Shown one piece after another: positions 1-64,000 of a stretch of DNA of 64,000 nucleotides. The notes below the pieces were generated by a model. That model was not told the DNA's origin. It ran no database searches and saw nothing but the letters and a program-made list of their open reading frames with translations. Made by a program: the position numbers and the translations under genes. The number at the start of each line of letters is the position of its first letter. The first letter of the stretch is position 1. The stretch is taken from the NCBI RefSeq assembly GCF_003435375.1, contig NZ_QWGL01000001.1, positions 496,001 through 560,000 of the forward strand, given 5' to 3'. This DNA comes from Clostridium sp. AM34-11AC (GTDB taxonomy: Bacteria > Bacillota > Clostridia > Lachnospirales > Lachnospiraceae).

Positions 1-672
1 TCCTCTGCCTGCAAGAATAGCTGCCATAAGTCCATTCTTTGCCGCCATTCCGGCAGCCATCGGTTTTGCCATCGTTCCAAAATTCAGCTGAATACCGCTG
101 CATAAGCCTGCACACACTCCAAAAGCATTGCACATTTCTTCCGGGGTCAGTCCAAGAATCGCACCTGCTGCTGCTGCCGCTCCAAATACACCAATCGTAC
201 CGGTCGCATGCCAACGACCCTGATTATAATGTTCCGGCATGATTGCGGCAGAAATTGCGACCATGATCTGCATGCCCACAATTGCCCCATTGATCAGCGC
301 TTTTCCATCCGCATTGTTATACTCCGCCGCCGCCAGCGCAGCCGGAAGAACCGGTGAGCAGAGGTGCAGGGAGAGAAAATCATGGATATCATCAAAATCA
401 ATTGCGTGAGATTCTATTCCATTGATCAATGCCGCCTGAACTGCGGAGGTCGTCCGTCCCTGACCAATGATCACGCAATCTCCACTGATGTTTTCCTCTT
501 CAGCCATATTCATAAGCAGCTTTGCGCTTTTTTCTGTCACACCGGTCTGCGCCGCTACAAACCAGTCAATGAACGCGATCTTTGCCATTCGAATATCTTT
601 TTCTGTAAAGCTATCCCAATGATTCTGAACGGAATATTCTGCAATCTGCATGGTAACTGTTTTTTCTGCCAT
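1..672 (-). CDS. MmgE/PrpD family protein (partial, C-terminus off window)
   Basis: I translated this gene directly from the minus strand because it runs off the left edge; about 224 N-terminal residues are visible. The protein starts MAEKTVTMQIAEYSVQNHW and contains FDDIHDFLSLHLCSPVLPAA and GRWHATGTIGVFGAAAAAG. These match the MmgE/PrpD (2-methylcitrate dehydratase, aconitate decarboxylase) fold, which dehydrates or decarboxylates small tricarboxylic or hydroxy acids. The start has a good GAGGAGGT ribosome site 5 bases upstream. It is the last visible gene of a minus-strand unit behind the 4-hydroxybutyrate dehydrogenase gene, only 11 bases away. The exact substrate cannot be told from the fold; a small hydroxy-carboxylic acid is likely from context. 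Confidence 0.85.
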   Translation of the reverse strand, partial: MAEKTVTMQIAEYSVQNHWDSFTEKDIRMAKIAFIDWFVAAQTGVTEKSAKLLMNMAEEENISGDCVIIGQGRTTSAVQAALINGIESHAIDFDDIHDFLSLHLCSPVLPAALAAAEYNNADGKALINGAIVGMQIMVAISAAIMPEHYNQGRWHATGTIGVFGAAAAAGAILGLTPEEMCNAFGVCAGLCSGIQLNFGTMAKPMAAGMAAKNGLMAAILAGRG

Positions 673-683
673 GGTAACCTCCT

Positions 684-1802
684 CTAATACAATTCACGAT
701 AAATCTTTAAAACACGTTCTGCATCAAGAAATACGAAATTATTCTTCATAAGCCGCTGCTGTCCAGTGATCACTTCCTCTGTCCAGCATTTCAGCATCTC
801 ATCGTCTGCCCCATAGGATTTCAGCGATTTTCTCTCCAGAATCTGATCGAGAAGCTTGAACATTTCTGTAAATGCCTGCTCCTTTCCACAGGAGAAAATA
901 TCTGCCAGATAGCCTGCCAGTTCGTCAATCGCGCCGTCTTTTTTGATCTCAAGATAATTATCGATCACTCCTTTAAAGATCGCATAGTTCGCTTCGCCAT
1001 GCGGAACATGGAAGGTTCCTCCAAGCGGATAACTCATTGCATGAACAGCTGCACATCCTGCTGTTCCAAATGCCAGCCCGGCATAATTCGATGCGATCAG
1101 GAAATCACTCAGCAACGGAATTCTTGCTTCTTTTCCCTCTTCGGACATTTTCTGATATCCATTTAAGATCATTTCAATAGCCTTATATCCAAACAATTTC
1201 GTATATGGCGTTGCTTTCGGTGAGAGACTGGACTCTACTGCGTGCACCAGAGCGTCGAGAGAACTGGTTGCAAAGACAGGATACGGCAGGTTTTCAAGAA
1301 ATTCCGGAATCAAAACCGCTTTATCTGCATACATCGCATTATCTGCAAGACCAAATTTTGTATTTCTCTTCAGGAATGCAAGGATTGCAATATTTGTCAC
1401 CTCAGATCCTGTTCCGCATGTTGTCGGAACAAGGATCAGTTCTCTATTTTTTTCAACCGGAAGTTCCCGGTCATATAATTTCTCGATGGGATGAAGATAT
1501 TTTAATGCAAAAATTTTTGAGATGTCAAGGACTGTTCCACCTCCAATCCCAATGACTCTTTTATGCTCGCCCATTTTCTGCATATCCGCGATCATTGCTT
1601 CCACCATCTCGTCATTAGGCTCGCCCTTTCCATACCTTTCCTGATAAAGCACATCACACTTTAAATTCAACGCGCCAAAATATGGCTGATAAATATACTC
1701 GTTTGTGATAACGAGATCTCCCTCTCCGATTGAAAATTCGTTTGCAAACTCTTTCACCTTATCGAAATGATATAATTCCGGTCGTACAACAATCTCCAGC
1801 AT
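684..1802 (-). CDS. 4hbD: NAD-dependent 4-hydroxybutyrate dehydrogenase (iron-containing ADH family)
   Basis: This 372-residue protein belongs to the iron-dependent group III alcohol dehydrogenases. It has the GIGGGTVLDISK dinucleotide-binding loop, the PTTCGTGSEVTNIA segment and the metal-binding HAMSYPLGGTFHVPHGEAN block. Length and sequence, including the opening (LYHFDKVKEF...GEGDLVITNEYIY), resemble the Clostridium kluyveri enzyme as I remember it. That enzyme interconverts succinate semialdehyde and 4-hydroxybutyrate. I chose ATG 1802 because the AAAGGAG ribosome site sits 6 bases before it; a GTG 15 bases upstream would overlap that site. The CoA-transferase and dehydratase for the same pathway lie at 13.4-16.2 kb, which supports the assignment. 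Other short-chain hydroxyacid or semialdehyde substrates are possible. Confidence 0.85.
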   Translation of the reverse strand: MLEIVVRPELYHFDKVKEFANEFSIGEGDLVITNEYIYQPYFGALNLKCDVLYQERYGKGEPNDEMVEAMIADMQKMGEHKRVIGIGGGTVLDISKIFALKYLHPIEKLYDRELPVEKNRELILVPTTCGTGSEVTNIAILAFLKRNTKFGLADNAMYADKAVLIPEFLENLPYPVFATSSLDALVHAVESSLSPKATPYTKLFGYKAIEMILNGYQKMSEEGKEARIPLLSDFLIASNYAGLAFGTAGCAAVHAMSYPLGGTFHVPHGEANYAIFKGVIDNYLEIKKDGAIDELAGYLADIFSCGKEQAFTEMFKLLDQILERKSLKSYGADDEMLKCWTEEVITGQQRLMKNNFVFLDAERVLKIYRELY

Positions 1803-1994
1803 ATTTTCTCCTTTCACGCGCCTTGATGCGAACGCTTTTGAACTCTATGTATAAAACTGGCTGCCGGACAGGAATTCCTGATTCCGCCGGCAGCCTACAA
1901 CAGACCTTTTGTCTTCTCATTCCGTCTCCGCCTGTTTTTCAGAACGAAGTGCCCTGCGGATCTGAGAATATACAAATGATAGGATCTCTATTTC

Positions 1995-2882
1995 TTATTT
2001 AAAAAACTCTGCCCCCTGCGTCTTGATCTTTAAACGATAGATTGTCTCGCACGCAAAATACAGATAATCTCTGTCCGGACCACCGAAGCAGAAGTTACGA
2101 CACTGTCCCGGCACATTGATCTCTCCAAGTTTTTTTCCGTTTTTATCGAAAATGTAAACATCTCCTGTCGCTGTTGTAAAGATGTTGCCATCCTTATCGA
2201 TCTTTGTTCCATCCGGGCGTCCGCCGACCTCGCAAATAACCTCGCCACCGCTCAATGTGCAGTCATCCTCTACTTTAAACCGGCGGATTTCCTGTCTCGG
2301 AGTATCGTTCACAAGCATAGTCTTCTCACCGATCTCCATACATAAACCGTTCGGCTGCTCAAAATCTTTTCTCGCAAGTACAAGCGTTCCATCCTCTTTG
2401 ATGCAATATACACCCTGAAATCCCATTTCTCCGTCACGCTTAATGCCCGCAACCGGACTTGTTCTTCCATACATTGGATCAGTAAACCAGATTCTTCCTT
2501 GAGAATCAACGATCACATCGTTTGGACTGTTTAACTGCTTTCCATCATAATGAGATGCCAGTGTCTTCATATAACGGCCATCTGGCTCCATTCTTGTAAT
2601 AGAGCTTGTTGCATGTTCACATGTAACAACTCTGCCTTCCGTATCGATAAAGTTACCATTGGAAATATTACTCGGGAATTTAATAACTGTCGTCTCGAAT
2701 GTTTCCGGATCCCATTTAAATACTTTTCCGGCTGCCATATCAGAAAAGATCAAGCAGTTATTCTGCGGCCACCAGATGATTCCCTCGGTTACTCTATGAC
2801 CGACGGAAACCGGCTCAAGAACGGCTTCTGTATCAATTAATTCATGGAATTTTGGATCTGTTTCAACAAATAATGGTTTCAT
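1995..2882 (-). CDS. SMP-30/gluconolactonase family protein
   Basis: This 295-residue six-bladed beta-propeller protein is of the SMP-30/gluconolaconase/LRE-like family. Visible family marks are the metal-binding Glu in VTEGIIWW (about residues 32-39), LNSPNDVIVDSQGRIWFTDP with its conserved Asn, and later metal-ligand regions around QPNGLCME and VNDTP. Members hydrolyse sugar or hydroxyacid lactones in the cytoplasm using a divalent cation. No signal peptide is visible. The start has GAGGAGG 7 bases upstream. It follows the CMD-like gene by 29 bases in the minus-strand unit with 4hbD. Lactone opening, for example of gamma-butyrolactone to 4-hydroxybutyrate, would fit the neighbourhood, but that is inference. 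Confidence 0.85.
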   Translation of the reverse strand: MKPLFVETDPKFHELIDTEAVLEPVSVGHRVTEGIIWWPQNNCLIFSDMAAGKVFKWDPETFETTVIKFPSNISNGNFIDTEGRVVTCEHATSSITRMEPDGRYMKTLASHYDGKQLNSPNDVIVDSQGRIWFTDPMYGRTSPVAGIKRDGEMGFQGVYCIKEDGTLVLARKDFEQPNGLCMEIGEKTMLVNDTPRQEIRRFKVEDDCTLSGGEVICEVGGRPDGTKIDKDGNIFTTATGDVYIFDKNGKKLGEINVPGQCRNFCFGGPDRDYLYFACETIYRLKIKTQGAEFFK

Positions 2883-2911
2883 GCTTTTGTCCTCCTCTGA
2901 TTTAATATGAT

Positions 2912-3232
2912 TTACTTCTGTTCCTCTTCATGGAAAAATTCATCCAAAGTCAGCATTGCCATACGGAATGATGGGAAACCGCCCATCGTAAGGACCTGTT
3001 CTACTGTTCCAAGGATCTCGTCCTTTGTTGCGCCATTCTGATATGCAAGCTTCGCATGTGCAAGGATAACCGGCTCCTGCTTTAAAATACATGCCATTGC
3101 GACATTGATCAGCTCACGGTATTTTCTCTCCAGCTTTGTATTGTCATTTACCAGCTGAGTTCTCCATGCAGTAATTTTGTCATTTAATTCCGGGTCAAGT
3201 TCCCCAAGAATCGTCCAATGATTTCTTGCCAT
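2912..3232 (-). CDS. carboxymuconolactone decarboxylase (CMD/AhpD-like) family protein
   Basis: This 106-residue protein is all-helical by appearance. It has the CMD-family core: a conserved histidine in EPVILAHAKLAYQNGATKDEI followed by VLTMGGFPSFRM. It lacks the CxxC redox pair of AhpD-type peroxidase partners, so it is closer to the gamma-carboxymuconolactone decarboxylase type. It is the first gene of the minus-strand unit leading into SMP-30, 4hbD and PrpD, with AAGGAG upstream of ATG 3232. A LysR-type box lies about 120 bases upstream at 3354-3368. The pairing of a CMD-like and a lactonase-like gene suggests lactone or dicarboxylate catabolism. The reaction itself is not identifiable from sequence. 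Confidence 0.8.
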   Translation of the reverse strand: MARNHWTILGELDPELNDKITAWRTQLVNDNTKLERKYRELINVAMACILKQEPVILAHAKLAYQNGATKDEILGTVEQVLTMGGFPSFRMAMLTLDEFFHEEEQK

Positions 3233-3353
3233 GATTCATTCTCCTTTTCCGTCATTTTGTATTTTTTCTTCGACTGATTTATGTCTTTTTTGTATCTAAT
3301 GTCATTCTAATGGATTCTTAGATACTTGTAAAATATGGGATATTAATGAAAGC

Positions 3354-3368
3354 ATAGGCAGCTCCTAT
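3354..3368. promoter_or_regulatory. candidate LysR-type operator, left site
   Basis: The sequence ATAG-N7-CTAT within GCATAGGCAGCTCCTAT has the T-N11-A form of LysR-type boxes. It lies 122 bases upstream of the CMD/SMP-30/4hbD/PrpD unit. A near-identical site (GCATAGGC-N4-CCTAT on the other strand) stands in front of the permease at 4584-4598. Confidence 0.45.
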
Positions 3369-3379
3369 ATCGCAGATAG

Positions 3380-3521
3380 AAAGGAATGCGTCTGCCACTT
3401 TCAGGCGTCTCGCGTAGTCGCTTGCAACAATCTACATCTTCACGCAAATGCGCATCTTGGGTACGTTAATGTTTTTTTATGCAACAGGGAATTCCCCGGA
3501 ATTTCCTGTTGCATAAAAAAA
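3380..3521. repeat. mosaic intergenic repeat, copy 1 (full, with terminator hairpin)
   Basis: This is a full copy of a modular repeat. The left module is a block around TCTCGCG...CTTGC.ACAA.CTACATCTT (3404-3460). The right module (3472-3521) is a near-perfect hairpin, TTTTTTATGCAACAGGGAAT mirrored by ATTTCCTGTTGCATAAAAAA. Related copies lie at 11686, 26192, 48765 and 56704. The hairpin directly follows the LysR stop codon and has T-runs on both sides, so it probably serves as a bidirectional terminator. Confidence 0.8.
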
Positions 3522-3530
3522 CAGCAGGGC

Positions 3531-4421
3531 TCATCTGCTCTGCTGAATTTCTTTAATAAATGCATCCACTGCCACATCCGGTTTTCTTTTTCTGTTTGTC
3601 AATAATCCAAAACTGATCTCCTCCGCATCTGTGATCTCTAACGGATAGATCGCACCAGATTTTACATAGATATCGTCTTTTAGGGATATATCCGGCCCAA
3701 ACCCCACTGCCTCTGTCTGCATAACAAAGCGCTTGATTGACTCCGGATTATAGGTTGTTGACATGACATTGGGCTGTCCATATCTGCTGATCTGTTCCAA
3801 ACAATATCGATGAAGGGAAAACTCATCTCCAAATAAAAAAAGCTGGAACGGAAGAAGCTCCCGGAACGTGATCTTTTTTCGATTTGCCAACGATGACTGT
3901 TTTCCAACATATGCCATTAATCTTCCATCCATCAAATGCTGGTAAGTCAGTTCTTCATCGAATGATCGCTTTCCATGTCTGGATACAAGCCCCAGATTTG
4001 CATCGCCCGACAGACAATCTTTAATGATGCGTTCCGTTCCCTCTTCACGGATCCGCAGACTGACATTGGGAAATACATCTCTGAAATGTCGAATCACCTT
4101 AGGAAGTATCACTGCGCTGAGAGTTGGGATCGCACCGATCGTCACTCTGGAATTTATCTTCGAATAATCACCGACGGACAATTTCTCGATCTCTCCAACA
4201 CTTTTTATCACCTCTCTGGCATGTGCAATGACTTTCAATCCTAACGGGGTTGGCACTGCGCCGGTCCGGTATCTTGTAAACAGAGTCATATTTAATTCTT
4301 TTTCAAGCGCAGTCACCGCCTGACTGACACTGGGCTGGGCAATAAACAGCCGTTCGCTTGCCATTGTAAAAGATCCTGTATCTGCAATTTCTATAATATA
4401 ACGAAGCTGTTCAAGACGCAT
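3531..4421 (-). CDS. LysR family transcriptional regulator
   Basis: This 296-residue protein has the standard LysR layout. The N-terminal winged helix-turn-helix spans about residues 1-60 (MRLEQLRYIIEIADTGSFT, then LFIAQPSVSQAVTALEKEL), followed by a linker helix and a two-lobed effector domain from about residue 90. AGGAGG precedes ATG 4421. It is transcribed away from the permease at 4783 and lies between that gene and the 4hbD unit. Two matching T-N11-A boxes, one on each side of the gene, suggest it controls both. Its ligand is unknown; an organic acid from the 4-hydroxybutyrate or lactone pathway is the natural guess. Confidence 0.93.
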   Translation of the reverse strand: MRLEQLRYIIEIADTGSFTMASERLFIAQPSVSQAVTALEKELNMTLFTRYRTGAVPTPLGLKVIAHAREVIKSVGEIEKLSVGDYSKINSRVTIGAIPTLSAVILPKVIRHFRDVFPNVSLRIREEGTERIIKDCLSGDANLGLVSRHGKRSFDEELTYQHLMDGRLMAYVGKQSSLANRKKITFRELLPFQLFLFGDEFSLHRYCLEQISRYGQPNVMSTTYNPESIKRFVMQTEAVGFGPDISLKDDIYVKSGAIYPLEITDAEEISFGLLTNRKRKPDVAVDAFIKEIQQSR

Positions 4422-4583
4422 TGCTGCTTCCTCCTATTTTATCCAATGTACAACTATGCCACATATTTATGATCGCGTCCTCATATGAAAGTCATACGCA
4501 AATCTTTCATTCTTTCGGCTGGAATCTATGTTTAATATACAAAATTTAACTTAAAAATTCAAGGTCTTTATTTACCATTTATG

Positions 4584-4598
4584 ATAGGCATCGCCTAT
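4584..4598. promoter_or_regulatory. candidate LysR-type operator, right site
   Basis: ATAGGC-ATC-GCCTAT is a perfect inverted repeat of the T-N11-A type in the 361-bp divergent gap between the LysR gene and the permease. Read on the minus strand it begins GCATAGGC like the site at 3354. The rest of the gap is AT-rich, and I see nothing else certain in it. Confidence 0.5.
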
Positions 4599-4782
4599 GC
4601 TTGTATTCAAAGAATATATTTTACACAAATATCTTTTTGTTTTATACTGTTTTCAGGTAAATTGATACAGATTTTGAAGATCCGGAGCTTCAGACAATTT
4701 GCTATCGTGATTTGCATCTTGTAATTTCACCTAAACAAAAGCAGTATTGACTGCACTAAAAATTTAAAAAGGAGAATGTACT

Positions 4783-6099
4783 ATGCCAGTATTAGTTACT
4801 GCACCATCCCTTCTGGCACTCATCCCTATGGTTCTCTTTCTCATCCTTACACTGCGCGGAAAAAATTACACCTTAAGTGTTGGTGTTGCCGCGATCCTTG
4901 GATGTATTCTCATGGGACAGGGGCCAAAGGAATTTGCTGGAATTCTGGTTGATAACCTTGGGGGAACGCTTGGCCAGGTAGGATTGATCATCATGTTCGG
5001 AAGCGGACTTGGCGTCGTTATGGATGCTGCCGGAATCAATCAGGTCATTGTAAATTTTGTTGTGAAAAAAATCGGTGTCGATAGTGAGAAAAAGGGTATT
5101 TTTGCATGTTATCTTGTTTCTCTGATTATGGTATGTCTGATTGGAACCTTAAACGGAGGCAATGCAGTTGTTGCTCCGATCATTCTTCCAATTGTTGCTG
5201 CTGCCGGACTCACTCCGACAACTGTTTGTTTCTTAATGTTTAATGCCGGCCTTGTCGGTGTTACGATCGGACCCTTCTGTTCCGCAGTTGCTGCTGCGCT
5301 CGGTGTCAGTGGATTAAGCTATCAGGATTACATGCTCTACTCTGCTTTACCGTACTCCATTGCATGGACAATCGTTTGTCTGATCCTCTCCTTCTATATT
5401 CAGAAGAAGACAAAAGCTGCCGGGGAAAAATACGATGAGATCGAAATCCCAGCTGAATTTCATGCTACAGCGCGTCAGAAGAATGCCTGCATCGCATTCC
5501 TCGTAACCTTCATTGGCTGCCTTATTTTTGGGCTTATGACCGGAAGCAACATGAAATATGTAATGTTTGTTATTTTACTTCTCAGTATCGTTGTTGGTCT
5601 GTTCATTGACCAGAAGTTTGAGAAAACCATCAAAATGTTTGGTCAGGGCATGGGCAAAATGGGCGGAATGTTCCTTTCCTTCCTGCTCACTGGTGTCATG
5701 ATCGATACGATTACTCTTGGCGGCGGCTGGGAAGCTCTGTCAGAGCTGATTCTTCATCTTGTTGGCTCCAATGGAAAATACATGTTAATGGTAATTGCAT
5801 CCTTCGTTGGCGGATTTGGTGTTGAAGGTGCCGTTGTGACACAGATGCAGATCATTCAGAGTGCCTTCTGGGACATCGCATCTTCCATGGGAATTCCGAT
5901 GACCGCCTGGTCGATCGTACTGATTGCAGCAGTCCGCATCACATCCATCGTTTATCCGTCCGCAAACTATGCAGCACACCTTGGATTTGCACGCTCCAAT
6001 AACATGAAGACCCTCTTAATTGCAGGCTGGATCACCTCCGTTATCATGATGATCTTTGTGCCGGTATGGGGCTTCGTTATCATGAATGTTTTTGCTTAA
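4783..6099 (+). CDS. carboxylate permease, ion-transporter (GntP/CitMHS-like) superfamily
   Basis: This 438-residue very hydrophobic protein has roughly 10-12 membrane segments. It starts MPVLVTAPSLLALIPMVLFL and carries a central cytoplasmic linker near residues 205-235 (KKTKAAGEKYDEIEIPAEF). Segments such as IIMFGSGLGVVMDAAGINQVIV and GTLNGGNAVVAPIILPIVAAAGL resemble the two hairpin-containing halves of GntP/citrate-type proton or sodium symporters. An AAGGAG site precedes the start. It is divergent from the LysR gene and followed by a terminator. It probably imports the acid or lactone used by the 4hbD/SMP-30/PrpD unit. The substrate is inferred from context only. Confidence 0.75.
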   Translation: MPVLVTAPSLLALIPMVLFLILTLRGKNYTLSVGVAAILGCILMGQGPKEFAGILVDNLGGTLGQVGLIIMFGSGLGVVMDAAGINQVIVNFVVKKIGVDSEKKGIFACYLVSLIMVCLIGTLNGGNAVVAPIILPIVAAAGLTPTTVCFLMFNAGLVGVTIGPFCSAVAAALGVSGLSYQDYMLYSALPYSIAWTIVCLILSFYIQKKTKAAGEKYDEIEIPAEFHATARQKNACIAFLVTFIGCLIFGLMTGSNMKYVMFVILLLSIVVGLFIDQKFEKTIKMFGQGMGKMGGMFLSFLLTGVMIDTITLGGGWEALSELILHLVGSNGKYMLMVIASFVGGFGVEGAVVTQMQIIQSAFWDIASSMGIPMTAWSIVLIAAVRITSIVYPSANYAAHLGFARSNNMKTLLIAGWITSVIMMIFVPVWGFVIMNVFA

Positions 6100-6150
6100 A
6101 TTTATCTTACCTCCTGACATACGCCACCTGATAAGCGGCAAGTCATAAGA

Positions 6151-6189
6151 AACCCTCCGGTCACCGCATTTTGCGATTCCCGGAGGGTT
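6151..6189. terminator. bidirectional terminator between convergent units
   Basis: A 10-bp stem AACCCTCCGG / CCGGAGGGTT separates the plus-strand permease from the converging minus-strand crotonase gene. The downstream bases are T/C-rich on the plus strand and T-rich on the minus strand. Confidence 0.7.
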
Positions 6190-6217
6190 CCTCATTCTCA
6201 ATTTGGCAGGGTTTTCT

Positions 6218-6997
6218 CTATTTTCTCATAAACTCCCCATGTGCCCTCTTCTCGAGAAACGCCGTCGTCGCTTCCAGATGATCCTGCGTTCCAAAGCAGG
6301 AAGCGAAGATATCTGTCTCTGTTCCAAGGCTTTCCTCCAGTCCGGCGCTCATAGCGGTGTTGATGGACTTTTTCATATTTTCCACTGCAAGCGGTGCCAT
6401 ATCCGCGATCGTATCCGCTAATTCAAAGGCTCTCTTTAACAGTTCATCCGGCTCAACGACATCCTCCACAACACCAAGCTTCAGCGCTTCCTCCGCAGAG
6501 AGGCTGCGCCCCGTATATAAAAGCTCCTTGGCTCTGGAAGCGCCAACCGTTCTCGGAAGAAGGACTGTACTGCCCCATCCCGGAATCCCACCGAGCTTGA
6601 TCGTCGGGATTCCGATCTTCGCGTCCGTGGCTGCCACAGTGATATCTGCCGCCAGGATCATCTCCATTCCACCACCGAGAGCATAGCCGCGGACCGCGCA
6701 GATCACCGGAACTCTGTGATTTAAAATTGACCGGATCATCTTTTTCCCGCGTCTTGAAAATTCTGCCGCTGTTGTTTCATTCAGCTGAACTTCCTCCTTG
6801 ATATCTCCACCTGCCGTAAATGCCCGCTCCCCTGCTGCCGTGAGAATCACGCAGCGGACTCCTGTATCCTTCTCCGCCATCTCCAGCGCCTCTGTGAGCT
6901 CGTCCAACATCTGGGAATTGAACGCGTTTAACGCCTTCGGACGGTTGATCGTGATCAGTGCTGTTGTGTCTTTTTTCTCGTAAATCATGAATTCCAT
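6218..6997 (-). CDS. enoyl-CoA hydratase/isomerase (crotonase) family protein
   Basis: This 259-residue crotonase-fold protein has the first oxyanion-hole segment AFTAGGDIKEE and the second one YALGGGMEMILAADI. In typical hydratases a catalytic Glu stands in a G-P-E-x motif. Here the matching segment reads IGIPTIKLGGIPGWGST, with Thr in that place. The second Glu is retained in AKELLYTGR. One missing acid suggests an isomerase, a modified hydratase or a changed substrate. It is the last gene of the seven-gene sigma-54 operon and overlaps the ligase gene by 13 bases. GGAG lies 9 bases before ATG 6997. It may act on crotonyl-type thioesters made by this operon or the divergent one. Confidence 0.88.
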   Translation of the reverse strand: MEFMIYEKKDTTALITINRPKALNAFNSQMLDELTEALEMAEKDTGVRCVILTAAGERAFTAGGDIKEEVQLNETTAAEFSRRGKKMIRSILNHRVPVICAVRGYALGGGMEMILAADITVAATDAKIGIPTIKLGGIPGWGSTVLLPRTVGASRAKELLYTGRSLSAEEALKLGVVEDVVEPDELLKRAFELADTIADMAPLAVENMKKSINTAMSAGLEESLGTETDIFASCFGTQDHLEATTAFLEKRAHGEFMRK

Positions 6998-8418
6998 GGC
7001 AATTTCTCCAATTCTTTGTAGATCGTTTTTCCGGACTCATTTTTCGGTACCTTGCCGATGGGAAGAACCCGGACACCTCCCGGGTAAAGTCCTGTTTTCT
7101 CTGTCAGGAACTCCGCTGCCTCCTCACAGGATGCCGGATCCATTCCTTCCATATAGATCCGCATCCGGTCATCCTCGCCGGTACAGGCGAGCTCCACGCC
7201 CTCATAGCGGCCGCGAAGAAGCTGCTCGATCTCGTCCATATTGACGCGCTTTCCATACATCTTCAAAAACCGTTTTTTCCGTCCGGTGATATAGTAATAT
7301 CCCTCTGCATCGCGCTTTGCCATGTCTCCGGTAAACAGAATGCCTCCGCGCTCATCTCCCTTTTCAAGATCTGCCGCACATTCCGCATATCCCATCGTGA
7401 CATTCGGACCGCTATACACAAGCTCCCCCACCGTATCCGGCTCTTTGATCTCTGTCGGGCCATCCTCCATGATCCGGAATTTTCCGCCCGGGATCGCGAT
7501 TCCCATGCTGCCGCATTTTCTGATGGCATCCTCTGCGGGAAGATAACTCATTCTCGCCGTCGCCTCTGTCTGCCCGTACATGACAATGAATTTTCGTCCT
7601 GAGGACATCGCATATTCCGCAAATTCCCGATGCAGGTTCACCGGAAGCTTGCCTCCTGCCTGCGTCATCGTCCGTAAGGACGGCAGCTCCATTTTAAAGA
7701 AATCAAGTCGCTTCAGGATCTGATAGGTGTAAGGGACGCCGCCAAAGGAAGTTGCTCCCTGCTCCCGGAAAAAATCCCAGAACTCCCGCTCAAACAGCGT
7801 ATGCTCTGTCAGCAGCACAGCTGCTCCCACCTGAAAATGGCTGTTCATGATCGAAAGCCCATACGTGTAGTTCATCGGCAGCGTTGTGATCGGACGTTCT
7901 GTCGGATCAAGTTCCAGATATTCCGCGATCGACTCCGCATTTGACGTAACATTTTTCCGGCTCTGTCTTACAAGCTTCGGGCTTCCCGTACTGCCGGAGG
8001 TCGTAAGGAGAAGCGCAAGCTCCGGATTCAGCCCCGTTTTCCGTTTGGCATCCCGCTTTGCAAGCTGATAACCAAAGCACTCCGAGCCCTCCAGTACCGT
8101 TCCATCCGTTCCTGTAAGGTCCTCCGGCATTCCAATCAGATAATCCGGCTCATAGGTCCCGATCAGTGTCCTTAAAAGCTCTCGGTCCATTCGATGCTCT
8201 AAAAGCAGAGGAACCACATGATTCCTAAGACAGCTCCTGTAATAAAGAACTGCTCCGACGGTATTCCTGCAATACAGGAACGCAAGCCTTCCCTCCTCCA
8301 GAAATTTCGATCGTTCCTCATATATCTTCTCAAATTCTCCGTAGGTGATCCGGTTTCCCTGATCATCCGCAAGCATCAGATTCTCTGAAAATTGATCATT
8401 TCTTTCAATAAAATTCAT
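6985..8418 (-). CDS. AMP-forming acyl ligase (adenylate-forming enzyme)
   Basis: This 477-residue adenylate-forming enzyme has the A3 phosphate loop TTSGSTGSPK at residues 139-148, the A5 motif YGQTEAT at 281-287, the GD...R hinge region (FTGDMAKRDAEGYYYITGR) and the C-terminal lysine in NESGKTIYKEL. The family activates a carboxylic acid with ATP and passes the acyl-AMP to CoA or a carrier-protein pantetheine. At 477 residues it is shorter than most acyl-CoA synthetases and closer in size to stand-alone adenylation proteins. An acyl carrier protein gene lies in the same operon, so loading of that carrier is a reasonable guess. AAGGAGG precedes the start. The substrate is unknown. Confidence 0.9.
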   Translation of the reverse strand: MNFIERNDQFSENLMLADDQGNRITYGEFEKIYEERSKFLEEGRLAFLYCRNTVGAVLYYRSCLRNHVVPLLLEHRMDRELLRTLIGTYEPDYLIGMPEDLTGTDGTVLEGSECFGYQLAKRDAKRKTGLNPELALLLTTSGSTGSPKLVRQSRKNVTSNAESIAEYLELDPTERPITTLPMNYTYGLSIMNSHFQVGAAVLLTEHTLFEREFWDFFREQGATSFGGVPYTYQILKRLDFFKMELPSLRTMTQAGGKLPVNLHREFAEYAMSSGRKFIVMYGQTEATARMSYLPAEDAIRKCGSMGIAIPGGKFRIMEDGPTEIKEPDTVGELVYSGPNVTMGYAECAADLEKGDERGGILFTGDMAKRDAEGYYYITGRKKRFLKMYGKRVNMDEIEQLLRGRYEGVELACTGEDDRMRIYMEGMDPASCEEAAEFLTEKTGLYPGGVRVLPIGKVPKNESGKTIYKELEKLPWNS

Positions 8419-8436
8419 CCGGCCCTCCTTTCTGCC

Positions 8437-10713
8437 CTACCGGATCGTCCGGGACAGAAGTTGGATCATGTCCTTTCCGTCCCAAACCAGATCCATCCAT
8501 AGTGTCTGCCCCACAGGGACGATCTGATGGGTACCGCGAAGCCTGTGATGCAGAACACATTCACGGAGTTCCTGCTTCTCCACGCCGAAATACACCAGGG
8601 CCTGTGTTTTTTCGGACACGGCAGAGATCCATTCTTCTCCGTTTTTCATATGATATTCCAGAAAGCTTCCAAACCGCATCCTTTGTTCCGAGGCTGTTCC
8701 GGGGATATCCTTCATTTCCGTGACATAAAGTCTGTTCTCGAATTTTCTGACCTTCACGATCCGCGCCCCGCCTGCTGCCAGCTCCCACAGATCACCATAT
8801 TTCACGCTGACCTTGTGCTCTGTGAGCCCATACCGCTTCGCAGTCTGGGCAAGTGCCTGCCAGAATCGCCCGGCCGCCGCTTCTCCCGTTTTTGGACAGC
8901 TCTCCCTCCAGAATACTGCCCGAGGACACGCGCAGGCGTTCTGATCCATGCTGAAGGTATCGTTGTAAAAACGCATTGCCGTCTCTGCCAGCCCCTCTTC
9001 CGACAGGGCAAGAACAGCATCCGCGTCAAACACAGCTATGGACGCGCGGTCCGGAAAAACGACCTCCGACGCTGACGGGCCGATCGGAATCTTCCGGATC
9101 TCTTCCACAGTCATATCACCGCCCCAGATCACCCGGCCGTCACACTCTCTGCTGAATTTCTCCGTTGCCTCCCGGTTTTCCCTCCCGTATGTGACAATGG
9201 AGATCCGTCGTTTCAGAACTTGAAATTCCGGCAGTCCCAAAAGCTCATCGATCAGCTCACAGACCTTTTCGCTTTCCGTGTTTCTTCGCGCCGACACCCG
9301 CACCCGGCAGGAATTTCCTGCCAGCAATCCGATCGCCATCGTGTATACAAACAGAAGCGGAACATTCGACGGTGCAATATGAAATGTTTGTCCCAGCCCA
9401 AGCCGGAAACCACAGTTTTCATACCGTTTTTTATAGCTTTCGAGGTTGGAACGCCTGAGCCAGAATCCGAGAGAACGCATTTCCTCTCCGGACAACATTC
9501 TCGGAAGTTCCCGGATCCGCTCTGAGAGTGCCGATAGAAACTCCATGGTGGTCTCCTCAAACGGGATTTCCGGTACCGATGTGATCTCCATCTCACCTGC
9601 TAAAAGAGTGACCGCCTCATTCTCCCCACGAAGCTCTTTTCCTGTCTCAAACGTATCGCTGCAGCCCCGGATTTCCGCCTTTGGGATCCTGCCCGTGATC
9701 TTAATATATTTTCCTTTTCTTCCGCATGGGCAGTCATCCTCTCCAACGATCATGCCCTTATCTTCCGTCAGCACCGAATGGCCCGGATAGGACCAGGCCA
9801 TCGGTGTCAGGACCTGGATCACGCCCTCTGTTCCATTTTTGCAACAGGAAAAGTCTTCCATATTTCGGATCAGAACATCCGAATAGCTGCTCACATGCAG
9901 ATGACCGCACTCACATTCCATGTAGATGCAGCCGGTCTGCTCCGCCATTCCGTAATAATTCCGCACATCGAGAATCCCGCAGACTTCCCGGAGTCCGTCC
10001 CGGAATTTCTCTGCGGACACCGCCTCCTTCGTCAGCTTCTTCCAGCCGCCGCCATGGATCAGGAAACCATGTTCCAGATGAAGCCTGTGACCCGATCTTT
10101 TCAACGGCTCATAAAAATATTTCCAGACCATATAGGTAAACCCAAACACAAGGACCGGTCCGTCACCGGCCTTCTCAAGAAATGCCTCCACAGTCTCAAG
10201 ATCCAGAGACATATCTTCCTTCAGCGCGTAACAGCGTTTTGACCCGAAGATCGAAAATCCCAGAATCCCGGCTCCCCTCGCTGAAAACAGCGCCCGGTCC
10301 CGCAGGACATTCGGCGCGTCGATGATCAGCATCGGAATCCGCTTTTCCCCGATAAAATCGGCCATGATCCGCTGCAGTGTCTGCTGCTGCCAGGCTGCGG
10401 TCCGCTCATCCAGAACGATCTTTGAGGTCTTCTGTCCCGTAGTCCCAGAAGAGGCCACCGTCTTAAACACAGCTCCTGTGGGAACGCTTCGAAGCTCCAT
10501 CTCCTTAAACATGGATACCGGAACCATGGGAATTTCTTCTTCTCTCCGTTGGCTTCCCGACACATCCCCCAGCGCACTGCAGCACCGGTCATAGATCAGG
10601 CACCGGTTTCTGTGGCTGTCTGTCAGCTCACTGAGCATATCCGCGTAGATTTTTTTCTTCTCCTCCGCTCCCAGCTCATAGGGGCCGCGTTTTAAAAGCT
10701 CTTCATAATTCAT
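8437..10713 (-). CDS. LuxE-LuxC fusion: acyl-protein synthetase plus acyl-CoA/fatty-acyl reductase
   Basis: This 758-residue two-domain protein corresponds to two bioluminescence-type fatty acid reductase subunits joined in one chain. Residues 1-355 are LuxE-like: SSGTTG at 88-93, NYYGMAEQTG at 252-261, and Cys351 in EIRGCSDTFE at the place of the LuxE acyl-acceptor cysteine. Residues about 385-758 are LuxC-like: FHIAPSNVPLLF at 444-455 in the nucleotide-binding region and DQNACACPR with candidate catalytic Cys594. The expected chemistry is ATP-dependent acyl transfer to enzyme cysteines and NADPH reduction to an aldehyde. No luxA/luxB luciferase genes are present. ATG 10713 overlaps the stop of the upstream hydrolase gene, with GAGGGAA before it. 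LuxE- and LuxC-like genes usually occur separately. Confidence 0.88.
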   Translation of the reverse strand: MNYEELLKRGPYELGAEEKKKIYADMLSELTDSHRNRCLIYDRCCSALGDVSGSQRREEEIPMVPVSMFKEMELRSVPTGAVFKTVASSGTTGQKTSKIVLDERTAAWQQQTLQRIMADFIGEKRIPMLIIDAPNVLRDRALFSARGAGILGFSIFGSKRCYALKEDMSLDLETVEAFLEKAGDGPVLVFGFTYMVWKYFYEPLKRSGHRLHLEHGFLIHGGGWKKLTKEAVSAEKFRDGLREVCGILDVRNYYGMAEQTGCIYMECECGHLHVSSYSDVLIRNMEDFSCCKNGTEGVIQVLTPMAWSYPGHSVLTEDKGMIVGEDDCPCGRKGKYIKITGRIPKAEIRGCSDTFETGKELRGENEAVTLLAGEMEITSVPEIPFEETTMEFLSALSERIRELPRMLSGEEMRSLGFWLRRSNLESYKKRYENCGFRLGLGQTFHIAPSNVPLLFVYTMAIGLLAGNSCRVRVSARRNTESEKVCELIDELLGLPEFQVLKRRISIVTYGRENREATEKFSRECDGRVIWGGDMTVEEIRKIPIGPSASEVVFPDRASIAVFDADAVLALSEEGLAETAMRFYNDTFSMDQNACACPRAVFWRESCPKTGEAAAGRFWQALAQTAKRYGLTEHKVSVKYGDLWELAAGGARIVKVRKFENRLYVTEMKDIPGTASEQRMRFGSFLEYHMKNGEEWISAVSEKTQALVYFGVEKQELRECVLHHRLRGTHQIVPVGQTLWMDLVWDGKDMIQLLSRTIR

Positions 10714-11374
10714 GAAATTCCCTCACCTCCCTGTTCATCCGGAACGGCTCTCCGTGTCCCGGAAAGATCCATGTCCCATCCGGAATCGTTTTCAGCCAGG
10801 GTTTCGCGTATTTTTCATATGCATCCCCATCTCCTCCCGGCAGTCTCGTAACGACCCTGTCCCCAGGAAGAAGATAGTCCCCGCAAAAGATACATCCGTC
10901 ATATCGGATCACCATACTCCCGGGGGTATGCCCCGGAAGCGGGATCAGCTCCAGCTGCCTTGTTGCAAATTTGCAACAGATCCGGTCCGTAAATGTCAGA
11001 TCCGCCTTCCGGCACTGAAACGGCGGATAATGTACAAGTTTCTTTTCCCCGCTTTTAAAGTACAAAAATGTCTCCATCATGCGGGACATATTTCTCGTCT
11101 GGTTCCCGATTCCCGCGCTGCAGGCCTCCGTTGCCGCCACTGTCACCGGATATGTCCTCCGGAGTTCATTTAATCCGCCGATGTGGTCACAATGTTCATG
11201 GGTCAGAAGGACCAGCCCCGGCATCAGGCCCCATTTCTGCAGCAGCTCCCGAATCGCTGTAAAATCGTTCGGATCGATGATCATACATTTGTCCTCTTCC
11301 CGGATCACATAGCAGTTGCTCTCCGTCACCGGTTCCACGATCCGGAAGATCCGGTCCGGATATGGATTATTCAA
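10703..11374 (-). CDS. metallo-beta-lactamase-fold hydrolase
   Basis: This 223-residue protein has the metal motif HEHCDH at residues 59-64, a later conserved His in PLPGHTPGSM, Asp in IFCGDYLLPGD and a final His in IFPGHGEP. This is the glyoxalase II-like binuclear metal site. Such small enzymes hydrolyse thioesters, lactones or phosphodiesters in the cytoplasm. The start appears to be TTG 11374, overlapping the end of the acyl carrier protein gene, with GGGG about 6 bases upstream. The carrier-protein and LuxE-LuxC neighbours make an acyl-thioesterase role attractive, but the fold alone cannot prove it. Confidence 0.87.
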   Translation of the reverse strand: MNNPYPDRIFRIVEPVTESNCYVIREEDKCMIIDPNDFTAIRELLQKWGLMPGLVLLTHEHCDHIGGLNELRRTYPVTVAATEACSAGIGNQTRNMSRMMETFLYFKSGEKKLVHYPPFQCRKADLTFTDRICCKFATRQLELIPLPGHTPGSMVIRYDGCIFCGDYLLPGDRVVTRLPGGDGDAYEKYAKPWLKTIPDGTWIFPGHGEPFRMNREVREFHEL

Positions 11375-11606
11375 TCGTTACCCCGTATCGTCCAAGAACT
11401 TCTTTTCCCTTTTCATAGGACGTGAAATCCAGAACATCCGGCGTATCCATATGAATATCGAACGCCTCTTCCAGCTCCCCTACAAGATCCATATGTCCGA
11501 TCGAATCCCAGAGCGGAATTCCGCGGTACTTTAAGCCCGGAAGCTCCTCCTCTGTCTTGTGAAACATTCCGATAAAGATTTTGTTGTATTTTTCAAGATT
11601 TGTCAT
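11367..11606 (-). CDS. acyl carrier protein
   Basis: This small acidic carrier protein of 79 residues starts MTNLEKYNKIF. The phosphopantetheine site is Ser35 in PLWDSIGHMDLVGELEEAF, the DSxGHM form seen in dedicated, non-FabD-type carriers. I chose ATG 11606, preceded by CGAGGG. An in-frame ATG at 11651 would add 15 residues of non-conserved sequence. It sits between the MaoC fusion and the hydrolase in the seven-gene operon and overlaps the hydrolase start. It probably carries the acyl group that the ligase loads, the MaoC and crotonase proteins modify and the LuxE-LuxC fusion reduces. That order is inference. Confidence 0.88.
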   Translation of the reverse strand: MTNLEKYNKIFIGMFHKTEEELPGLKYRGIPLWDSIGHMDLVGELEEAFDIHMDTPDVLDFTSYEKGKEVLGRYGVTIE

Positions 11607-11685
11607 TGTATTTGCCCTCGCTTGATTCTTTATATTTTTGATCTCTGCCATGAAATATCTCTTGTCTCATTGCATCAAAAAGATT

Positions 11686-11727
11686 GTGCCTTTTGTGTAA
11701 CAGGGAATTTCCTAATTACATAAAAAC
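11686..11727. repeat. mosaic intergenic repeat, copy 2 (degenerate hairpin only)
   Basis: GTGCC-TTTTGTGTAACAGGGAATTTCCT and the closing TACATAAAAA match the right-hand hairpin module of the repeats at 3472 and 56731, but the hairpin is shortened. It lies in the 105-bp gap between the MaoC fusion gene and the ACP gene, and its 3' end overlaps the MaoC fusion stop codon. Confidence 0.6.
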
Positions 11728-12467
11728 AGCTCCTTCGACATGAACTGTCTGCATTCTGCCCATACCACCGTCTCATGATCCTGGTTTTCACACACTCCGG
11801 AAAACGTCCCGATGTAACCGTCCTCCCGTTCCTTACAGGCTGTAAATGTCACCTTTGCGGTGATCATATCCCCGTAAAAAACAGGCTTCAAAAACCGCAC
11901 CTGCTCTTCGATAAAGACAGTCCCCTCACCCGGAAGCTTCGTGCCCATCACCGTTGAGATCAGGCTTGCCGCCAGAACACCGTGAACCACCGGCTTTCCG
12001 TAAGGCGTTTTTTTCGCGAATTCCGCATCCGTGTGAAGTCTGCTGTAATCTCCGGTGAGCGCCGCAAACCTGTCCACGTCATCCTTAAAGAACGTCTTTG
12101 TAACCTCTGCCGTGTCACCGATGCGAACATGGATTCTACTGTCTGTCATTTCTCCCGGCATCGCGTCTTTTCTGCCGCAAACTTCCACGTTTTTTTTCGC
12201 TTCCCTGTCCTGCTCCAGATACGTCTTTACCTCAGAAAAGCTCCGCTCCGTCGGGAGAAGAAACAGCTTTTTCTTTGGTGTAAGCCCATCCACTGACGCA
12301 CAGGCCCGGACGCAGCCGCAGACAACAAGTCCGATCTCGCATTCTTTCATGTCCCCGGCTGCAAAGTCAAACTCATGTTCCGGATATTGTTCCTGCAGGC
12401 GTTTTACCTGCCGTCCCCTGTTGTATACAGGATTGCAGCCGCCACAGTATTTGATGCCGATCCTCAT
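11712..12467 (-). CDS. Cys-rich (CGGCNP) domain fused to MaoC-type (R)-enoyl hydratase
   Basis: This 251-residue fusion has a Cys-rich N-terminal part (about 1-95): KYCGGCNPVYNR (Cys8, Cys11), Cys43, and VVCGCVRAC (Cys50, Cys52, Cys56). The spacing suggests metal or Fe-S binding, though it is not a family I can name with certainty. Residues about 112-251 form a MaoC hot-dog domain with the hydratase dyad in GDYSRLHTD (Asp140, His145) and the following FAKKTPYGKPVVHGVL. It should add or remove water across an enoyl thioester, on CoA or the neighbouring ACP. ATG 12467 overlaps the upstream stop as ATGA, which implies translational coupling. Confidence 0.85.
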   Translation of the reverse strand: MRIGIKYCGGCNPVYNRGRQVKRLQEQYPEHEFDFAAGDMKECEIGLVVCGCVRACASVDGLTPKKKLFLLPTERSFSEVKTYLEQDREAKKNVEVCGRKDAMPGEMTDSRIHVRIGDTAEVTKTFFKDDVDRFAALTGDYSRLHTDAEFAKKTPYGKPVVHGVLAASLISTVMGTKLPGEGTVFIEEQVRFLKPVFYGDMITAKVTFTACKEREDGYIGTFSGVCENQDHETVVWAECRQFMSKELFLCN

Positions 12468-12760
12468 ATGCATTCCTGCGCTTCATGGTTATGATTCAGA
12501 AGCTTTCTCGCGAAATCCAGAAGCTCCGGACTGATCTCATTGACGAGAACAACCTCCTTCACCTCCGGAATCTCTTTCTGGACCTCTGCCGCAATCAGTT
12601 CCTCCGTTGTCAATCTCGCTGACGGACATCCGGAACAGTGTCCGGTCAGGCGGATCTTTAAAACTCCATCCGCGTACTCTACGATCTGTACGTCGCCCTC
12701 ATGGGATAACAGCGCCGGACGGACCTTCTTTTCCAATACTTCATCGATTCTTTCTATCAT
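12464..12760 (-). CDS. NifU C-terminal-domain (Nfu-type) Fe-S protein
   Basis: This 98-residue protein begins MIERIDEVLEKKVRPAL and has the CxxC pair of NifU/Nfu C-terminal domains, HCSGCPSARL (Cys42, Cys45). Such proteins bind or deliver Fe-S clusters. ATG 12760 has an ideal AGGAGG 7-8 bases upstream; the longer reading frame to 12829 starts inside the predicted leader. It is the first gene of the minus-strand sigma-54 operon. The divergent operon encodes a [4Fe-4S] dehydratase and the next gene has a Cys-rich domain. Cluster supply to one of them is a plausible role. Confidence 0.88.
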   Translation of the reverse strand: MIERIDEVLEKKVRPALLSHEGDVQIVEYADGVLKIRLTGHCSGCPSARLTTEELIAAEVQKEIPEVKEVVLVNEISPELLDFARKLLNHNHEAQECI

Positions 12761-12806
12761 TGTGATACCTCCTGATCTGCCCTCGAAAGACCGGGGTCTT
12801 TTTCGT

Positions 12807-12824
12807 TGTTCCGAATCCGGAACA
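12807..12824. promoter_or_regulatory. palindrome GTTCCG-N4-CGGAAC downstream of the left sigma-54 start
   Basis: TGTTCCG-AATC-CGGAACA lies about 25-42 bases into the predicted leader of the seven-gene operon. A second copy with the same arms lies at 13279-13294, just downstream of the opposite promoter. The pair could be operators for one regulator or matching RNA hairpins. Confidence 0.5.
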
Positions 12825-12859
12825 CACACAGCGCTCCGAATTCTTTGTCCTTAGTTATG

Positions 12860-12876
12860 AGCAATTTTTATGCCAA
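12860..12876 (-). promoter_or_regulatory. sigma-54 (-24/-12) promoter for the seven-gene acyl operon
   Basis: On the minus strand the sequence is TTGGCATAAAAATTGCT. It has the invariant GG and GC exactly 10 bases apart and fits the RpoN consensus (TTGGCAC-N5-TTGCT). Transcription would start near 12849, about 90 bases before the NifU-like gene. A CCGGTT-N7-AACCGG inverted repeat at 12882-12900 lies just upstream. Its sequence CCCGGTTTTCAGG recurs exactly at 12920-12932. Confidence 0.75.
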
Positions 12877-13003
12877 TCACCCCGGTTTTCAGGGAACCGG
12901 ATCGTCCGTCCACGAACTGCCCGGTTTTCAGGCCTTTCATCCGCGTGCCATATTCCATTTTTCTTTATCTCAGTGATTCTCATTCCATATCCCGGTGCCT
13001 TTC

Positions 13004-13021
13004 TGTTGCGTTTTTGCAACA
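13004..13021. promoter_or_regulatory. candidate upstream activator site between divergent sigma-54 promoters
   Basis: TGTTGC-GTTTTT-GCAACA is a perfect inverted repeat. It lies about 130 bases from the left -24 element and 230 bases from the right one, within the usual enhancer distances. A GCAACA half site follows at 13044. GCAACA also occurs in the mosaic repeat family, so this may be a repeat remnant. The remaining part of the 663-bp gap is AT-rich with no gene. Confidence 0.35.
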
Positions 13022-13248
13022 AGCGACAATTTATTTCATTTATGCAACAGATTTTTCCGGAAATCGTGGAGAAAATCCCTGTTCTGGTCCCGGATCTCCG
13101 GTTACTTCCGTCAGGATTCTGTTCGATCATATTTCATTTCTTTTTTTATTTTTATTTCCTGTCATTCTTTTCTTCCTTAATATATTCTTTCTGGCCATCT
13201 CCCGAAAAAAATAAATTTCCCAAAAATCTCCCTCCCGCTTTTGTAACT

Positions 13249-13265
13249 TTGGCACATGGATTGCT
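13249..13265 (+). promoter_or_regulatory. sigma-54 (-24/-12) promoter for abfD operon
   Basis: TTGGCACATGGATTGCT matches the RpoN consensus at essentially every position, with GG and GC 10 bases apart. The predicted start near 13276 gives a leader of about 148 bases before abfD. Confidence 0.85.
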
Positions 13266-13278
13266 TTATAGTAGGTCA

Positions 13279-13294
13279 GTTCCGAAAACGGAAC
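13279..13294. promoter_or_regulatory. palindrome GTTCCG-N4-CGGAAC at the abfD transcript 5' end
   Basis: GTTCCG-AAAA-CGGAAC begins a few bases after the predicted start of transcription. Its arms and flanks (GGAACACA) match the palindrome at 12807-12824 beside the divergent promoter. Confidence 0.5.
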
Positions 13295-13423
13295 ACAAGA
13301 GCTTATGAATTCCAAAAAGGACCTGCAAACCAGAAGTCCTTCGGATGTATAGCAGCTACTCACAAAAACTTATCAGGAAAGGATGCAGCCGCAACGAAAA
13401 TGGCTGCGAAGGGAAGATGTGTT

Positions 13424-14875
13424 ATGGCATTAATGACAGGCGAACAGTATGTAGAGAGCATGAGAAAATTGAATCTTCAGGTTTATATGTTTGGTAAGAA
13501 GATCGAAAATCCAGTTGACGATCCGATCCTCCGTCCGTCCTTAAACTCTGTAAAAGCAACCTACGATCTGGCTCAGGATCCGGAGTACGCAGACTTAATG
13601 ACTGCAAAATCCATTCTTACAGGTGAGACCATCAACCGTTTCACACATATCCATCAGAGCACCGATGACCTGATCAAGAAGGTTAAAATGCAGAGACTCT
13701 GTGGACAGAAGACCGCAGCCTGTTTCCAGCGCTGTGTCGGCATGGACGCGTTCAACGCCGTTTACAGCACAACCTATGAGACAGATGAAAAGTACGGAAC
13801 ACATTACCATGAGAACTTCAAGAAATTCCTCCAGTACGTTCAGGAGCATGACTACACCGTTGACGGCGCTATGACAGACCCGAAGGGTGACCGTTCCCTT
13901 CCGCCGCACTTACAGGCAGATCCGGATCTTTACTTAAGAGTCGTTGAGAGAAGACCGGACGGAATCGTTGTCCGCGGCGCGAAAGCTCACCAGACAGGTT
14001 TCGTAAACTCTCACGAGGTTATCGTAATGCCGACACAGGCGATGGGCGAGGACGACAAGGACTACGCAGTTGCATTCGCAGTTCCGACAGACGCAAAGGG
14101 CATCTTCATGATCGTCGGCCGTCAGTCCTGTGATACAAGAAAGCTTGAAGGCAGCGAGATCGATGTAGGAAACTCCCAGTTCGGTGGAACAGAGGCTCTC
14201 GTAATCTTTGATGATGTATTCGTACCGAATGACCGTATCTTCTTAAACGGCGAGAACGAGTTCGCAGGTGTTCTGGTTGAGCGTTTCGCAGGTTACCACA
14301 GACAGTCCTACGGCGGATGTAAGGTTGGTGTCGGCGATGTCCTGATCGGTGCTGCTGCCGTTGCCGCAGACTTCAACGGTGCTCAGAAGGCATCCCATAT
14401 CAAGGACAAGCTCATCGAGATGACTCACTTAAATGAGACACTTTACTGCTGTGGTATTGCATGCTCCGCAGAGGGCCGTCCGACAAAATCCGGCAACTAC
14501 CTGATCGACCTTCTTCTCGCAAACGTCTGCAAACAGAATGTTACAAGATTCCCGTACGAGATCGCTCGTCTTGCAGAGGATATCGCCGGTGGTCTTATGG
14601 TTACCGCACCGTCCGAGAAAGACTTAAAGGATCCGTTCCTGGGCAAGTATGTTGACAAATATTTCCGCGGTGTAAACGCTGTTTCCACAGAAAACCGTCT
14701 CCGCATCATGAGACTCATCGAGAACCTGACTCTTGGCGCAGCCGCTGTCGGATACCGCACAGAGTCCATGCACGGCGCAGGTTCCCCACAGGCACAGAGA
14801 ATCATGATCTCCCGTCAGGGCAACCTCGCAATGAAGAAGAAACTTGCGAAAGATATCGCAAAAATCACAGAATAA
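13424..14875 (+). CDS. abfD: 4-hydroxybutyryl-CoA dehydratase / vinylacetyl-CoA delta-isomerase
   Basis: This 483-residue flavin and [4Fe-4S] enzyme converts 4-hydroxybutyryl-CoA to crotonyl-CoA through vinylacetyl-CoA. All four cluster ligands of the Clostridium aminobutyricum enzyme have counterparts: Cys100 and Cys104 in AACFQRCVGMDAF, and His292 and Cys299 in YHRQSYGGCKVG. The protein is close to AbfD along its whole length, for example GAMTDPKGDRSLPP and AGSPQAQRIMISRQGN. I chose ATG 13424, which gives MALMTGEQYVES as in the family, with AAGGGAAG upstream. The frame stays open to 13256, but that part lies in the promoter and leader. It is the first gene of a sigma-54-controlled operon with the CoA-transferase and a permease. 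Confidence 0.95.
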   Translation: MALMTGEQYVESMRKLNLQVYMFGKKIENPVDDPILRPSLNSVKATYDLAQDPEYADLMTAKSILTGETINRFTHIHQSTDDLIKKVKMQRLCGQKTAACFQRCVGMDAFNAVYSTTYETDEKYGTHYHENFKKFLQYVQEHDYTVDGAMTDPKGDRSLPPHLQADPDLYLRVVERRPDGIVVRGAKAHQTGFVNSHEVIVMPTQAMGEDDKDYAVAFAVPTDAKGIFMIVGRQSCDTRKLEGSEIDVGNSQFGGTEALVIFDDVFVPNDRIFLNGENEFAGVLVERFAGYHRQSYGGCKVGVGDVLIGAAAVAADFNGAQKASHIKDKLIEMTHLNETLYCCGIACSAEGRPTKSGNYLIDLLLANVCKQNVTRFPYEIARLAEDIAGGLMVTAPSEKDLKDPFLGKYVDKYFRGVNAVSTENRLRIMRLIENLTLGAAAVGYRTESMHGAGSPQAQRIMISRQGNLAMKKKLAKDIAKITE

Positions 14876-14893
14876 TAACGGGAGGTATCTTCC

Positions 14894-16204
14894 ATGAGTT
14901 GGGAAAACGAATATAAATCTAAGCTCACCACTGCCGAAAAGGCAGTGGAGCTTATTAAATCCGGCAACCGCGTTGTGATCGGCCATGCCTGCGCAGAGCC
15001 GTCCTATCTGGTAGACGCAATGGTTGCAAATGCGGAAAGCTACCACGATGTAGAGATCGTCCACATGGTCGCTATGGGAAAAGCCGGTTATGCACAGCCG
15101 GGAATGGAATCCCATTTCCGCCACAACGCTCTTTTCGTTGGCGGCACTACAAGAAAAGCAGTCGCAGAGGGCCGCGGTGACTATACTCCGTGCTTCTTCT
15201 ACCGCATTCCATCATTATTTACAAACGGAAGTCTCCCGGTCGATGTAGCGCTCGTTCAGGCTACTCCGCCGGATGAAAATGGAAACATGAGTCTCGGAAT
15301 TTCCATCGACTACACACTTCCTGCAGCAAGAGCCGCAAAAAGCGTAATCGTTCAGGTAAACCATGAGCTCCCGAGAACCGGCGGTGACAGCTGCATCAAT
15401 GCATCAGACGCAAATATTGCCGCGATCGTGGAGCATGATGCCCCGATCATTGAACTCGCTCCGCCGAAGATCGGCGATGTGGAGCGCGCCATCGGCGCAA
15501 ACTGCGCATCCCTGATCCATGACGGTGATACCCTTCAGCTTGGGATCGGCGCAATTCCGGACGCTGTTCTTCTCTTCTTAACAGAAAAGAAAGACCTCGG
15601 CATCCACTCTGAGATGTTCTCCGACGGCGTTGTGGAACTGGTTGAAAAAGGTGTTATCACGAACACAAAGAAAAAGACCCATGTCGGCAAGTTTGTCGCA
15701 AACTTCTTAATGGGTACAAAGAGACTTTACGATTTCGTCAACAACAATCCGGATGTTGAGATGTATCCGGTTGATTATGTAAACAATCCGGTCGTTGTCA
15801 TGAAGGAAGACAACATTGTCTCCATCAACTCCTGCGTCCAGATCGACCTGATGGGACAGGCCGCTTCCGAGACTATCGGATATACCCAGATCTCCGGTGT
15901 CGGAGGTCAGGTGGATTTCGTCCGCGGTGCTGCCATGGCAAAGAATGGCCGTTCCATTCTCGCCTTCCCGTCCACAGCCGCGAAGGGAACCGTTTCCAAG
16001 ATTGTTCCGCTGCTTGACGAAGGCGCAGCCGTTACAACCTCCAGAAATGACGTGGATTACGTCATCACGGAATATGGTATAGCAAAATTGTCCGGAAAGA
16101 CCTTAAAACAGCGTGCGCATGCTCTGATCGAGATCGCCCACCCGAATTTCCGCGACGAATTAAAGAAAGTTTACGAGGAGCGGTTCCACTGTTCCTATGA
16201 GTAA
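14894..16204 (+). CDS. abfT: 4-hydroxybutyrate CoA-transferase
   Basis: This 436-residue family I-type CoA-transferase is related to acetyl-CoA hydrolases/transferases. The catalytic glutamate is Glu240 in LGIHSEMFSDGVVEL, and the glycine-rich block ISGVGGQVDFVRGA is intact. Length (438 in C. aminobutyricum AbfT) and many segments agree with the 4-hydroxybutyrate enzyme, which moves CoA from acetyl-CoA or butyryl-CoA to 4-hydroxybutyrate. GGGAGG precedes the start, 18 bases after abfD, so both are co-transcribed. Together they take 4-hydroxybutyrate to crotonyl-CoA. Related butyrate:acetyl-CoA transferases are the main alternative, but the abfD neighbour argues against them. Confidence 0.9.
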   Translation: MSWENEYKSKLTTAEKAVELIKSGNRVVIGHACAEPSYLVDAMVANAESYHDVEIVHMVAMGKAGYAQPGMESHFRHNALFVGGTTRKAVAEGRGDYTPCFFYRIPSLFTNGSLPVDVALVQATPPDENGNMSLGISIDYTLPAARAAKSVIVQVNHELPRTGGDSCINASDANIAAIVEHDAPIIELAPPKIGDVERAIGANCASLIHDGDTLQLGIGAIPDAVLLFLTEKKDLGIHSEMFSDGVVELVEKGVITNTKKKTHVGKFVANFLMGTKRLYDFVNNNPDVEMYPVDYVNNPVVVMKEDNIVSINSCVQIDLMGQAASETIGYTQISGVGGQVDFVRGAAMAKNGRSILAFPSTAAKGTVSKIVPLLDEGAAVTTSRNDVDYVITEYGIAKLSGKTLKQRAHALIEIAHPNFRDELKKVYEERFHCSYE

Positions 16205-16342
16205 ACGGCGAACTCCCTGCCGTTAGTCCGGTGCCCTCGGGATACGGCAGGATGAACCATCAGTCCTGTACCGGCCTTTCAGTTTCTGATCGTCTTCCGG
16301 TACGGGACTGCACTTCCATAATGTATGATAGGAGTTACACAT

Positions 16343-17713
16343 ATGGCCTTACATCGTGAAAATGGCAAAGAACAGCCCTTTATTCCGGCCGGTCCATTTA
16401 AGATCCGGATCCCGTTTATCCATTATCGCTGGGAAATTTCCGAATGTCTCCAGGCGATCTTAATGTGTGCGACCTGTCTCGGTGCGATCCCGGTTCTCCA
16501 GGAGCTCTTAGGGGTTCCTTACGAAGTCGCATGGAGCATGGTCATCATCAACGGTTTCTTCTACAATCTCCACTCTTTATTAGGAGATCCAGTTGTACCG
16601 GGATGGATCACACCGGCAATTCCCCTTGTAACTGCATTTTTAACGCTCACAGAGCAGGGACCTGAGCGTGTACAGACCATGATCGCCTTGCAGCTTGTTG
16701 TCGGACTGATCTTTCTCTTTATGGGAATCACAGGTCTTGCAAGTAAGATCATCGGTGCGATCCCGAATGCGATCAAATCCGGAATTCTCCTCGGCGCAGG
16801 CTTCTCTGCGATCATGGGTGAATTCAAAGCAGGCGGACGTGCCGGTCTTTATCCGGTAACCGTTCTCGTCGGTTCCATCTTTGCATACTTCCTTCTCTTC
16901 TCTCTTTTATTTAAGAAGATGAAGGCAAAAAATAAACTCTGGTACATGGTCGGCAACTTCGGCATGCTGCCGGCGGTCATCGTAGCCGTGATCGTAGGAC
17001 CTCTATCCGGTGAGCTTCCGGCACCGAATCTGGTTCTTGGTTCAATTATCAAGATTCCGGATTTCGCAATCATCTGGAATACCTTAAGCCCGTTCGCGAT
17101 CGGTTTCCCGAGCATCGGAAAGATCATTTCCACGATTCCGACAGCCATCGCTGTTTATATCATCGCATTCGGCGATTTCGTTTCCAGTGAGCAGCTGATC
17201 CGCAGCGCTGAGGAAGTCCGTACCGATGAGCACATCGACTTCAACGCGAACCGTTCCAACATCATCAGCGCGATCAGAAACATCATTCAGGCGTTTATCT
17301 GCCCGTATCCGAGCCTTTGCGGTCCGCTCTGGGCAGCCGTTACAGCCGCAGTTTCCGAGCGATACAAAGACGGCAGAAAAGCAATGGATTCCATTTTCAG
17401 CGGAGTCGGTACCTTCCGTTGGTCCACCTTTATCTGTGTTGCCCTTGTTCCGGTTGCATCTTTTGTACAGCCGATCCTTCCTGCAGCTTTGTCTCTGACT
17501 CTTATCGTGCAGGGCTTTGTCTGCTGCCAGATCGGACTCAGCATGATCCACACAGATTCCGAGCGCGGACTCGCCGGTGTTATGGCAGCTGTTCTCGCGA
17601 TCAAAGGCGCAAGCTGGGGACTCGCAGTCGGCGTTATCCTCTACGTTCTGATCTACGGACATTTCAAGAGCGTTGAGGTTCCGGAAAAAGCATTAAACAC
17701 ACAGACAGAATAA
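16343..17713 (+). CDS. polytopic membrane permease (7+7 nucleobase/sulfate-carrier-like)
   Basis: This 456-residue hydrophobic protein has about 12-14 membrane segments and a charged loop near residues 280-300 (IRSAEEVRTDEHIDFNANRS). The general look (AIPNAIKSGILLGAGFSAIMGE, ALSLTLIVQGFVCCQIGLSMI) recalls the xanthine/uracil and SulP/BenE 7+7 inverted-repeat folds, but I cannot place it in one family. I chose ATG 16343, preceded by AGGAG; the frame is open from 16325. It is third in the abfD operon and followed by a terminator. Uptake of 4-hydroxybutyrate or a precursor is the contextual inference. Confidence 0.8.
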   Translation: MALHRENGKEQPFIPAGPFKIRIPFIHYRWEISECLQAILMCATCLGAIPVLQELLGVPYEVAWSMVIINGFFYNLHSLLGDPVVPGWITPAIPLVTAFLTLTEQGPERVQTMIALQLVVGLIFLFMGITGLASKIIGAIPNAIKSGILLGAGFSAIMGEFKAGGRAGLYPVTVLVGSIFAYFLLFSLLFKKMKAKNKLWYMVGNFGMLPAVIVAVIVGPLSGELPAPNLVLGSIIKIPDFAIIWNTLSPFAIGFPSIGKIISTIPTAIAVYIIAFGDFVSSEQLIRSAEEVRTDEHIDFNANRSNIISAIRNIIQAFICPYPSLCGPLWAAVTAAVSERYKDGRKAMDSIFSGVGTFRWSTFICVALVPVASFVQPILPAALSLTLIVQGFVCCQIGLSMIHTDSERGLAGVMAAVLAIKGASWGLAVGVILYVLIYGHFKSVEVPEKALNTQTE

Positions 17714-17765
17714 AATCTCCTTTTATAGTTGAAATATTGAAATAACCTCCAATACCCCCTTTTCC

Positions 17766-17796
17766 CCGGCAGACCACCCACAGGTCTGCCGGTTTT
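17766..17796 (+). terminator. intrinsic terminator of abfD operon
   Basis: Perfect 10-bp stem CCGGCAGACC / GGTCTGCCGG with a 7-base loop, followed by TTTTGTGTTGT. Confidence 0.9.
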
Positions 17797-17907
17797 GTGT
17801 TGTCATACCCTCAAACACGCATCAGTCAACACCTGGTTTTCGGAGTGTAAAGACCATGCTAAGAACATGCTCAGTTACTTTTTTAAGAACTGCCATGAGT
17901 TTCTGTA

Positions 17908-17936
17908 TAGATATTTATTTAACAATATGGTACAAT
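17908..17936 (+). promoter_or_regulatory. sigma-A promoter of the sigma-54 activator gene
   Basis: TAGATA, a 17-base spacer, then an extended -10 TGG-TACAAT, about 50 bases before the regulator start. The regulator therefore seems to be made separately from the operon it follows. Confidence 0.5.
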
Positions 17937-17989
17937 GAAGGTTGGAATTTTCCAATCGATACTGATCAAATTAGGTAGGGGAATTACAT

Positions 17990-19393
17990 ATGGGATACAC
18001 AAAAACAAATGAAGCAGTGTTCAGCAATGAATTGCTGGACACGGTAATTGAGCATTCCTTTGACGGGATCTACATCACGGACGGTCAGGCAACTACCCTG
18101 AAAGTAAACCGCTCCTATCTTACGATCTCCGGACTGAAGGTGTCCGAGGTATTAGGCGTCAACATGAGGGAGCTTGTAAAAAATGGAACGATCTCCGCTT
18201 CCGGAACGCTGATGGCGATGGAGCAGAAGCGGCCGATCACGATCCAGCAGGAATTTAAGACCGGAAAACGGGCGCTTATCACAAGCAGTCCAATCTTTAA
18301 CAATAAGAATGAGATCGTTCTGGTGATCACGAACGTGCGCGACATCACTGAGCTCTACCACCTGAAGGAAGAGGCCACACATCTGAAAACCGAGGGAAAT
18401 CTTCTGAGGGAAGAGCTTTTAAGAATCCGAACGAGCCACCGGAATCAATGCAGTATGGTGGTGGAGGACTCCAGAACCGAAAAGGTCCTGTCCATGATCG
18501 ACCGGGTAGCGCCCCTTGATACAACCGTGATCCTGTTCGGTGAAACCGGAGTCGGAAAAGAAGTCTTTGCGAAATATATTTATCAGCACAGCGCCAGAAA
18601 AAATAAACCGTTTATCAAAGTAAACTGTGGCGCGATCCCTGCCAATCTGGTAGAAAGTGAGTTATTTGGATATGAAAAAGGTGCATTCACGGGAGCTGAC
18701 AAAAATGGAAAAATGGGTCTGTTCGAACTGGCGAACACCGGAACGATTTTCCTCGACGAGGTAGGAGAACTGCCCCTCGATATGCAGGTAAAACTTCTGC
18801 GCGTCTTACAGGAGCAGGAATTTGAGCGGATCGGCGGAAGAAAGCCGGTAAAAGTGGATGTCCGGGTCCTTGCCGCTACAAACCGTGATCTCGAGGAGAT
18901 GGTAAAACAGAAGACGTTCCGCCAGGATCTCTATTACCGTCTGATGATCTTCCCGGTCCATATCCCGCCGCTCAGGGAACGTCCGGATGACATTCTTCCA
19001 TTGGCGCAGCTCTTTTTACAGACTTTGAACCGAAAATATGATTTTAAAAAATACCTCTCCCCTCTTTCCGCCAAGATGATGCAGGACTACAGCTGGCCCG
19101 GAAATATCCGTGAGCTCAGAAACATTATTGAGCGGGCTGTCATCATCAGCAACGAGGATGAGATCGGTCCCGATGCTCTCCACTTATTCACAGTAGAAGA
19201 TCGCCCGGAGACAAAGTCCAGAGTCCTCGACCCTGTAAAGGACTTAAAAACCGCTATGGAAGAGCTGGAACTGGAATATATCAACCATGCCTACGAAAAG
19301 TACGGAAACGTCCGTGAGGCCGCAGAGAGCCTCGGAATGACACCGTCAACGTTCGTCCGGAAGAGACAGAAATATACGAAAGATGCGGATTGA
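17990..19393 (+). CDS. sigma-54-dependent activator with PAS sensor (PAS-AAA+-HTH)
   Basis: This 467-residue bacterial enhancer-binding protein has an N-terminal PAS-like domain at about residues 13-125 ([20 protein letters not shown]). The AAA+ domain follows: Walker A GETGVGKE at 184-191, the sigma-54 contact loop GAFTGA at 231-236, Walker [10 protein letters not shown] at 252-260, and an arginine-finger region ([25 protein letters not shown]). The C-terminus is a Fis-type helix-turn-helix ([22 protein letters not shown]). All parts needed to drive RpoN polymerase are intact. It lies directly behind the abfD operon, whose promoter and the opposing one are of the -24/-12 type. It is the obvious candidate regulator of both. 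The PAS ligand is unknown. Confidence 0.95.
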
Positions 19394-19417
19394 TAGATGG
19401 AAAGCCCAATGTTTATC

Positions 19418-19433
19418 TGGCTTTGAGGCTGCA
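19418..19433 (+). promoter_or_regulatory. weak candidate sigma-54 promoter upstream of the AroM gene
   Basis: TGGCTTTGAGGCTGCA keeps the GG-N10-GC spacing and the TGGC and TGCA cores but departs from the consensus in between. It lies about 100 bases before the AroM start. Confidence 0.3.
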
Positions 19434-19529
19434 GATGTGATATATTGATGATATCTGAACAAAGGTAACATGTACATGTGGACTGTCACTGACAGCCCTC
19501 AAACCAATGATTCTGAAAGGGGTATCACT

Positions 19530-20192
19530 ATGAAAAAAATCGGCGCGATTACTGTCGGCCAGTCTCCCAGAGTTGACCTGACTCCTGAGATCCAGCCCAT
19601 CCTCGGAGACTCGGTTGAGATCATTCAGGCAGGAGCTCTGGACGGACTTTCAAAGGAAGAGATCGCAAAGTTTGTTCCGCGTCCCGGTGAAAATGTCCTT
19701 GTGTCGAGACTTACAGACGGAACCTCAGCGACATTCGGAGAATCCTACATTCTTCCCCGCCTGCAGCTTTGCATTGACGATCTCGAACAGCAGGGTGTTT
19801 CCCTGATTCTTTTCCTCTGCACCGGAGAATTTCCGGCTGAATTTCGCTCCAATGTCCCCCTGATCTTCCCTGACCATATCTTAAAGGGACTGATCCCGGC
19901 CATCGGCGTGAAAAATCTGTCTGTCATCATTCCTACAAAGGAACAGGAGGCACAGATGCCCGGAAAATGGAAAGACTGCTGTGACTCTCTCCACGTGACC
20001 TCTGTATCCCCATACGGTGATCCTCTCGCTGTTTTTGCAGCCGCAAAGGAGATCCCCGCCGATACAGATCTGATCCTTTTAGACTGCATCGGATACACCA
20101 TCGAAATGAAGGAGCGCATCCAGGCTCTGACCCAAAAACCAGTCCTTCTTTCCCGTACACTCGTAGCACGGGTGATTCGTGAATTAGTCTAA
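19530..20192 (+). CDS. AroM family protein
   Basis: This 220-residue protein begins MKKIGAITVGQSPRVDLTPE, the typical AroM opening, and has FLCTGEFPAEF and LILLDCIGYTIEMK with conserved cysteines as in aspartate/glutamate-racemase-like folds. The biochemical role of AroM proteins is not established. I chose ATG 19530, preceded by AAAGGGG; the frame is open 60 bases further upstream without a ribosome site. It follows the sigma-54 activator gene by 137 bases and is followed by a hairpin terminator. A metabolic role in the 4-hydroxybutyrate/acyl regulon, such as isomerising an acid, is possible but unproven. Confidence 0.87.
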   Translation: MKKIGAITVGQSPRVDLTPEIQPILGDSVEIIQAGALDGLSKEEIAKFVPRPGENVLVSRLTDGTSATFGESYILPRLQLCIDDLEQQGVSLILFLCTGEFPAEFRSNVPLIFPDHILKGLIPAIGVKNLSVIIPTKEQEAQMPGKWKDCCDSLHVTSVSPYGDPLAVFAAAKEIPADTDLILLDCIGYTIEMKERIQALTQKPVLLSRTLVARVIRELV

Positions 20193-20200
20193 TGTTTTTT

Positions 20201-20238
20201 CCCCTGGCAGTTTTTCCCACTTCATTTTCCAGGGGATT
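20201..20238 (+). terminator. terminator after the AroM gene
   Basis: CCCCTGG / CCAGGGG stem followed by ATTTTC, 9 bases after the stop codon. The 312-bp gap up to the prs gene holds only this and the terminator at 20409. Confidence 0.6.
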
Positions 20239-20408
20239 TTCAGCATCTCCTGTTTCCAATACTGTTCCGGTTATCGGGCCAAAACAGCCGAATATCCTGG
20301 CATCTCAAGGCGCTGCCTGCAATATAGGATCAAAGAGTACCATATCTCATCGCAATGTCACTATGATGAAAGCTGAATCTTTCACAAGAGTCCCAGAAAT
20401 AAAGAAGT

Positions 20409-20447
20409 GCCTGTCCTTCTCCGGAAAATTTCCGGTAAAGGACAGGC
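20409..20447. terminator. terminator between AroM and prs (convergent)
   Basis: GCCTGTCCTT / AAGGACAGGC forms a strong stem, with an inner CCGGAAA / TTTCCGG stem. T-rich tracts lie on both outer sides, so it may stop transcription from prs as well as from the plus strand. Confidence 0.75.
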
Positions 20448-20504
20448 ATTCTTATATGGTCACATAATTTCTAATTCACTGCGGTTCGTTCACTGCCAAT
20501 ATTC

Positions 20505-21683
20505 TTATCTCTCCCCGGCGCGGTACTTCGCCAACAGGCGGTTGATCCTTCCTGTCGGGTTTAAGAGATCGCTCAAGGATGCGTCGTGGTTCAAGTTGTC
20601 GATGATAAGAGCAATGTACTTACTCATGTCAACATTGATATAGTACGGTTTTGAGAGCAGCTCCGGTGTCTGGTAAACAAGGTTCGTCGTCAGGACGCGG
20701 TCGATGATGCCATTCTCGTAGTACTCATCAAATTTCTTTAATCCGCCTGTAAAGAGACCGAATGTCGTGCAGATGAAGACCTTTCTTGCCTTCATTCTCT
20801 TTAACTCTTTTGCGGTGTCGAGCATGCTCTCGCCGGAGGAGATCATATCATCAACGATGATCACGTCCTTGCCCTCCACGCTTGCGCCGAGGAACTCATG
20901 GGCAACGATCGGGTTGCGGCCGTTGATGATCTTTGTGTAATCACGTCTCTTGTAGAACATACCGAGATCCAGTCCGAGAACATTTGCGAAGAAGACTGCG
21001 CGTCCCATACCGCCTTCATCCGGGCTGATGACCATCATGTGGTCACTGTCGATCTCAAGCTCCTTCTCGTTCTTTAACAGGTATTTGATAAACTGGTAGA
21101 TCGGCTGTACCGTCTCAAAGCCCTTTAACGGGATCGCATTCTGGACGCGCGGATCATGCGCATCGAACGTAATGATGTTCTCAACGCCCATGTCGACGAG
21201 CTCGCGGAGCGCCATCGCGCAGTCTAAGGACTCACGACCCGTTCTCTTGTGCTGGCGGCTCTCATAGAGGAACGGCATGATCACATTGATCCTTCTGCCC
21301 TTTCCGCCTACGGCTGCGATCACGCGCTTTAAGTCCTGATAGTGGTCATCCGGAGACATGTGGTTCTTTAAGCCGTTCATCGTGTATGTCATATTATAAT
21401 TGCAGACATCTACCATAATATAGAGGTCATCACCGCGGACAGACTCTGTCAGCTCTCCCTTTGCCTCACCAGAGCCGAAACGCGGAGTCTTTGCGCCGAT
21501 AATATAGGAATCTCTCTGGTATCCAGCAAAAGCGATCGTGGTCTTGTGCTCACTCTCTCTTTCTTTTCTCCACTCGACCAGCCAGGCATCTACCTTCTTA
21601 CCCAGATCCTCACAGCTTTTCAGCGGAATCAGACCTAATGGTCCAACCGGTATTGTCTCAATCTGCTTTTCTTCGTACAGCAT
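20505..21683 (-). CDS. prs: ribose-phosphate pyrophosphokinase (PRPP synthetase)
   Basis: This 392-residue enzyme makes 5-phosphoribosyl-1-diphosphate from ribose-5-phosphate and ATP for nucleotide, His and Trp synthesis. The PRPP-binding loop is DVIIVDDMISSGESM. The ribose-phosphate/Mg region around FDAHDPRVQN and the flexible-loop region KRRDYTKIINGRNPI are present. It is longer than the roughly 315-residue classical enzyme, with an extra N-terminal part and an insertion, as in the long form I associate with Lachnospiraceae. GGGAGG precedes the start. It is probably a single-gene unit with its own terminator at 20409-20447. Confidence 0.93.
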   Translation of the reverse strand: MLYEEKQIETIPVGPLGLIPLKSCEDLGKKVDAWLVEWRKERESEHKTTIAFAGYQRDSYIIGAKTPRFGSGEAKGELTESVRGDDLYIMVDVCNYNMTYTMNGLKNHMSPDDHYQDLKRVIAAVGGKGRRINVIMPFLYESRQHKRTGRESLDCAMALRELVDMGVENIITFDAHDPRVQNAIPLKGFETVQPIYQFIKYLLKNEKELEIDSDHMMVISPDEGGMGRAVFFANVLGLDLGMFYKRRDYTKIINGRNPIVAHEFLGASVEGKDVIIVDDMISSGESMLDTAKELKRMKARKVFICTTFGLFTGGLKKFDEYYENGIIDRVLTTNLVYQTPELLSKPYYINVDMSKYIALIIDNLNHDASLSDLLNPTGRINRLLAKYRAGER

Positions 21684-21894
21684 TCCTGTTCCTCCCTGTT
21701 TTTTCTACTCATTATTTGATATTTTTATCCGCTGCTCTCCGGTCAGCCTGTTCTTCACGGCATTTACCCGGTTCCCCATTTTTGCAGCGTACATACATTT
21801 CATTTATAACACCATCCACCCGCTCCGTCAACCGGATTTCCAGCCGTCTCCGACAGGATTTTCCTTTTTTCTACGGCCATCCGGCACATTTTTA

Positions 21895-22893
21895 TTATCC
21901 TCTGCGCATAAATCCTCTGCGCACGAGACGGATGTCATCCCCGATCAGTGGTATGATCTTATACCGGCTCATGATCCTTGAGGTCACGCGCTCCGTGAAC
22001 ACGTCCTGAAGCTCGCCAAGTGTCAGGTTTGTGGAGATGATCGTTCCCTTATTTCGGTTCAGCCGCTCATTAACACAGTAAAACATCTGGGATGCCGTGA
22101 ATGTATTGATCAATTCAGTTCCAAGGTCGTCGATGATCAGAAGGTCACAATCCAGAATATAGGACGCCCGGTCCTTCGCCTCATCGTCATCGCCTCCACT
22201 GAAACGGCTTCCTGCCAGAATGTCGAACATATCCGTTGCCGTGAGATAGACCACAGAAAAATATCTTCGGATCAGCTCCCGCGCGATGCAGTTGCTCAGA
22301 AATGTCTTTCCACAGCCAGTATTTCCGGTGAACAGGATACTTCCTTTCTCATTTTTGAAGTTTTCCACATATTCCCTACATTCCCTGATCACCCTGGACA
22401 TATAGTCGTAAACGGTCATCCCTGTCTTTTCGTCCACATGATTTCTGTCATAGTATGCCATGGAAAGTGTGTCGAAATTCTCCCGTTCCAGAACTTCGCG
22501 GATATTCGACTGGTCGTACAGGATCTCGATCTCCATGTGCTTGAAGCAGTGGCATTTTTTTCCGTCCGTGTATCCCGTATCCTTACAGTCCGGGCAGACG
22601 TACTGGAGCTCCAGGTAGTTTGATGGGTATCCGTTCTGTTTTAAGTAGACCGCTTTCTGCTCTTTTAAAAATTCCGCGTCTTTTTTCAACTGATCCGCCG
22701 CCGCACGGTCACCGGCAAGAATCTTTCTCGCCGCCTGAGCCATAGTCGCCGCGATCTCGTCGGACAGCGCCTCTACCTGCGGGACTTTCTCGTACACTTC
22801 CGCGATCCGCTTATCCTGCTCGCGCTTGTCCTGAAACTGTCTCTGATTGTAGACACGCATGATCGCGTCGTACTGGGAATTACTGAGTGCCAT
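21895..22893 (-). CDS. dnaI: DnaI/DnaC-type helicase-loader ATPase
   Basis: This 332-residue protein has an N-terminal helical region and a zinc-finger-like motif CPDCKDTGYTDGKKCHCF. A DnaC/IstB-type AAA+ domain follows with Walker A GNTGCGKT, Walker B LLIIDDLGTE and sensor STNLTLGEL. It should load the replicative helicase at origins or restart forks. I chose ATG 22893 (MALSNSQYDAIMRV), with AAGGAGG upstream; the frame is open to 22986. It follows the DnaD-domain gene by 112 bases, the usual primosome pairing in Firmicutes. IstB transposition helpers are related, but no transposase gene is present. Confidence 0.9.
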   Translation of the reverse strand: MALSNSQYDAIMRVYNQRQFQDKREQDKRIAEVYEKVPQVEALSDEIAATMAQAARKILAGDRAAADQLKKDAEFLKEQKAVYLKQNGYPSNYLELQYVCPDCKDTGYTDGKKCHCFKHMEIEILYDQSNIREVLERENFDTLSMAYYDRNHVDEKTGMTVYDYMSRVIRECREYVENFKNEKGSILFTGNTGCGKTFLSNCIARELIRRYFSVVYLTATDMFDILAGSRFSGGDDDEAKDRASYILDCDLLIIDDLGTELINTFTASQMFYCVNERLNRNKGTIISTNLTLGELQDVFTERVTSRIMSRYKIIPLIGDDIRLVRRGFMRRG

Positions 22894-23005
22894 CCGCACT
22901 GCCTCCTTTTTTCCTGCATTTTTTACGAGGTTCCATTCAGAGAACTTATTCCCCGTACACAGTAACTCTTGCGGTCCATGCATCAAGGTGCGGACCGACT
23001 GACCG

Positions 23006-24133
23006 TTATTTTCTGTTCTTTATGTCATCCCAGACATAATCATCGTAATTGTAGGACCGCTGTTCAAAGTTGTTGAACCGGTTTGTCGATGTGTTCCGGG
23101 TCTGTCTCGATGCCGCGCCGGATTTTTTCGCCTGTTTCTCCTGACGAAGTTTATCTAAGGCCTCAACGTCCTGTAAGGTCCGCACGCCGTTTTCCTTCCA
23201 GCCTGTGAGGATCTTGTCGGCATATGGGAAGCTCGCCGCTCCCGTGGCTGTGAGCGTCCTGTTGCATGCCTCCGTGACGATCGCAGCGTCGAAGCCGAAC
23301 TCCTTGAACCAGCGGCGCATAAACTCCTGCTCCGCGGTTCCGGCGTTCCGGCCCATGATGCCGAAGGCTTTCATGACAGCGGAGGTGTCTTTTGAGTATC
23401 TCGTGGAGTGCTCTCTCGCCTCGTCGCGGGTATGGATCCCGGCCTGATACCAGTTCAGTGCCACTTTTTCTATGTAACGGATGCTGGTGTGACCGCCCTC
23501 AGCGCAGTATTCCGCCAGGTATTCCAGAAGCTCGCAGGACATGTGGAGAACGTCATAGAAATAGGCGAATTTCTCGCACTCGATGGCGCTGAACGTCTTT
23601 CCGAGGTACTGTTGGACCGCGTAGAGGAGAGCAGAGAATTCTTCATCTGCCGACAGACGCTTCATGCGGTCGTAGCTGTTGCCGGCGTCCGGGATATCCG
23701 GGGTTCCGGATTGCTGCTTCGCCATGCCGCGGTCGCTGCTCTGCGGCTGTTTTCCGTTGTCCGCCATAGTCTCTTCCGGCATTCTTCCCTCCACATCAGT
23801 ATCCCCGTAATTTCTCCGTGATTCCGGTGCCATGTATCCGGTGTCTGTCATGTTTTCTCTCGTAACCGCAGATTCACTCACCACCGTTTCCTCTTTCTCC
23901 GGTGCAAGCACACCGGCGCGCTCCCAGTATGCCAAGGCACGGCGGACATCTGCCTCTGTGTGGTTCAAAGCGTCCGCGATATCCGGGATCTCCACGCTTT
24001 CCCCGGCGTGGCGCAGAAGATATAAGTACACCTTTACATATTCTCCGCTGGCTGTCCCCATGTATTCGTCAATAAATGTATTGGAAACGGCGGTCACTGC
24101 CGCATTTATGTTGTTTTTGTAGCCTAAACCCAT
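23006..24133 (-). CDS. DnaD-domain replication initiation protein
   Basis: This 375-residue protein has a winged-helix-like N-terminus at about residues 1-95 (FIDEYMGTASGEYVKVYLYLLR, PDIADALNHTEADVRRALAYWERAG). A low-complexity linker at about 100-165 follows. The DnaD/DnaB2-type domain begins near YLGKTFSAIECEKFAYFYDVL and a second copy follows further on (YADKILTGWKENGVRTLQDVE). It acts in origin melting and primosome assembly together with DnaI. I chose ATG 24133 (MGLGYKNNINA), preceded by AAGGGTG. A cluster of DnaA boxes lies 200-400 bases upstream, so DnaA may control it. Confidence 0.88.
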   Translation of the reverse strand: MGLGYKNNINAAVTAVSNTFIDEYMGTASGEYVKVYLYLLRHAGESVEIPDIADALNHTEADVRRALAYWERAGVLAPEKEETVVSESAVTRENMTDTGYMAPESRRNYGDTDVEGRMPEETMADNGKQPQSSDRGMAKQQSGTPDIPDAGNSYDRMKRLSADEEFSALLYAVQQYLGKTFSAIECEKFAYFYDVLHMSCELLEYLAEYCAEGGHTSIRYIEKVALNWYQAGIHTRDEAREHSTRYSKDTSAVMKAFGIMGRNAGTAEQEFMRRWFKEFGFDAAIVTEACNRTLTATGAASFPYADKILTGWKENGVRTLQDVEALDKLRQEKQAKKSGAASRQTRNTSTNRFNNFEQRSYNYDDYVWDDIKNRK

Positions 24134-24337
24134 TCTTTTTTCACCCTTTATGTTCACGTTCCATTTCAAATCTGCCTGATATATCCGCCTTCTGCCCTAT
24201 CGGTCGTTCTCTCCATCGGCCACTTACGTCTCACATTTTCAGTTTTCCGGGCAGCACCGCACTTTCCGGCACACTCGTTATCTCTTCTCATCTTGAAATA
24301 TCATAACATACCCCCACAAAAAATGAAATAGCCGGAA

Positions 24338-24537
24338 TTATCCACTGCGCTGATTGTGGATAATGTGGATAACGTGGATAAATGCGTTACATAATTATCA
24401 ATGAAACTCGAAAAATTCCCGTTTTTCCTTATTTTTCCCTACTTTCCGGCATTTTCAAATTTACAGTTATGTAAATCAAAAAATCCACAGGGTATTCAAC
24501 AGGATTCTGTTGAAAACTCTGTGGATAATGTGGATAA
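24338..24537. promoter_or_regulatory. DnaA-box array between murC and the DnaD gene
   Basis: There are five 9-base boxes of the TTATCCACA type. Three are head-to-tail without gaps at 24355-24381 (TGTGGATAA, TGTGGATAA, CGTGGATAA), and two abut at 24520-24537 (both TGTGGATAA). A near-match in the opposite orientation (TTATCCACT) lies at 24338-24346. The DNA in between is AT-rich. The array fills most of the 405-bp gap, and the last box ends 1 base before the murC stop. Confidence 0.7.
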
Positions 24538-24538
24538 C

Positions 24539-25921
24539 TTACTGTCCAAGGAGCTTTTCGCCCACTTTTACAATATCTCCGGCCCCCATAGTTATCAACA
24601 GGTCGCCGTTGACACAATTTTCAAGAAGAAATGTCTCGATCGCATCGAAACTCGGGAAATAGTGGGTATCCGTACCGAATGCCGCGATCTTTTCCGCCAA
24701 AGTCCCGGAGCTGATTCCCAGATTGTCCGTCTCACGAGCCGCGTAAATGTCAGCGAGGACCACATGGTCCGCTACGGATAACGCCTTCGCAAAGTCCTCC
24801 ATCAGCGCCTTGGTTCTCGTATATGTATGCGGCTGGAAGACGCACCAGATCTCACGGTGTGGGTAATTTTTCGCCGCTGCCAGAGTTGCCGCGATCTCCT
24901 GCGGATGATGCGCGTAGTCATCAATGACGGTCACGCCGCCGATCATGCCTTTTTTCTCGAATCTGCGGTGTGTGCCCGTAAATTTTAAGAGTCCGTTCCT
25001 GACCCCCTCGCCGCGGATTCCCAGCTCATGAGCCGCCGCGATGGCCGCCAGGGAATTATATACATTGTGGATTCCCGGAACGCCCAGTGTAATTGTATCA
25101 ATTGCTTTTCCGTCTTCTAAAAGTGTGTATGTCGCGCAGGCGTTCTCGTTGAATGTCACGTCCGCGGCGCTGTAATGGCTCTTTGCCGGGTCACTTCCGA
25201 CGGTGATCACCTTGATCGGAAGTCCGTCGCAGATCTCCTTATAGTCGCGGATATCGCTGTTGATGATCAGGATGCCGTTTTCCGGAAGAAGCTCCGCAAA
25301 TTTGCGGAAAGAATGGCGGATATCTTCGATGTCTTTGAAGAAATCGAGATGATCTGCTTCTATATTTAATATGATCTCCATGTTCGGGAAGAAGGACAGG
25401 AAGCTGTTTGTGTACTCACAGGCCTCTGTCACGAAGAGCTCCGGACCGCCGACACGGATGTTGCCGCCGATAGAGTCCAGCATTCCGCCGACAGAGATCG
25501 TCGGGTTCTTCTTCTCGTCCATAAGGATCTCCGTCAGCATGGAGGTCGTCGTTGTCTTTCCGTGGGTACCGGATACGGCGATGGATTTCTCATAGTTTTT
25601 CATGAGCTGTCCGAGAAGCTCTGCTCTGGAAAGGATCGGCAGATTCTTCGCCGCTGCCGCCGCGTACTCCGGGTTATCCGGGTGGACTGCCGCTGTATAT
25701 ACAACAGCGTCGATATCGTCAGTAATGTTCTCCGCCCGCTGCCCGTAGACAACCTTTGCGCCGTGGGCGGTGAGCTTATCGGTGAGCTCGGATTCATGGG
25801 CATCGGAGCCGCTTACTGTAAATCCCCTCTCCAGCAGGATCTCAGCCAGTCCGCTCATGCTGATTCCGCCGATTCCGATAAAGTGAATGTGTTCTGGTTT
25901 ATTAAAATCGATATGATACAT
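24539..25921 (-). CDS. murC: UDP-N-acetylmuramate--L-alanine ligase
   Basis: This 460-residue Mur ligase adds L-alanine to UDP-MurNAc in peptidoglycan precursor synthesis. Residues 12-24 contain the UDP-binding glycine motif HFIGIGGISMSG, the ATP loop is SGTHGKTTTTS, and IEADHLDFF and the ADIYAARE segment are typical for MurC. GAAAGGAG precedes ATG 25921. It is apparently a one-gene unit: the DnaA-box array follows it and an AT-rich region with no other gene precedes it. Confidence 0.97.
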   Translation of the reverse strand: MYHIDFNKPEHIHFIGIGGISMSGLAEILLERGFTVSGSDAHESELTDKLTAHGAKVVYGQRAENITDDIDAVVYTAAVHPDNPEYAAAAAKNLPILSRAELLGQLMKNYEKSIAVSGTHGKTTTTSMLTEILMDEKKNPTISVGGMLDSIGGNIRVGGPELFVTEACEYTNSFLSFFPNMEIILNIEADHLDFFKDIEDIRHSFRKFAELLPENGILIINSDIRDYKEICDGLPIKVITVGSDPAKSHYSAADVTFNENACATYTLLEDGKAIDTITLGVPGIHNVYNSLAAIAAAHELGIRGEGVRNGLLKFTGTHRRFEKKGMIGGVTVIDDYAHHPQEIAATLAAAKNYPHREIWCVFQPHTYTRTKALMEDFAKALSVADHVVLADIYAARETDNLGISSGTLAEKIAAFGTDTHYFPSFDAIETFLLENCVNGDLLITMGAGDIVKVGEKLLGQ

Positions 25922-26191
25922 CGTTGTCTCCTTTCGGATGTTTGATCTCTATTTTAAATGTTTTACACTGTATACATTTAAGCACGTATAAAATATGTGT
26001 TTAAATATACACAGTCTTTTACACATGATATCACAAAAATTAAAGAAAATCTATCCTCGAGGGAAAATTAACATGCGGCGAAATTCACGCAGATCTTTTC
26101 TTTTCTGCGCAGCACTTTCTATATAAAAGGGGCGTGTGAAAAAATGAGAAATCATTTGGCCCTTCTTTTTTATAGGCTATGTTTTTTCACA
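25922..26191. other. AT-rich gap upstream of murC
   Basis: No gene or clear hairpin is visible. The murC promoter presumably lies here, but no box set is good enough to name. Confidence 0.4.
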
Positions 26192-26306
26192 GCCCCTCGC
26201 GCGGTCACTTGCGACAATCTACATCTTCGCGCGAGTGCGCATCTTTGGCACGTTAGTGCCTTTTTATGGAACAGGGAATTTCTCGAAATTTCCTGTTCCA
26301 TAAAAA
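26192..26306. repeat. mosaic intergenic repeat, copy 3 (full)
   Basis: Same two-module layout as 3404-3521: TCGCGCGGTCACTTGCGACA and CTACATCTTCGCGCGAGTGC, then GGCACGTTAGTGCC, then the hairpin TTTTTATGGAACAGGGAATT closed by AATTTCCTGTTCCATAAAAA. Compensating changes in the stem (GCAAC/GTTGC in copy 1, GGAAC/GTTCC here) keep the pairing. Confidence 0.82.
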
Positions 26307-26347
26307 ATCCCGCATCTACTGGATTTTTCATCCAACAGATACGGGAT
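26307..26347 (-). terminator. terminator of queT
   Basis: On the minus strand, a GATCCCGTATCT / AGATGCGGGAT stem followed by TTTTTTATGG, 9 bases after the queT stop. It abuts the repeat hairpin at 26261-26306. Confidence 0.85.
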
Positions 26348-26355
26348 CACTAATT

Positions 26356-26859
26356 TTACGCTGCAGCTTTTCCAAAAATCACATGCTGATACCGGATCAG
26401 AACGGATAACAGGATCTGACCAAGAAGGCCGATAGCCAGGATCTCTCCGATTCCGACTGTGATCGTGGAAAACCAGATCATGTCCTCAGAACCGTATGCG
26501 AAGCGGAGCACCCACGGAACAATGATCATGTTCGCGAGGATCGGCGGAACAGATACCAGATAGCGGTTTTTCCGGAGCAGGTAAGAACCTACCGCACCGA
26601 TCAGGGTCGCAATACTTCCAAAGATCACATCGAGAGCCGCCGCGCCGCCAAGGAAGTTGGCAAGCAGGCATCCGATAAAGAGTCCCGGAATTGCCGCCGG
26701 GGTAAAGTACGGAAGTACGCAGAGAAGCTCAGAGATCCGAAACTGGATCGGTCCAAAGCTGATCGGCAGGAACACCATCGTCAGCACCACATAGATCGCC
26801 GCGATAGCCGCCCCGTATACAAGTGTCAGTACCGGGCTGTTTGTTGCGTTGTTTTTCAT
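26356..26859 (-). CDS. queT: QueT family queuosine-precursor transporter
   Basis: This 167-residue membrane protein has about five or six hydrophobic segments and the QueT signature region PISFGPIQFRISELLCVLPYF. It is the substrate-capture (S) component for an ECF-type importer of preQ1 or a related queuosine precursor, working with shared energy-coupling subunits encoded elsewhere. An AAAGGAG site lies 7 bases before ATG 26859. A preQ1-I-like aptamer sits directly upstream and overlaps the region next to the ribosome site, which independently supports the assignment. A terminator follows. Confidence 0.92.
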   Translation of the reverse strand: MKNNATNSPVLTLVYGAAIAAIYVVLTMVFLPISFGPIQFRISELLCVLPYFTPAAIPGLFIGCLLANFLGGAAALDVIFGSIATLIGAVGSYLLRKNRYLVSVPPILANMIIVPWVLRFAYGSEDMIWFSTITVGIGEILAIGLLGQILLSVLIRYQHVIFGKAAA

Positions 26860-26871
26860 ATTCAGTTTCTC

Positions 26872-26911
26872 CTTTAGTTTTGTTTTACGAGTGGAAGGTC
26901 ACGAACACTCG
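26872..26911 (-). ncRNA. preQ1-I-like riboswitch upstream of queT
   Basis: On the minus strand a 6-bp stem CGAGTG / CACTCG encloses the 12-base loop TTCGTGACCTTC. The A-rich tail TAAAACAAAACTAA then runs into AAAGGAG. This is the compact preQ1-I layout (stem, C-containing loop, A-rich tail folding back), and the tail ends at the ribosome site. That implies translational control of queT by preQ1. The loop-tail pseudoknot pairing is not obvious by eye. Confidence 0.7.
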
Positions 26912-27096
26912 ATTCATTTTCGCGCAGCAATGAGTCAGGCGGACATGCTCGTATGTACATCTGACGAATGCCGCGGAAGGCATATACTGCAAGTATATGA
27001 CCTTACGCCGGGAATCGGCGAAAGCCCTTTAAGACCTTGGTTTTTGCGGGCTTAGCAACGTTTGAAAGTATATCACTGCCTTTCTAAGATTTCAAG
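26912..27096. other. hairpin-rich stretch upstream of the queT riboswitch
   Basis: Several short inverted repeats (CGCCG-ATTCC-CGGCG, TATACTTGCAGTATA) lie between the ATPase stop and the preQ1 element. I cannot assign a function; it may be leader RNA or the terminator region of the upstream gene. Confidence 0.3.
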
Positions 27097-28452
27097 TTAA
27101 AAATTCAATTTTTCCAGAAGATAAATGGGTACGGTCTCTATTTTTCCTTCCTGCCCCCCTAACGTATCACCTTTCAAATACAATAAACAATCAGCTTTTC
27201 CCGATTCCAATACTTTTTTTGCCGTATTTCCAATGTGTTTTCCAGTTTTCACTTCTATTGCATATCTCCGGGAGGACTTCAGACCTTGTACCACAAAATC
27301 TACTTCTCCACCCTTAAAAGTCGCAAATGCTGGCATTTCAAAGGCAATTTCTTCTGGAAAATCCTGCCGCTTCTTCAAATTAATATATACAAAGTTTTCA
27401 CTCAGCATGCCTGCAATTTCTGTTTGTGCAGCCCCAACTCGCGCCATATAATAACTTGCTAATCCCAGATCCATAAAATAACATCTGCATCCTGGTTTAA
27501 AATTTAGAATGTCCATTTCTATAATTTTCCCACAAAATCCAATTACGCCGCAAAAACGTAACCAACTAATTGCCCGGTTGCAGACTGCCTTGCTAATATT
27601 GCTGGAATAGTCTCTTGTTACCAATTTTTGAAGTTCTTCACTGATACTATCTTCTTCAAGTCCCTTTTTTTCTCTGCCAAGTATCCTGCAAATTGAAAGA
27701 AAAATATCCGTAAATACCTGAGTGTCAAGAACATCTGTAAAATAACGAATTGATTCATTCATAAAGGTATCAATGATTCTAATCAATTCACTCCGTGCTC
27801 GCTCTATACTTTTTGAATTTAAGTATTCACGAACAACAGATGGATAACCACCAATTTGACAATATATATCATACCATGATTTTAATTCTGCCCCTGTCAC
27901 TGAATCCAGTTTTTTTCCAAGCAGCTTATATTTTTCAAATAGATCCGTATCTGCTGCTTCCAGAAATTCTTCATATGATAAGGTATAGATTTGAATACTT
28001 GTAACATCCCCACTTGAATACCGAAATTCCGGTTCATAGATTCTTCCAAGATAGCTGCCTGTAACAATAAAGCGGCACCGAAACTGTCGTGTGAATTCAC
28101 GAATTCGGTTATAAATTTCTGCTGACTCTTGAATTTCATCTATGATAATAACGGTGTCCTCTGTGTCTGAAAAATTTTCATCAAACAGACGAAATGCATC
28201 ATGCAGCGGAGCTTGAGGGCGCGGTCCCTCTCCCGGCTGCCAATCGCATGCCTTTTGATAACAGGAAAGGAACTGTTCTCCGCTCAGTTCAAATAAGTTT
28301 ATATACACTTTATGACTAAAATTCTCATTTGCAAATTTGTTAATGATATACGTCTTTCCTACCTGCCTCGCACCATTAACCTCTAGTGTCGTATGACAAT
28401 TGTCATTTTTCCATTTGAGTAATCTCTGGTAAACATGCCTTTTAATATCCAT
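27097..28452 (-). CDS. AAA_14/DUF4143-type ATPase
   Basis: This 451-residue protein starts MDIKRHVYQRLLKWKNDN. It has Walker A NGARQVGKTY, Walker B TVIIIDEIQES and sensor RFIVTGSYLG. The C-terminal DUF4143 region ends in a PD-(D/E)XK-like core (FKGGEVDFVV...YAIEVKTGK). Members are common in mobile and accessory regions, and their function is poorly known. I chose ATG 28452 with GGAAGTGAAGG upstream; the frame is open to 28536 and overlaps the preceding gene. It is the last gene of an AT-rich three-gene block under an XRE regulator. Confidence 0.85.
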   Translation of the reverse strand: MDIKRHVYQRLLKWKNDNCHTTLEVNGARQVGKTYIINKFANENFSHKVYINLFELSGEQFLSCYQKACDWQPGEGPRPQAPLHDAFRLFDENFSDTEDTVIIIDEIQESAEIYNRIREFTRQFRCRFIVTGSYLGRIYEPEFRYSSGDVTSIQIYTLSYEEFLEAADTDLFEKYKLLGKKLDSVTGAELKSWYDIYCQIGGYPSVVREYLNSKSIERARSELIRIIDTFMNESIRYFTDVLDTQVFTDIFLSICRILGREKKGLEEDSISEELQKLVTRDYSSNISKAVCNRAISWLRFCGVIGFCGKIIEMDILNFKPGCRCYFMDLGLASYYMARVGAAQTEIAGMLSENFVYINLKKRQDFPEEIAFEMPAFATFKGGEVDFVVQGLKSSRRYAIEVKTGKHIGNTAKKVLESGKADCLLYLKGDTLGGQEGKIETVPIYLLEKLNF

Positions 28453-28516
28453 ACCTTCACTTCCTATTTTAATTTTATTGGCTTTCCCTTCTTCAGCTGC
28501 TTTCATATTTAACAGG

Positions 28517-29100
28517 TTATATTTTTTTGTACTCAACAGGAGTATAATTTCCTATTACCACTGCTGCATTGAGTGCTGCCAATTTTACAAGAGCGGATAC
28601 TGACAATTTTTTATCTTCCCAAAACAATTCCATAGGAATATAAAATTCCGGGAAAAATTCTCTTGAATTTGAATGCCAATAGCCATATTTTCTCGCAAAC
28701 ACAGGAGCTACCTCATATTCCAAGTTAAATGCATTTCTATGAGTCTCATCTCCGCCTGATCTTCCCCGCGTCAAAGAAAGCACAAATGCACAAATCCAAA
28801 CAGCAGCAAACTCTTCTTCCTTTTCACAAGAACATAACAAGGCAGCCGTTCTAATTGTTCCTTTGCTCCACCCTGCTTCAATTTCCATTCGTCCTGAAGT
28901 TAGGGCCGCTACATCAGATTCAATAGATTCCTTCTCTCTTTCTTTTTCAATCCAGTTGAAGCTGTAACACGGTCCAAATCGCGGTTTAGAAATTTCTGTT
29001 TTAAACAGTACTTTTGAGCTGATAAAACAGGAAATTTACACATTTCCCATTTCCAGACTTTATAAATGTCTTCCCATTTCATTGTATCATTTTTATTCAT
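28517..29100 (-). pseudogene. small unknown gene split by a -1 frame change (possible programmed frameshift)
   Basis: ATG 29100 opens a frame (MNKNDTMKWEDIYKVWKWEM) that ends at 28909 in low-quality sequence. A -1 frame, closed just upstream (stop near 29035), then reads TEISKPRFGPCYSFNWIEKE and on to 28517, ending PVEYKKI. Its only ATG (28888) has no proper ribosome site. The frames can be joined at T-TTA-AAA (29005-28999), a classic -1 slippery heptamer, giving about 194 residues. I recognise no domain. It is either a programmed frameshift product or a one-base-deletion pseudogene. It lies between the XRE regulator and the ATPase and overlaps the longer reading frame of the latter. Confidence 0.6.
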
Positions 29101-29128
29101 ACTATCTCCCTAAATCTTACACTATCTC

Positions 29129-29911
29129 TTATTCATTATCCATATAAAATTGCTGTTCATTCCAATGCGTGAAAAAATACGGATGATCTTCCTCTAAATT
29201 ACTATTGGAATATAAAAAAGTAATAATATCTTCATCATCAAACATGTCAAAAACCCAGTCCTCTGAATAGCCCAAATTTTTACTATCTGTTGCTACCCGT
29301 TCATCGCTGACTTCCATAAACGCCATTGCTTCCTCATTACATAAATAAATAATGAGTTCTTCCATAACTGTATGTGCTTTAACCATTCTCCCAGTACTTA
29401 AACTTCTGCGCAAATGAACAAGTGTACATTTCATTTGATAAAGAAAATCATACGTATATCTCATCAGAAACTGTGCAGGAAGATCCATCTTAATAAACGA
29501 TGTGTTTAATTGACCAATATGAGAATCCACAGGCATAGATGCAAGATCTGATAGATCCTGTTCAATATAATCAAGCAGGACATCACTGCCTACGGCAAAA
29601 GACACAGCTGCTTTAACTCCATAGTTATCTGCTAAAAACTGTGACCATGCTTTATGTCCCTTGTATTCTTCAATCAAATTTTTCCCCGGCTCACTGCCTG
29701 CATTGTCAGGAAAACTGCGCCAGTTTAGAGCCTTACAAATTCCTTTACATTTATCTTTTCGAATAGAGCCTCCTGATTCATAGCGGCACCAGGTTTTTAC
29801 ACCTACGCCCGCTCGCGAAGCCGCTTCTTCAATTGTGAGTCTAAGTTCATTGCGCCTGACTTTTATTTTTTTTCCAAGATCCTCATTGCTTAATATTGTT
29901 TTAGGAGCCAT
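29129..29911 (-). CDS. XRE-family helix-turn-helix protein
   Basis: This 260-residue protein has an N-terminal XRE/Cro-type HTH at about residues 10-65 (DLGKKIKVRRNELRLTIEEAASRAGVGVKTWCRYESG). It is followed by a long acidic domain I do not recognise (for example DEDIITFLYSNSNLEEDHPYF). I chose ATG 29911, with AAGGAGG 9 bases upstream; the frame extends 7 codons further but would then include the ribosome site. It is the first gene of the AT-rich block with the frameshifted gene and the ATPase, and probably autoregulated through TACATAATGACATAATGAC repeats at its promoter. A toxin-antitoxin-like or defence role is possible but not shown. Confidence 0.88.
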   Translation of the reverse strand: MAPKTILSNEDLGKKIKVRRNELRLTIEEAASRAGVGVKTWCRYESGGSIRKDKCKGICKALNWRSFPDNAGSEPGKNLIEEYKGHKAWSQFLADNYGVKAAVSFAVGSDVLLDYIEQDLSDLASMPVDSHIGQLNTSFIKMDLPAQFLMRYTYDFLYQMKCTLVHLRRSLSTGRMVKAHTVMEELIIYLCNEEAMAFMEVSDERVATDSKNLGYSEDWVFDMFDDEDIITFLYSNSNLEEDHPYFFTHWNEQQFYMDNE

Positions 29912-29956
29912 ATTCACTTTCCTCCTTGGCATTTATTGACATGTTATTATATAGTC

Positions 29957-29985
29957 ATTATGTCATTATGTATTATAATTGTCAA
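29957..29985 (-). promoter_or_regulatory. sigma-A promoter of the XRE gene with repeats
   Basis: TTGACA, 17 bases, CATAAT on the minus strand. The -10 region lies within the direct repeat ACATAATG-ACATAATG, a likely operator for the XRE protein. Confidence 0.65.
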
Positions 29986-30025
29986 GTTAAAATTCTCCTC
30001 AACTATAAAAGACCTCCATTCCCAA

Positions 30026-30054
30026 TTGACATTTCCCTACTAATCTGCTATGCT
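30026..30054 (+). promoter_or_regulatory. sigma-A promoter of the NitT/TauT-type transporter operon
   Basis: TTGACA, 17 bases, TATGCT. A TTAG-N6-CTAA inverted repeat (TTAGTTATAGCTAA) lies between the -10 and the ribosome site and could be an operator. Confidence 0.7.
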
Positions 30055-30097
30055 GAATAATATTGGTTAGTTATAGCTAATTGAAAGGAGTTTTACT

Positions 30098-30700
30098 TTG
30101 ACTTATCTATGGATCAATCCAGTATCGGAGAGGATGATCTCGGTGGAGGCACTGGAGAGGATGCTGGAAAAGCATGACCTGACGCGAGTGGTCTGTCGGG
30201 AAAGCTGGGGCGAGATCGTGCTTCGGAAGTATCGGGAGCTTTTGGAACATGCAGATGGAACTTTTGCGGACGCGAGATGTCCGGAGGCGGTATCTCTGGT
30301 ACATTCCCTGCAGCCTGAGATCCAGATCGCGGATATTGAGCCGATTCTGATCCACTGTGCGAGAGAACTGGCAGAACGTCCGGATCTCGCGGACGGTGAA
30401 AAGATCATCACAACTCCATGCCGGATCTTAGCCGACATGGGAAATAAGTTGGAATTAAAAGACACACATTTCGTACCATGGAACCGCTTTCTCGCTGCAC
30501 TTGGCGAGCCAATGGAACCCGCGCCGGACGCAAGTCCGATTCCACCGGGATTCTTTAAGGATCTGCCGTTTTCCGTTGTCAGCCGATCCGGCCGTCCGGC
30601 TATTGAATCCTATGTGACCGGAAATGACTGGAAAAACGCAAAACTGATCGAGCTTTTGTACTGTGTTCAGGGCTGTCACAGAGGAGATGGAGTGCGATGA
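30098..30700 (+). CDS. hydrogenase-like accessory protein of an ABC transporter operon
   Basis: This 200-residue protein starts at TTG 30098 with AAAGGAG 8 bases upstream. The central part (ADARCPEAVSLVHSLQPEI, EPILIHCARELAERPDLADG, KIITTPCRILADMGN) resembles the C-terminal part of iron-only hydrogenases around the H-cluster cysteines (ARCP, SPM/IHC, GPC). It lacks the ferredoxin part and is far too short for a hydrogenase. I cannot give a function. Its stop overlaps the ATG of the permease gene (ATGA), so it is part of the transporter operon. Confidence 0.65.
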   Translation: MTYLWINPVSERMISVEALERMLEKHDLTRVVCRESWGEIVLRKYRELLEHADGTFADARCPEAVSLVHSLQPEIQIADIEPILIHCARELAERPDLADGEKIITTPCRILADMGNKLELKDTHFVPWNRFLAALGEPMEPAPDASPIPPGFFKDLPFSVVSRSGRPAIESYVTGNDWKNAKLIELLYCVQGCHRGDGVR

Positions 30701-31467
30701 ATCAGAGGTTTAAAAAATATTTCCCACCGCTCATCGGTATCCTGGCGGTCTTCGCCGTCTGGTATATCGTCTGCCGCGCGGGCATCTTAAGTTCCTATGT
30801 GCTCCCGTCCCCGGGGCGGGTCTTCCAGAGCTTCTGCAAAATGCTGCAAAGCGGTGAACTCTTCCGTGACTTAAGGATCAGCTTCCTGCGCGTCGGAAAA
30901 GGCTTTGTAATCGCCTTTATCCTGGCATTTGCCTTCGGCATGCTGCGGGCGATGATTCCGGCCTCCGCAGGTTACTATGAGTACCTGGTGCAGTTCTTCA
31001 AGAACGTACCGCCGCTCAGCATGATCCCGCTACTTATTTTATGGTGCGGAATCGGCGAAACTACAAAGACGGTCATCATCGTTCTGGCCTCCTTTTTCCC
31101 TATGTACTTAAACATCGTCAAGGGATTTACGGGCTGTGACCGGAAGCTTCTGGAGGTTGGAACCATGTTTGGCTACACAGAACGCCAGAAATTTTTCCGC
31201 ATCATGCTGCCCTACGCCATGGCGGACATTCTCGTAGGAATGCGCATCGGTCTGGGCTACAGCTGGCGCGCTATCATCGGTGCGGAGATGGTCGCAGCGT
31301 CCACCGGTCTGGGGCACATGATCCTGTTTGCCCAGCAGATGTCCCGAACCGACAAGGTCATCGTCGGCATCTTCGCCATCGGCATCGCAGGTTATCTGAC
31401 AGACCGGATCTTCGGTCTTCTCATCAGCATCTTTCTGAAAGGAGCCGGTGAAAATGGCTGGAATTAG
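30697..31467 (+). CDS. NitT/TauT-family ABC transporter permease
   Basis: This 256-residue inner-membrane permease resembles SsuC/TauC: about six membrane segments, the N-terminal YIVCRAGILSSYVLPSPGRVF typical of this group, and the coupling loop around VGTMFGYTERQKFFRIMLPYAMADILVGMRIGLGYSW. It overlaps the preceding and following genes by a few bases. With the ATPase (31454) and lipoprotein (32550) it forms an importer for a small organic ion such as a sulfonate, nitrate or pyrimidine-like compound. The substrate is not predictable. Confidence 0.9.
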   Translation: MNQRFKKYFPPLIGILAVFAVWYIVCRAGILSSYVLPSPGRVFQSFCKMLQSGELFRDLRISFLRVGKGFVIAFILAFAFGMLRAMIPASAGYYEYLVQFFKNVPPLSMIPLLILWCGIGETTKTVIIVLASFFPMYLNIVKGFTGCDRKLLEVGTMFGYTERQKFFRIMLPYAMADILVGMRIGLGYSWRAIIGAEMVAASTGLGHMILFAQQMSRTDKVIVGIFAIGIAGYLTDRIFGLLISIFLKGAGENGWN

Positions 31468-32170
31468 ATTAAAAGACATTCATAAAACATATCAGGTTGA
31501 CGGCCGGACGTTTCCTGTCTTAAACGGCGTCGATCTCGAGATCCCGGAAGGAAAGATCACCGTGATCTTAGGTCAGAGCGGCTGCGGAAAAACGACTCTG
31601 CTACGGCTCACCGGCGGTCTGGAATCCGCCGACAGCGGTGAGGTTCGCTGGGACGGCGCCCACAAGACCGCCTTTGTGTTCCAGGAACCGCGGCTCATGC
31701 CATGGCTCAATGTCTGGAACAATATTATTTTCGGTTTGAAGAAAAATCAGGTCGATCAGGAGAAGATCCAGGACATCGTCTCCACGGTGAACCTGTCCGG
31801 CTTTGAAAAGGCATACCCATCACAGCTTTCCGGCGGCATGCAACAGCGCGCGGCTATCGCGCGGGCACTGGCATATGAACCGACCTTCATCCTGATGGAT
31901 GAACCATTTGCGGCTCTCGACTATTTCACGAGGGAACAGATGCAGAGGGAACTTCTCCGCGTTCAGCAGAAGGAACATTCCAGCATCATGTTCGTGACCC
32001 ACAGCATCGACGAAGCACTGATCCTCGGTGACCAGATCGTGATGATCGAAAAAGGGCTTGTGAAGCATGTTTATCCGGTGAAGGCGCCGTCCAAGGAAAG
32101 AAATCTTCTGGATGAGGAGTTTATTGCGCTCAAGAGAGATATCATTGAGAATCTGAATTTTATAAATTAA
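31454..32170 (+). CDS. NitT/TauT-family ABC transporter ATPase
   Basis: This 238-residue ATP-binding subunit has Walker A GQSGCGKTTLL, the Q-loop FVFQEPRLMPW, signature LSGGMQQR, Walker B ILMDEPF and switch His in VTHSIDEA. The QEPRLMPWLNVWNN stretch is typical of SsuB/TauB-type proteins. I chose ATG 31454, preceded by AAAGGAG. It pairs with the permease just upstream and the substrate-binding protein at 32550. Confidence 0.93.
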   Translation: MAGIRLKDIHKTYQVDGRTFPVLNGVDLEIPEGKITVILGQSGCGKTTLLRLTGGLESADSGEVRWDGAHKTAFVFQEPRLMPWLNVWNNIIFGLKKNQVDQEKIQDIVSTVNLSGFEKAYPSQLSGGMQQRAAIARALAYEPTFILMDEPFAALDYFTREQMQRELLRVQQKEHSSIMFVTHSIDEALILGDQIVMIEKGLVKHVYPVKAPSKERNLLDEEFIALKRDIIENLNFIN

Positions 32171-32303
32171 ATATATTTTATATGTAATTTAATACATTCT
32201 AATTTTTATGATATTATTCTTACGCTATTTCCAGCAGATATAACATTCAAAGCATAAACATAATGTTATGAGCTGTCCCACAAAAAATTTTAATAGATGG
32301 TTT

Positions 32304-32435
32304 GTAACTGTTCGGTAGGTCTGCGCACTTGCTGCGCTGACCGTAAGAAAACATAAGCCGGAAAGCAAAAATCCCATCGGCGCAGCCGATTTGAATGGAT
32401 TTTTGCTTGTAACTATGAAGGTACTGAATAGTTAC
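32304..32435. repeat. 132-bp element with terminal inverted repeats, copy 1
   Basis: Ends are GTAACTGTTC and GAATAGTTAC. The interior has CTGCGCACTTGCTGCGCTGA, CCGTAAGAAAAC and a long hairpin GCAAAAATCC...GGATTTTTGC with inner ATCGGC/GCCGAT. An inverted copy lies at 63681-63811. It occupies most of the 379-bp gap between the ATPase and binding-protein genes. Its short size and inverted ends suggest a non-coding mobile (MITE-like) element or a structured repeat. Confidence 0.82.
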
Positions 32436-32549
32436 AATGGTTTCCTTATTTAAAGGATTCCTATCATTTCGTTAAGTTCGGATATCTGCCTATTAACTTA
32501 GGCGTATCATACACTTATTTTTCAACTTACATGAGGAGGACAAAACAAA

Positions 32550-33572
32550 ATGAAAAAACTGATCGCATTAGGACTCGCGGCATGCATGACATTTTCCCTT
32601 GCAGGCTGCTCCGGATCTGCGGGCAAAGAGACTGAGGCTGCTTCTGCTACCGAGACAACCGCTGAGACTTCCGCTGAGGCTGAAACTTCTGCCGAGGCTA
32701 CAGCTGACGCTGAGACATCCATCGACAAACTCACCGTTACCTATGTAACGTCCCCGTTAAATGTACCGACTATCATCGAGAAGGACCAGGAAATCTTCGC
32801 GAAAGAACTCGGCGTTCCGGTTGAGTACGCAGAGCTTACTTCCGGTGCTGACCAGACACAGGCTCTCGCTTCCGGTGATGTTCAGGCTCTCTACGCAGTA
32901 GGCGCAACTTCCGTGATCCTGTCCGCAGCAAACGGCGCAGATATCAAGGTCTTAAACATGTACAGCCGTTCCCCGAAGGCATTCTGCATGTACTCAAAGG
33001 ATGAGTCCCTCACAACTCCAGAGAGTTTAAAAGGAAAGACCATCGCAGGCCCGACCGGCACAAACCTTCATGAGCTCCTTGTCTCCTATCTTGCGCAGGC
33101 TGACATGACTCTTGACGATGTAAATTATGTAAACATGAGCATTCCTGACGCAAAGGCAGGTCTTGATGGCGGCAGCGTTGACGTTGCCCTGCTCGCAGGC
33201 GCAACTGCTTACAATGCAGAACAGCAGGGCTATCACCTTGTTGCAGACGGCGAGGGCCTGATCAGCGCACTGATCGCAGTTGCAACGACCCAGAAGTTCT
33301 ACGACGAGCATCCGGATGTCATTAAAAAATTAAACGCTGCACAGGAAGAGATCGCATCCTACATGGCTGATAACCAGGAGGCAACCATGGAGACTGTTGC
33401 CGCAGCACTTGACCTTGATGTTGACGCGGTAAAGGAAATGTACGGTTTCTATGACTTCTCCACAGAGATCACAGACGCCGACAAAGAAGGTTTCCAGAAG
33501 ACAGCCGATTTCATGTATGAGTCCGGCATGATTGAGAATGAGCTTGATGTGAACACGCTGTTCATTCAGTAA
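32550..33572 (+). CDS. NitT/TauT-family substrate-binding lipoprotein
   Basis: This 340-residue exported lipoprotein has signal MKKLIALGLAACMTFSLAGC with lipobox LAGC, then an Ala/Glu/Thr-rich linker to about residue 62. The NMT1/THI5-type binding fold follows (TVTYVTSPLNVPTIIEKDQE, GKTIAGPTGTNLHELLVSYL). It captures the substrate for the permease/ATPase pair upstream. The gene stands 379 bases downstream of the ATPase gene, behind the 132-bp repeat, so its expression may be partly separate. GAGGAGG precedes the start. Confidence 0.92.
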   Translation: MKKLIALGLAACMTFSLAGCSGSAGKETEAASATETTAETSAEAETSAEATADAETSIDKLTVTYVTSPLNVPTIIEKDQEIFAKELGVPVEYAELTSGADQTQALASGDVQALYAVGATSVILSAANGADIKVLNMYSRSPKAFCMYSKDESLTTPESLKGKTIAGPTGTNLHELLVSYLAQADMTLDDVNYVNMSIPDAKAGLDGGSVDVALLAGATAYNAEQQGYHLVADGEGLISALIAVATTQKFYDEHPDVIKKLNAAQEEIASYMADNQEATMETVAAALDLDVDAVKEMYGFYDFSTEITDADKEGFQKTADFMYESGMIENELDVNTLFIQ

Positions 33573-33783
33573 TTTCGACATTCGGGAATCTTCCGCCGGA
33601 GTATTTTAAGCAGTACGGGAAAAGAGATCTAGCATATTTTGTCTGGGTCTCTTTTTGTTTCTATTCTGCAATCAGCAAAACCTCTTTCTATTCCTACGAT
33701 TTTACGGTATACTAAACCATGCGCGCATTTTCCTGCGCCAGTCTGAACCTCAATTTACCAGAAAAGATAGAAAGGACACGTAC

Positions 33784-35061
33784 ATGACACATTCCCCCCT
33801 CACAAGACTCCAGAAGTTCCGTCTTCTGTCCCTGATCCCCCTCTATTTCATGATCGTCGGACTGTTTTTACAGCCTATCAAGGAAATTCTTCCGGGACTC
33901 TGGACACTGATCAGGGAGCCGGACTTTCTGATCACAGACTATTTTCTGGTCGGCGGCATCGGAACTTCCTTTATCAACGCCGGACTGCTGACACTTTTAT
34001 GTATCTGGACCATCTATTTCCTCGATATGGACATGGACGGACATACAATCACGTCCAGCTGCCTGATGTTTGGCTTCTCCCTGTTCGGAAAGAACCTCTT
34101 AAACATCTGGGCGATCCTGCTCGGTGTGTATATCTATGCCCACTATCACAAAATGCACCTGTCACGCTATGTTTATATCGGTTTTTACGGTACCAGCCTG
34201 TCCCCGATCATCACGCAGATCATGTACATCTCGAATCTGCCCTATCTCCTGCGGCTTCTCATCAGCCTCTCCGTCGGGCTCATGATTGGCTTTGTGCTGC
34301 CGCCATTATCCACCCATGTTCATTATTCCCACAAAGGTTACTCCCTGTATAACGTAGGTTTTTCCGCCGGGATCATCGCCACCGTCGTGGTCTCCGTGCT
34401 GAAGTCCTTCGGCATCACCACTGAGTCTCGCCTGATCTGGTCAGAAGGCAACAACCAGCTGCTCTTTGCTATCCTCTGCGGTCTCTTTGCTGCCATGATC
34501 CTCGCGGCGTTTCTCTTTGGAGGGAAGGAGGTCAGCGCGTCCTACCGGAATATCCTGTCCTGCTCCGGAATCGGTGGAACCGATTATCTCCGGGATAACG
34601 GGGGCGCGGCAACAATCCTCAATATGGCCATCAACGGCCTCTTTGCCACGATCTTTGTTCTCGGAGTCGGGGGTGAACTGAACGGACCGACGATCGGCGG
34701 AATCTTTACGATCGTTGGCTTTTCCGCCACAGGAAAACATATCCGCAACATCTCCCCGATCATGTTCGGTGTGCTTTTCGCAAGCTTTACAAAGCATTGG
34801 ACCATCAATTCTCCGTCGCCGATCCTGGCACTTTTATTTTCGACAACACTGGCGCCGATTGCTGGGGAATTCGGAGTCTTCATGGGGCTTCTCGCAGGTT
34901 TTCTTCACTCCTCTGTCGCCCTGAATGTCGGAATTGTGTATGGTGGCATGAATTTATATAATAATGGATTTGCTGGTGGAATTGTAGCAATTTTCATGGT
35001 TCCGGTGATCCACTCGATCCGTGACCGGAGAGCGAGAGCGAAAGGAGAGATTTCGCTGTAA
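33784..35061 (+). CDS. DUF1576 membrane protein
   Basis: This 425-residue integral membrane protein has about 10-12 segments in two similar halves, for example FINAGLLTLLCIWTIY and TILNMAINGLFATIFV. The halves share the N-G-L and SPIITQIMY / SPIMFGVLF type segments of the DUF1576 family. No function is known. I chose ATG 33784 (MTHSPLTRLQKF), with AAAGGA 9 bases upstream; the frame is open from 33655. Its stop overlaps the start of the VanZ-like gene. The 211-bp gap before it shows no clear structure. Confidence 0.85.
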   Translation: MTHSPLTRLQKFRLLSLIPLYFMIVGLFLQPIKEILPGLWTLIREPDFLITDYFLVGGIGTSFINAGLLTLLCIWTIYFLDMDMDGHTITSSCLMFGFSLFGKNLLNIWAILLGVYIYAHYHKMHLSRYVYIGFYGTSLSPIITQIMYISNLPYLLRLLISLSVGLMIGFVLPPLSTHVHYSHKGYSLYNVGFSAGIIATVVVSVLKSFGITTESRLIWSEGNNQLLFAILCGLFAAMILAAFLFGGKEVSASYRNILSCSGIGGTDYLRDNGGAATILNMAINGLFATIFVLGVGGELNGPTIGGIFTIVGFSATGKHIRNISPIMFGVLFASFTKHWTINSPSPILALLFSTTLAPIAGEFGVFMGLLAGFLHSSVALNVGIVYGGMNLYNNGFAGGIVAIFMVPVIHSIRDRRARAKGEISL

Positions 35062-35579
35062 TGCATATGATATCTGAAAAAGGAAATATGAAGCATAAAA
35101 AAGATTATCCCGCTGCCGTAAAGCTGCTTTTCTGGCTTCCGGCAGCATGCATCGCCGCCGCCATCTTCTGGTTTTCCGCCCAGCCGGCGGCGGAGTCCAC
35201 GGAGATGAGCGACACCGTAAGCCACTTAATTCTTTTACTCGGCACAAAGCTCGGCTTTTTCCACGGAAATCCGGCGCAGTATGCTGACCTCATCGAGCTC
35301 ATGAGCTTCCCCGTCCGAAAAACCGCCCACATGACGGAATATCTTGTATTTTACTGTGCTGTCCGTTTCGGACTCCATTTTACATACCAGCCATTAAACG
35401 TGAAACGCCGTCTTCTCACCGCTCTCGCCATCGTCTTCCTCTACGCCTGCACCGACGAATTCCACCAGTTCTTCGTCCCTGGCCGCGCAGGACGGTTTAC
35501 AGACGTGCTGATCGACTGCTTTGGGTGCGCAGTCGTAACGCTGATTTGTACAATAAAAAAGTCTTCTTCCCAGCGATGA
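35061..35579 (+). CDS. VanZ-like membrane protein
   Basis: This 172-residue protein has about four membrane segments and the VanZ-type features WFSAQPAAES near the N-terminus, VRKTAHMTEYLVFYCAV in the middle and ACTDEFHQFFVPGRAGRFTDVLIDCFGC at the end. VanZ proteins are membrane proteins, one of which gives teicoplanin resistance; the general function is unclear. ATG 35061 overlaps the upstream stop (TAATG). An internal ATG at 35091 with AAAGGA just before it could be the real start. Confidence 0.88.
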   Translation: MHMISEKGNMKHKKDYPAAVKLLFWLPAACIAAAIFWFSAQPAAESTEMSDTVSHLILLLGTKLGFFHGNPAQYADLIELMSFPVRKTAHMTEYLVFYCAVRFGLHFTYQPLNVKRRLLTALAIVFLYACTDEFHQFFVPGRAGRFTDVLIDCFGCAVVTLICTIKKSSSQR

Positions 35580-35609
35580 CCATTTTGCTGACGTCAGCAA
35601 AATGGTCAT
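35576..35609 (+). terminator. perfect 34-bp palindrome terminator after the VanZ gene
   Basis: ATGACCATTTTGCTGAC and its exact reverse complement meet without a loop, followed by CTGTTTTTATTT. The palindrome includes the TGA stop codon. Confidence 0.8.
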
Positions 35610-35646
35610 CTGTTTTTATTTCATTATTTTCTTATCGCATAAAAAT

Positions 35647-35672
35647 GGGAGTCCCACATTTCAGAGACTCCC
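35647..35672 (-). terminator. terminator of the LacI-regulated catabolic operon
   Basis: GGGAGTC / GACTCCC stem followed on the minus strand by CATTTTTATG, 14 bases after the kinase stop. Confidence 0.7.
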
Positions 35673-35685
35673 GCACCAAACAATC

Positions 35686-36642
35686 TTATTTTATTTTCAT
35701 TCGCTTCTCTACATCTGCAAGCAACGGCATCGATGGAATTCCACCGAAATTTTCTACACATAGTGATGCCGCTGCATTTGCAAATCCGGCATATTCTACC
35801 GCCATATCTAATGTAATTTTTTCGATAGATTCATTTGACTGACTGAGTTTATAAAGAAATGTTCCCCAAAATGCATCTCCAGCTCCGGTCGTATCTACCA
35901 CATTACTTTCAAATCCGGGAACTCTCTTTCCGCCTTCTGCATTTGCTATATATGCGCCATCTTTTCCAAGGGTAACTGCTACAAGTTTTACTCCCTTCTC
36001 CATCAGCACTTTTGCAGCCTGCTCCGGTTTCTTCTCATCTGTTAGAAGTTCTGTTTCCTCATCCGAAATTTTCATTACATCCACAAATGGAATCAAACTT
36101 TTCATTTCGCGCTTTGCTGTTTCCACATTCTCCCACAACGTTGCTCTGTAGTTCGGATCATAAGAGATGACTGCGCCTGCTGACTTGGCTGCCTTTATTG
36201 CTGCAAACGTAGTGCTGCGTGCCGGTTCCGACGTCAAAGACAGAGAACCAACATGGAATATCTTCGTGTTCCCAAGAATTTCCATATCCAGTTCTTTCTC
36301 TGTGATCTGCGTATCTGCCCCTGGCTTTCTCGCAAATGAGAAGGTACGTTCTCCTTCCGGTGACAGATCCACGAACGCGAGCGTTGTAAAATATCTTTCA
36401 TCCAGAATAAAGCCTCTCGTATCGATCTGTTCCTTCTCTAAAATCTCCTTTAAAAACCGTCCATGCATATCCGTTCCGGCTTTTCCCAGAAATGCGGTTT
36501 TTGCCCCAAAACGAGCCGCTGATGTCAACGCATTCGCCGGCGCTCCACCTGGATTCTGTGCAAATAGTTTTTGTCCGTTTCTGCCGATTCCCTGATACGT
36601 AAAATCAATCAGGATTTCACCCAATGCTGTTATATCGTACAT
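35686..36642 (-). CDS. PfkB-family sugar kinase (fructokinase-like)
   Basis: This 318-residue ribokinase-fold kinase has the N-terminal glycine motif NPGGAPANALTSAARFGAKT and the C-terminal anion-hole motif DTTGAGDAFWGTFL with the catalytic Asp. It phosphorylates a free sugar or similar alcohol with ATP. It overlaps the VOC gene start region and is the last gene of the LacI-regulated transporter/hydrolase operon, so the imported substrate should yield a sugar. Fructokinase is the nearest general type; the actual sugar is unknown. Confidence 0.92.
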   Translation of the reverse strand: MYDITALGEILIDFTYQGIGRNGQKLFAQNPGGAPANALTSAARFGAKTAFLGKAGTDMHGRFLKEILEKEQIDTRGFILDERYFTTLAFVDLSPEGERTFSFARKPGADTQITEKELDMEILGNTKIFHVGSLSLTSEPARSTTFAAIKAAKSAGAVISYDPNYRATLWENVETAKREMKSLIPFVDVMKISDEETELLTDEKKPEQAAKVLMEKGVKLVAVTLGKDGAYIANAEGGKRVPGFESNVVDTTGAGDAFWGTFLYKLSQSNESIEKITLDMAVEYAGFANAAASLCVENFGGIPSMPLLADVEKRMKIK

Positions 36643-37361
36643 GCCTTCTCCTCCATAAATTTTACTCTCTCCAGAGCTGTCCCGGACAAGTAGTCATTTC
36701 CTCCGAGAATAAGCCTCTCAATTACCGGATGTCTCTGGACAGAAAGTTCCGGTAAATCATGAAATTTATAAATCTCAATTACCGTCTCACCGGCAGCAAC
36801 CATACAGCAGAGAATCGTATGTCCGTCCACATGATTTACAACCGGATCAAAGCACGCGGTGAATCCCAGATTCTCATAAAATTGAATTGCAGCAGACAGG
36901 TCTGAAACCTGTAGTCCCACATGTTCAAGACCACAGATCGGTGTCCTGTTCGGCGGAATCTTTTTGTGCAGCTTCTGGCTGACCTCTATCGTAAATCCAT
37001 ATCCCGATATAATGTTGAAATAATTCATTCCTGTTCCATATACTTTTCCACTATACCGCGGTCCTCCGTTTTCTCCGAGCTGCAGATTTAATCCCCGGCT
37101 TTCGCAATATGCAATCGCCGCCTCGATGTCATGTGTCTCCAACGCAATATGTCGGAATCCCAGACACATATCATCCGGCCCGTATTTGTCTGCAAGATGT
37201 TCTTTGTCTTCTCTTAAAACCAACCGGAAATTTCCATTACGCAGACAAATCATCCCTTTATGATCTTCTTCCACAAAAAACAAATTTTCACAAAGCCACC
37301 TTTTCGCACCGGGCACATCTTCTACCAGAAGCTGCACTCCCCAAATGTACCTGTCGCCCAT
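36630..37361 (-). CDS. tandem VOC (glyoxalase-fold) protein
   Basis: This 243-residue protein has two glyoxalase/bleomycin-resistance-type halves. The first (residues 1-130) contains FRHIALETHDIEAAIAYCESRG and the second (about 140-243) contains GLEHVGLQVSDLSAAIQFYENLGF. Histidines at the start of each half (FRHIAL, LEHVGL) and acids (TIEVSQ, VIEIYKF) could bind a metal. Such proteins act as epimerases, lyases or dioxygenases. It is eighth in the LacI-regulated operon, with GAGGTG upstream. A role in sugar or phenolic breakdown cannot be told apart. Confidence 0.85.
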   Translation of the reverse strand: MGDRYIWGVQLLVEDVPGAKRWLCENLFFVEEDHKGMICLRNGNFRLVLREDKEHLADKYGPDDMCLGFRHIALETHDIEAAIAYCESRGLNLQLGENGGPRYSGKVYGTGMNYFNIISGYGFTIEVSQKLHKKIPPNRTPICGLEHVGLQVSDLSAAIQFYENLGFTACFDPVVNHVDGHTILCCMVAAGETVIEIYKFHDLPELSVQRHPVIERLILGGNDYLSGTALERVKFMEEKACTI

Positions 37362-37415
37362 CCACTTTCACCTCTATATTCTCTGTCAGCCTGCCTTCTC
37401 TGTTATATTTCTGTT

Positions 37416-39197
37416 TCAGCCGTCATAGCGGATACTTCCGTCTTCATTTCTGCGGAAATGGCACATAAAGTGATCCCACGTAAGCTGCGCCATTTCTGCT
37501 GTGTAGGTATGCGGGCAGCTTCGAATGACTGTAAAGCACACCATCGGAGCATGATTTTGATCATACATTACCAATGTATGATATTTTCCATTATCGTACC
37601 AATTCTCAAACCTCGGTTCTACTCCGTTGCTGTGGCAGTAATTTTCAAGTGTTGCTCTCGCAATTGTGCCCGGATCCAGCGATACGGAAGCGATGTCATA
37701 TTCTCCAAGCATAAACCATACCGGTCTCTGTGCGCAGCCTTCCAATGGCCGTACCTGTGGAGCCCAACCGTCCATTGCTCCGGTTGGTGCAAAAGCTGCA
37801 AACCGTTCCGGGATCCTCCGCGCCAGTTCCTGCGTCATATGTGAACCGTTAGAATGTCCTGTCACATAGATCCTGGATGGATCAATCGAATATGTCTTTT
37901 CCATGTAATCCAGCATTTTCTCAAAATAAGGCACCTCATCATGAAGCGGAACTCCCATTGATTCCAACGCCCAGTGCGGAACCGGAAATTTTGCCAGTCC
38001 GTCATTATAAGGATATGCCGACGCAAAGCATACAAAGAAATCTCTCTCTTCCGCAAGGCGATACCAGTCACTGGTACGTTCAAAATATTCTGCATTGCAG
38101 GACATGCCGTGAATCGCCACAACGAGAGGATACTTTTTTCCATCTCCAGATCGATATCCGGACGGAACATAGATATTCCAATATCTTGGCAGACCTTCTA
38201 CGATTTGTTCTACTCGTACAACCCCAATCTCCTCCTGCGTTCTCATAGGCCTTAAACAGTTATTTCCAAAACTGCCCCAGCGTGAAAACCGCAGGACAAA
38301 TTTTATCATTTCTTCATTAAGTGTTTCCCGTGATACCTCACTCACACTCTCGGAATTTCCAAGCCATGCCTGTGCAACAGGCTGTGCATTAACATAATAC
38401 TGTCCGCGCTCCGGCTGCTCCAGATAAACTTCTCCATATGCATTTGCCAGACCTTCTTCTTTAGCCCGAAGAATCGTCCTCATATATTCGAATGTTTCCT
38501 TTGCTTTTCCACTTCGGTCAATCAGGAATCCGGGAATCGCAATATCTGTTTTCTTTAATGTCAAATCTCCATCCGATGGAAGTTTTCCGAGTATCTCCAG
38601 CAATTCAGGATCTACCGCACAGTTTCCATCAGCCGCAAAAGCTGCAAACGTCGCACTGTACGTCAGGGCAAATGCCGCGGCAATTTCCGCACCGGCACCG
38701 AATCCCATAACATACATATAGGATTCACAGATATCGACTGTCAGCCGCTGCACAAATTCTAATGTGATGATCTCCCACGCATAATCAAATTCTTTATCAA
38801 TCTGTTCTCTGTCCCATTGGCTGCTTTCAAATACTACCAAAGCTGTATGATATTTTTCCGCCAGTGCGATCCAGTTTTCAGAATGAATAAATGCTTCCGC
38901 GTTCGTCCCATTTTCCGGGAATACAAAAATCCCTGCTCCCTTTGAGATCATTCCATCCGGCACATAGATTGCATATTTCCGCTCCTGGCCATTTATCACG
39001 ATCGTTTTTTCTGTAATTCCAAGATTACACTGATAATACGGGCTGCTATGATTTAATTTATCTTCCGGGATCGGCGGAAACAATTCTCTGTGTCTGTTCC
39101 GTTTCGGCGGGTGATATTCTGTTCCTCTTGGTGCCCGTGGCATTAAGATCGATCGGTTATTTTCCGGGCTAAAATGAAAGCTCTCATATTTTCCCAT
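37416..39197 (-). CDS. double-domain alpha/beta hydrolase (PHB-depolymerase/feruloyl-esterase-like), second copy
   Basis: This 593-residue cytoplasmic esterase-like protein has two alpha/beta-hydrolase-type parts. In the C-terminal part the nucleophile elbow is intact (VTGHSNGSHMTQ), with LVVAIHGMSCN for the oxyanion region and HAPMVCF or CPHTYTAEM near a final His. In the N-terminal part the elbow reads VMGFGAGAEIAAAF, with Gly in the Ser place, so this part is probably inactive. No signal peptide is present. I chose ATG 39197 (MGKYESFHFSPENNRS), which aligns with the neighbouring paralogue. It lies 33 bases after that paralogue in the LacI operon and probably removes acyl or ester groups from the imported compound. 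Confidence 0.85.
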   Translation of the reverse strand: MGKYESFHFSPENNRSILMPRAPRGTEYHPPKRNRHRELFPPIPEDKLNHSSPYYQCNLGITEKTIVINGQERKYAIYVPDGMISKGAGIFVFPENGTNAEAFIHSENWIALAEKYHTALVVFESSQWDREQIDKEFDYAWEIITLEFVQRLTVDICESYMYVMGFGAGAEIAAAFALTYSATFAAFAADGNCAVDPELLEILGKLPSDGDLTLKKTDIAIPGFLIDRSGKAKETFEYMRTILRAKEEGLANAYGEVYLEQPERGQYYVNAQPVAQAWLGNSESVSEVSRETLNEEMIKFVLRFSRWGSFGNNCLRPMRTQEEIGVVRVEQIVEGLPRYWNIYVPSGYRSGDGKKYPLVVAIHGMSCNAEYFERTSDWYRLAEERDFFVCFASAYPYNDGLAKFPVPHWALESMGVPLHDEVPYFEKMLDYMEKTYSIDPSRIYVTGHSNGSHMTQELARRIPERFAAFAPTGAMDGWAPQVRPLEGCAQRPVWFMLGEYDIASVSLDPGTIARATLENYCHSNGVEPRFENWYDNGKYHTLVMYDQNHAPMVCFTVIRSCPHTYTAEMAQLTWDHFMCHFRRNEDGSIRYDG

Positions 39198-39229
39198 AAT
39201 CTTTACCTCTTCCTGCATTGCAGCAGTCA

Positions 39230-41011
39230 TTATCCATGATATTGAATACTTCCGTCAGCCTCTCTTGTAAAATGGCATAAGAATGTATCCCAGGTAAGCT
39301 GTGCCATCTCTCCGGTATAGGTATGCGGGCAGCCTTTCATGATCGTATATCGGATCATAGGAACATGATCCTTATCATACATCACCAACGTATGATAAAT
39401 TCCATTATCATACCAGTTTTCAAATTGCGGCGTCATATGGTTTGCACGGCAGTATGCTTTCAAAGTCTCTCGGGCAATACTTCCTTCCTCCACTGACGGA
39501 GAAGCCATATCATACTCGCCCATCATAAACGCAATTGGGCATTTCATATGATCATCGATCGGTTCGATTGCGTCCGCCAACTTGCCGCCCAGTGCACCCG
39601 TCGGCCCAAATGCCGCAAATCGTTCCGGCATTGTCCTTGAAAGCCTCTGTGTCATCCGGCCGCCATTAGAATGTCCAACTGCATAAATCCGTTTCTTATC
39701 GATCGGATACTTTTCTTCCATATCATCCAGCATTACCTTGAAATATTCGGATTCGTCCACACCTTCCTGATCCATCGGCCAAACACACCAGCCTGGAAGT
39801 GGAAATCTGCTTCTCCCTACATTTCTCGGATACGCGGCTGGATAAACTACAAAAAATCCACGTTCCTCGGCAAGCCGGTGCCAGTCACTTGTCTGTTCAA
39901 AATATTCCGGGCTGCAGGAAAATCCATGAATTGCTACAACAAGCGGATATTCCTTTTTGTCATCCGGCCTATAGCAGGAAGGTACATAGATATCCCAGTA
40001 CCTTGGCAGTCCTGCGATTTCTTTCTCTACTCTTATTACTCCGATTTCCTCCCAGCTTCTCTTCGTCCGCAGATGGTTATTTCCAGATCCGCCCCACAGG
40101 GAAAAACGAAGGACAAACCGAAGCATCGCTTCATTTATTTCATTCTGGTCAAATTTCTTTGTACTATTTTCATCCGCAAGCCATACCTGCGAAATCGGCT
40201 GCTCGTTTACATAATAAGCTCCGCGTCTCGGCTGCTCCAGATATACGCTTCCATACTGATTGATCAGATTTTCTTCTTTCACGCGGTTGATCTCTTTTAT
40301 ATACTCGAATACAGCTTCAGCATTTCCCTTCTTATCAATGAGAAATCCCGGCATTGCAATTTCTGTTTTCTTCCATGTATCAATTCCATCGGACGGTAAT
40401 TTTCTCAACACATTAAGGAGTTCTGGATCCACGCTGCAGTCTCCGCATACCGCAAATGCCGGAAATGTCGCACTATATGTAAGCGCAAACGCGGCAGCTA
40501 TGCCAGCGGCGTCCCCCAAACCGATCGGATAGAAAAACGACTCACAAATATCGACCGTTGGTCTCTTACTGAATTCGTGATAAACAGTCGTCCATGCATA
40601 GTCAAATTCTCTTTCAATCTGTTCTTTTTCCCACTTCGGGCTCTCCAGGATCAGCAGCGAGACAAGATATTTATCTGCTAGTTGTTTCCAGTTTCCTGTC
40701 TTTATAAATTCTCCTGCTGTAACACCACTTTCCGCAAAAATTACTACACAGGCACCTTTTGACCAAAGATTCTGCGGTGCATAAAGTCCATACGGCCGTT
40801 TTGCGCCTTCCAGTTCTATCTCCTTCTTGAAAAATCCGGAATTCAACAGGCTATATGGATCTCTTCCCTTCAGTACTTCCTCCGGAATCGGTTCAAACGG
40901 GTTTACAAGCCTGCTGCTGTCCACATGATACTCTGTTCCTTTTGGAATTCTAGGCATCAGCATCGAACGGTTATTAAGCGGACTGAAATGAAAGCTCTGA
41001 TATTTTTCCAT
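39230..41011 (-). CDS. double-domain alpha/beta hydrolase (PHB-depolymerase/feruloyl-esterase-like), first copy
   Basis: This 593-residue paralogue of the next gene has the same start (MEKYQSFHFSPLNNRSMLMP) and end (MAQLTWDTFLCHF). The C-terminal catalytic elbow is AVGHSNGGRMTQ with LVVAIHGFSCS upstream. The N-terminal elbow reads PIGLGDAAGIAAAF and also lacks the Ser. The pair arose by tandem duplication and has since diverged clearly. GGGAGG precedes the start. It follows the OppF-like ATPase gene by 33 bases, so uptake and ester cleavage are expressed together. Cytoplasmic location implies that small esterified molecules rather than polymers are attacked. Confidence 0.87.
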   Translation of the reverse strand: MEKYQSFHFSPLNNRSMLMPRIPKGTEYHVDSSRLVNPFEPIPEEVLKGRDPYSLLNSGFFKKEIELEGAKRPYGLYAPQNLWSKGACVVIFAESGVTAGEFIKTGNWKQLADKYLVSLLILESPKWEKEQIEREFDYAWTTVYHEFSKRPTVDICESFFYPIGLGDAAGIAAAFALTYSATFPAFAVCGDCSVDPELLNVLRKLPSDGIDTWKKTEIAMPGFLIDKKGNAEAVFEYIKEINRVKEENLINQYGSVYLEQPRRGAYYVNEQPISQVWLADENSTKKFDQNEINEAMLRFVLRFSLWGGSGNNHLRTKRSWEEIGVIRVEKEIAGLPRYWDIYVPSCYRPDDKKEYPLVVAIHGFSCSPEYFEQTSDWHRLAEERGFFVVYPAAYPRNVGRSRFPLPGWCVWPMDQEGVDESEYFKVMLDDMEEKYPIDKKRIYAVGHSNGGRMTQRLSRTMPERFAAFGPTGALGGKLADAIEPIDDHMKCPIAFMMGEYDMASPSVEEGSIARETLKAYCRANHMTPQFENWYDNGIYHTLVMYDKDHVPMIRYTIMKGCPHTYTGEMAQLTWDTFLCHFTREADGSIQYHG

Positions 41012-41044
41012 GATGACCTCCCTGTTTATCTCAACTCACAACTT

Positions 41045-41998
41045 TTAAAGAGAATTGATCTCACGTACTCTGCAGCAGGATACAAAATGTCCTGGTTTGA
41101 TCTCCTCAAGTTTCTGTGGCTTTCTGCAGTTTTCTGTCGCATAAACGCAGCGATCTGCAAACCGGCAGCCCGGCGGCGGATCGATCGGTGATGTGATCTC
41201 TCCCTTTAATACGATTCTTTCCTTTGGATGCAGAATATCTGTTGTCGGAATTGCGGACAAAAGAGCTTTTGTATACGGGTGAAGCGGCTCCGCAAACAAT
41301 TCTTTCGTCGGACTTGTCTCTACCAGCTGCCCCAGATACATAACAGAAATATTATGTGAAATATGGCGTACTACAGACATATTATGCGTAATAAACATAT
41401 ACGCAAGTCCATGTTCTTCCTGCAGATCCATCAAAAGATTTAAAATTTGTGCCTGAATGGAAACGTCCAGTGCGGATACCGGCTCATCACATACGATGAA
41501 CTTTGGATCCAGAGCCAACGCTCTCGCAATTCCTACTCTCTGTCTTCTTCCGCCATCCAGTTCGTGCGGGTAGCTCATCTTGATTCGTCTCGCAATACCC
41601 ACCATATCCATCAGACGTTCTGTCTCTGCGTCTACATTCTGCTTGTCGCATTTTCCACTAATTAAGAGCGGTTCCTTAATCGTATCCTCGACTGTCATTC
41701 GAGGATTCAGGGATGAATACGGATCCTGGAAAATGATCTGAACATCACTTCTCAATTTTTTCAGTTCCTGCGGTGTCGGATTTGTAATATCTTTTCCATT
41801 AAAATGAACAGATCCCCCCGTACTCTTCTGAAGATGGATGATCGTTCTTCCAAGAGTTGACTTTCCACAGCCGGATTCTCCTACAACACCCATTGTCTCT
41901 CCGGCATCAATATTCATCGTTACGTCGTCTACCGCATGAACAGCACCTTTGGGACCATAGAAATATTTTTTTAAGTTTTTTACCTCTACAAGTGCCAT
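41045..41998 (-). CDS. Opp/Dpp-type ABC transporter ATPase (OppF-like)
   Basis: This 317-residue ATP-binding subunit has Walker A GESGCGKSTLG, Q-loop IIFQDPYSSLNPRMTV, a signature reading LDGGRRQR (usual LSGGQ), Walker B FIVCDEPVSALD and switch His ITHNMS. The C-terminal oligopeptide/dipeptide extension has cysteines (PPGCRFADRCVYATENC) as in Fe-S-containing family members. I chose ATG 41998, with AAGGAGG upstream and 2-3 bases of overlap with the OppD-like stop. It powers the transporter encoded at 42.0-46.6 kb. Confidence 0.94.
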   Translation of the reverse strand: MALVEVKNLKKYFYGPKGAVHAVDDVTMNIDAGETMGVVGESGCGKSTLGRTIIHLQKSTGGSVHFNGKDITNPTPQELKKLRSDVQIIFQDPYSSLNPRMTVEDTIKEPLLISGKCDKQNVDAETERLMDMVGIARRIKMSYPHELDGGRRQRVGIARALALDPKFIVCDEPVSALDVSIQAQILNLLMDLQEEHGLAYMFITHNMSVVRHISHNISVMYLGQLVETSPTKELFAEPLHPYTKALLSAIPTTDILHPKERIVLKGEITSPIDPPPGCRFADRCVYATENCRKPQKLEEIKPGHFVSCCRVREINSL

Positions 41999-41999
41999 A

Positions 42000-42980
42000 C
42001 TAATCCTCCTTTTCTGCTGCTTCACAATATGGGCAGCTGCAGAAATGCCCCGGTCTTACTTCTGTCAGCGGGAATTTTATCGTTCTGCATTTATCCGTCG
42101 CATGCGGACATCTCGGATTAAAACAGCATCCTGTCGGAAGATCTGTCGGATCCGGTGGGAGTCCTTCAATATTGGCAAGTCTCCGCGTATCTACAGAAAG
42201 ATCCGGAATTGCTCCGAAAAGGCCGATGGTGTATGGATGCTGCGGGTGAAGGAATATCTCCTCTTTTGAACCATATTCCAAAACTTCACCGGCATAGATC
42301 ACTGCCACATTGTCGCACATTCTTCCAACAACACCGAGATCATGGGTGATCAGGATCATGGCTGTATTGTATTTCTTCTTCAGGTCATCCATCATATCGA
42401 GAACCTGAGCCTGAATCGTTACATCCAACGCGGTCGTCGGTTCATCTGCCAGAAGAAGATGTGGATTGCAGGCCAGTGCCATTGCGATAACAACTCGCTG
42501 CTTCATTCCACCTGAAAACTGATGCGGGTATTCTCCATAACGTTCTCTCGGAATACCAACCATAGCAAGCATATCTTCGGCCATCTCTCTTGCGGTTTTA
42601 TCTTCTCTTGTCTGATGTTTTCGAATTACTTCCGCAATCTGCTCTCCAACCTTCATGATCGGGTTTAACGCTGTCATCGGATCCTGAAATACCATCGTGA
42701 CCTGTCCGCCGCGGACCTTTCTCATTGCTGCCTCGCTGAGAGATAAAAGATCCACACCATCCAGAATGACCTTTCCACTCTTGACCTTCGCCTGAGCGTC
42801 CGGAAGAACACGAAGAATCGTTTTCGCAATGGTTGTCTTTCCTGCGCCGGTCTCGCCCACAAGTCCTAAAGTTTTTCCTCTTTCCAATTCAAAGGAAACA
42901 TTGTTGACTGCATGTACAACTTTTCCACCTGTACGATACTCAACAACGAGATCCTCCACCTTTAAAAATTTTTCGCTCAT
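42000..42980 (-). CDS. Opp/Dpp-type ABC transporter ATPase (OppD-like)
   Basis: This 326-residue ATP-binding subunit has Walker A GETGAGKTT, Q-loop MVFQDPMTALNP, signature FSGGMKQR, Walker B LLLADEPTTALD and a C-terminal Cys-containing extension (PTGCCFNPRCPHATDKC). It is the partner of the OppF-like subunit. GGGGG precedes ATG 42980, 15 bases after the OppC-like gene. Confidence 0.94.
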   Translation of the reverse strand: MSEKFLKVEDLVVEYRTGGKVVHAVNNVSFELERGKTLGLVGETGAGKTTIAKTILRVLPDAQAKVKSGKVILDGVDLLSLSEAAMRKVRGGQVTMVFQDPMTALNPIMKVGEQIAEVIRKHQTREDKTAREMAEDMLAMVGIPRERYGEYPHQFSGGMKQRVVIAMALACNPHLLLADEPTTALDVTIQAQVLDMMDDLKKKYNTAMILITHDLGVVGRMCDNVAVIYAGEVLEYGSKEEIFLHPQHPYTIGLFGAIPDLSVDTRRLANIEGLPPDPTDLPTGCCFNPRCPHATDKCRTIKFPLTEVRPGHFCSCPYCEAAEKED

Positions 42981-42995
42981 AACATGTCCCCCTCT

Positions 42996-43865
42996 TTAGT
43001 CCTTTAACTTCGGATCAAGTGCATCGCGCAGTCCATCACCAAACATGTTCAGGCAGAGAACTGAAATTGCGATAAATAATCCAGGGAAAATCAGCATGTA
43101 CGGATAATCACGAAGGAATCCTCTTGCGCCTGCCAGCATTGCTCCCCATTCAGGAGTCGGCGGCTGTACGCCAAGACCTATGTAACTCAAAGCTGCCAGT
43201 TCCAGGATCGCTTTTGCAACGCCCATTGTCGCAGAGACAATCAACGGAGACCAGCTGTTGGGAATAACATACTTCATAATTCTTCTTGCGGTACTGCAGC
43301 CGATTGCTTCTGCAGCTTCCAGATACTGGTTTTCACGTGTCTGCATAACCGTTCCTCTTAAGAGGCGGACATTGCCAGGAATCGTTCCGACTGCAATCGC
43401 AATAATTGTTTTATCAATTCCAACACCGAGAGCCGCGGAAATAATGATCGTTAAAAGCATAGACGGAATTGCCTGGATAACATCCAGAAGTCTCATAATG
43501 ACCGTATCGGCTGCACCACCGAAATATCCTGCGATTGCTCCAACGACTGTACCGATAGCGGTTGAAAATAATACTGCCGCAATACTGATACTTAAGGAAT
43601 ATCTTCCACCGTAAAAGACTCTGGTAAAAATATCTCTTCCGAGATCATCTGTGCCAAACAGGTGCGCAGATGACGGTCCCTGCTTGATTGCCATGACGTC
43701 CATCTTATCATACTGATACGGAGAAACGATCGGGACAATGATAATCGCCAGAACCAGGATCACAAATAATGTCAGACCAAACATTGCGTTTTTGTTTCTG
43801 GACATCCGTTTTGCGAGGACCAAAAACGCATTTTCTTTTTTATATGTATTGTCCTTCGCCATCAT
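42996..43865 (-). CDS. Opp/Dpp-type ABC transporter permease (OppC-like)
   Basis: This 289-residue permease has six membrane segments, a FGTDDLGRDIFTRVFYGGRYS segment typical of DppC/OppC and the EAAEAIGCSTARRIMKYVIPNSW coupling loop. It overlaps the OppB-like gene by 4 bases. Two adjacent ATG codons (43865, 43862) follow GGAGGG; either may start. Confidence 0.94.
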   Translation of the reverse strand: MMAKDNTYKKENAFLVLAKRMSRNKNAMFGLTLFVILVLAIIIVPIVSPYQYDKMDVMAIKQGPSSAHLFGTDDLGRDIFTRVFYGGRYSLSISIAAVLFSTAIGTVVGAIAGYFGGAADTVIMRLLDVIQAIPSMLLTIIISAALGVGIDKTIIAIAVGTIPGNVRLLRGTVMQTRENQYLEAAEAIGCSTARRIMKYVIPNSWSPLIVSATMGVAKAILELAALSYIGLGVQPPTPEWGAMLAGARGFLRDYPYMLIFPGLFIAISVLCLNMFGDGLRDALDPKLKD

Positions 43866-44830
43866 TTTCCCTCCTTGCTCGGTTTCTTCTTTTTGCCCTG
43901 ATTCTCGTAACGCGCCTTAATTCGCGGATCATTAAACGCGTAACAGAGATCAACTAACAGCATAATTACCGCGAATACTACTGCAAGCATGACAACGCAG
44001 CCACGAACGATCGGATAGTCACGCTGATTGATCGCTGTAATCATATACTGGCCGATTCCTGGAAATGAGAATACGTTTTCGATAACAATGGAACCGCCGA
44101 AAATAACCGCAAGGTTTGTTCCTGCCAGTGTAATGATCGGGTTCAATGCATTCGGAAGTGCATGTTTTAAGATAACTTCTCGCTGGGTCAGTCCTTTTGA
44201 ACGCGCTGTGACAACATAATCCGCACGGATGACCTCAAGCATACTTGATCTCGCCTGTCGTGCCTGAGTGGCAAGACCACCGAAACAAAGTGAAACTGTC
44301 GGAAGTACATAATACTCCCAACCGCCGATTCCGCTTGCCGGGAACCAGCCAAGTTTTAATGAAAATAAGAGTACAAACAGCATTGCAAGCCAGAATGTCG
44401 GAATCGAAACGCCGAGAAGTGCAATGATCATGCTGATTCTGTCTCCCCAGCCATTCTGGTGAACCGCTGCCGTTACGCCAAGCGGGATTCCGATACCAAA
44501 CGCTAATACCATTGAGGCAATTCCCAGAATCAATGTTCTCGGAAGTCTCTGCATAATTTCTCCCGCAACCGGAGCACCTGTCAGATAAGATTCACCCAAA
44601 TCAAAATGAAGAAATACATCCGATAAAAATTCTCCAAGCTGCACGATAAATGGTCTGTTTAAGCCAAGCTGTTCTCTCATCTCCGCAAGTTCATATTCCG
44701 ACGCTGTACTCCCCAGCATGATCTGCGCCGGATCACCGGGAACCAGGTACAGAATACCGAAGATCAATGTCGCAACGAGCAGTACTACAGGTATCATCTG
44801 CAGAATTCGTTTGCCAATAAATCTGATCAT
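43862..44830 (-). CDS. Opp/Dpp-type ABC transporter permease (OppB-like)
   Basis: This 322-residue permease starts MIRFIGKRILQMIPVVLLVATLIF. It has the GDPAQIMLGSTASEYELAEMREQLGL region of DppB/OppB proteins and the TARSKGLTQREVILKHALPNALNP coupling loop. I chose ATG 44830 with GGGAGG upstream. It follows the substrate-binding protein gene by 137 bases. Confidence 0.94.
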   Translation of the reverse strand: MIRFIGKRILQMIPVVLLVATLIFGILYLVPGDPAQIMLGSTASEYELAEMREQLGLNRPFIVQLGEFLSDVFLHFDLGESYLTGAPVAGEIMQRLPRTLILGIASMVLAFGIGIPLGVTAAVHQNGWGDRISMIIALLGVSIPTFWLAMLFVLLFSLKLGWFPASGIGGWEYYVLPTVSLCFGGLATQARQARSSMLEVIRADYVVTARSKGLTQREVILKHALPNALNPIITLAGTNLAVIFGGSIVIENVFSFPGIGQYMITAINQRDYPIVRGCVVMLAVVFAVIMLLVDLCYAFNDPRIKARYENQGKKKKPSKEGK

Positions 44831-44967
44831 TCTTCTTCCTCCCAAATACCTCTGTTTTTAGGAATCGGCGTGCCGAATCCAAATATATGGTTCCTGCACG
44901 CCGATGCTTGTTGTCATGTAACTATAAAAACTGCATTGCAATTTTCATTGATTTTTATTCCATAAGC

Positions 44968-46620
44968 TTAGTTCCAAACGTAAGTAGATGCGCCCGGAAG
45001 GAAGTTGGAACGGATGCTGTATTTTGCACCTGTAATCTTATTCTTATTTGTAATATAGTAGTTGTCTTTATGGAAGAGACCATAATGGTAAGCTTCCTCG
45101 ACCATGTACTGCTTTGCGGCATCAATGTCCGCAGCGTCCTGAGAAACGGCTGCTGTCATCAGAAGATTGTCCAGTTTGTCATCTCTTACCATTGCCATGT
45201 TATGCTCTGCGTAACGTGTGCTGTTTAACTGGTTCCAGATACGGGTAATATAACCGTATGCGGAGTTATAAGAAATATTAAGATCGAACTTAGTCGGGTC
45301 TGTCTGATATGTATTCCAGAGAGCCTGTTCAAAGGATGTAACCTCACTGTCAATTCCAACTTCTTTTAAGTATGCCTGAATGATCTGTGCAGTCTTTACA
45401 CGAACCTCATCTGTATCGCAAAGAATTGTAAGTTTCAGACTTCCATCAGCAACTCCGGCTTCCTTTAAGAGTTCTTTTGCTTTTTCCGGATTATAGTTAT
45501 AATAATCCTCTGTTTTCCATTTTTCCTGGAATCCAATGTTCAAATCACTGCCATAGCAGTAAACCGGCTCACCATGGCCTTCCATAACCACATTGATCAG
45601 TCCCTGCTGGTCAATTGCGTAAAGAACAGCCTGCGCAATTTTAAGATCGTTTAACGGACTTTCTGTAGAACGGTTGATCCACATCTGCTGAATGTAGTTA
45701 TCGCGGGCTTCTTCTACATTAAAGTTCGCAGCACTCTCTCCGCCCTCCATAAAGCGGCCTGCATTTGAATAGTTCAGAGAGGTCGCAACATCATAAATAC
45801 CGGTCTCAAGTCCGATTGCGATCTGAGAGGACTCTGTAACGAAATAATATTCGATCTTATCGACATTCTGTTCCTGACACTCAACACGAAGATCTTCCTT
45901 CTGCCAGTAGTCTTCATTCTTTACAAGTGTAAGGGAAGAACCTGTTACCCAGGACTCAACCTTGTATGGGCCGGTTGCAACCGGCATGGTTCTCATGCAG
46001 TCTCCGCTGTCCTTGTATGCTTTCTCTGAAACGATCATAACCTGAGTCAGCATATTCTCAACTTCTCCTGCTGCCTCACTATTGCACACAAGTTTTACTG
46101 TATAATCGCCGGTCTTTTCAATTGATACAAGGGAACCGGTCAATGCTGTATGCTGGTTTCCCTTACCATTTTCAAGACACTCGTTAAAGCTGAATACTAC
46201 ATCGTCTGCGGTAATATTGTTTCCCGCTGTATCTTTAATATAATCGTAAAGTTCGATATCCCATACCACGTTTGTCGGAGTAGATTCCGCTTCGTTCTTT
46301 GCCCAGTTTTTCGCAAGTATTCCGTAGTACTCACCATCACCACCCATATAGATCAGGTTCTCATATGTATACGCCAGAACTGTCCAACGTCCGCTGGAAG
46401 ATCCCTCATCGAATGTTCCAAGGGAACCCGGGTCTGAAGTATATGCAATTTTAACAACCTTCTCCTGATCACCTGCCGGTGCTGCTGTCTCAGTTCCAGC
46501 TGCTGCCGTTGTTGCCGCCGCCGTTGTTTCCGTTGAACTGCCTCCGCCGCATGCTGTCAACGAAAGCATCATTGCCGCTGCCATAGCGCCTGCAAAAATT
46601 CGTTTCGCACTCTTCTTCAT
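44968..46620 (-). CDS. family 5 extracellular substrate-binding lipoprotein
   Basis: This 550-residue SBP_bac_5 protein has signal MKKSAKRIFAGAMAAAMMLS and lipobox LTAC, a short Thr/Ala linker and the two-lobed binding fold (KIAYTSDPGSLGTFDEGSS, TGPYKVESWVTGSSLTLVKN, FNVEEARDNYIQQMWINRS). I chose ATG 46620 with AAAGGAG upstream; the longer frame lies over the operator region. The family binds peptides but also oligosaccharides and glycosides. A LacI regulator, hydrolases and a sugar kinase share this locus, so a sugar-containing ligand is more likely than a peptide. Confidence 0.92.
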   Translation of the reverse strand: MKKSAKRIFAGAMAAAMMLSLTACGGGSSTETTAAATTAAAGTETAAPAGDQEKVVKIAYTSDPGSLGTFDEGSSSGRWTVLAYTYENLIYMGGDGEYYGILAKNWAKNEAESTPTNVVWDIELYDYIKDTAGNNITADDVVFSFNECLENGKGNQHTALTGSLVSIEKTGDYTVKLVCNSEAAGEVENMLTQVMIVSEKAYKDSGDCMRTMPVATGPYKVESWVTGSSLTLVKNEDYWQKEDLRVECQEQNVDKIEYYFVTESSQIAIGLETGIYDVATSLNYSNAGRFMEGGESAANFNVEEARDNYIQQMWINRSTESPLNDLKIAQAVLYAIDQQGLINVVMEGHGEPVYCYGSDLNIGFQEKWKTEDYYNYNPEKAKELLKEAGVADGSLKLTILCDTDEVRVKTAQIIQAYLKEVGIDSEVTSFEQALWNTYQTDPTKFDLNISYNSAYGYITRIWNQLNSTRYAEHNMAMVRDDKLDNLLMTAAVSQDAADIDAAKQYMVEEAYHYGLFHKDNYYITNKNKITGAKYSIRSNFLPGASTYVWN

Positions 46621-46674
46621 ATCGTCCTCTCCTTTTTTGTTATCTAGTCCCCGATGGACCATTACTCGTTCTGT

Positions 46675-46696
46675 CAAACGTTTGCGTAAACGTTTA
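46675..46696. promoter_or_regulatory. double LacI-type operator upstream of the catabolic operon
   Basis: Two perfect palindromes, CAAACGTTTG and TAAACGTTTA, have centres 12 bases apart and lie 55-76 bases upstream of the binding-protein start. Confidence 0.75.
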
Positions 46697-46872
46697 ACTT
46701 GTTCTGTGGTTTCATTATACCCCCGCCATATATGTATTGTCAATTATTACTAATTTACAAATGCTTTTTCGCTTTTTTGTGTACTTTTTACATATTCCTC
46801 AGTTTTGCGTTATGGTTAATTTGTCTTGTTTTATTTAATTGACATCAATATTTTTGGGTGATATACTTATGT

Positions 46873-46883
46873 TAAACGTTTTA
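46873..46883. promoter_or_regulatory. LacI-type operator upstream of the regulator gene
   Basis: TAAACGTTTTA shares the AAACGTTT core with the two sites at 46675-46696 and lies 23 bases before the LacI start, as expected for autoregulation and shared control of the 285-bp divergent region. Confidence 0.65.
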
Positions 46884-46905
46884 CAGTGTTGTGAAGGGGG
46901 AATAA

Positions 46906-47892
46906 ATGCATATGTCAAAAGTTAGTATTCGTGATGTCGCTGCCCTTGCCGGCGTATCTACTGCCACCGTCAGCCATGTCATCAATAATACCCGTTATGT
47001 AAAAGAAGAAACGAAACGGCTTGTTCTGAAAAGTATCGAAGAACTTCACTACAGTCCTGATGCGACTGCACGAAGTTTTAAGACGGGAAAGAGAAATTTA
47101 ATTGCATTTATTGTACCTGATATTTCAAATCCCTTCTTTGCGACAATGATCGAGGAAGTTGAAAACGTTATCTCCAAAGAAGGCTTCAAGCTTCTCGTTA
47201 TTAATACAAAGGAAACGAAAGAGCGCGAGATCGACAACCTGAGAATTTTATCCAGCGGTATTGTCGATGGTTTTGTTCTGGCCTCTACGGTTGAAAACTA
47301 CTCTGATATTTCAGGAATCGTTCCTCCCAGTATTCCTGTTGTCTTAGTTGACCGCTCCCCTTTAGGCGCTCCCTATGATTCCGTGATCTCCGCAAACTAT
47401 CAGGCCATGTCCGATGGAGTGGAATACCTTATAAAGAAAGGACATTCTAAAATCGGATTCATCACCGGGATTCCCCGCATTTCCACAACAAAAGAACGTC
47501 TTGATGCCTATCGCGATACGATGGAAAAACATGGAATCTTTTCTGAAGCCCTGATCCGTACCGGAACGTCTATGACTTCTCTGGTAGTTGAGAATCTCGA
47601 TGCGCTTCTGGCGCTTGGCTGTACTGCTCTGGTTATTTCCAACAATATTATGGCGATTGAGACTATGATGATTTTAAATCAGCGTGGAATCCGCCCCCAC
47701 CATGATATTGATCTGATCGGTTACAAAGACAGTGAACAGGCACAGTATGGTCTTCAGCATATGAGCCTGATCAAGCAGCCAGTTGCCGAAATGGGGCGCG
47801 CGACAGGAAAGCAGCTTCTGGAACGCCTTTCCCATCCTGATATGCCGATTCAAAGAATCATACTCCCAGCAGAATTTCTTCCGGTCGATTGA
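46906..47892 (+). CDS. LacI family transcriptional regulator
   Basis: This 328-residue repressor has an N-terminal LacI HTH (VSIRDVAALAGVSTATVSHVINNTRYV), the hinge helix at about residues 50-60 and a periplasmic-binding-protein-like sensor domain (NLIAFIVPDISNPFFATMIEEVE). It is divergent from the transporter/hydrolase operon, and AAACGTTT palindromes lie in front of both. It probably represses the operon until a sugar-type inducer binds. ATG 46906 follows AAGGGGG; ATG 46912 is an alternative. Confidence 0.94.
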   Translation: MHMSKVSIRDVAALAGVSTATVSHVINNTRYVKEETKRLVLKSIEELHYSPDATARSFKTGKRNLIAFIVPDISNPFFATMIEEVENVISKEGFKLLVINTKETKEREIDNLRILSSGIVDGFVLASTVENYSDISGIVPPSIPVVLVDRSPLGAPYDSVISANYQAMSDGVEYLIKKGHSKIGFITGIPRISTTKERLDAYRDTMEKHGIFSEALIRTGTSMTSLVVENLDALLALGCTALVISNNIMAIETMMILNQRGIRPHHDIDLIGYKDSEQAQYGLQHMSLIKQPVAEMGRATGKQLLERLSHPDMPIQRIILPAEFLPVD

Positions 47893-47956
47893 GTCCTCCC
47901 ATTTTTATATCATTTTCTCATACATAGGCAGTTCTATTTGAACTTCCACGCAAACA

Positions 47957-48014
47957 AAAAAGCTTTTTCAGCATCAGTTTTATTCCTCTAAAACATGTAC
48001 TGAAAAAGCTTTTT
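47957..48014. terminator. terminator between convergent lacI-type and DUF554 genes
   Basis: AAAAAGCTTTTTCAG is mirrored by CTGAAAAAGCTTTTT across a 28-base loop, with T-runs usable in both directions. Confidence 0.7.
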
Positions 48015-48017
48015 GAT

Positions 48018-48746
48018 TTACAGCATCGGCACCACCACATTCCCCCAGAACCAGCTCACCGGCATGACGAGCACCATCGCGGGGATCATATCGGCGACCG
48101 GGAAGTTGTGGATCTTTGCGATGCGGAAACCTGTGGCCAGAAGAAGAAAACCACCGCAGGCCTTGAAGTCCGCGATCATATCCGGTGTGGTAAGCGGAAA
48201 GATGAACTTCGCCGCAGCGAAGATTGCGAGAAAGATCACGCACTGCGGGATTGCAACAGCCGCGACCACCATTCCCAGGGTTCCTCCAAAAATCATCGCA
48301 GTAAAGAAGTCCAGAATGGACTTGGAGATCAGAATCGTGTGGTCACCACTCATTCCGGAATCCAGAGATCCATAGATTCCTGTTCCGCTGGCACAGAACA
48401 GCACGATGATCGTCACGAGCATCGTCATATACTCTTCTCTGGACATGGACGCATTCTTATTCGGGAAGATCTTTCCGACCGGCTTCTCCATGCACGCCGC
48501 GCCGCTGTTGATGATCCCGCCGAGATTCACCGCCAGCCCAAACGCGGTCCCAATGATCACCGCAAAGATAACGGCGGGCATATTTTTCATAAGGCCGATG
48601 GAGCTCACGCCCATTCCCATGGAGCAGACGCCGAAGATCTTCGTGAGCTCTGAATTGATCCTTGTGGGCAGCTTATGCCCAAATAAAGCCCCGACCACAC
48701 CGCCGCTGGCGACGGACAGGGCATTGATGATAATTCCTACTGGCAT
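48018..48746 (-). CDS. DUF554 membrane protein
   Basis: This 242-residue membrane protein has about six to seven segments, with the DUF554 opening MPVGIIINALSVASGGVVGALFGHKLP and inner stretches such as CSMGMGVSSIGLMKNMPAVIFAVIIG. The family resembles E. coli YqgA and B. subtilis YdfK; its function is unknown. I chose ATG 48746 with AAAGGAG upstream; the frame extends 13 codons upstream into the mosaic repeat. Whether it is read through from trpA is unclear because the gap between them is long. Confidence 0.88.
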   Translation of the reverse strand: MPVGIIINALSVASGGVVGALFGHKLPTRINSELTKIFGVCSMGMGVSSIGLMKNMPAVIFAVIIGTAFGLAVNLGGIINSGAACMEKPVGKIFPNKNASMSREEYMTMLVTIIVLFCASGTGIYGSLDSGMSGDHTILISKSILDFFTAMIFGGTLGMVVAAVAIPQCVIFLAIFAAAKFIFPLTTPDMIADFKACGGFLLLATGFRIAKIHNFPVADMIPAMVLVMPVSWFWGNVVVPML

Positions 48747-48764
48747 ACATCTTTCTCCTTTGCA

Positions 48765-48840
48765 AAAAGGAATGTGCCTTGGCACATTCGTGCGTCTCGC
48801 GCGGTTGCTTGCGACAACCTACATCTTTGCGCAAGTAACA
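48765..48840. repeat. mosaic intergenic repeat, copy 4 (left module only)
   Basis: AAGGAATGTGCCTTGGCACA and the following CGTCTCGCGCGGTTGCTTGC, CGACAACCTACATCTTTGCG match the left module at 3380-3460 and 26192-26250. The right hairpin module is missing. Confidence 0.75.
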
Positions 48841-49102
48841 CAAACAACTGCGGTGCAAAGGAGTCCCTGCACCGCAGAATTGACAGTTCGTTATTTAATT
48901 TTAGCACAAAGTACGGTACAACGCAAACACTTTACCTCGCAAAAGTGCATGTGAAGTGCATGTTCCCAATTACCATTTTGACAACATTCTTCTCATTTAA
49001 GTCGAACGACCGTGAAACTTGGCGCGTGATTCTGGTCAGCGAAGCTGACTTATTCCTATCAAAATCACTGCGCATCCTCGCGGAGCGTTTCCCAGCCGCT
49101 TC
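48841..49102. other. gap between the DUF554 upstream repeat and trpA
   Basis: It contains a strong stem CTGCGGTGCA / TGCACCGCAG at 48848-48877, a small GTCAGC-TTC-GCTGAC-type hairpin near 49040, and no gene. The first hairpin could end trpBA transcripts, although no T-run follows on the minus strand. Confidence 0.35.
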
Positions 49103-49885
49103 TTAGATCCCATGCACCGCGTCACACATGGACTTCACATACTCTTTCACATACGGAACCGCATCTTTTCCATACGTTCCGCAGAGCTTCACGATCGCGG
49201 AACCAACGATAGCGCCGTCGGAGAGACCTGCCATCTTCTTTGCCTGCTCCGGGGTGGAGATTCCGAAGCCAACCGCGCACGGGATATCTTTCGCCTTTTT
49301 CACAAGCTTCACCATCGCGCCGATATCCGTTGTGATCTCGCTTCTCGTTCCGGTAACGCCAAGAGAGGATACGCAGTATACAAAGCCGGACGCCTCTTTC
49401 GCGATCATGCTGATTCTCTCATGGGAGGTCGGGGCAATGAGGGAGATCAGATCCATATCATACTTTTTGCATACCGAATCAAACTCTTCTTTCTCCTCAT
49501 ACGGCACATCCGGCAGGATCAGTCCGTCCATGCCAAGCTCAGACGCCTTCTTAATAAAGCGCTCTGTTCCGTAGGAGAACACAACATTCGCGTATGTCAT
49601 GAATACCATCGGAATTTGTGTATTTTTCCGAATTTTTTCAACCATTGCAAAAATTTTGTCGGTGGTCACGCCGCCGGACAGGGCGCGGATATTTGCCGCC
49701 TGGATCACCGGTCCCTCTGCCGTCGGATCGGAGAACGGGATACCAAGCTCGATGAGGTTTGCGCCTGCCTCCTCCATTGCGTATACAAGCTGCTCCGTGA
49801 CCTCTAAGGACGGGTCACCGCAGGTGATAAACGGGATAAATGCCTTTCCATTTCCGCCTTTGAAGGCGTTTGCGATCTTACTCAT
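49103..49885 (-). CDS. trpA: tryptophan synthase alpha chain
   Basis: This 260-residue TIM-barrel enzyme cleaves indole-3-glycerol phosphate to indole. The catalytic Glu is in [20 protein letters not shown] and the catalytic Asp in its FSDP segment; the phosphate-binding region is CAVGFGIST...[11 protein letters not shown] chose ATG 49885 with GGGGAGG upstream. It overlaps the trpB stop by 8 bases, which indicates coupled translation. Only trpBA, not trpECDGF, are present in this window. Confidence 0.96.
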
Positions 49886-51062
49886 GAATATCCTCCCCTC
49901 TGTATCTTGCGATTGCTGCACAGTCCTTGTCTCCTCTTCCGGAAACATTGACAACAATGATCTTATCCTTTCCCATCGTCGGTGCGAGCTTCATTGCGTA
50001 TGCGATGGCATGGGCGCTCTCGATCGCCGGGATGATTCCCTCGATTCTGGAGAGATACTCGAACGCATCGACTGCCTCGTCGTCAGTGATCGCCACATAC
50101 TGGGCCCGTCCGGTATCGTAAAGGTTCGCATGTTCCGGTCCGATTCCCGGGTAATCAAGGCCTGCAGAGATGGAATATACCGGGGCAATTTGGCCGTACT
50201 CATCCTGGCAGAAGTAAGATTTCATGCCGTGGAAGATTCCGAGACGTCCTGTGGCGATGGTCGCCGCTGTCTCTGCCGTGTTCACACCGCGTCCTGCTGC
50301 CTCACAGCCGATGAGCTGAACGTCTTTATCTTCAATAAAGTTGTAGAATGCGCCGATGGCATTGGATCCGCCGCCAACACAGGCAAGAACTGCATCCGGA
50401 AGACGTCCCTCTTTCTCTAACATCTGCTCCTTGATCTCCTTGGAGATAACCGCCTGGAAGTCACGGACGATAGTCGGGAACGGATGTGGTCCCATACAGG
50501 AGCCGAGAACATAGTGGGTGTCCTCGATCCGGTTCGTCCACTCTCTCATTGCCTCCGAAACAGCATCTTTGAGGGTTCCTGTTCCGGTTGTCACCGCATG
50601 CACCTTTGCTCCGAGAAGGCGCATTTTGTAAACATTTAATGCCTGACGTTTTGTGTCCTCCTCGCCCATGTAGATCTCGCATTCCATGCCGAAGAGCGCT
50701 GCCGCTGTCGCTGTCGCTACACCGTGCTGGCCTGCGCCTGTCTCAGCGATGACACGGGTCTTTCCCATCTTCTTCGCGAGAAGCACCTGACCGAGCACGT
50801 TGTTGATCTTGTGGGCACCGGTATGGTTTAAGTCCTCTCTCTTTAAATAGATCTTCGCTCCGCCGAGATCCTTTGTCATGTGCTCCGCGTAGTAGAGTCT
50901 TGATGGTCTGCCCGCGTATTCATTTAAAAGTATTGTGAGTTCTTTCTGGAATTCCGGGTCATTTTTGTAATGGTTGTATGCCTCTTCGAGTTCCAGTACC
51001 GCATTCATAAGCGTCTCAGGAATGTACTGACCGCCATGCGCGCCAAATCTGCCTTTTGACAT
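49878..51062 (-). CDS. trpB: tryptophan synthase beta chain
   Basis: This 394-residue PLP enzyme condenses indole with serine. The Schiff-base Lys is in [14 protein letters not shown], and the PLP phosphate loop is [27 protein letters not shown] is the usual opening of TrpB1. GAGGAGG precedes the start. It lies 198 bases downstream of the sugar kinase gene. A T-box leader with a likely UGG specifier lies 5.7 kb upstream at the head of the same strand, separated by the sugar transport genes. Confidence 0.96.
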
Positions 51063-51259
51063 ATTTTTTTCCTCCTCGTGTAAACTGGTTTATTGTCTGT
51101 AACTGTCCATACCCATATTTCCGGAGTGATTTTTCAAATCTCCGCCAGACAGTCATCGAAATCGTGATTTTGTAGCAGCGGAAATGTTACTTAACCGTTA
51201 TCATATTTTCTATTTTTGCAGACCACAGGTGTGAAAAAATCACGGCTGCCGACTGACTT

Positions 51260-52765
51260 TTATCTGCTGTAAAACTCTCTTACCAACGGATAAATGTTCT
51301 TATATTTCTGATAGATCCCGTGGTATTTCTCCGAGACTGCCGGATCCGGCTCCACCGTATCACAGTGTCCCTGGCTCTCCAGTGTCTCGATAAAGGACTT
51401 GTAATCCGGGATCACGCCCTCCGCCACAAACACCGCCGAGGCGATGGCCAGTGCCGGTAAAAGGTCCGGATCCTTGTATACAAAGATCTTCTGTCCCATG
51501 ACATTGCTTAAGATCCGGCACCATCGCCGTTCCCTCGCTCCGCCTCCGATCAGCGTGATCTTTAACGCCGGATGGTCGAACAGTTCCAGTCCCTGACGGA
51601 TGGAAAATGCCACGCCCTCGAGGACACTCTGTGCCATATCCGCCGCCGTGGTCTCCTGGGAGAGACCTAAGAAGCTTCCCCGGACGCTGCTGTCCATGAT
51701 CGGGAACCGCTCACCTGCCACATAGGGCAGGAAGAACAGTCCGTGACTTCCGGGTTCCGCTTTCTCAAGAAGCTCTGAGATATACCCGAAATCCGGTGCC
51801 CCGTCGGGATCCCTGGACAGGATCTTCGCGATCAGCCGGTGGGCGTTTCCGCCGTTTAGGAACGGGACTACATTGATGAGCAGGTCCTTCTGCATCGCCG
51901 CCAGATTGAATCCGCCGCCTTCACTCTCCATCCTTTGGTTGGACACGGCTGCCACCCAGCCGGAGGTTCCGAGGTTGATGTTGTACTCCCCCGGTGCCAG
52001 GATGCCGCTGGCAAGTGTCGTCGCTCCCGCATCCCCGGTTCCGGCATAGACCTTTGTTCCTACCGGATAACCACTCTCCGTCGCCCCGGTCTCCGTGACC
52101 GTGCCGACACACTCATGGGCGTAAAAAAGTTTTGGGAACTTCTTAATATCGACTCCCGCCGCTCCAATCAGCTCCTCCGACCAGATCTTCCTGTCCAGAT
52201 CCATGGCCCCCGCCGTGGAGCAGGCGGTCATGTCTCCGGCGAACACACTGGTAAGTCTACCTATTATATAGTCCTTCGAGCTGATGAGAAAACATGCGGT
52301 CTTCTCATAAATCTCCGGCTCATTTTCTTTTAACCACAGGATCTTCGCAAGCGGCATCGATCCGTCAAAGTGGTTTCCCGTAATCTCCGCAATATACGCA
52401 TCCCCGAGAGGCACTACATTCCGCCTTGCCGCCTCTCTTATGATCACCCGTGCCTGCTCGTCCGCCCGACCGTCGGAATAAAGGATCGCATTCCGGAGTG
52501 CTTTTCCTTCTGCCCCAACCGAGATCACATCCTGCATCTGTCCGGAGAAGATAATAGCCCCAATCTCCTTTGGCGGGATGATCTCAAACATCTCTTTTGA
52601 CAGCTTACAGAACGACCCATACCACTCATCCGGATCCTGTTCCTTGAAGTTTCCCGTTTCGATGGTGTGGATCACGGAGCTTCCGGTAAAGACGGGCTCT
52701 CCATTTTCGTTCACGACCACTGCCTTGACGGCTGTCGTTCCGATATCAAAGGTTGCTGCTAACAT
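51260..52765 (-). CDS. FGGY-family carbohydrate kinase (xylulokinase-like)
   Basis: This 501-residue sugar kinase starts MLAATFDIGTTAVKAVVVNE with the phosphate-1 motif. It has YAGTGDAGATTLASG in the ATP region and ITLIGGGARERRWCRILSNV with the adenosine motif near the C-terminus. It phosphorylates a pentose, ketose or polyol. GGGGAGG precedes the start. It follows the ribose-type permease by about 120 bases, so the ABC system at 52.9-56.6 kb probably imports its substrate. D-xylulose, L-ribulose or similar are possible. Confidence 0.92.
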   Translation of the reverse strand: MLAATFDIGTTAVKAVVVNENGEPVFTGSSVIHTIETGNFKEQDPDEWYGSFCKLSKEMFEIIPPKEIGAIIFSGQMQDVISVGAEGKALRNAILYSDGRADEQARVIIREAARRNVVPLGDAYIAEITGNHFDGSMPLAKILWLKENEPEIYEKTACFLISSKDYIIGRLTSVFAGDMTACSTAGAMDLDRKIWSEELIGAAGVDIKKFPKLFYAHECVGTVTETGATESGYPVGTKVYAGTGDAGATTLASGILAPGEYNINLGTSGWVAAVSNQRMESEGGGFNLAAMQKDLLINVVPFLNGGNAHRLIAKILSRDPDGAPDFGYISELLEKAEPGSHGLFFLPYVAGERFPIMDSSVRGSFLGLSQETTAADMAQSVLEGVAFSIRQGLELFDHPALKITLIGGGARERRWCRILSNVMGQKIFVYKDPDLLPALAIASAVFVAEGVIPDYKSFIETLESQGHCDTVEPDPAVSEKYHGIYQKYKNIYPLVREFYSR

Positions 52766-52887
52766 CTATTCCCTCCCCGTTCCGTACCGTTACACAGTAC
52801 TGGGGATTTTGCCAATCCTTCGCATCCTAAATTGGTAAAATCCGCTCTCTCAATGTTATTTTACGGTATTTTCGGTACCAAAAATCC

Positions 52888-53829
52888 CTACCGTGAACCA
52901 TGACCCGCGCCGAGTTTCTGGAGCACGACCGCGAGAATGATGATTCCGCCGGTGATAATGTTCTGCATGAAGCTCGGCATCTGAAGGATCGTGAGTCCGT
53001 TCGCCAGAACCGCCAGAATGATGGTTCCGACTAAGGTTCCGACCACGCAGGGAACACCGCTCTTTGAAACGGTGCATCCGATAAATACCGCTGCGTAGGA
53101 CTGCAAGAAATATCCCTGCCCCGCTGTGGTATTCGCGGAACCTACACGAGATGCCACGAGAGCGCCTGCAAGACCTGCCATTGCCGCGCTGAGCGCAAAA
53201 GCGAGAATCCGGTAACGGAAGATCCGGATGCCTGCCGTCTCCGCAGCCTCCTTGCTTCCACCGATGGCATAAAGCTTTCTTCCGGCTGACATGTGGTTCA
53301 TAAACATGTGGAATACGATGTAAAGCACCGCCGCAACAATGGTGATAAACGGGATGCCCGCGATTTTTAAGATCCCGGGGATCGTAAACGCCTTCGGGAT
53401 CCCATGAAATACGGTCGTTCCTCCGGTAAGTCCGTAAATCACGCCGTCCAGCACGGTTCCCATACCAAGTGTTGTAATAAAGGAAAGGATCCCGAACTTT
53501 GCTACGATCCCTCCGTTCACGCAGCCGACGATCAGACCGGCCACTACCGCTGCCAGAAAGCAGACTGGGATCGGAACACCCTGAATCGATAAAAGCGCTG
53601 CAACCACGCCGCCAAGGCTCACGATATTTCCGATGGAAAGATCGAATTCATTGATGGTCATGACAAATGTCGCTCCTAAAGCCACCATGGCGAGGGGCGC
53701 TGCCTGACGCGTTATATTAAGGAAGTTTTTCAGTGTAAAAAACGACGCAGGTCTCAGGAGTCCGAAAATTCCGATGATGACAACCAATGCCGCCACCGTT
53801 CCGTAATTCTTTAATGTTTTTCCTTTCAT
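52888..53829 (-). CDS. ribose/xylose-type ABC transporter permease
   Basis: This 313-residue RbsC/XylH-like permease has about eight to ten segments and the hallmark MVALGATFVMTINEFDLSIGNIVSL and YAIGGSKEAAETAGIRI stretches of this family. Its start overlaps the ATPase stop (TGATG). It ends GAGHGSR. Confidence 0.94.
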   Translation of the reverse strand: MKGKTLKNYGTVAALVVIIGIFGLLRPASFFTLKNFLNITRQAAPLAMVALGATFVMTINEFDLSIGNIVSLGGVVAALLSIQGVPIPVCFLAAVVAGLIVGCVNGGIVAKFGILSFITTLGMGTVLDGVIYGLTGGTTVFHGIPKAFTIPGILKIAGIPFITIVAAVLYIVFHMFMNHMSAGRKLYAIGGSKEAAETAGIRIFRYRILAFALSAAMAGLAGALVASRVGSANTTAGQGYFLQSYAAVFIGCTVSKSGVPCVVGTLVGTIILAVLANGLTILQMPSFMQNIITGGIIILAVVLQKLGAGHGSR

Positions 53830-55466
53830 CAGTCGCTTTCCTCTCTCTCCGCCTCATAACAGCACGCCAGCACGTCCGTCGGTTTCAGGTCTTTATTCTC
53901 AAATGTCTTTCGTACTCTTCCGTATGCCATGACGGCAACCTCATCGGCAACCTCTAAAAGTTCCGTGAGATCGGACGACACGTAAAGGACGGCTTTGCCC
54001 TTTTTTGCCTCTTCCTTCAGAAGCCTGTGGATCTCCTGCCGTGTTGCCACATCCACCGCCTGAGTCGGCTCATCGCAGAGCCAGATCGACGGCTCTGTAA
54101 GGAGTGCCTTCGCGAAGACAACCTTCTGCTGGTTTCCGCCGGACAGCTCCTTCGCCGGCTGGCTCACACCAACACATTTGATCTTTAATGCCTCGATCAT
54201 GTCCATCGCCTTTTTGTCGGCCGCCCGCTTTTGAAACCAGCCGCTTTTCGTGTAGCGATCGATGGATGAAAGCATCATGTTCTCCTCGACGGTAAATGCG
54301 GGGATCATGGCTTTTCCTCTCCGGTCCTCACAGATAAACGCCATTCCCTGGCGGATGGATTCCGACGGGGTAGGACGGGTTGTGGTCTTTCCGTCTATCG
54401 TAACCTCACCGCCTGCCAGCTTTCTCGTTCCGTAGATGCATTCCAGGAATTCTGTCCGCCCGCTTCCGCAGAGCCCGAACATTCCGGTGATCAGCCCGGT
54501 CTTTATTTCCAGATCGACACCGCGGACGATTCCGTCCCCGGAGCGGATCCCGTGGATTTCCAGAGCTGTTTTTCCGATCTTTCCGTCGGCACCTGTTCCC
54601 AACAGCTCAGCTCCCTGAATATCCGTCTTTTCTGCTTCACTGCTCACTGTCTGCTTTACTCCGCCTTTACCAGATGCCTTATCTGCCGCTCCGCCCTGAA
54701 GCTCCGCCTCAGCATCCTTTCCAGCTTTTCCGACGCCATCCGCGACTTCATTTCCACTCATCAGCCGTACCAGCTCTTTTCTGCTGGTTCCTGCCGTATC
54801 CACCGTGGACACCAGCGTTCCGTTTCTCAAGACCGTGACCCGGTCTGCCAGCTCCATGATCTCTTCCAACCGGTGTGTCACATAGAGGACCGAGGTTCCT
54901 TTTGCCTTTAAGTTTCTCACGATGGAAAATAACAGATTCGTCTCCTTATCGGAAAGGGACGCTGTCGGCTCATCGAGGATCAAAAGCTTACAGTCACTCA
55001 TCATCGCCCGGACGATCTCCACGCATTTTTTCTGTGCCGGGGTCATCATGGAAACCGGTTTCTTAAGGTCAAGATGGATCCCAAACTCCTCTGCTTTCGC
55101 CGCGGCTTCCCGTTCCATCTCTTTCCATCGGATCAGCCCGCCTTTTACCGGATAGGGTCTTCCGAGACAGATATTTTCCATTCCCGTAAATGCCGGGATC
55201 AGGACGTTGTCCTGAAAGATAATGTTGATCCCCAGCTTCCGGCTCTCTTCCGGTCGGATCACCTCCGGAAGATCTTTTCCGTTCCACAGGATACTGCCGC
55301 CGTCTCTCTTGTAGACACCGCCTAGGATCTTGATGAACGTGGACTTTCCGGCTCCGTTCTCACCGATGAGGCCATGGACCTCCCCCTCACCGAGAGAGAA
55401 GTCCAGACCTTTTAATGCGTATACACCGTTAAATTTTTTATCTACGCCCTTTACATCCAGCAACAT
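53829..55466 (-). CDS. ribose-type double ABC ATPase with expanded linker
   Basis: This 545-residue RbsA-like protein has two nucleotide-binding domains. The first has GENGAGKSTFIK and Walker B LLILDEPTASLSD. The second has a degenerate Walker A (GLCGSGRTEFLE) and LSGGNQQKVVFAKAL, as is usual for sugar transporters of this group. Between them lies a low-complexity Gly/Lys/Glu/Ala linker of about 60 residues (from GNEVADGVGKAGKDAEAE), making it longer than the typical roughly 500 residues. It energises import of the sugar bound by the lipoprotein upstream. Confidence 0.93.
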   Translation of the reverse strand: MLLDVKGVDKKFNGVYALKGLDFSLGEGEVHGLIGENGAGKSTFIKILGGVYKRDGGSILWNGKDLPEVIRPEESRKLGINIIFQDNVLIPAFTGMENICLGRPYPVKGGLIRWKEMEREAAAKAEEFGIHLDLKKPVSMMTPAQKKCVEIVRAMMSDCKLLILDEPTASLSDKETNLLFSIVRNLKAKGTSVLYVTHRLEEIMELADRVTVLRNGTLVSTVDTAGTSRKELVRLMSGNEVADGVGKAGKDAEAELQGGAADKASGKGGVKQTVSSEAEKTDIQGAELLGTGADGKIGKTALEIHGIRSGDGIVRGVDLEIKTGLITGMFGLCGSGRTEFLECIYGTRKLAGGEVTIDGKTTTRPTPSESIRQGMAFICEDRRGKAMIPAFTVEENMMLSSIDRYTKSGWFQKRAADKKAMDMIEALKIKCVGVSQPAKELSGGNQQKVVFAKALLTEPSIWLCDEPTQAVDVATRQEIHRLLKEEAKKGKAVLYVSSDLTELLEVADEVAVMAYGRVRKTFENKDLKPTDVLACCYEAEREESD

Positions 55467-55590
55467 CCTGTTTACCTGCCTTAATTTTTGTTTCTATTCT
55501 CCGTTTTATGCCTGTTCAGCGTTTTTAGTATCATGCCCGTTGAAACAGCACTTCTAAAATTTTTCGACATTTTTATCCGGATTCATTTGC

Positions 55591-56622
55591 TTACTGTGCA
55601 TTCTCCTGCGTGATCAGCTCTGCCGGTGCATACATCTCACCTTTTTCGATCTCTTCACCGTCAAAGTACTTCTCCATCTGCTCACAAACGATACCAGCCA
55701 TTCCTTCGAAGTTCTGCTTTACCGTCGCTTTTAAGTTTGTTCCGTCCTTGATCATCTCGACTGCCTGCTCGTTTCCGTCAACGCCTGTGACGATGACCTC
55801 GTCACGTCCTGCCTCCTGAAGTGCCTTTGCAGCGCCGATGGCCGGTTCATCCCATGCCGCAAATACGGCTGTGATGGAATCCTTGTCCGGATTTGCCGTT
55901 AAGAGATTTGCAACGATGTCCTGCGCGTCGTTGATCGGCTGCTCTGCCGGAACGTGCTGCTCTGTGATCAGCTTGATATCCGGATATTCCTTAATAACAT
56001 CGTCAAATGCCTCGCTGCGCTTTACAACGCCCGGATGCGGTCTGTGGGTCAGGGCGATCACGGTTCCCTTTCCACCCATCAGATCGTCAAATAAGTACCT
56101 CACAATGAGCTCGCCCATCTGGTAGTTGTCGCTTGTCGCATTGATCTGCATTCCATCGATAAATCCACTGTCACATCCGAATACCGGGATGTCCGCGTCA
56201 AAAGCGTCCTGAAGCTGGTTTGCTACCTGGTTCGGGTCAGCGCTCACAAGGACGATCCCATCGGTTCCGGAAGAAACAACATCCTCGATCCGGCTCGCAA
56301 GCTCCGCAAAATCGTTTGCCGTATCGATCACGAATACTTCCGCGCCCTCAGCTTCCAGATCTTCCTTAATATATCCTGCCATCTGGTTGGTCGTGACAGA
56401 TGTGAGATACGGAGTCATAACGGAGATCTTCTTTCCGGCAAGTGCACCGCCTTCCGTCTTTTCTTCCGTTGCTGTCGAACCGGCTGTTGTTGTCTCCGCT
56501 GCGGTCGTTGTTGTCTCTGTCACTGCCGTCTTCTCATCCGCCTCTGTGGAGCATCCGATAAGCAGGATTCCTGCAAGAGCTGCGGCTGCAGCAAGGCTCA
56601 TGATGGTTTTCATTTTTCTCAT
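55591..56622 (-). CDS. ribose-type sugar-binding lipoprotein
   Basis: This 343-residue exported lipoprotein has signal MRKMKTIMSLAAAAALAGIL and lipobox LIGC, then a Thr/Ala/Glu-rich linker to about residue 55. The type I periplasmic-binding fold follows (KISVMTPYLTSVTTNQMAGY, DIPVFGCDSGFIDGMQINAT, VIVTGVDGNEQAVEMI). I chose ATG 56622, since GAGGAGG is 8 bases from it and only 2 from the ATG at 56628. It is the first gene of the sugar unit and the first gene downstream of the T-box terminator. Confidence 0.92.
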   Translation of the reverse strand: MRKMKTIMSLAAAAALAGILLIGCSTEADEKTAVTETTTTAAETTTAGSTATEEKTEGGALAGKKISVMTPYLTSVTTNQMAGYIKEDLEAEGAEVFVIDTANDFAELASRIEDVVSSGTDGIVLVSADPNQVANQLQDAFDADIPVFGCDSGFIDGMQINATSDNYQMGELIVRYLFDDLMGGKGTVIALTHRPHPGVVKRSEAFDDVIKEYPDIKLITEQHVPAEQPINDAQDIVANLLTANPDKDSITAVFAAWDEPAIGAAKALQEAGRDEVIVTGVDGNEQAVEMIKDGTNLKATVKQNFEGMAGIVCEQMEKYFDGEEIEKGEMYAPAELITQENAQ

Positions 56623-56703
56623 AATCATTTCCTCCTCGTTTTTGTCGACTGCCTCTTGCGGGAATCAGTAAGGGGGTAGAACAGCACGTTGAAAATAAGT
56701 AAA

Positions 56704-56779
56704 AAAGAATGTGCTTTGGCACGTTAGTGCCTTTTTATGTAACAGGGAATTCCTCGGAATTTCCTGTTACATAAAAAAA
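56704..56779. repeat. mosaic intergenic repeat, copy 5 (right module)
   Basis: AATGTGCTTTGGCACGTTAG and then CTTTTTATGTAACAGGGAAT closed by ATTTCCTGTTACATAAAAA. The stem again carries compensating bases (GTAAC/GTTAC). It lies immediately behind the T-box terminator. Confidence 0.8.
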
Positions 56780-57271
56780 GTCCCGGACATAGTTTTCACT
56801 ATGCCGGGACGAAATTGTTCGTGGTGCCACCCGATTTCACAGATCAGTCTTCCTCGAAAGCCAACTGCTCCGTGCCTACGGCACTCCCACAGTTGCCGCC
56901 TCCATTCGTAATCCGGGCTATCGCCCTACTTACTCATGCAGGCTTGGTTGTCAAATGTCTATCCAGCCTGACGTGCAAGCACGTCATTCTGGCTATCCGC
57001 TTGACAACACTTTCAAACAAAAATAGCAGCTATCCCACATCGGAATATCTGCCACCAATCTGTCTCATTTCAGAGTACGGAAATCTCTTTCGATACTCTT
57101 ATCCTTTAACGCAGGAATCACGGCCGCAGCTACTCGGATCTCTTTCACCTGGCGTCTCACAAACCCATTCCATAGGGAATTCCATACTGTCTTCCACCAC
57201 CGACAGCTCTCTGTGATTTCATTCCGAATGTACTCTCTTTGCTCATCGACTTTTTGTTTTTAATTTTTATG
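56773..57271 (-). ncRNA. T-box leader, probable tryptophan specifier
   Basis: On the minus strand the conserved T-box core GGGTGGCACCACG lies at 56832-56820, followed by the terminator GTCCCGG...CCGGGAC and seven T residues (56810-56773). Stem I features are visible: GAGAGTAC near the 5' end, AGAGAGCTGTCGGTGGTGGA at 57213-57194, and GAATGGGTTTGTGAG, in which UGG (57167-57165) sits where the specifier codon is expected after GAA. A long palindromic insertion and a 95-bp repeat enlarge the region between stem I and the core. The first gene downstream is a sugar-binding protein; trpBA come 5.7 kb later. Confidence 0.82.
56861..56955 (-). repeat. 95-bp repeat, copy 1 (inside the T-box leader)
   Basis: On the minus strand it runs from TTTGACAACC through TGAGTAAGTAGGGCGATAGC and CCGGATTACGAA to GCAGTTGG. 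The matching copy lies in the opposite orientation at 59468-59562. It is flanked upstream by a palindromic stretch GTTGTCAA...TTTGACAAC (56946-57009). Confidence 0.75.
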
Positions 57272-57277
57272 GATTAA

Positions 57278-57306
57278 AGATTAGCACACTTCTTTCCATA
57301 TGTCAA
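57278..57306 (-). promoter_or_regulatory. sigma-A promoter of the T-box transcript
   Basis: TTGACA, exactly 17 bases, TAATCT on the minus strand, placed just ahead of the T-box leader. Confidence 0.8.
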
Positions 57307-57526
57307 TTTTATTTTCAGAATATTTGCTATTAAAAATTCCTATACCCAGTCACTATTTTTTCCAATCATATCCGGTTCGAACAAAAATCGGCTCCTGAAA
57401 GACTTTCCAAGATCAGATCTATCATCTCTTTGTTGACAGTTTTTTCCATTTTGTAGAAACAAAAGTTACATAATTCTCATTTTTTGATTATTATGCCGAA
57501 TTAAGTAAAGTGAATTTAAAAAATAC

Positions 57527-57555
57527 TTGACTTTTTTAAGTTATGGTTTTATTCT
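57527..57555 (+). promoter_or_regulatory. candidate sigma-A promoter for the Dpp-type operon
   Basis: TTGACT, 17 bases, TATTCT about 210 bases before the binding-protein start. The 458-bp stretch 57307-57764 is otherwise AT-rich and without a gene; 57640-57730 contains a few short GGTTCTCCGG/CCGGA-type inverted repeats. Confidence 0.45.
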
Positions 57556-57764
57556 TTAGCACATAATTTTATTAACGATCCATTCCAACTATCAAAGGCG
57601 ATAACTTCTGACAAAAGTGCGCCTTTCTTTTTTACCCGGACTTAACTGTAAGACTATCGAACAGTTTCTCCGGTTCTCCGGAAGCGACTGCCGGATACCC
57701 ACCGGCACCGGAGATTCCCCACCCGGATCGTTCGTAAAAGGAAAGAGAGAGGAGAGATTCATTT

Positions 57765-59465
57765 ATGAAGAAGAGACGACTTATTGCACTCGCAGCTGCA
57801 GCCGTTATGGCAGCATCTTCCCTGGCAGGATGCGGCGGTTCCCAGACATCCTCAACAACAGCAGCCGGTTCCACTGCTGAAACAGCAGCGGCTTCCTCCA
57901 ATGCGGTATCCCCGGACGCAAAGTCCACGGATCAGACACTCGGAGGCGGTATCGCGGTCGGCTCAAGTGACGGTGAGGCAGTAAAAGGTGGAACGCTTGT
58001 TTTGTCAATGCCTTCATCCCCACGCACCCTTGATCCGAAAGCCTACTCAACCATGTACGAAAACCACATTATGTACAATGTTCTCGATACCCTGTTTGTC
58101 TGGGATAAGGATTACAAAGAGGTGATTCCGAGTCTGGCAACTGATTACACTGTCAGTGATGATGGCCTGACCTACACCATCAACCTCCGTGATGATGTAT
58201 ACTTCCAGAAAGGTAAATTCCAGGACGGAAGAAAGATGACCGCGGATGATGTTGTATACTCTCTTGAACGAAGCAAGGAAGAGAGTACCACAGACCGTAT
58301 CTGCCGTGATTTCTTCGATTACTGCGAAGCTGCAAGCCCGACACAGGTCGTTATCCATATGAAATCTGTTGCAGGACCGTTTATCTCTCAGTTAGCCGGT
58401 ATCGGAAACGCAATCCTCCCGAAAGAGGAAGTTGAAGGCTGGGGAGAAGACTTCGGTTCCCACATCGTCGGCACAGGTGCTTTCACACTGGAAGAGATCG
58501 TAACCGATGAAAAAGTCACATTAAAGAAAAATGAGAATTACTGGGGCACAGAGCCGAACGTAGACGGCATCGAGTTCCGAATCATCTCCGATTCCAATCA
58601 GGCGATCAACGCAGTCCAGACCGGTGAGGTCGACATCGCGATGTATCTTCAGGGCGAAGCCATCAAGCGTGCGCAGGATGCGGACCTCTTACTTCAGGCA
58701 CCGAGTTCCGCTGTCACCTTTGTCCGCTTCAATATGCAGAACGGACCGACCGCAAACGCTGATGTCAGAAAAGCACTCACAATGGCTGTCGATATCGACT
58801 CCATGGTAGCCGGTATCTATCAGTACGGCGAAGGCACAAGAGCTTATCAGCCGCTTCCGGTATACTCCTTCGCTTATGACACGGCATACAATGATCTTGT
58901 ACCGTCCTACGATCCGGAAGGTGCAAAGAAGCTCCTCGCAGAAGCAGGCTACCCGGATGGCTTTACCATGAGCCTTTACATTGGTTCCACTACCTATCGC
59001 GAGAAGATGGCACAGATGTTACAGTACTACTGGAGCCAGATCGGTGTAACACTTGATATCAAGTCTTCCACCATGGCCGACTGGTCCGCAGCGGTCGTTG
59101 ATTCCTGGCAGTCCGATGTTGTAAACAGCTACGGAGTAAGCTGGAACAGCGATCCGGATCCTTACGGTTTCCTTGGAAAGTTCTTCAGCTCCCAGACACT
59201 TCACGCCTCCTCCAACGCAGGCGGCTACAACGATGCGGAACTGGATGAGCTCTTAAATGAAGGCTTTGGCTCCACAGACAACGCAAAGCGCGCGGAGTCC
59301 TATAAGAAAGTCATTGAGAAGGTTATGAACGAATACACCGGTATCTACTACGCATACGAGTGCCGGAACTGGGCCGTATCCCCGAAGGTACATAACGCAG
59401 TTCTCCGTGCCGATAATCAAATGTTAGTCGCAACACCATTCAACAATATCTGGGTTGAAAAATAG
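57765..59465 (+). CDS. family 5 peptide-type substrate-binding lipoprotein
   Basis: This 566-residue SBP_bac_5 protein has signal MKKRRLIALAAAAVMAASSL and lipobox LAGC, a Thr/Ser/Ala linker to about residue 60, then the binding fold (GTLVLSMPSSPRTLDPKAYS, MTADDVVYSLERSKEE, HIVGTGAFTLEEIVTDEKV). It binds an oligopeptide-like ligand for the permeases at 59.7-61.6 kb. GAGAGGAGAG precedes the start. The amidohydrolase gene at 63842 suggests an N-acyl or aminoacyl compound as the imported substrate. Confidence 0.93.
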   Translation: MKKRRLIALAAAAVMAASSLAGCGGSQTSSTTAAGSTAETAAASSNAVSPDAKSTDQTLGGGIAVGSSDGEAVKGGTLVLSMPSSPRTLDPKAYSTMYENHIMYNVLDTLFVWDKDYKEVIPSLATDYTVSDDGLTYTINLRDDVYFQKGKFQDGRKMTADDVVYSLERSKEESTTDRICRDFFDYCEAASPTQVVIHMKSVAGPFISQLAGIGNAILPKEEVEGWGEDFGSHIVGTGAFTLEEIVTDEKVTLKKNENYWGTEPNVDGIEFRIISDSNQAINAVQTGEVDIAMYLQGEAIKRAQDADLLLQAPSSAVTFVRFNMQNGPTANADVRKALTMAVDIDSMVAGIYQYGEGTRAYQPLPVYSFAYDTAYNDLVPSYDPEGAKKLLAEAGYPDGFTMSLYIGSTTYREKMAQMLQYYWSQIGVTLDIKSSTMADWSAAVVDSWQSDVVNSYGVSWNSDPDPYGFLGKFFSSQTLHASSNAGGYNDAELDELLNEGFGSTDNAKRAESYKKVIEKVMNEYTGIYYAYECRNWAVSPKVHNAVLRADNQMLVATPFNNIWVEK

Positions 59466-59467
59466 AA

Positions 59468-59562
59468 TTTGACGACCAAACCGGTTTGAGTAAGCAGGGT
59501 GATAGCCCGGATTACGAAAACCGGCGGTCGCTGCGTGAGTGCTAAAGACACAAAGCAGCTGG
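59468..59562 (+). repeat. 95-bp repeat, copy 2
   Basis: TTTGACGACCAAACC, TGAGTAAGCAGGGTGATAGC, CCGGATTACGAA and GCAGCTGG match the minus-strand copy at 56861-56955 at roughly four of five positions. It begins 2 bases after the binding-protein stop and fills part of the 236-bp gap before the permease. No Rho-independent terminator is evident. Confidence 0.75.
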
Positions 59563-59701
59563 ATTCCACACATAGAAAGGGGGAGGCAAATCCTAAGTTT
59601 GTTTCCCTTTTTCTGTACACTCACAGAGATTTAACTGTTCCATTCTCTTCACATTCTTCCCGGTGAAGAGAACAGGACAGCTATGAAAGGATTGGATTTA
59701 T

Positions 59702-60652
59702 ATGGGAAAGATCATCATAAAACGATTATTGCAGACGATTCCCACACTTCTGGTCGTCGTCACACTTACCTTCTGCCTCACACGAATGCTTCCGGGCGAT
59801 CCGGCAGTGGCGATCTTAGGTATCGAGGCAAATGCGGAGGACATCGAAGCTATGAGAGCCGAGATGAACCTCGACAAATCGCTCCCTGAGCAGTACGCCC
59901 TCTACCTGGGTGGACTTGTCCACGGTGACTTTGGTTACTCCTACAGCTACCGTCAGGACGTTCTTCCACTCATCACTTCCAGAATTCCGAACACATTAAC
60001 CCTGACGCTGACAGCACTTCTCTTCGCTTTCATCATCGGAACCAGCGTCGGTATCATTGCTGCATTAAAGCAGAATACGATCTTCGATTACATTGTCATG
60101 GTCATCACGCTCGTGGGTGTGTCCATGCCGATCTTCTGGCTGGCACTCATGCTGGTTCTTCAGTTTTCCGTTAAAATGAATCTTCTGCCTGTTATGGGTA
60201 TGGGCGATCTCTCCAAAGGCTTCGGCGATGTTGTGAGCCATATGATCCTTCCGGGCTTCTGCCTTGCGACGATCCCGATGGCAACCTTTGCGAGAACCAT
60301 GCGTTCCAGCATGATCGACATCATGAGCAGCGACTACATCCGATGTCTTAGAGCCCGTGGAATCAAAAAACTCAAAGTCATCCTGATCCACGGATTAAAG
60401 AATGCTCTCCCGCCGCTCATCACAGTTTTAGGTCTTCAGATCGCCGGAACCTTCACCGGTGCCATCATCACCGAGGGAATCTTCTCCTGGCCGGGCATGG
60501 GAACCATGATCAACACCGCGATCAACAACCGCGATTATTCCCTGATCCAGGGTGCGGTCCTGTTCTCCGCGATCATGTTCGTCTTCTGCAACATGCTGGT
60601 CGATATCGCCTACGCGATTCTGAATCCGAAAGTTAAACTGGAAAAGGGGTGA
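59702..60652 (+). CDS. Dpp/Opp-type ABC transporter permease (DppB-like)
   Basis: This 316-residue permease starts MGKIIIKRLLQTIPTLLVVVTLTF. It has the LPGDPAVAILGIEANAEDIEAM region and the coupling loop CLRARGIKKLKVILIHGLKNALPP. GAAAGG precedes the start. It is six bases from the next permease gene. Confidence 0.95.
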   Translation: MGKIIIKRLLQTIPTLLVVVTLTFCLTRMLPGDPAVAILGIEANAEDIEAMRAEMNLDKSLPEQYALYLGGLVHGDFGYSYSYRQDVLPLITSRIPNTLTLTLTALLFAFIIGTSVGIIAALKQNTIFDYIVMVITLVGVSMPIFWLALMLVLQFSVKMNLLPVMGMGDLSKGFGDVVSHMILPGFCLATIPMATFARTMRSSMIDIMSSDYIRCLRARGIKKLKVILIHGLKNALPPLITVLGLQIAGTFTGAIITEGIFSWPGMGTMINTAINNRDYSLIQGAVLFSAIMFVFCNMLVDIAYAILNPKVKLEKG

Positions 60653-60658
60653 TGAGTT

Positions 60659-61597
60659 ATGACATTATCAAAAAAGAAAAAACCTGCTGCCGCGTCCTCC
60701 GTTGTTTCCGGTGAGGCGCTTGGAATGGATGCCAATATCGCAATGCTCGTAAAAGAGCGGAACGCGAACAATGCCTGGCATAAATTAGCGAGAAACAAAA
60801 CAGCCCTCGTTGGCTTCTTCATCGTGGCTTTTATGGTAGTCATCGCCGTATTTGCCCCGCTCATCGCGCCATATGACCCGAACGCGATCAACCCGGTCCT
60901 GCCCTTTAAGGGAATCGGCACTCCCGGACATCTCTTCGGCACGGATGACCTTGGCCGTGATATCCTGTCCCGTATCATCTACGGCTCCCGTATTTCCATG
61001 ATCGTCGCCGTAGGCGCCACCATCGTCGGCGCGATCATCGGCGTTCTCATCGGACTTACCGCCGGATATTTCGGTGGATGGATCGACGCGGTGCTCATGA
61101 GGATCATGGACGGCATGTTCTCCTTTCCGTTCATCCTGTTAGCCATGATCCTGATCACCGTTCTCGGAAACGGCGTCATGAACGTCATTCTGGCCATCGG
61201 TATCGCAAGCGTACCGGGATTTGCCCGTGTCACAAGAGGCCAGGTACTGATCGTAAAGGAAGAAGAATACTGCAACGCCTGCCGCGTTGTCGGTGTTTCC
61301 CCGGTAAGACTTCTGTTCTTACATATTTTGCCGAACTGTGTATCCCAGATCATCGTTTACGCGACACTCCGTATCGCAAGCGCTATCATCTCCGAGGCAT
61401 CCTTAAGCTTCTTAGGACTCGGCATCGCGCTTCCGACCGCCTCCTGGGGCAGCATTCTCCGTGTCGGCCGTGACTGCCTGACAACCGCCCCGCACGTTGC
61501 GGGAACCGCAGGCGCGTTTATCCTCGTGACTGTTATCGGTTTCAACCTGTTGGGCGATGGTATCCGTGATGTCATGGATCCGAAAATGAAACAGTAG
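60659..61597 (+). CDS. Dpp/Opp-type ABC transporter permease (DppC-like)
   Basis: This 312-residue permease has a charged N-terminal extension of about 45 residues, then LARNKTALVGFFIVAFMVVI, LFGTDDLGRDILSRIIYGSR and the ACRVVGVSPVRLLFLHILPNCVS coupling loop of DppC proteins. It ends RDVMDPKMKQ. Confidence 0.95.
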   Translation: MTLSKKKKPAAASSVVSGEALGMDANIAMLVKERNANNAWHKLARNKTALVGFFIVAFMVVIAVFAPLIAPYDPNAINPVLPFKGIGTPGHLFGTDDLGRDILSRIIYGSRISMIVAVGATIVGAIIGVLIGLTAGYFGGWIDAVLMRIMDGMFSFPFILLAMILITVLGNGVMNVILAIGIASVPGFARVTRGQVLIVKEEEYCNACRVVGVSPVRLLFLHILPNCVSQIIVYATLRIASAIISEASLSFLGLGIALPTASWGSILRVGRDCLTTAPHVAGTAGAFILVTVIGFNLLGDGIRDVMDPKMKQ

Positions 61598-61609
61598 GAG
61601 GTGCAGGCT

Positions 61610-62638
61610 ATGAGTGAAAACGATGCAATCTTAAAAGTAAATGGATTAAAAACATATTTCTATCAGGCAAGCGGCGTTTCCAAGGCTGTCGATGGCGTAA
61701 GCTTCAGCCTGCGTCAGGGCACGACCATGGGGATCGTCGGTGAGTCCGGTTCCGGAAAGAGCGTCACAAGTGCCTCCGTGATGCGGCTCATGCCGTCAAA
61801 GACCGGAAAGATCGTAGATGGCTCCATCATCTTCGACGGTGTGGACATCCGGAATCTCTCCGAGGCACAGATGGAAAAGTTCCGCGGCGATGAGTGCTGC
61901 ATGATCTTCCAGAACCCGATGACTTCCCTCGATCCGGTATTCAAGATCGGCCACCAGATGGTGGAAATGATCAGAGAGCATGAAAAGGTCAGCAAAAAGG
62001 AGGCCTGGAACAAAGCCGTTGAAGCCTTGAAGCTTGTCGGCATCCCGGAAGCCGAGAAACGGATGGATGCCTATCCTCACGAGCTTTCCGGAGGTATGTG
62101 CCAGCGTGTCATCATCGCCATGGCTGTCTGCGGACATCCGAAGCTCATCATCGCTGACGAGCCGACGACCGCCCTCGATGTGACCGTACAGGCACAGGTT
62201 CTTGAGCTTTTAAAGGATCTCCAGAAGAAGCTCAACACAGCGATCTTACTCATCACCCACAACCTTGGCGTTGTCTGGGAGATGTGCGACACCGTCATGG
62301 TCATGTATGCAGGAAATACCGTAGAATACGCGGATACAAAGACGCTCTACAAAGAGCCGCTTCACCCGTACACCTGGGGTCTTTTAGACTCCATGCCGAA
62401 ACTCAGCAGCTCCACGAAGGAGGACTTAAAGACGATCCCGGGCGCACCGCCGGATCTCCGCCTTACCGGCCACTGCTGCAACTTTTATAACCGCTGTCCT
62501 TACGCGACGGAGATCTGTAAACAGCAGGTACCACCGCTTAAGGAAGTCGCTCCCGGACATTTCGTGGCATGCCACAGACAGGACGGCGAGCACAGATTAA
62601 CACGAGGGGAAGTGAATGTGACATGCAAAAAAATGTAA
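61610..62638 (+). CDS. Dpp/Opp-type ABC transporter ATPase (DppD-like)
   Basis: This 342-residue ATP-binding subunit has Walker A GESGSGKS, Q-loop MIFQNPMTSLDP, signature LSGGMCQR, Walker B LIIADEPTTALD and the C-terminal Cys extension (CCNFYNRCPYATEIC). I chose ATG 61610, 8 bases after AGGAGG; the GTG at 61601 overlaps that site. It overlaps the next gene by 16 bases. Confidence 0.94.
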   Translation: MSENDAILKVNGLKTYFYQASGVSKAVDGVSFSLRQGTTMGIVGESGSGKSVTSASVMRLMPSKTGKIVDGSIIFDGVDIRNLSEAQMEKFRGDECCMIFQNPMTSLDPVFKIGHQMVEMIREHEKVSKKEAWNKAVEALKLVGIPEAEKRMDAYPHELSGGMCQRVIIAMAVCGHPKLIIADEPTTALDVTVQAQVLELLKDLQKKLNTAILLITHNLGVVWEMCDTVMVMYAGNTVEYADTKTLYKEPLHPYTWGLLDSMPKLSSSTKEDLKTIPGAPPDLRLTGHCCNFYNRCPYATEICKQQVPPLKEVAPGHFVACHRQDGEHRLTRGEVNVTCKKM

Positions 62639-63597
62639 TCATGAGCGTCGATCATCTCAGTAAGGATTTCGTGATCCGCGGAAAAAAAATAGGGGAAAAG
62701 AGTAAGCTTCTCCACGCATTGAGCGATGTTTCTTTTGATATTTATGAGGGTGAAACCCTTGGCATCATCGGTGAGTCCGGATGCGGCAAATCCACACTTG
62801 GACGCTGTCTTGTAAAGCTCCACAAGCCGTCCGCCGGAACGATCACCTACAATGGCAAGGATCTCTGGAATCTGCCGGTCTATGAGCGTGAGGCAGCCCG
62901 CAGGGACATCCAGATGATCTTTCAGGATCCGTATTCCTCTCTGGACCCGAGAAAAACAGCTTCCTACTCTATTGAAGAAGCGATGAAGGTCCACCACATC
63001 GGTGACACCGCAAGAGAGCGCCGCCAGAAAGCATTAGAGTCTCTTCAGGAGGTCGGTCTCGACATCCAGCACATGGAGCGCTATCCCCACGAGTTCTCTG
63101 GCGGCCAGAGACAGCGTGTGAACATTGCCCGCGCCCTCTCCATGGAGCCGAAGATCATCGTCTGCGACGAGCCGGTATCCGCACTGGACGTTTCAATCCA
63201 GGCACAGGTCATCAACCTCTTCCGCCGCCTGCAGAAGCAGTTTAACCTGACTTATGTTTTCATCTCCCATGACCTCGGCATCATCAAGTACATCAGCGAC
63301 CGGATCATGATCATGTATCTGGGACGTGTCATGGAGTTCTACACTTCGGAGGGAATCTACGCAGATCCGAAGCACCCATACACACAGGCGCTGCTCTCCG
63401 CGATCCCGCCGGAAAGTCCCTTTGATAAAAAAGAGCGTCTGCCCCTCACCGGCGACATCCCGAGTCCCATCGGGGATCAGGTTGGCTGCCCGCTCGCAGG
63501 CCGCTGCCCGCACTGCACGGAACGCTGTAAGAAAGAGATTCCGAAGCTTGTGGACACCGGTGACGGACATATGGTGGCTTGTTTCCTGTACGAATAA
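62623..63597 (+). CDS. Dpp/Opp-type ABC transporter ATPase (DppF-like)
   Basis: This 324-residue ATP-binding subunit has Walker A GESGCGKSTLGR, Q-loop MIFQDPYSSLDP, signature FSGGQRQR, Walker B IIVCDEPVSALD and C-terminal CPLAGRCPHCTERC. I chose ATG 62623 (MQKNVIMSVDHLSKDF) within the end of the DppD-like gene; ATG 62641 is an alternative. It completes the five-component transporter. Confidence 0.93.
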   Translation: MQKNVIMSVDHLSKDFVIRGKKIGEKSKLLHALSDVSFDIYEGETLGIIGESGCGKSTLGRCLVKLHKPSAGTITYNGKDLWNLPVYEREAARRDIQMIFQDPYSSLDPRKTASYSIEEAMKVHHIGDTARERRQKALESLQEVGLDIQHMERYPHEFSGGQRQRVNIARALSMEPKIIVCDEPVSALDVSIQAQVINLFRRLQKQFNLTYVFISHDLGIIKYISDRIMIMYLGRVMEFYTSEGIYADPKHPYTQALLSAIPPESPFDKKERLPLTGDIPSPIGDQVGCPLAGRCPHCTERCKKEIPKLVDTGDGHMVACFLYE

Positions 63598-63680
63598 GCT
63601 TTCACATCCGCAGCACCTGTCCGGGCAGGAAAGTACCCGTTTCAGCTTTTTCTGCACCTGGCAGATTCATAACTGGCTTT

Positions 63681-63811
63681 GTAACTGTTCATTCCTCACA
63701 GTTACGCACAAAAATCCATTCCACATCGGCTGTGCCGATAGGATTTTTGCCTTCTAGTCTAAGTTTTCTTACGGTCAGCGCAGTAAATGCGCAGACCTGC
63801 TGAACAGTTAC
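63681..63811. repeat. 132-bp-type element with terminal inverted repeats, copy 2 (inverted)
   Basis: GTAACTGTTC ... GAACAGTTAC ends, with the interior in reverse order to 32304-32435: CAAAAATCC, ATCGGC/GCCGAT, GTTTTCTTACGGTCAGCGCA. It lies in the 244-bp gap between the DppF-like gene and the amidohydrolase gene. Confidence 0.82.
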
Positions 63812-63841
63812 CTGACTTTTTTATAAAGGAGTAATAAAACA

Positions 63842-64000
63842 ATGGTAGATTCTAAAAAATTAATTTCTCTCGTCGAAAAATACGAAAAACTGATCTATGA
63901 CACCGCTGATCATATCTGGGCACACCCGGAGACGGGATACCGCGAGTGGAAGACTTCCGCCTACATGGAACAGCATTTTGAGGAGCTTGGATACGCACTT
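63842..64000 (+). CDS. M20 family amidohydrolase/peptidase (partial, C-terminus off window)
   Basis: Only the first 53 residues are visible: MVDSKKLISLVEKYEKLIYD, then DHIWAHPETGYREWKTSAYM. HPETGYREWKTSAY, with helix and the EL.H.HPE.g..E pattern, is typical of M20D amidohydrolases such as aminobenzoyl-glutamate utilisation protein B. These remove acyl or amino-acid groups from amides using two metal ions. AAAGGAG precedes ATG 63842. It follows the Dpp-type transporter on the same strand and probably processes what that system imports. Confidence 0.85.
   Translation, partial: MVDSKKLISLVEKYEKLIYDTADHIWAHPETGYREWKTSAYMEQHFEELGYAL

Follow-up and report, generated by a model that had tools for sequence, protein, structure and literature searches.

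LuxE-LuxC enzymes are known as reductases, and in the lux system of luminous bacteria LuxD, whose fold class is that of the alpha/beta hydrolases, frees the acid. Beyond luminescence, ACP, ligase, LuxE and LuxC form a described gene set in flagellin glycosylation islands (PMC7874193, PMC4875605), and Table 1 of a 2019 sigma-54 survey lists “abfD-nifU-hyp-ach-golB, acp-caiC-luxEC” as a predicted XanR regulon of Clostridium (PMC6615313). Both precede the set discussed here, so the original prediction's statement that no described pathway with exactly these genes is known is not supported. We found no literature joining 4-hydroxybutyryl-CoA to LuxC, a weak indication given that the earlier table uses the names abfD and luxEC.

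We analyzed a 64,000-nucleotide stretch of Clostridium sp. AM34-11AC (contig NZ_QWGL01000001.1, positions 496,001 to 560,000; “the window”). Its co-directional seven-gene operon (12760-6218, minus strand) is real and encodes a NifU-type protein, a fusion of a CGGC domain to a PhaJ-type (R)-hydratase, an ACP, a metallo-hydrolase, a LuxE-LuxC protein, an AMP-ligase and an atypical crotonase (Table 1). The six genes named in the original prediction (ACP, AMP-ligase, MaoC fusion, crotonase, metallo-hydrolase and single-chain LuxE-LuxC) were all found where it had placed them, by profile matches and motifs; it had omitted the NifU-type gene, whose start is the ATG at residue 24 of a 121-aa ORF, and had recognized the MaoC fusion with its partner, the CGGC domain, left unnamed.

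Table 1 Features of the Lux operon, the divergent abfD unit and their surroundings (positions in the window).
Feature	Position	Strand	Evidence
Iron-containing alcohol dehydrogenase (Fe-ADH), 4-hydroxybutyrate-dehydrogenase-like	684..1817	-	30sm Cvir-Hbd2, E 9.4e-133
Crotonase-superfamily protein	6218..6997	-	PF00378, E 5.2e-67
AMP-forming acid ligase	6985..8418	-	PF00501, E 6.5e-41
LuxE-LuxC single-chain protein, 758 aa	8437..10713	-	PF04443, E 6.5e-48; PF05893, E 4.6e-27
Glyoxalase-II-like metallo-hydrolase	10703..11374	-	PF00753, E 1.3e-19
Acyl carrier protein (ACP)	11367..11606	-	Translation and phosphopantetheine-type motif
CGGC domain::PhaJ-type MaoC (R)-enoyl hydratase/dehydratase	11712..12473	-	PF01575, E 1.4e-19
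NifU C-terminal-domain (Nfu-type) protein, operon gene 1	12464..12760	-	PF01106, E 1.5e-22
Sigma-54 promoter match before Lux operon, TGGCATAAAAATTGC	12861..12875	-	Motif match
Palindrome TGTTGC-N6-GCAACA lying between both promoters, a candidate activator site	13004..13021		Sequence
Sigma-54 promoter match before abfD operon, TGGCACATGGATTGC	13250..13264	+	Motif match
4-Hydroxybutyryl-CoA dehydratase (AbfD)	13424..14875	+	1u8v, E 2.9e-246
CoA-transferase, 4-hydroxybutyrate type	14894..16204	+	3eh7, E 3e-164; 3gk7, E 3.6e-147
Membrane transporter	16325..17713	+	Recurs near AbfD
PAS / sigma-54 activator (enhancer-binding protein)	17990..19393	+	PF00158, E 5.3e-72

The LuxE-LuxC protein joins a LuxE-type acyl-protein synthetase (about residues 1-358) to a LuxC-type reductase (about 387-758), and both active cysteines lie in the one chain, as had been claimed: Cys351 in RGCSD and Cys594 in DQNAC, the latter being what we take to be the LuxC catalytic cysteine, were invariant in 22 of 22 aligned sequences, the window's included. 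By sequence, the LuxE half matched 7xc6_E, with whose GCS Cys351 aligns, and the best solved match to a predicted model of the protein was chain A of the LuxC-LuxE complex 7xc6. Model comparison also matched the LuxC half to aldehyde dehydrogenase folds; pLDDT was <50 at residues 343-366, Cys351 included. Scores stayed far from the NCBIfam equivalog cut-offs for long-chain LuxE and LuxC (61.5 of 550 and 23.1 of 750 bits), and among the ORFs scanned there was no luciferase, in line with the earlier description. The fusion is genuine: an assembly join is rejected by a 99% identical 758-aa representative of 1596 member sequences, and four more full-length fusions are 84–89% identical to the window's protein. 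Nor is it unique to this operon, since the search for fused LuxE-LuxC and its neighbors that had been suggested found 24 fused among 84 related rows, with at least six changes between fused and unfused forced on the tree.

Among the other operon products, the ACP had no Pfam match and carries the phosphopantetheine-type site DSIGHM (Ser50 in the 94-aa reading); its ORF is open from 11651, the start is probably 11606, and a relative occurs in all 19 AbfD-linked rows, counting the window's own. The metallo-hydrolase, whose ORF overlaps that of LuxE-LuxC by 11 bases, has HEHCDH (an HxHxDH motif) and the later His/Asp motifs. By analogy with LuxD, we propose it as an acyl-ACP thioesterase; its presence in just 10 of the 19 AbfD-linked rows counts against our main reading. 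No LuxD serine hydrolase was seen among the operon ORFs scanned, and in L083 an alpha/beta hydrolase follows LuxC, a point in favor of the LuxD analogy. The AMP-ligase has complete motifs (TSGSTGSPK, YGQTEA and NESGK) and solved relatives, none of them close, that include both CoA ligases and beta-aminoacyl-ACP synthetases; it is a proposed ACP loader that may make CoA esters instead. The predicted crotonase gene is present, with a caveat on its function: of the two glutamates that we assume to be catalytic in an enoyl-CoA hydratase, Glu112 is kept and the second position is Thr132 (compared in 17 relatives), so that an ordinary hydratase role cannot be assumed. Threonine also occupies this position in the four nearest orthologues, and the glutamate is kept in 13 of 13 other crotonases from the fetched loci. 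Elsewhere, an aldo/keto reductase follows the ligase in L002, L019, L020, L027 and L030, which speaks for our main reading, and was not found in L004, L007 and L015, which speaks against it; MaoC is present in three of five L001-type loci. A tRNA search returned none.

In the CGGC fusion protein, the CGGC domain (CGGCN...YNR...CGCxxxC) spans about residues 1-95 and the PhaJ-type MaoC domain about 105-253. The top fold match of the hydratase half was A. caviae PhaJ (1iq6, 38% identity), a C4-C6 enzyme, and the presumably catalytic pair Asp142/His147 was invariant in 12 sequences. Against solved structures the CGGC domain gave nothing significant (best thioredoxin, E 1.2), and one free-standing CGGC protein matched no Pfam family at E 0.1; the protein database assigns PF27236 to CGGC fusion proteins, and we read this family as the CGGC half. 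Across 299 genomes searched, the domain was found in 16, each of them one of the 24 with AbfD (Fisher 6e-21). It stands alone near AbfD, either adjacent or with NifU between, in L083, L085, L087-L089, L091 and L093, and is fused to MaoC in the window and to FabZ in L048, L059, L061, L079 and L084. NifU-type genes likewise lie near AbfD in stretches with no Lux genes (L085, L087, L101-L105). From such neighborhoods, the NifU-type and CGGC proteins are likely AbfD accessories, which would provide two probable accessory proteins for a radical Fe-S dehydratase of butyrate/C4 metabolism.

Judged by its sequence, the AbfD that faces the Lux operon is genuine. Alignment and sequence put its start at about 13424 and not 13256, and Cys156, Cys160, His348 and Cys355 (539-aa reading) align with Cys99, Cys103, His292 and Cys299, which we take to be the [4Fe-4S] ligands. 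The transporter downstream reached no family cut-off and has homologues near AbfD in L026, L028, L059, L061, L079, L083, L085 and L086; the nearest NCBIfam model of the activator was PrdR, below cut-off, and its relatives lie near AbfD in L026 and L029. The Fe-ADH is in the same window, outside the Lux operon, and members of its family occur near AbfD in L028, L041, L042, L044, L046, L060 and L079.

With a strict sigma-54 pattern (TGGCA-N6-TTGC, exact matches), the only two matches in the window both fell in the gap between the divergent units, one belonging to each; a looser pattern gave four, two of them elsewhere. Paired matches also occur in 12 related loci, including L109 and L110, and were not found in L035, L041, L044, L060, L082 and L083. 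Of the 36 strict motifs counted over 1.72 Mb of loci, 25 are directed into AbfD, NifU/CGGC or transporter genes. In L085, L109 and L110, where the stretch showed no LuxE-LuxC, the pair sits between AbfD and NifU; it is thus primarily a mark of AbfD and its accessories. Going by these promoter matches, the Lux operon and the AbfD unit are apparently under shared sigma-54 control, and the link between them looks functional.

Conserved loci, co-occurrence and the sigma-54 pairs together reject AbfD as a chance neighbor. On the tree, 17 of 19 AbfD-linked LuxE-LuxC rows fall in one 30-row clade; where clade genomes had no AbfD in view, 8 of 12 tested carry it elsewhere, as do 4 of 23 tested among other LuxE-LuxC genomes. 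L082 and L083 are drawn outside this clade, but we do not claim that LuxE-LuxC was recruited there a second time, since a single origin is not rejected (p-AU 0.12). Overall, 65 of the 84 rows lack AbfD within 12 kb, most of these having an ACP (55) and a ligase (61), so 4-hydroxybutyrate is not a requirement of the core.

From the parts, motifs, promoter matches, fusions and co-occurrence observed, we infer a substrate, order, direction and product, and roles for the thioesterase and accessories. Our preferred reading, held with about even confidence, is that the locus takes a C4 acid stemming from crotonyl-CoA and, by way of ACP, reduces it to an aldehyde, with two modules under apparently shared control. 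Module A (Fe-ADH, CoA-transferase, AbfD and the NifU-type and CGGC accessories) would convert 4-hydroxybutyrate to crotonyl-CoA, and module B (PhaJ-type hydratase, ACP, metallo-thioesterase, LuxE-LuxC and acid ligase) would be a carrier-based carboxylate reductase. The ligase would charge the ACP with a C4 acid, either crotonate or a hydroxybutyrate, the PhaJ half would add or remove water at C2-C3, and the metallo-hydrolase would release the acid much as LuxD does. The LuxE half would adenylate the acid and hold the acyl group on Cys351, from which it would move to Cys594 of the LuxC half for NADPH reduction to the aldehyde, which an alcohol dehydrogenase could turn into the alcohol; the PAS-type sigma-54 activator would turn on both units jointly. 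As originally proposed, the parts fit acid loading on a carrier, hydration or dehydration at C2-C3 and aldehyde reduction, and because the AbfD pairing is conserved and apparently co-regulated, the suggested C4 substrate is a fair guess. Chain length is fixed by nothing in the sequence. We consider it improbable that a natural ACP-tethered route leads in Clostridia from 4-hydroxybutyrate by way of crotonyl units to a C4 hydroxy-aldehyde and diol (e.g., (R)-1,3-butanediol), with the small CGGC protein serving AbfD and its fusion to the hydratase channeling crotonyl from AbfD to the Lux-type reductase.

Two ATP-using acid activators, the ligase and LuxE, would be costly in fermentation, a point in favor of biosynthesis or of a different order of steps. 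Module B might then be a biosynthetic cassette that takes crotonyl or hydroxybutyryl units out of the 4-hydroxybutyrate pathway and carries them via an aldehyde into a small signal, lipid or cell-surface modification, like the cassettes of glycan islands. We rate this unlikely yet deserving of some weight: the flagellin islands, in the accessible descriptions, carry the same ACP/ligase/LuxE/LuxC core, the ATP cost is high and 65 of 84 LuxE-LuxC rows lack AbfD within 12 kb, whereas sigma-54 control is apparently common with a catabolic gene set, and a flagellin or glycan context was not seen in the ORFs scanned, with no glycosyltransferase or pse genes among 20 ORFs at 684-21683 and no glycosyltransferase beyond 20 kb in 10 further ORFs (of 31 ORFs of ≥250 aa). 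Sigma-54 control and the transporter would also suit catabolism in the oxidative direction. LuxC, whose half resembles aldehyde dehydrogenase folds, would oxidize an aldehyde to form an acyl-enzyme; AMP and PPi would be turned into ATP by LuxE or the ligase, and the resulting acid would join the crotonyl-CoA pathway. This appears very unlikely, given that LuxE-LuxC enzymes are generally known as reductases, ATP formation by LuxE/ligase-like enzymes is rare and no aldehyde source was identified.

It is also quite unlikely that AbfD and the LuxE-LuxC operon are metabolic neighbors only, sharing an activator and a place and acting on unrelated compounds. The two modules do lie apart in L001-type relatives (in G314 a single contig carries them some 146 kb from each other), 15 of 24 AbfD genomes lack LuxE-LuxC at E ≤ 1e-100, and the sigma-54 pair accompanies AbfD and NifU where Lux genes were not seen (L085, L109, L110); against this, AbfD and LuxE-LuxC co-occur across genomes, and the CGGC domain that goes with AbfD forms a fusion with the module B dehydratase, MaoC in one locus set and FabZ in another. 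These fused proteins offer a physical clue joining the two modules. Reduction of a C4 acid, as in the preferred reading, would give Lux-type reductases a testable role outside luminescence and glycans, and a C4 aldehyde or diol product would be an unrecognized output of 4-hydroxybutyrate metabolism.

Compared with the known systems, the window shares LuxE and LuxC domains with active cysteines and an adjoining hydrolase gene with the LuxC-LuxD-LuxE of luminous bacteria, but here the chain is fused, a metallo-hydrolase replaces LuxD and no luciferase is among the ORFs scanned. It shares AbfD, the 4-hydroxybutyrate CoA-transferase and the 4-hydroxybutyrate-dehydrogenase-like Fe-ADH with the 4-hydroxybutyrate/succinate-to-butyrate pathway, from which it differs in the added carrier-protein reductase module and in that the window ORFs scanned include no Bcd-Etf. 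The four-gene core is common to the flagellin glycosylation islands of Aeromonas group II and Enterobacteriaceae, which have a 3-oxoacyl-ACP reductase and, in the accessible text, do not name AbfD. Gene content and promoter matches liken the window to the predicted XanR regulon. Its table entry groups under one sigma-54 activator the genes abfD and nifU, a small “hyp”, a CoA-transferase (“ach”) and acp-caiC-luxEC; the window has this content if “hyp” is read as the CGGC domain, along with an activator of the right type (PAS / sigma-54) and sigma-54 promoter matches before both units. A golB counterpart was not identified here, nor in L083, which has the regulon's gene kinds. Relative to that entry, LuxE-LuxC is one chain, the units are divergent, a metallo-hydrolase and a crotonase are added, and the CGGC protein (presumed “hyp”) forms one chain with a PhaJ-type hydratase encoded in the Lux operon, a fusion that goes unmentioned in the accessible part of the survey (PMC6615313). 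The locus is a new version of this predicted and apparently unstudied system.

On the minus strand of the window, a compact operon of seven genes lies where the original prediction placed it, and the ACP, AMP-ligase, MaoC fusion, crotonase, metallo-hydrolase and LuxE-LuxC genes it had named were all found at 6218-12473 (-). Open reading frames overlap by 8-13 bases at four of the six junctions. The ligase, ACP and metallo-hydrolase each carry catalytic motifs, and both active cysteines claimed for LuxE-LuxC were recovered, LuxE-type Cys351 and LuxC-type Cys594 being invariant across 22 aligned sequences.

Genes of the window operon, the window's iron alcohol dehydrogenase gene and free-standing CGGC open reading frames
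Feature	Location	Strand	Remark
NifU-type protein	12464-12760	(-)	1st in transcription order
CGGC::MaoC fusion	11712-12473	(-)	2nd
ACP	11367-11606	(-)	3rd
Metallo-hydrolase	10703-11374	(-)	4th
LuxE-LuxC	8437-10713	(-)	5th
AMP-ligase	6985-8418	(-)	6th
Crotonase	6218-6997	(-)	7th
Iron alcohol dehydrogenase	684-1817		matches Cvir-Hbd2, E 9.4e-133
Free-standing CGGC	L087:6852-7103		near abfD, among other 4-hydroxybutyrate/butyrate genes
Free-standing CGGC	L088:5727-5999		near abfD, among other 4-hydroxybutyrate/butyrate genes
Free-standing CGGC	L089:6630-6908		near abfD, among other 4-hydroxybutyrate/butyrate genes

An assembly join, which would have made the single LuxE-LuxC chain an artifact, was ruled out by a 99%-identical 758-aa representative covering 1596 member sequences and by four full-length relatives at 84-89% identity. 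Among solved structures, the one that best matches the AlphaFold model of the fusion (pLDDT 85.8 overall, <50 at residues 343-348 and 350-366) is the Photobacterium LuxC-LuxE complex 7xc6, chain A. The two parts are fused in 24 of the 84 rows compared and separate in near relatives (loci L021, L026 and L028); on the tree of these rows, the fused/separate label needs seven changes, six of them forced by well supported branches.

Across the divergent gap, AbfD aligns with the solved enzyme 1u8v (E 2.9e-246) at all four cluster-ligand positions. Beside it, a 4-hydroxybutyrate-type CoA-transferase gene facing the Lux operon (product matching 3eh7 and 3gk7) is followed by a transporter and a PAS/sigma-54 activator, with an AroM-family gene (19470-20192) immediately after the latter. 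Gluconolactonase-like (SGL) and carboxymuconolactone-decarboxylase-like genes at 1995-3232, between the iron alcohol dehydrogenase and a LysR gene, possibly serve lactone use. Elsewhere in the window, matches to Clostridiales-1 RNA (RF01699) at 56855-57015 (-) and 59451-59568 (+) flank the gene at 57765-59465, which encodes an extracellular solute-binding protein. In five related loci (L041, L042, L044, L046 and L060), the module adjoins SucD-like, 4HB-dehydrogenase-like, AbfD and CoA-transferase genes, with Bcd-Etf genes downstream (in L041 as far as EtfB, near the locus end), and thus lies inside a C4 pathway.

AbfD was in view in 15 of 80 loci among the matches listed for the LuxE-LuxC profile. 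With linkage defined as AbfD within 12 kb, 19 of the 84 usable rows were AbfD-linked, and these carried ACP (19), ligase (19), NifU (19), CGGC (18), MaoC or FabZ (17) and metallo-hydrolase (10), vs 55, 61, 1 and 3 for ACP, ligase, NifU and CGGC, and 19 for metallo-hydrolase, in the other 65. One 30-row clade (SH-aLRT 100) contains 17 of the 19; a single origin that includes the two outside it, L082 and L083, was not rejected (p-AU 0.12, 41 of 84 rows). Among the 13 clade rows without AbfD in view, AbfD occurred elsewhere in 8 of 12 genomes checked, vs 4 of 23 for rows outside the clade (Fisher 0.006); the 13th, L096, is in genome G056, which has AbfD. Among 299 genomes taken from the same family as G001, which carries L026, LuxE-LuxC was found in 9 of 24 AbfD genomes vs 11 of 275 others (both at E <= 1e-100; Fisher 3e-6), although such co-occurrence p-values overstate the evidence because relatives share descent. 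Both genes share a contig in six of those nine; contigs end within the module in G056, and the genes are on different contigs in G237 and G264.

The CGGC domain was found in 16 of the 299 genomes, all within the 24 with AbfD (Fisher 6e-21). Free-standing CGGC ORFs of 83-94 aa (83-92 aa in L087, L088 and L089) occur near AbfD in L083, L085, L087-L089, L091 and L093, adjoining it directly or with NifU between; in L090, CGGC is beside NifU and AbfD is on a different contig. The free-standing protein is likely an unstudied AbfD accessory protein. The window and relatives have the domain joined to MaoC, whereas L048, L059, L061, L079 and L084 have it joined to a FabZ-type dehydratase. Of the sequence clues to a compound shared by the two modules, this fusion of an AbfD-tied domain to a Lux-module dehydratase is the strongest. 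CGGC is absent from the Lux operon of L001-type relatives, where MaoC was found in L002, L015 and L030 and not in L004 or L007; in all five such genomes examined (L101-L105), NifU, AbfD, CGGC, CoA-transferase and Fe-ADH genes cluster elsewhere.

A sigma-54 scan for TGGCA-N6-TTGC with one mismatch allowed was not enriched overall (14 window matches vs 16.9 expected by chance). The only two exact matches both lie in the divergent gap, one directed into each unit. With the looser TGGC-N7-TTGC there are four window matches, two of them outside the gap (9324, 53600). Across loci L001-L100 (1.72 Mb), 25 of 36 strict motifs were, by gene-map tally, just upstream of and directed into AbfD, NifU/CGGC or transporter genes. 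Among 21 regions from 18 sources, L021, L026, L029, L036, L079, L081, L085, L086 and L095 each combine a match directed toward AbfD with one directed toward the NifU/CGGC or transporter side, and in L028 matches precede each of two separated units; L109 and L110, outside these regions, also have the pair. LuxE-LuxC was not seen in the stretches L085, L109 and L110, so the pair belongs first to AbfD and its accessories; in the other paired loci, the Lux genes come after NifU/CGGC. L061 and L094 have a single match, and none was found in L082, L083 or the scanned parts of L035, L041, L044, L048 (177 bases only) and L060; a LysR gene is present in L041, L042, L044, L046 and L060. The palindrome TGTTGC-N6-GCAACA between the two predicted window promoters is exact in L095, has one mismatch in L021, L026 and L028, and is absent from the remaining regions compared. 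More copies lie within window coding sequence, including an exact one in the metallo-hydrolase gene (10961-10978).

As for chemistry, the hydratase half best matches the A. caviae PhaJ structure (38% identity) and retains the Asp/His pair, and the simplest reading from these features is that it would interconvert crotonyl and (R)-3-hydroxybutyryl groups. The window crotonase and four orthologues have Thr where the second catalytic Glu is expected, vs Glu in 13 of 13 other crotonases, a substitution that argues against simple hydration by this enzyme. An aldo/keto reductase gene follows the ligase in L002, L019, L020, L027 and L030, as expected if an aldehyde is produced; none was found in L004, L007 or L015. 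The alpha/beta hydrolase gene after LuxC in L083 and the window metallo-hydrolase suggest a thioesterase position resembling that of LuxD. Two ATP-dependent activations argue against a role in bulk fermentation. A NuoF-type gene and one for a large molybdopterin/pyridine-nucleotide oxidoreductase lie upstream of the Lux operon in L030 (2239-7509; the one locus covered by the family scan), L004, L007, L015 and L019, which suggests a tie of L001-type operons to redox enzymes.

The original prediction knew of no described pathway with this exact set, but a published target list and a published gene core precede it. Table 1 of PMC6615313 (2019) lists, for the Clostridium activator XanR, the targets 'abfD-nifU-hyp-ach-golB, acp-caiC-luxEC' with the function 'Butyrate/Butanol synthesis'; XanR has just two mentions in that main text, and its targets are not discussed in the butyrate/alcohols section. 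PMC12316311 places the AbfD family in Clostridia under sigma-54 control. As far as literature searches show, the enzymology of the predicted system is unstudied. Like the predicted XanR regulon, which puts abfD, nifU and acp-caiC-luxEC under one activator, the window holds such genes, and its operon has in common with flagellin glycosylation islands the ACP/ligase/LuxE/LuxC core described there (PMC7874193, PMC4875605); the window locus is therefore a variant of an already predicted kind.
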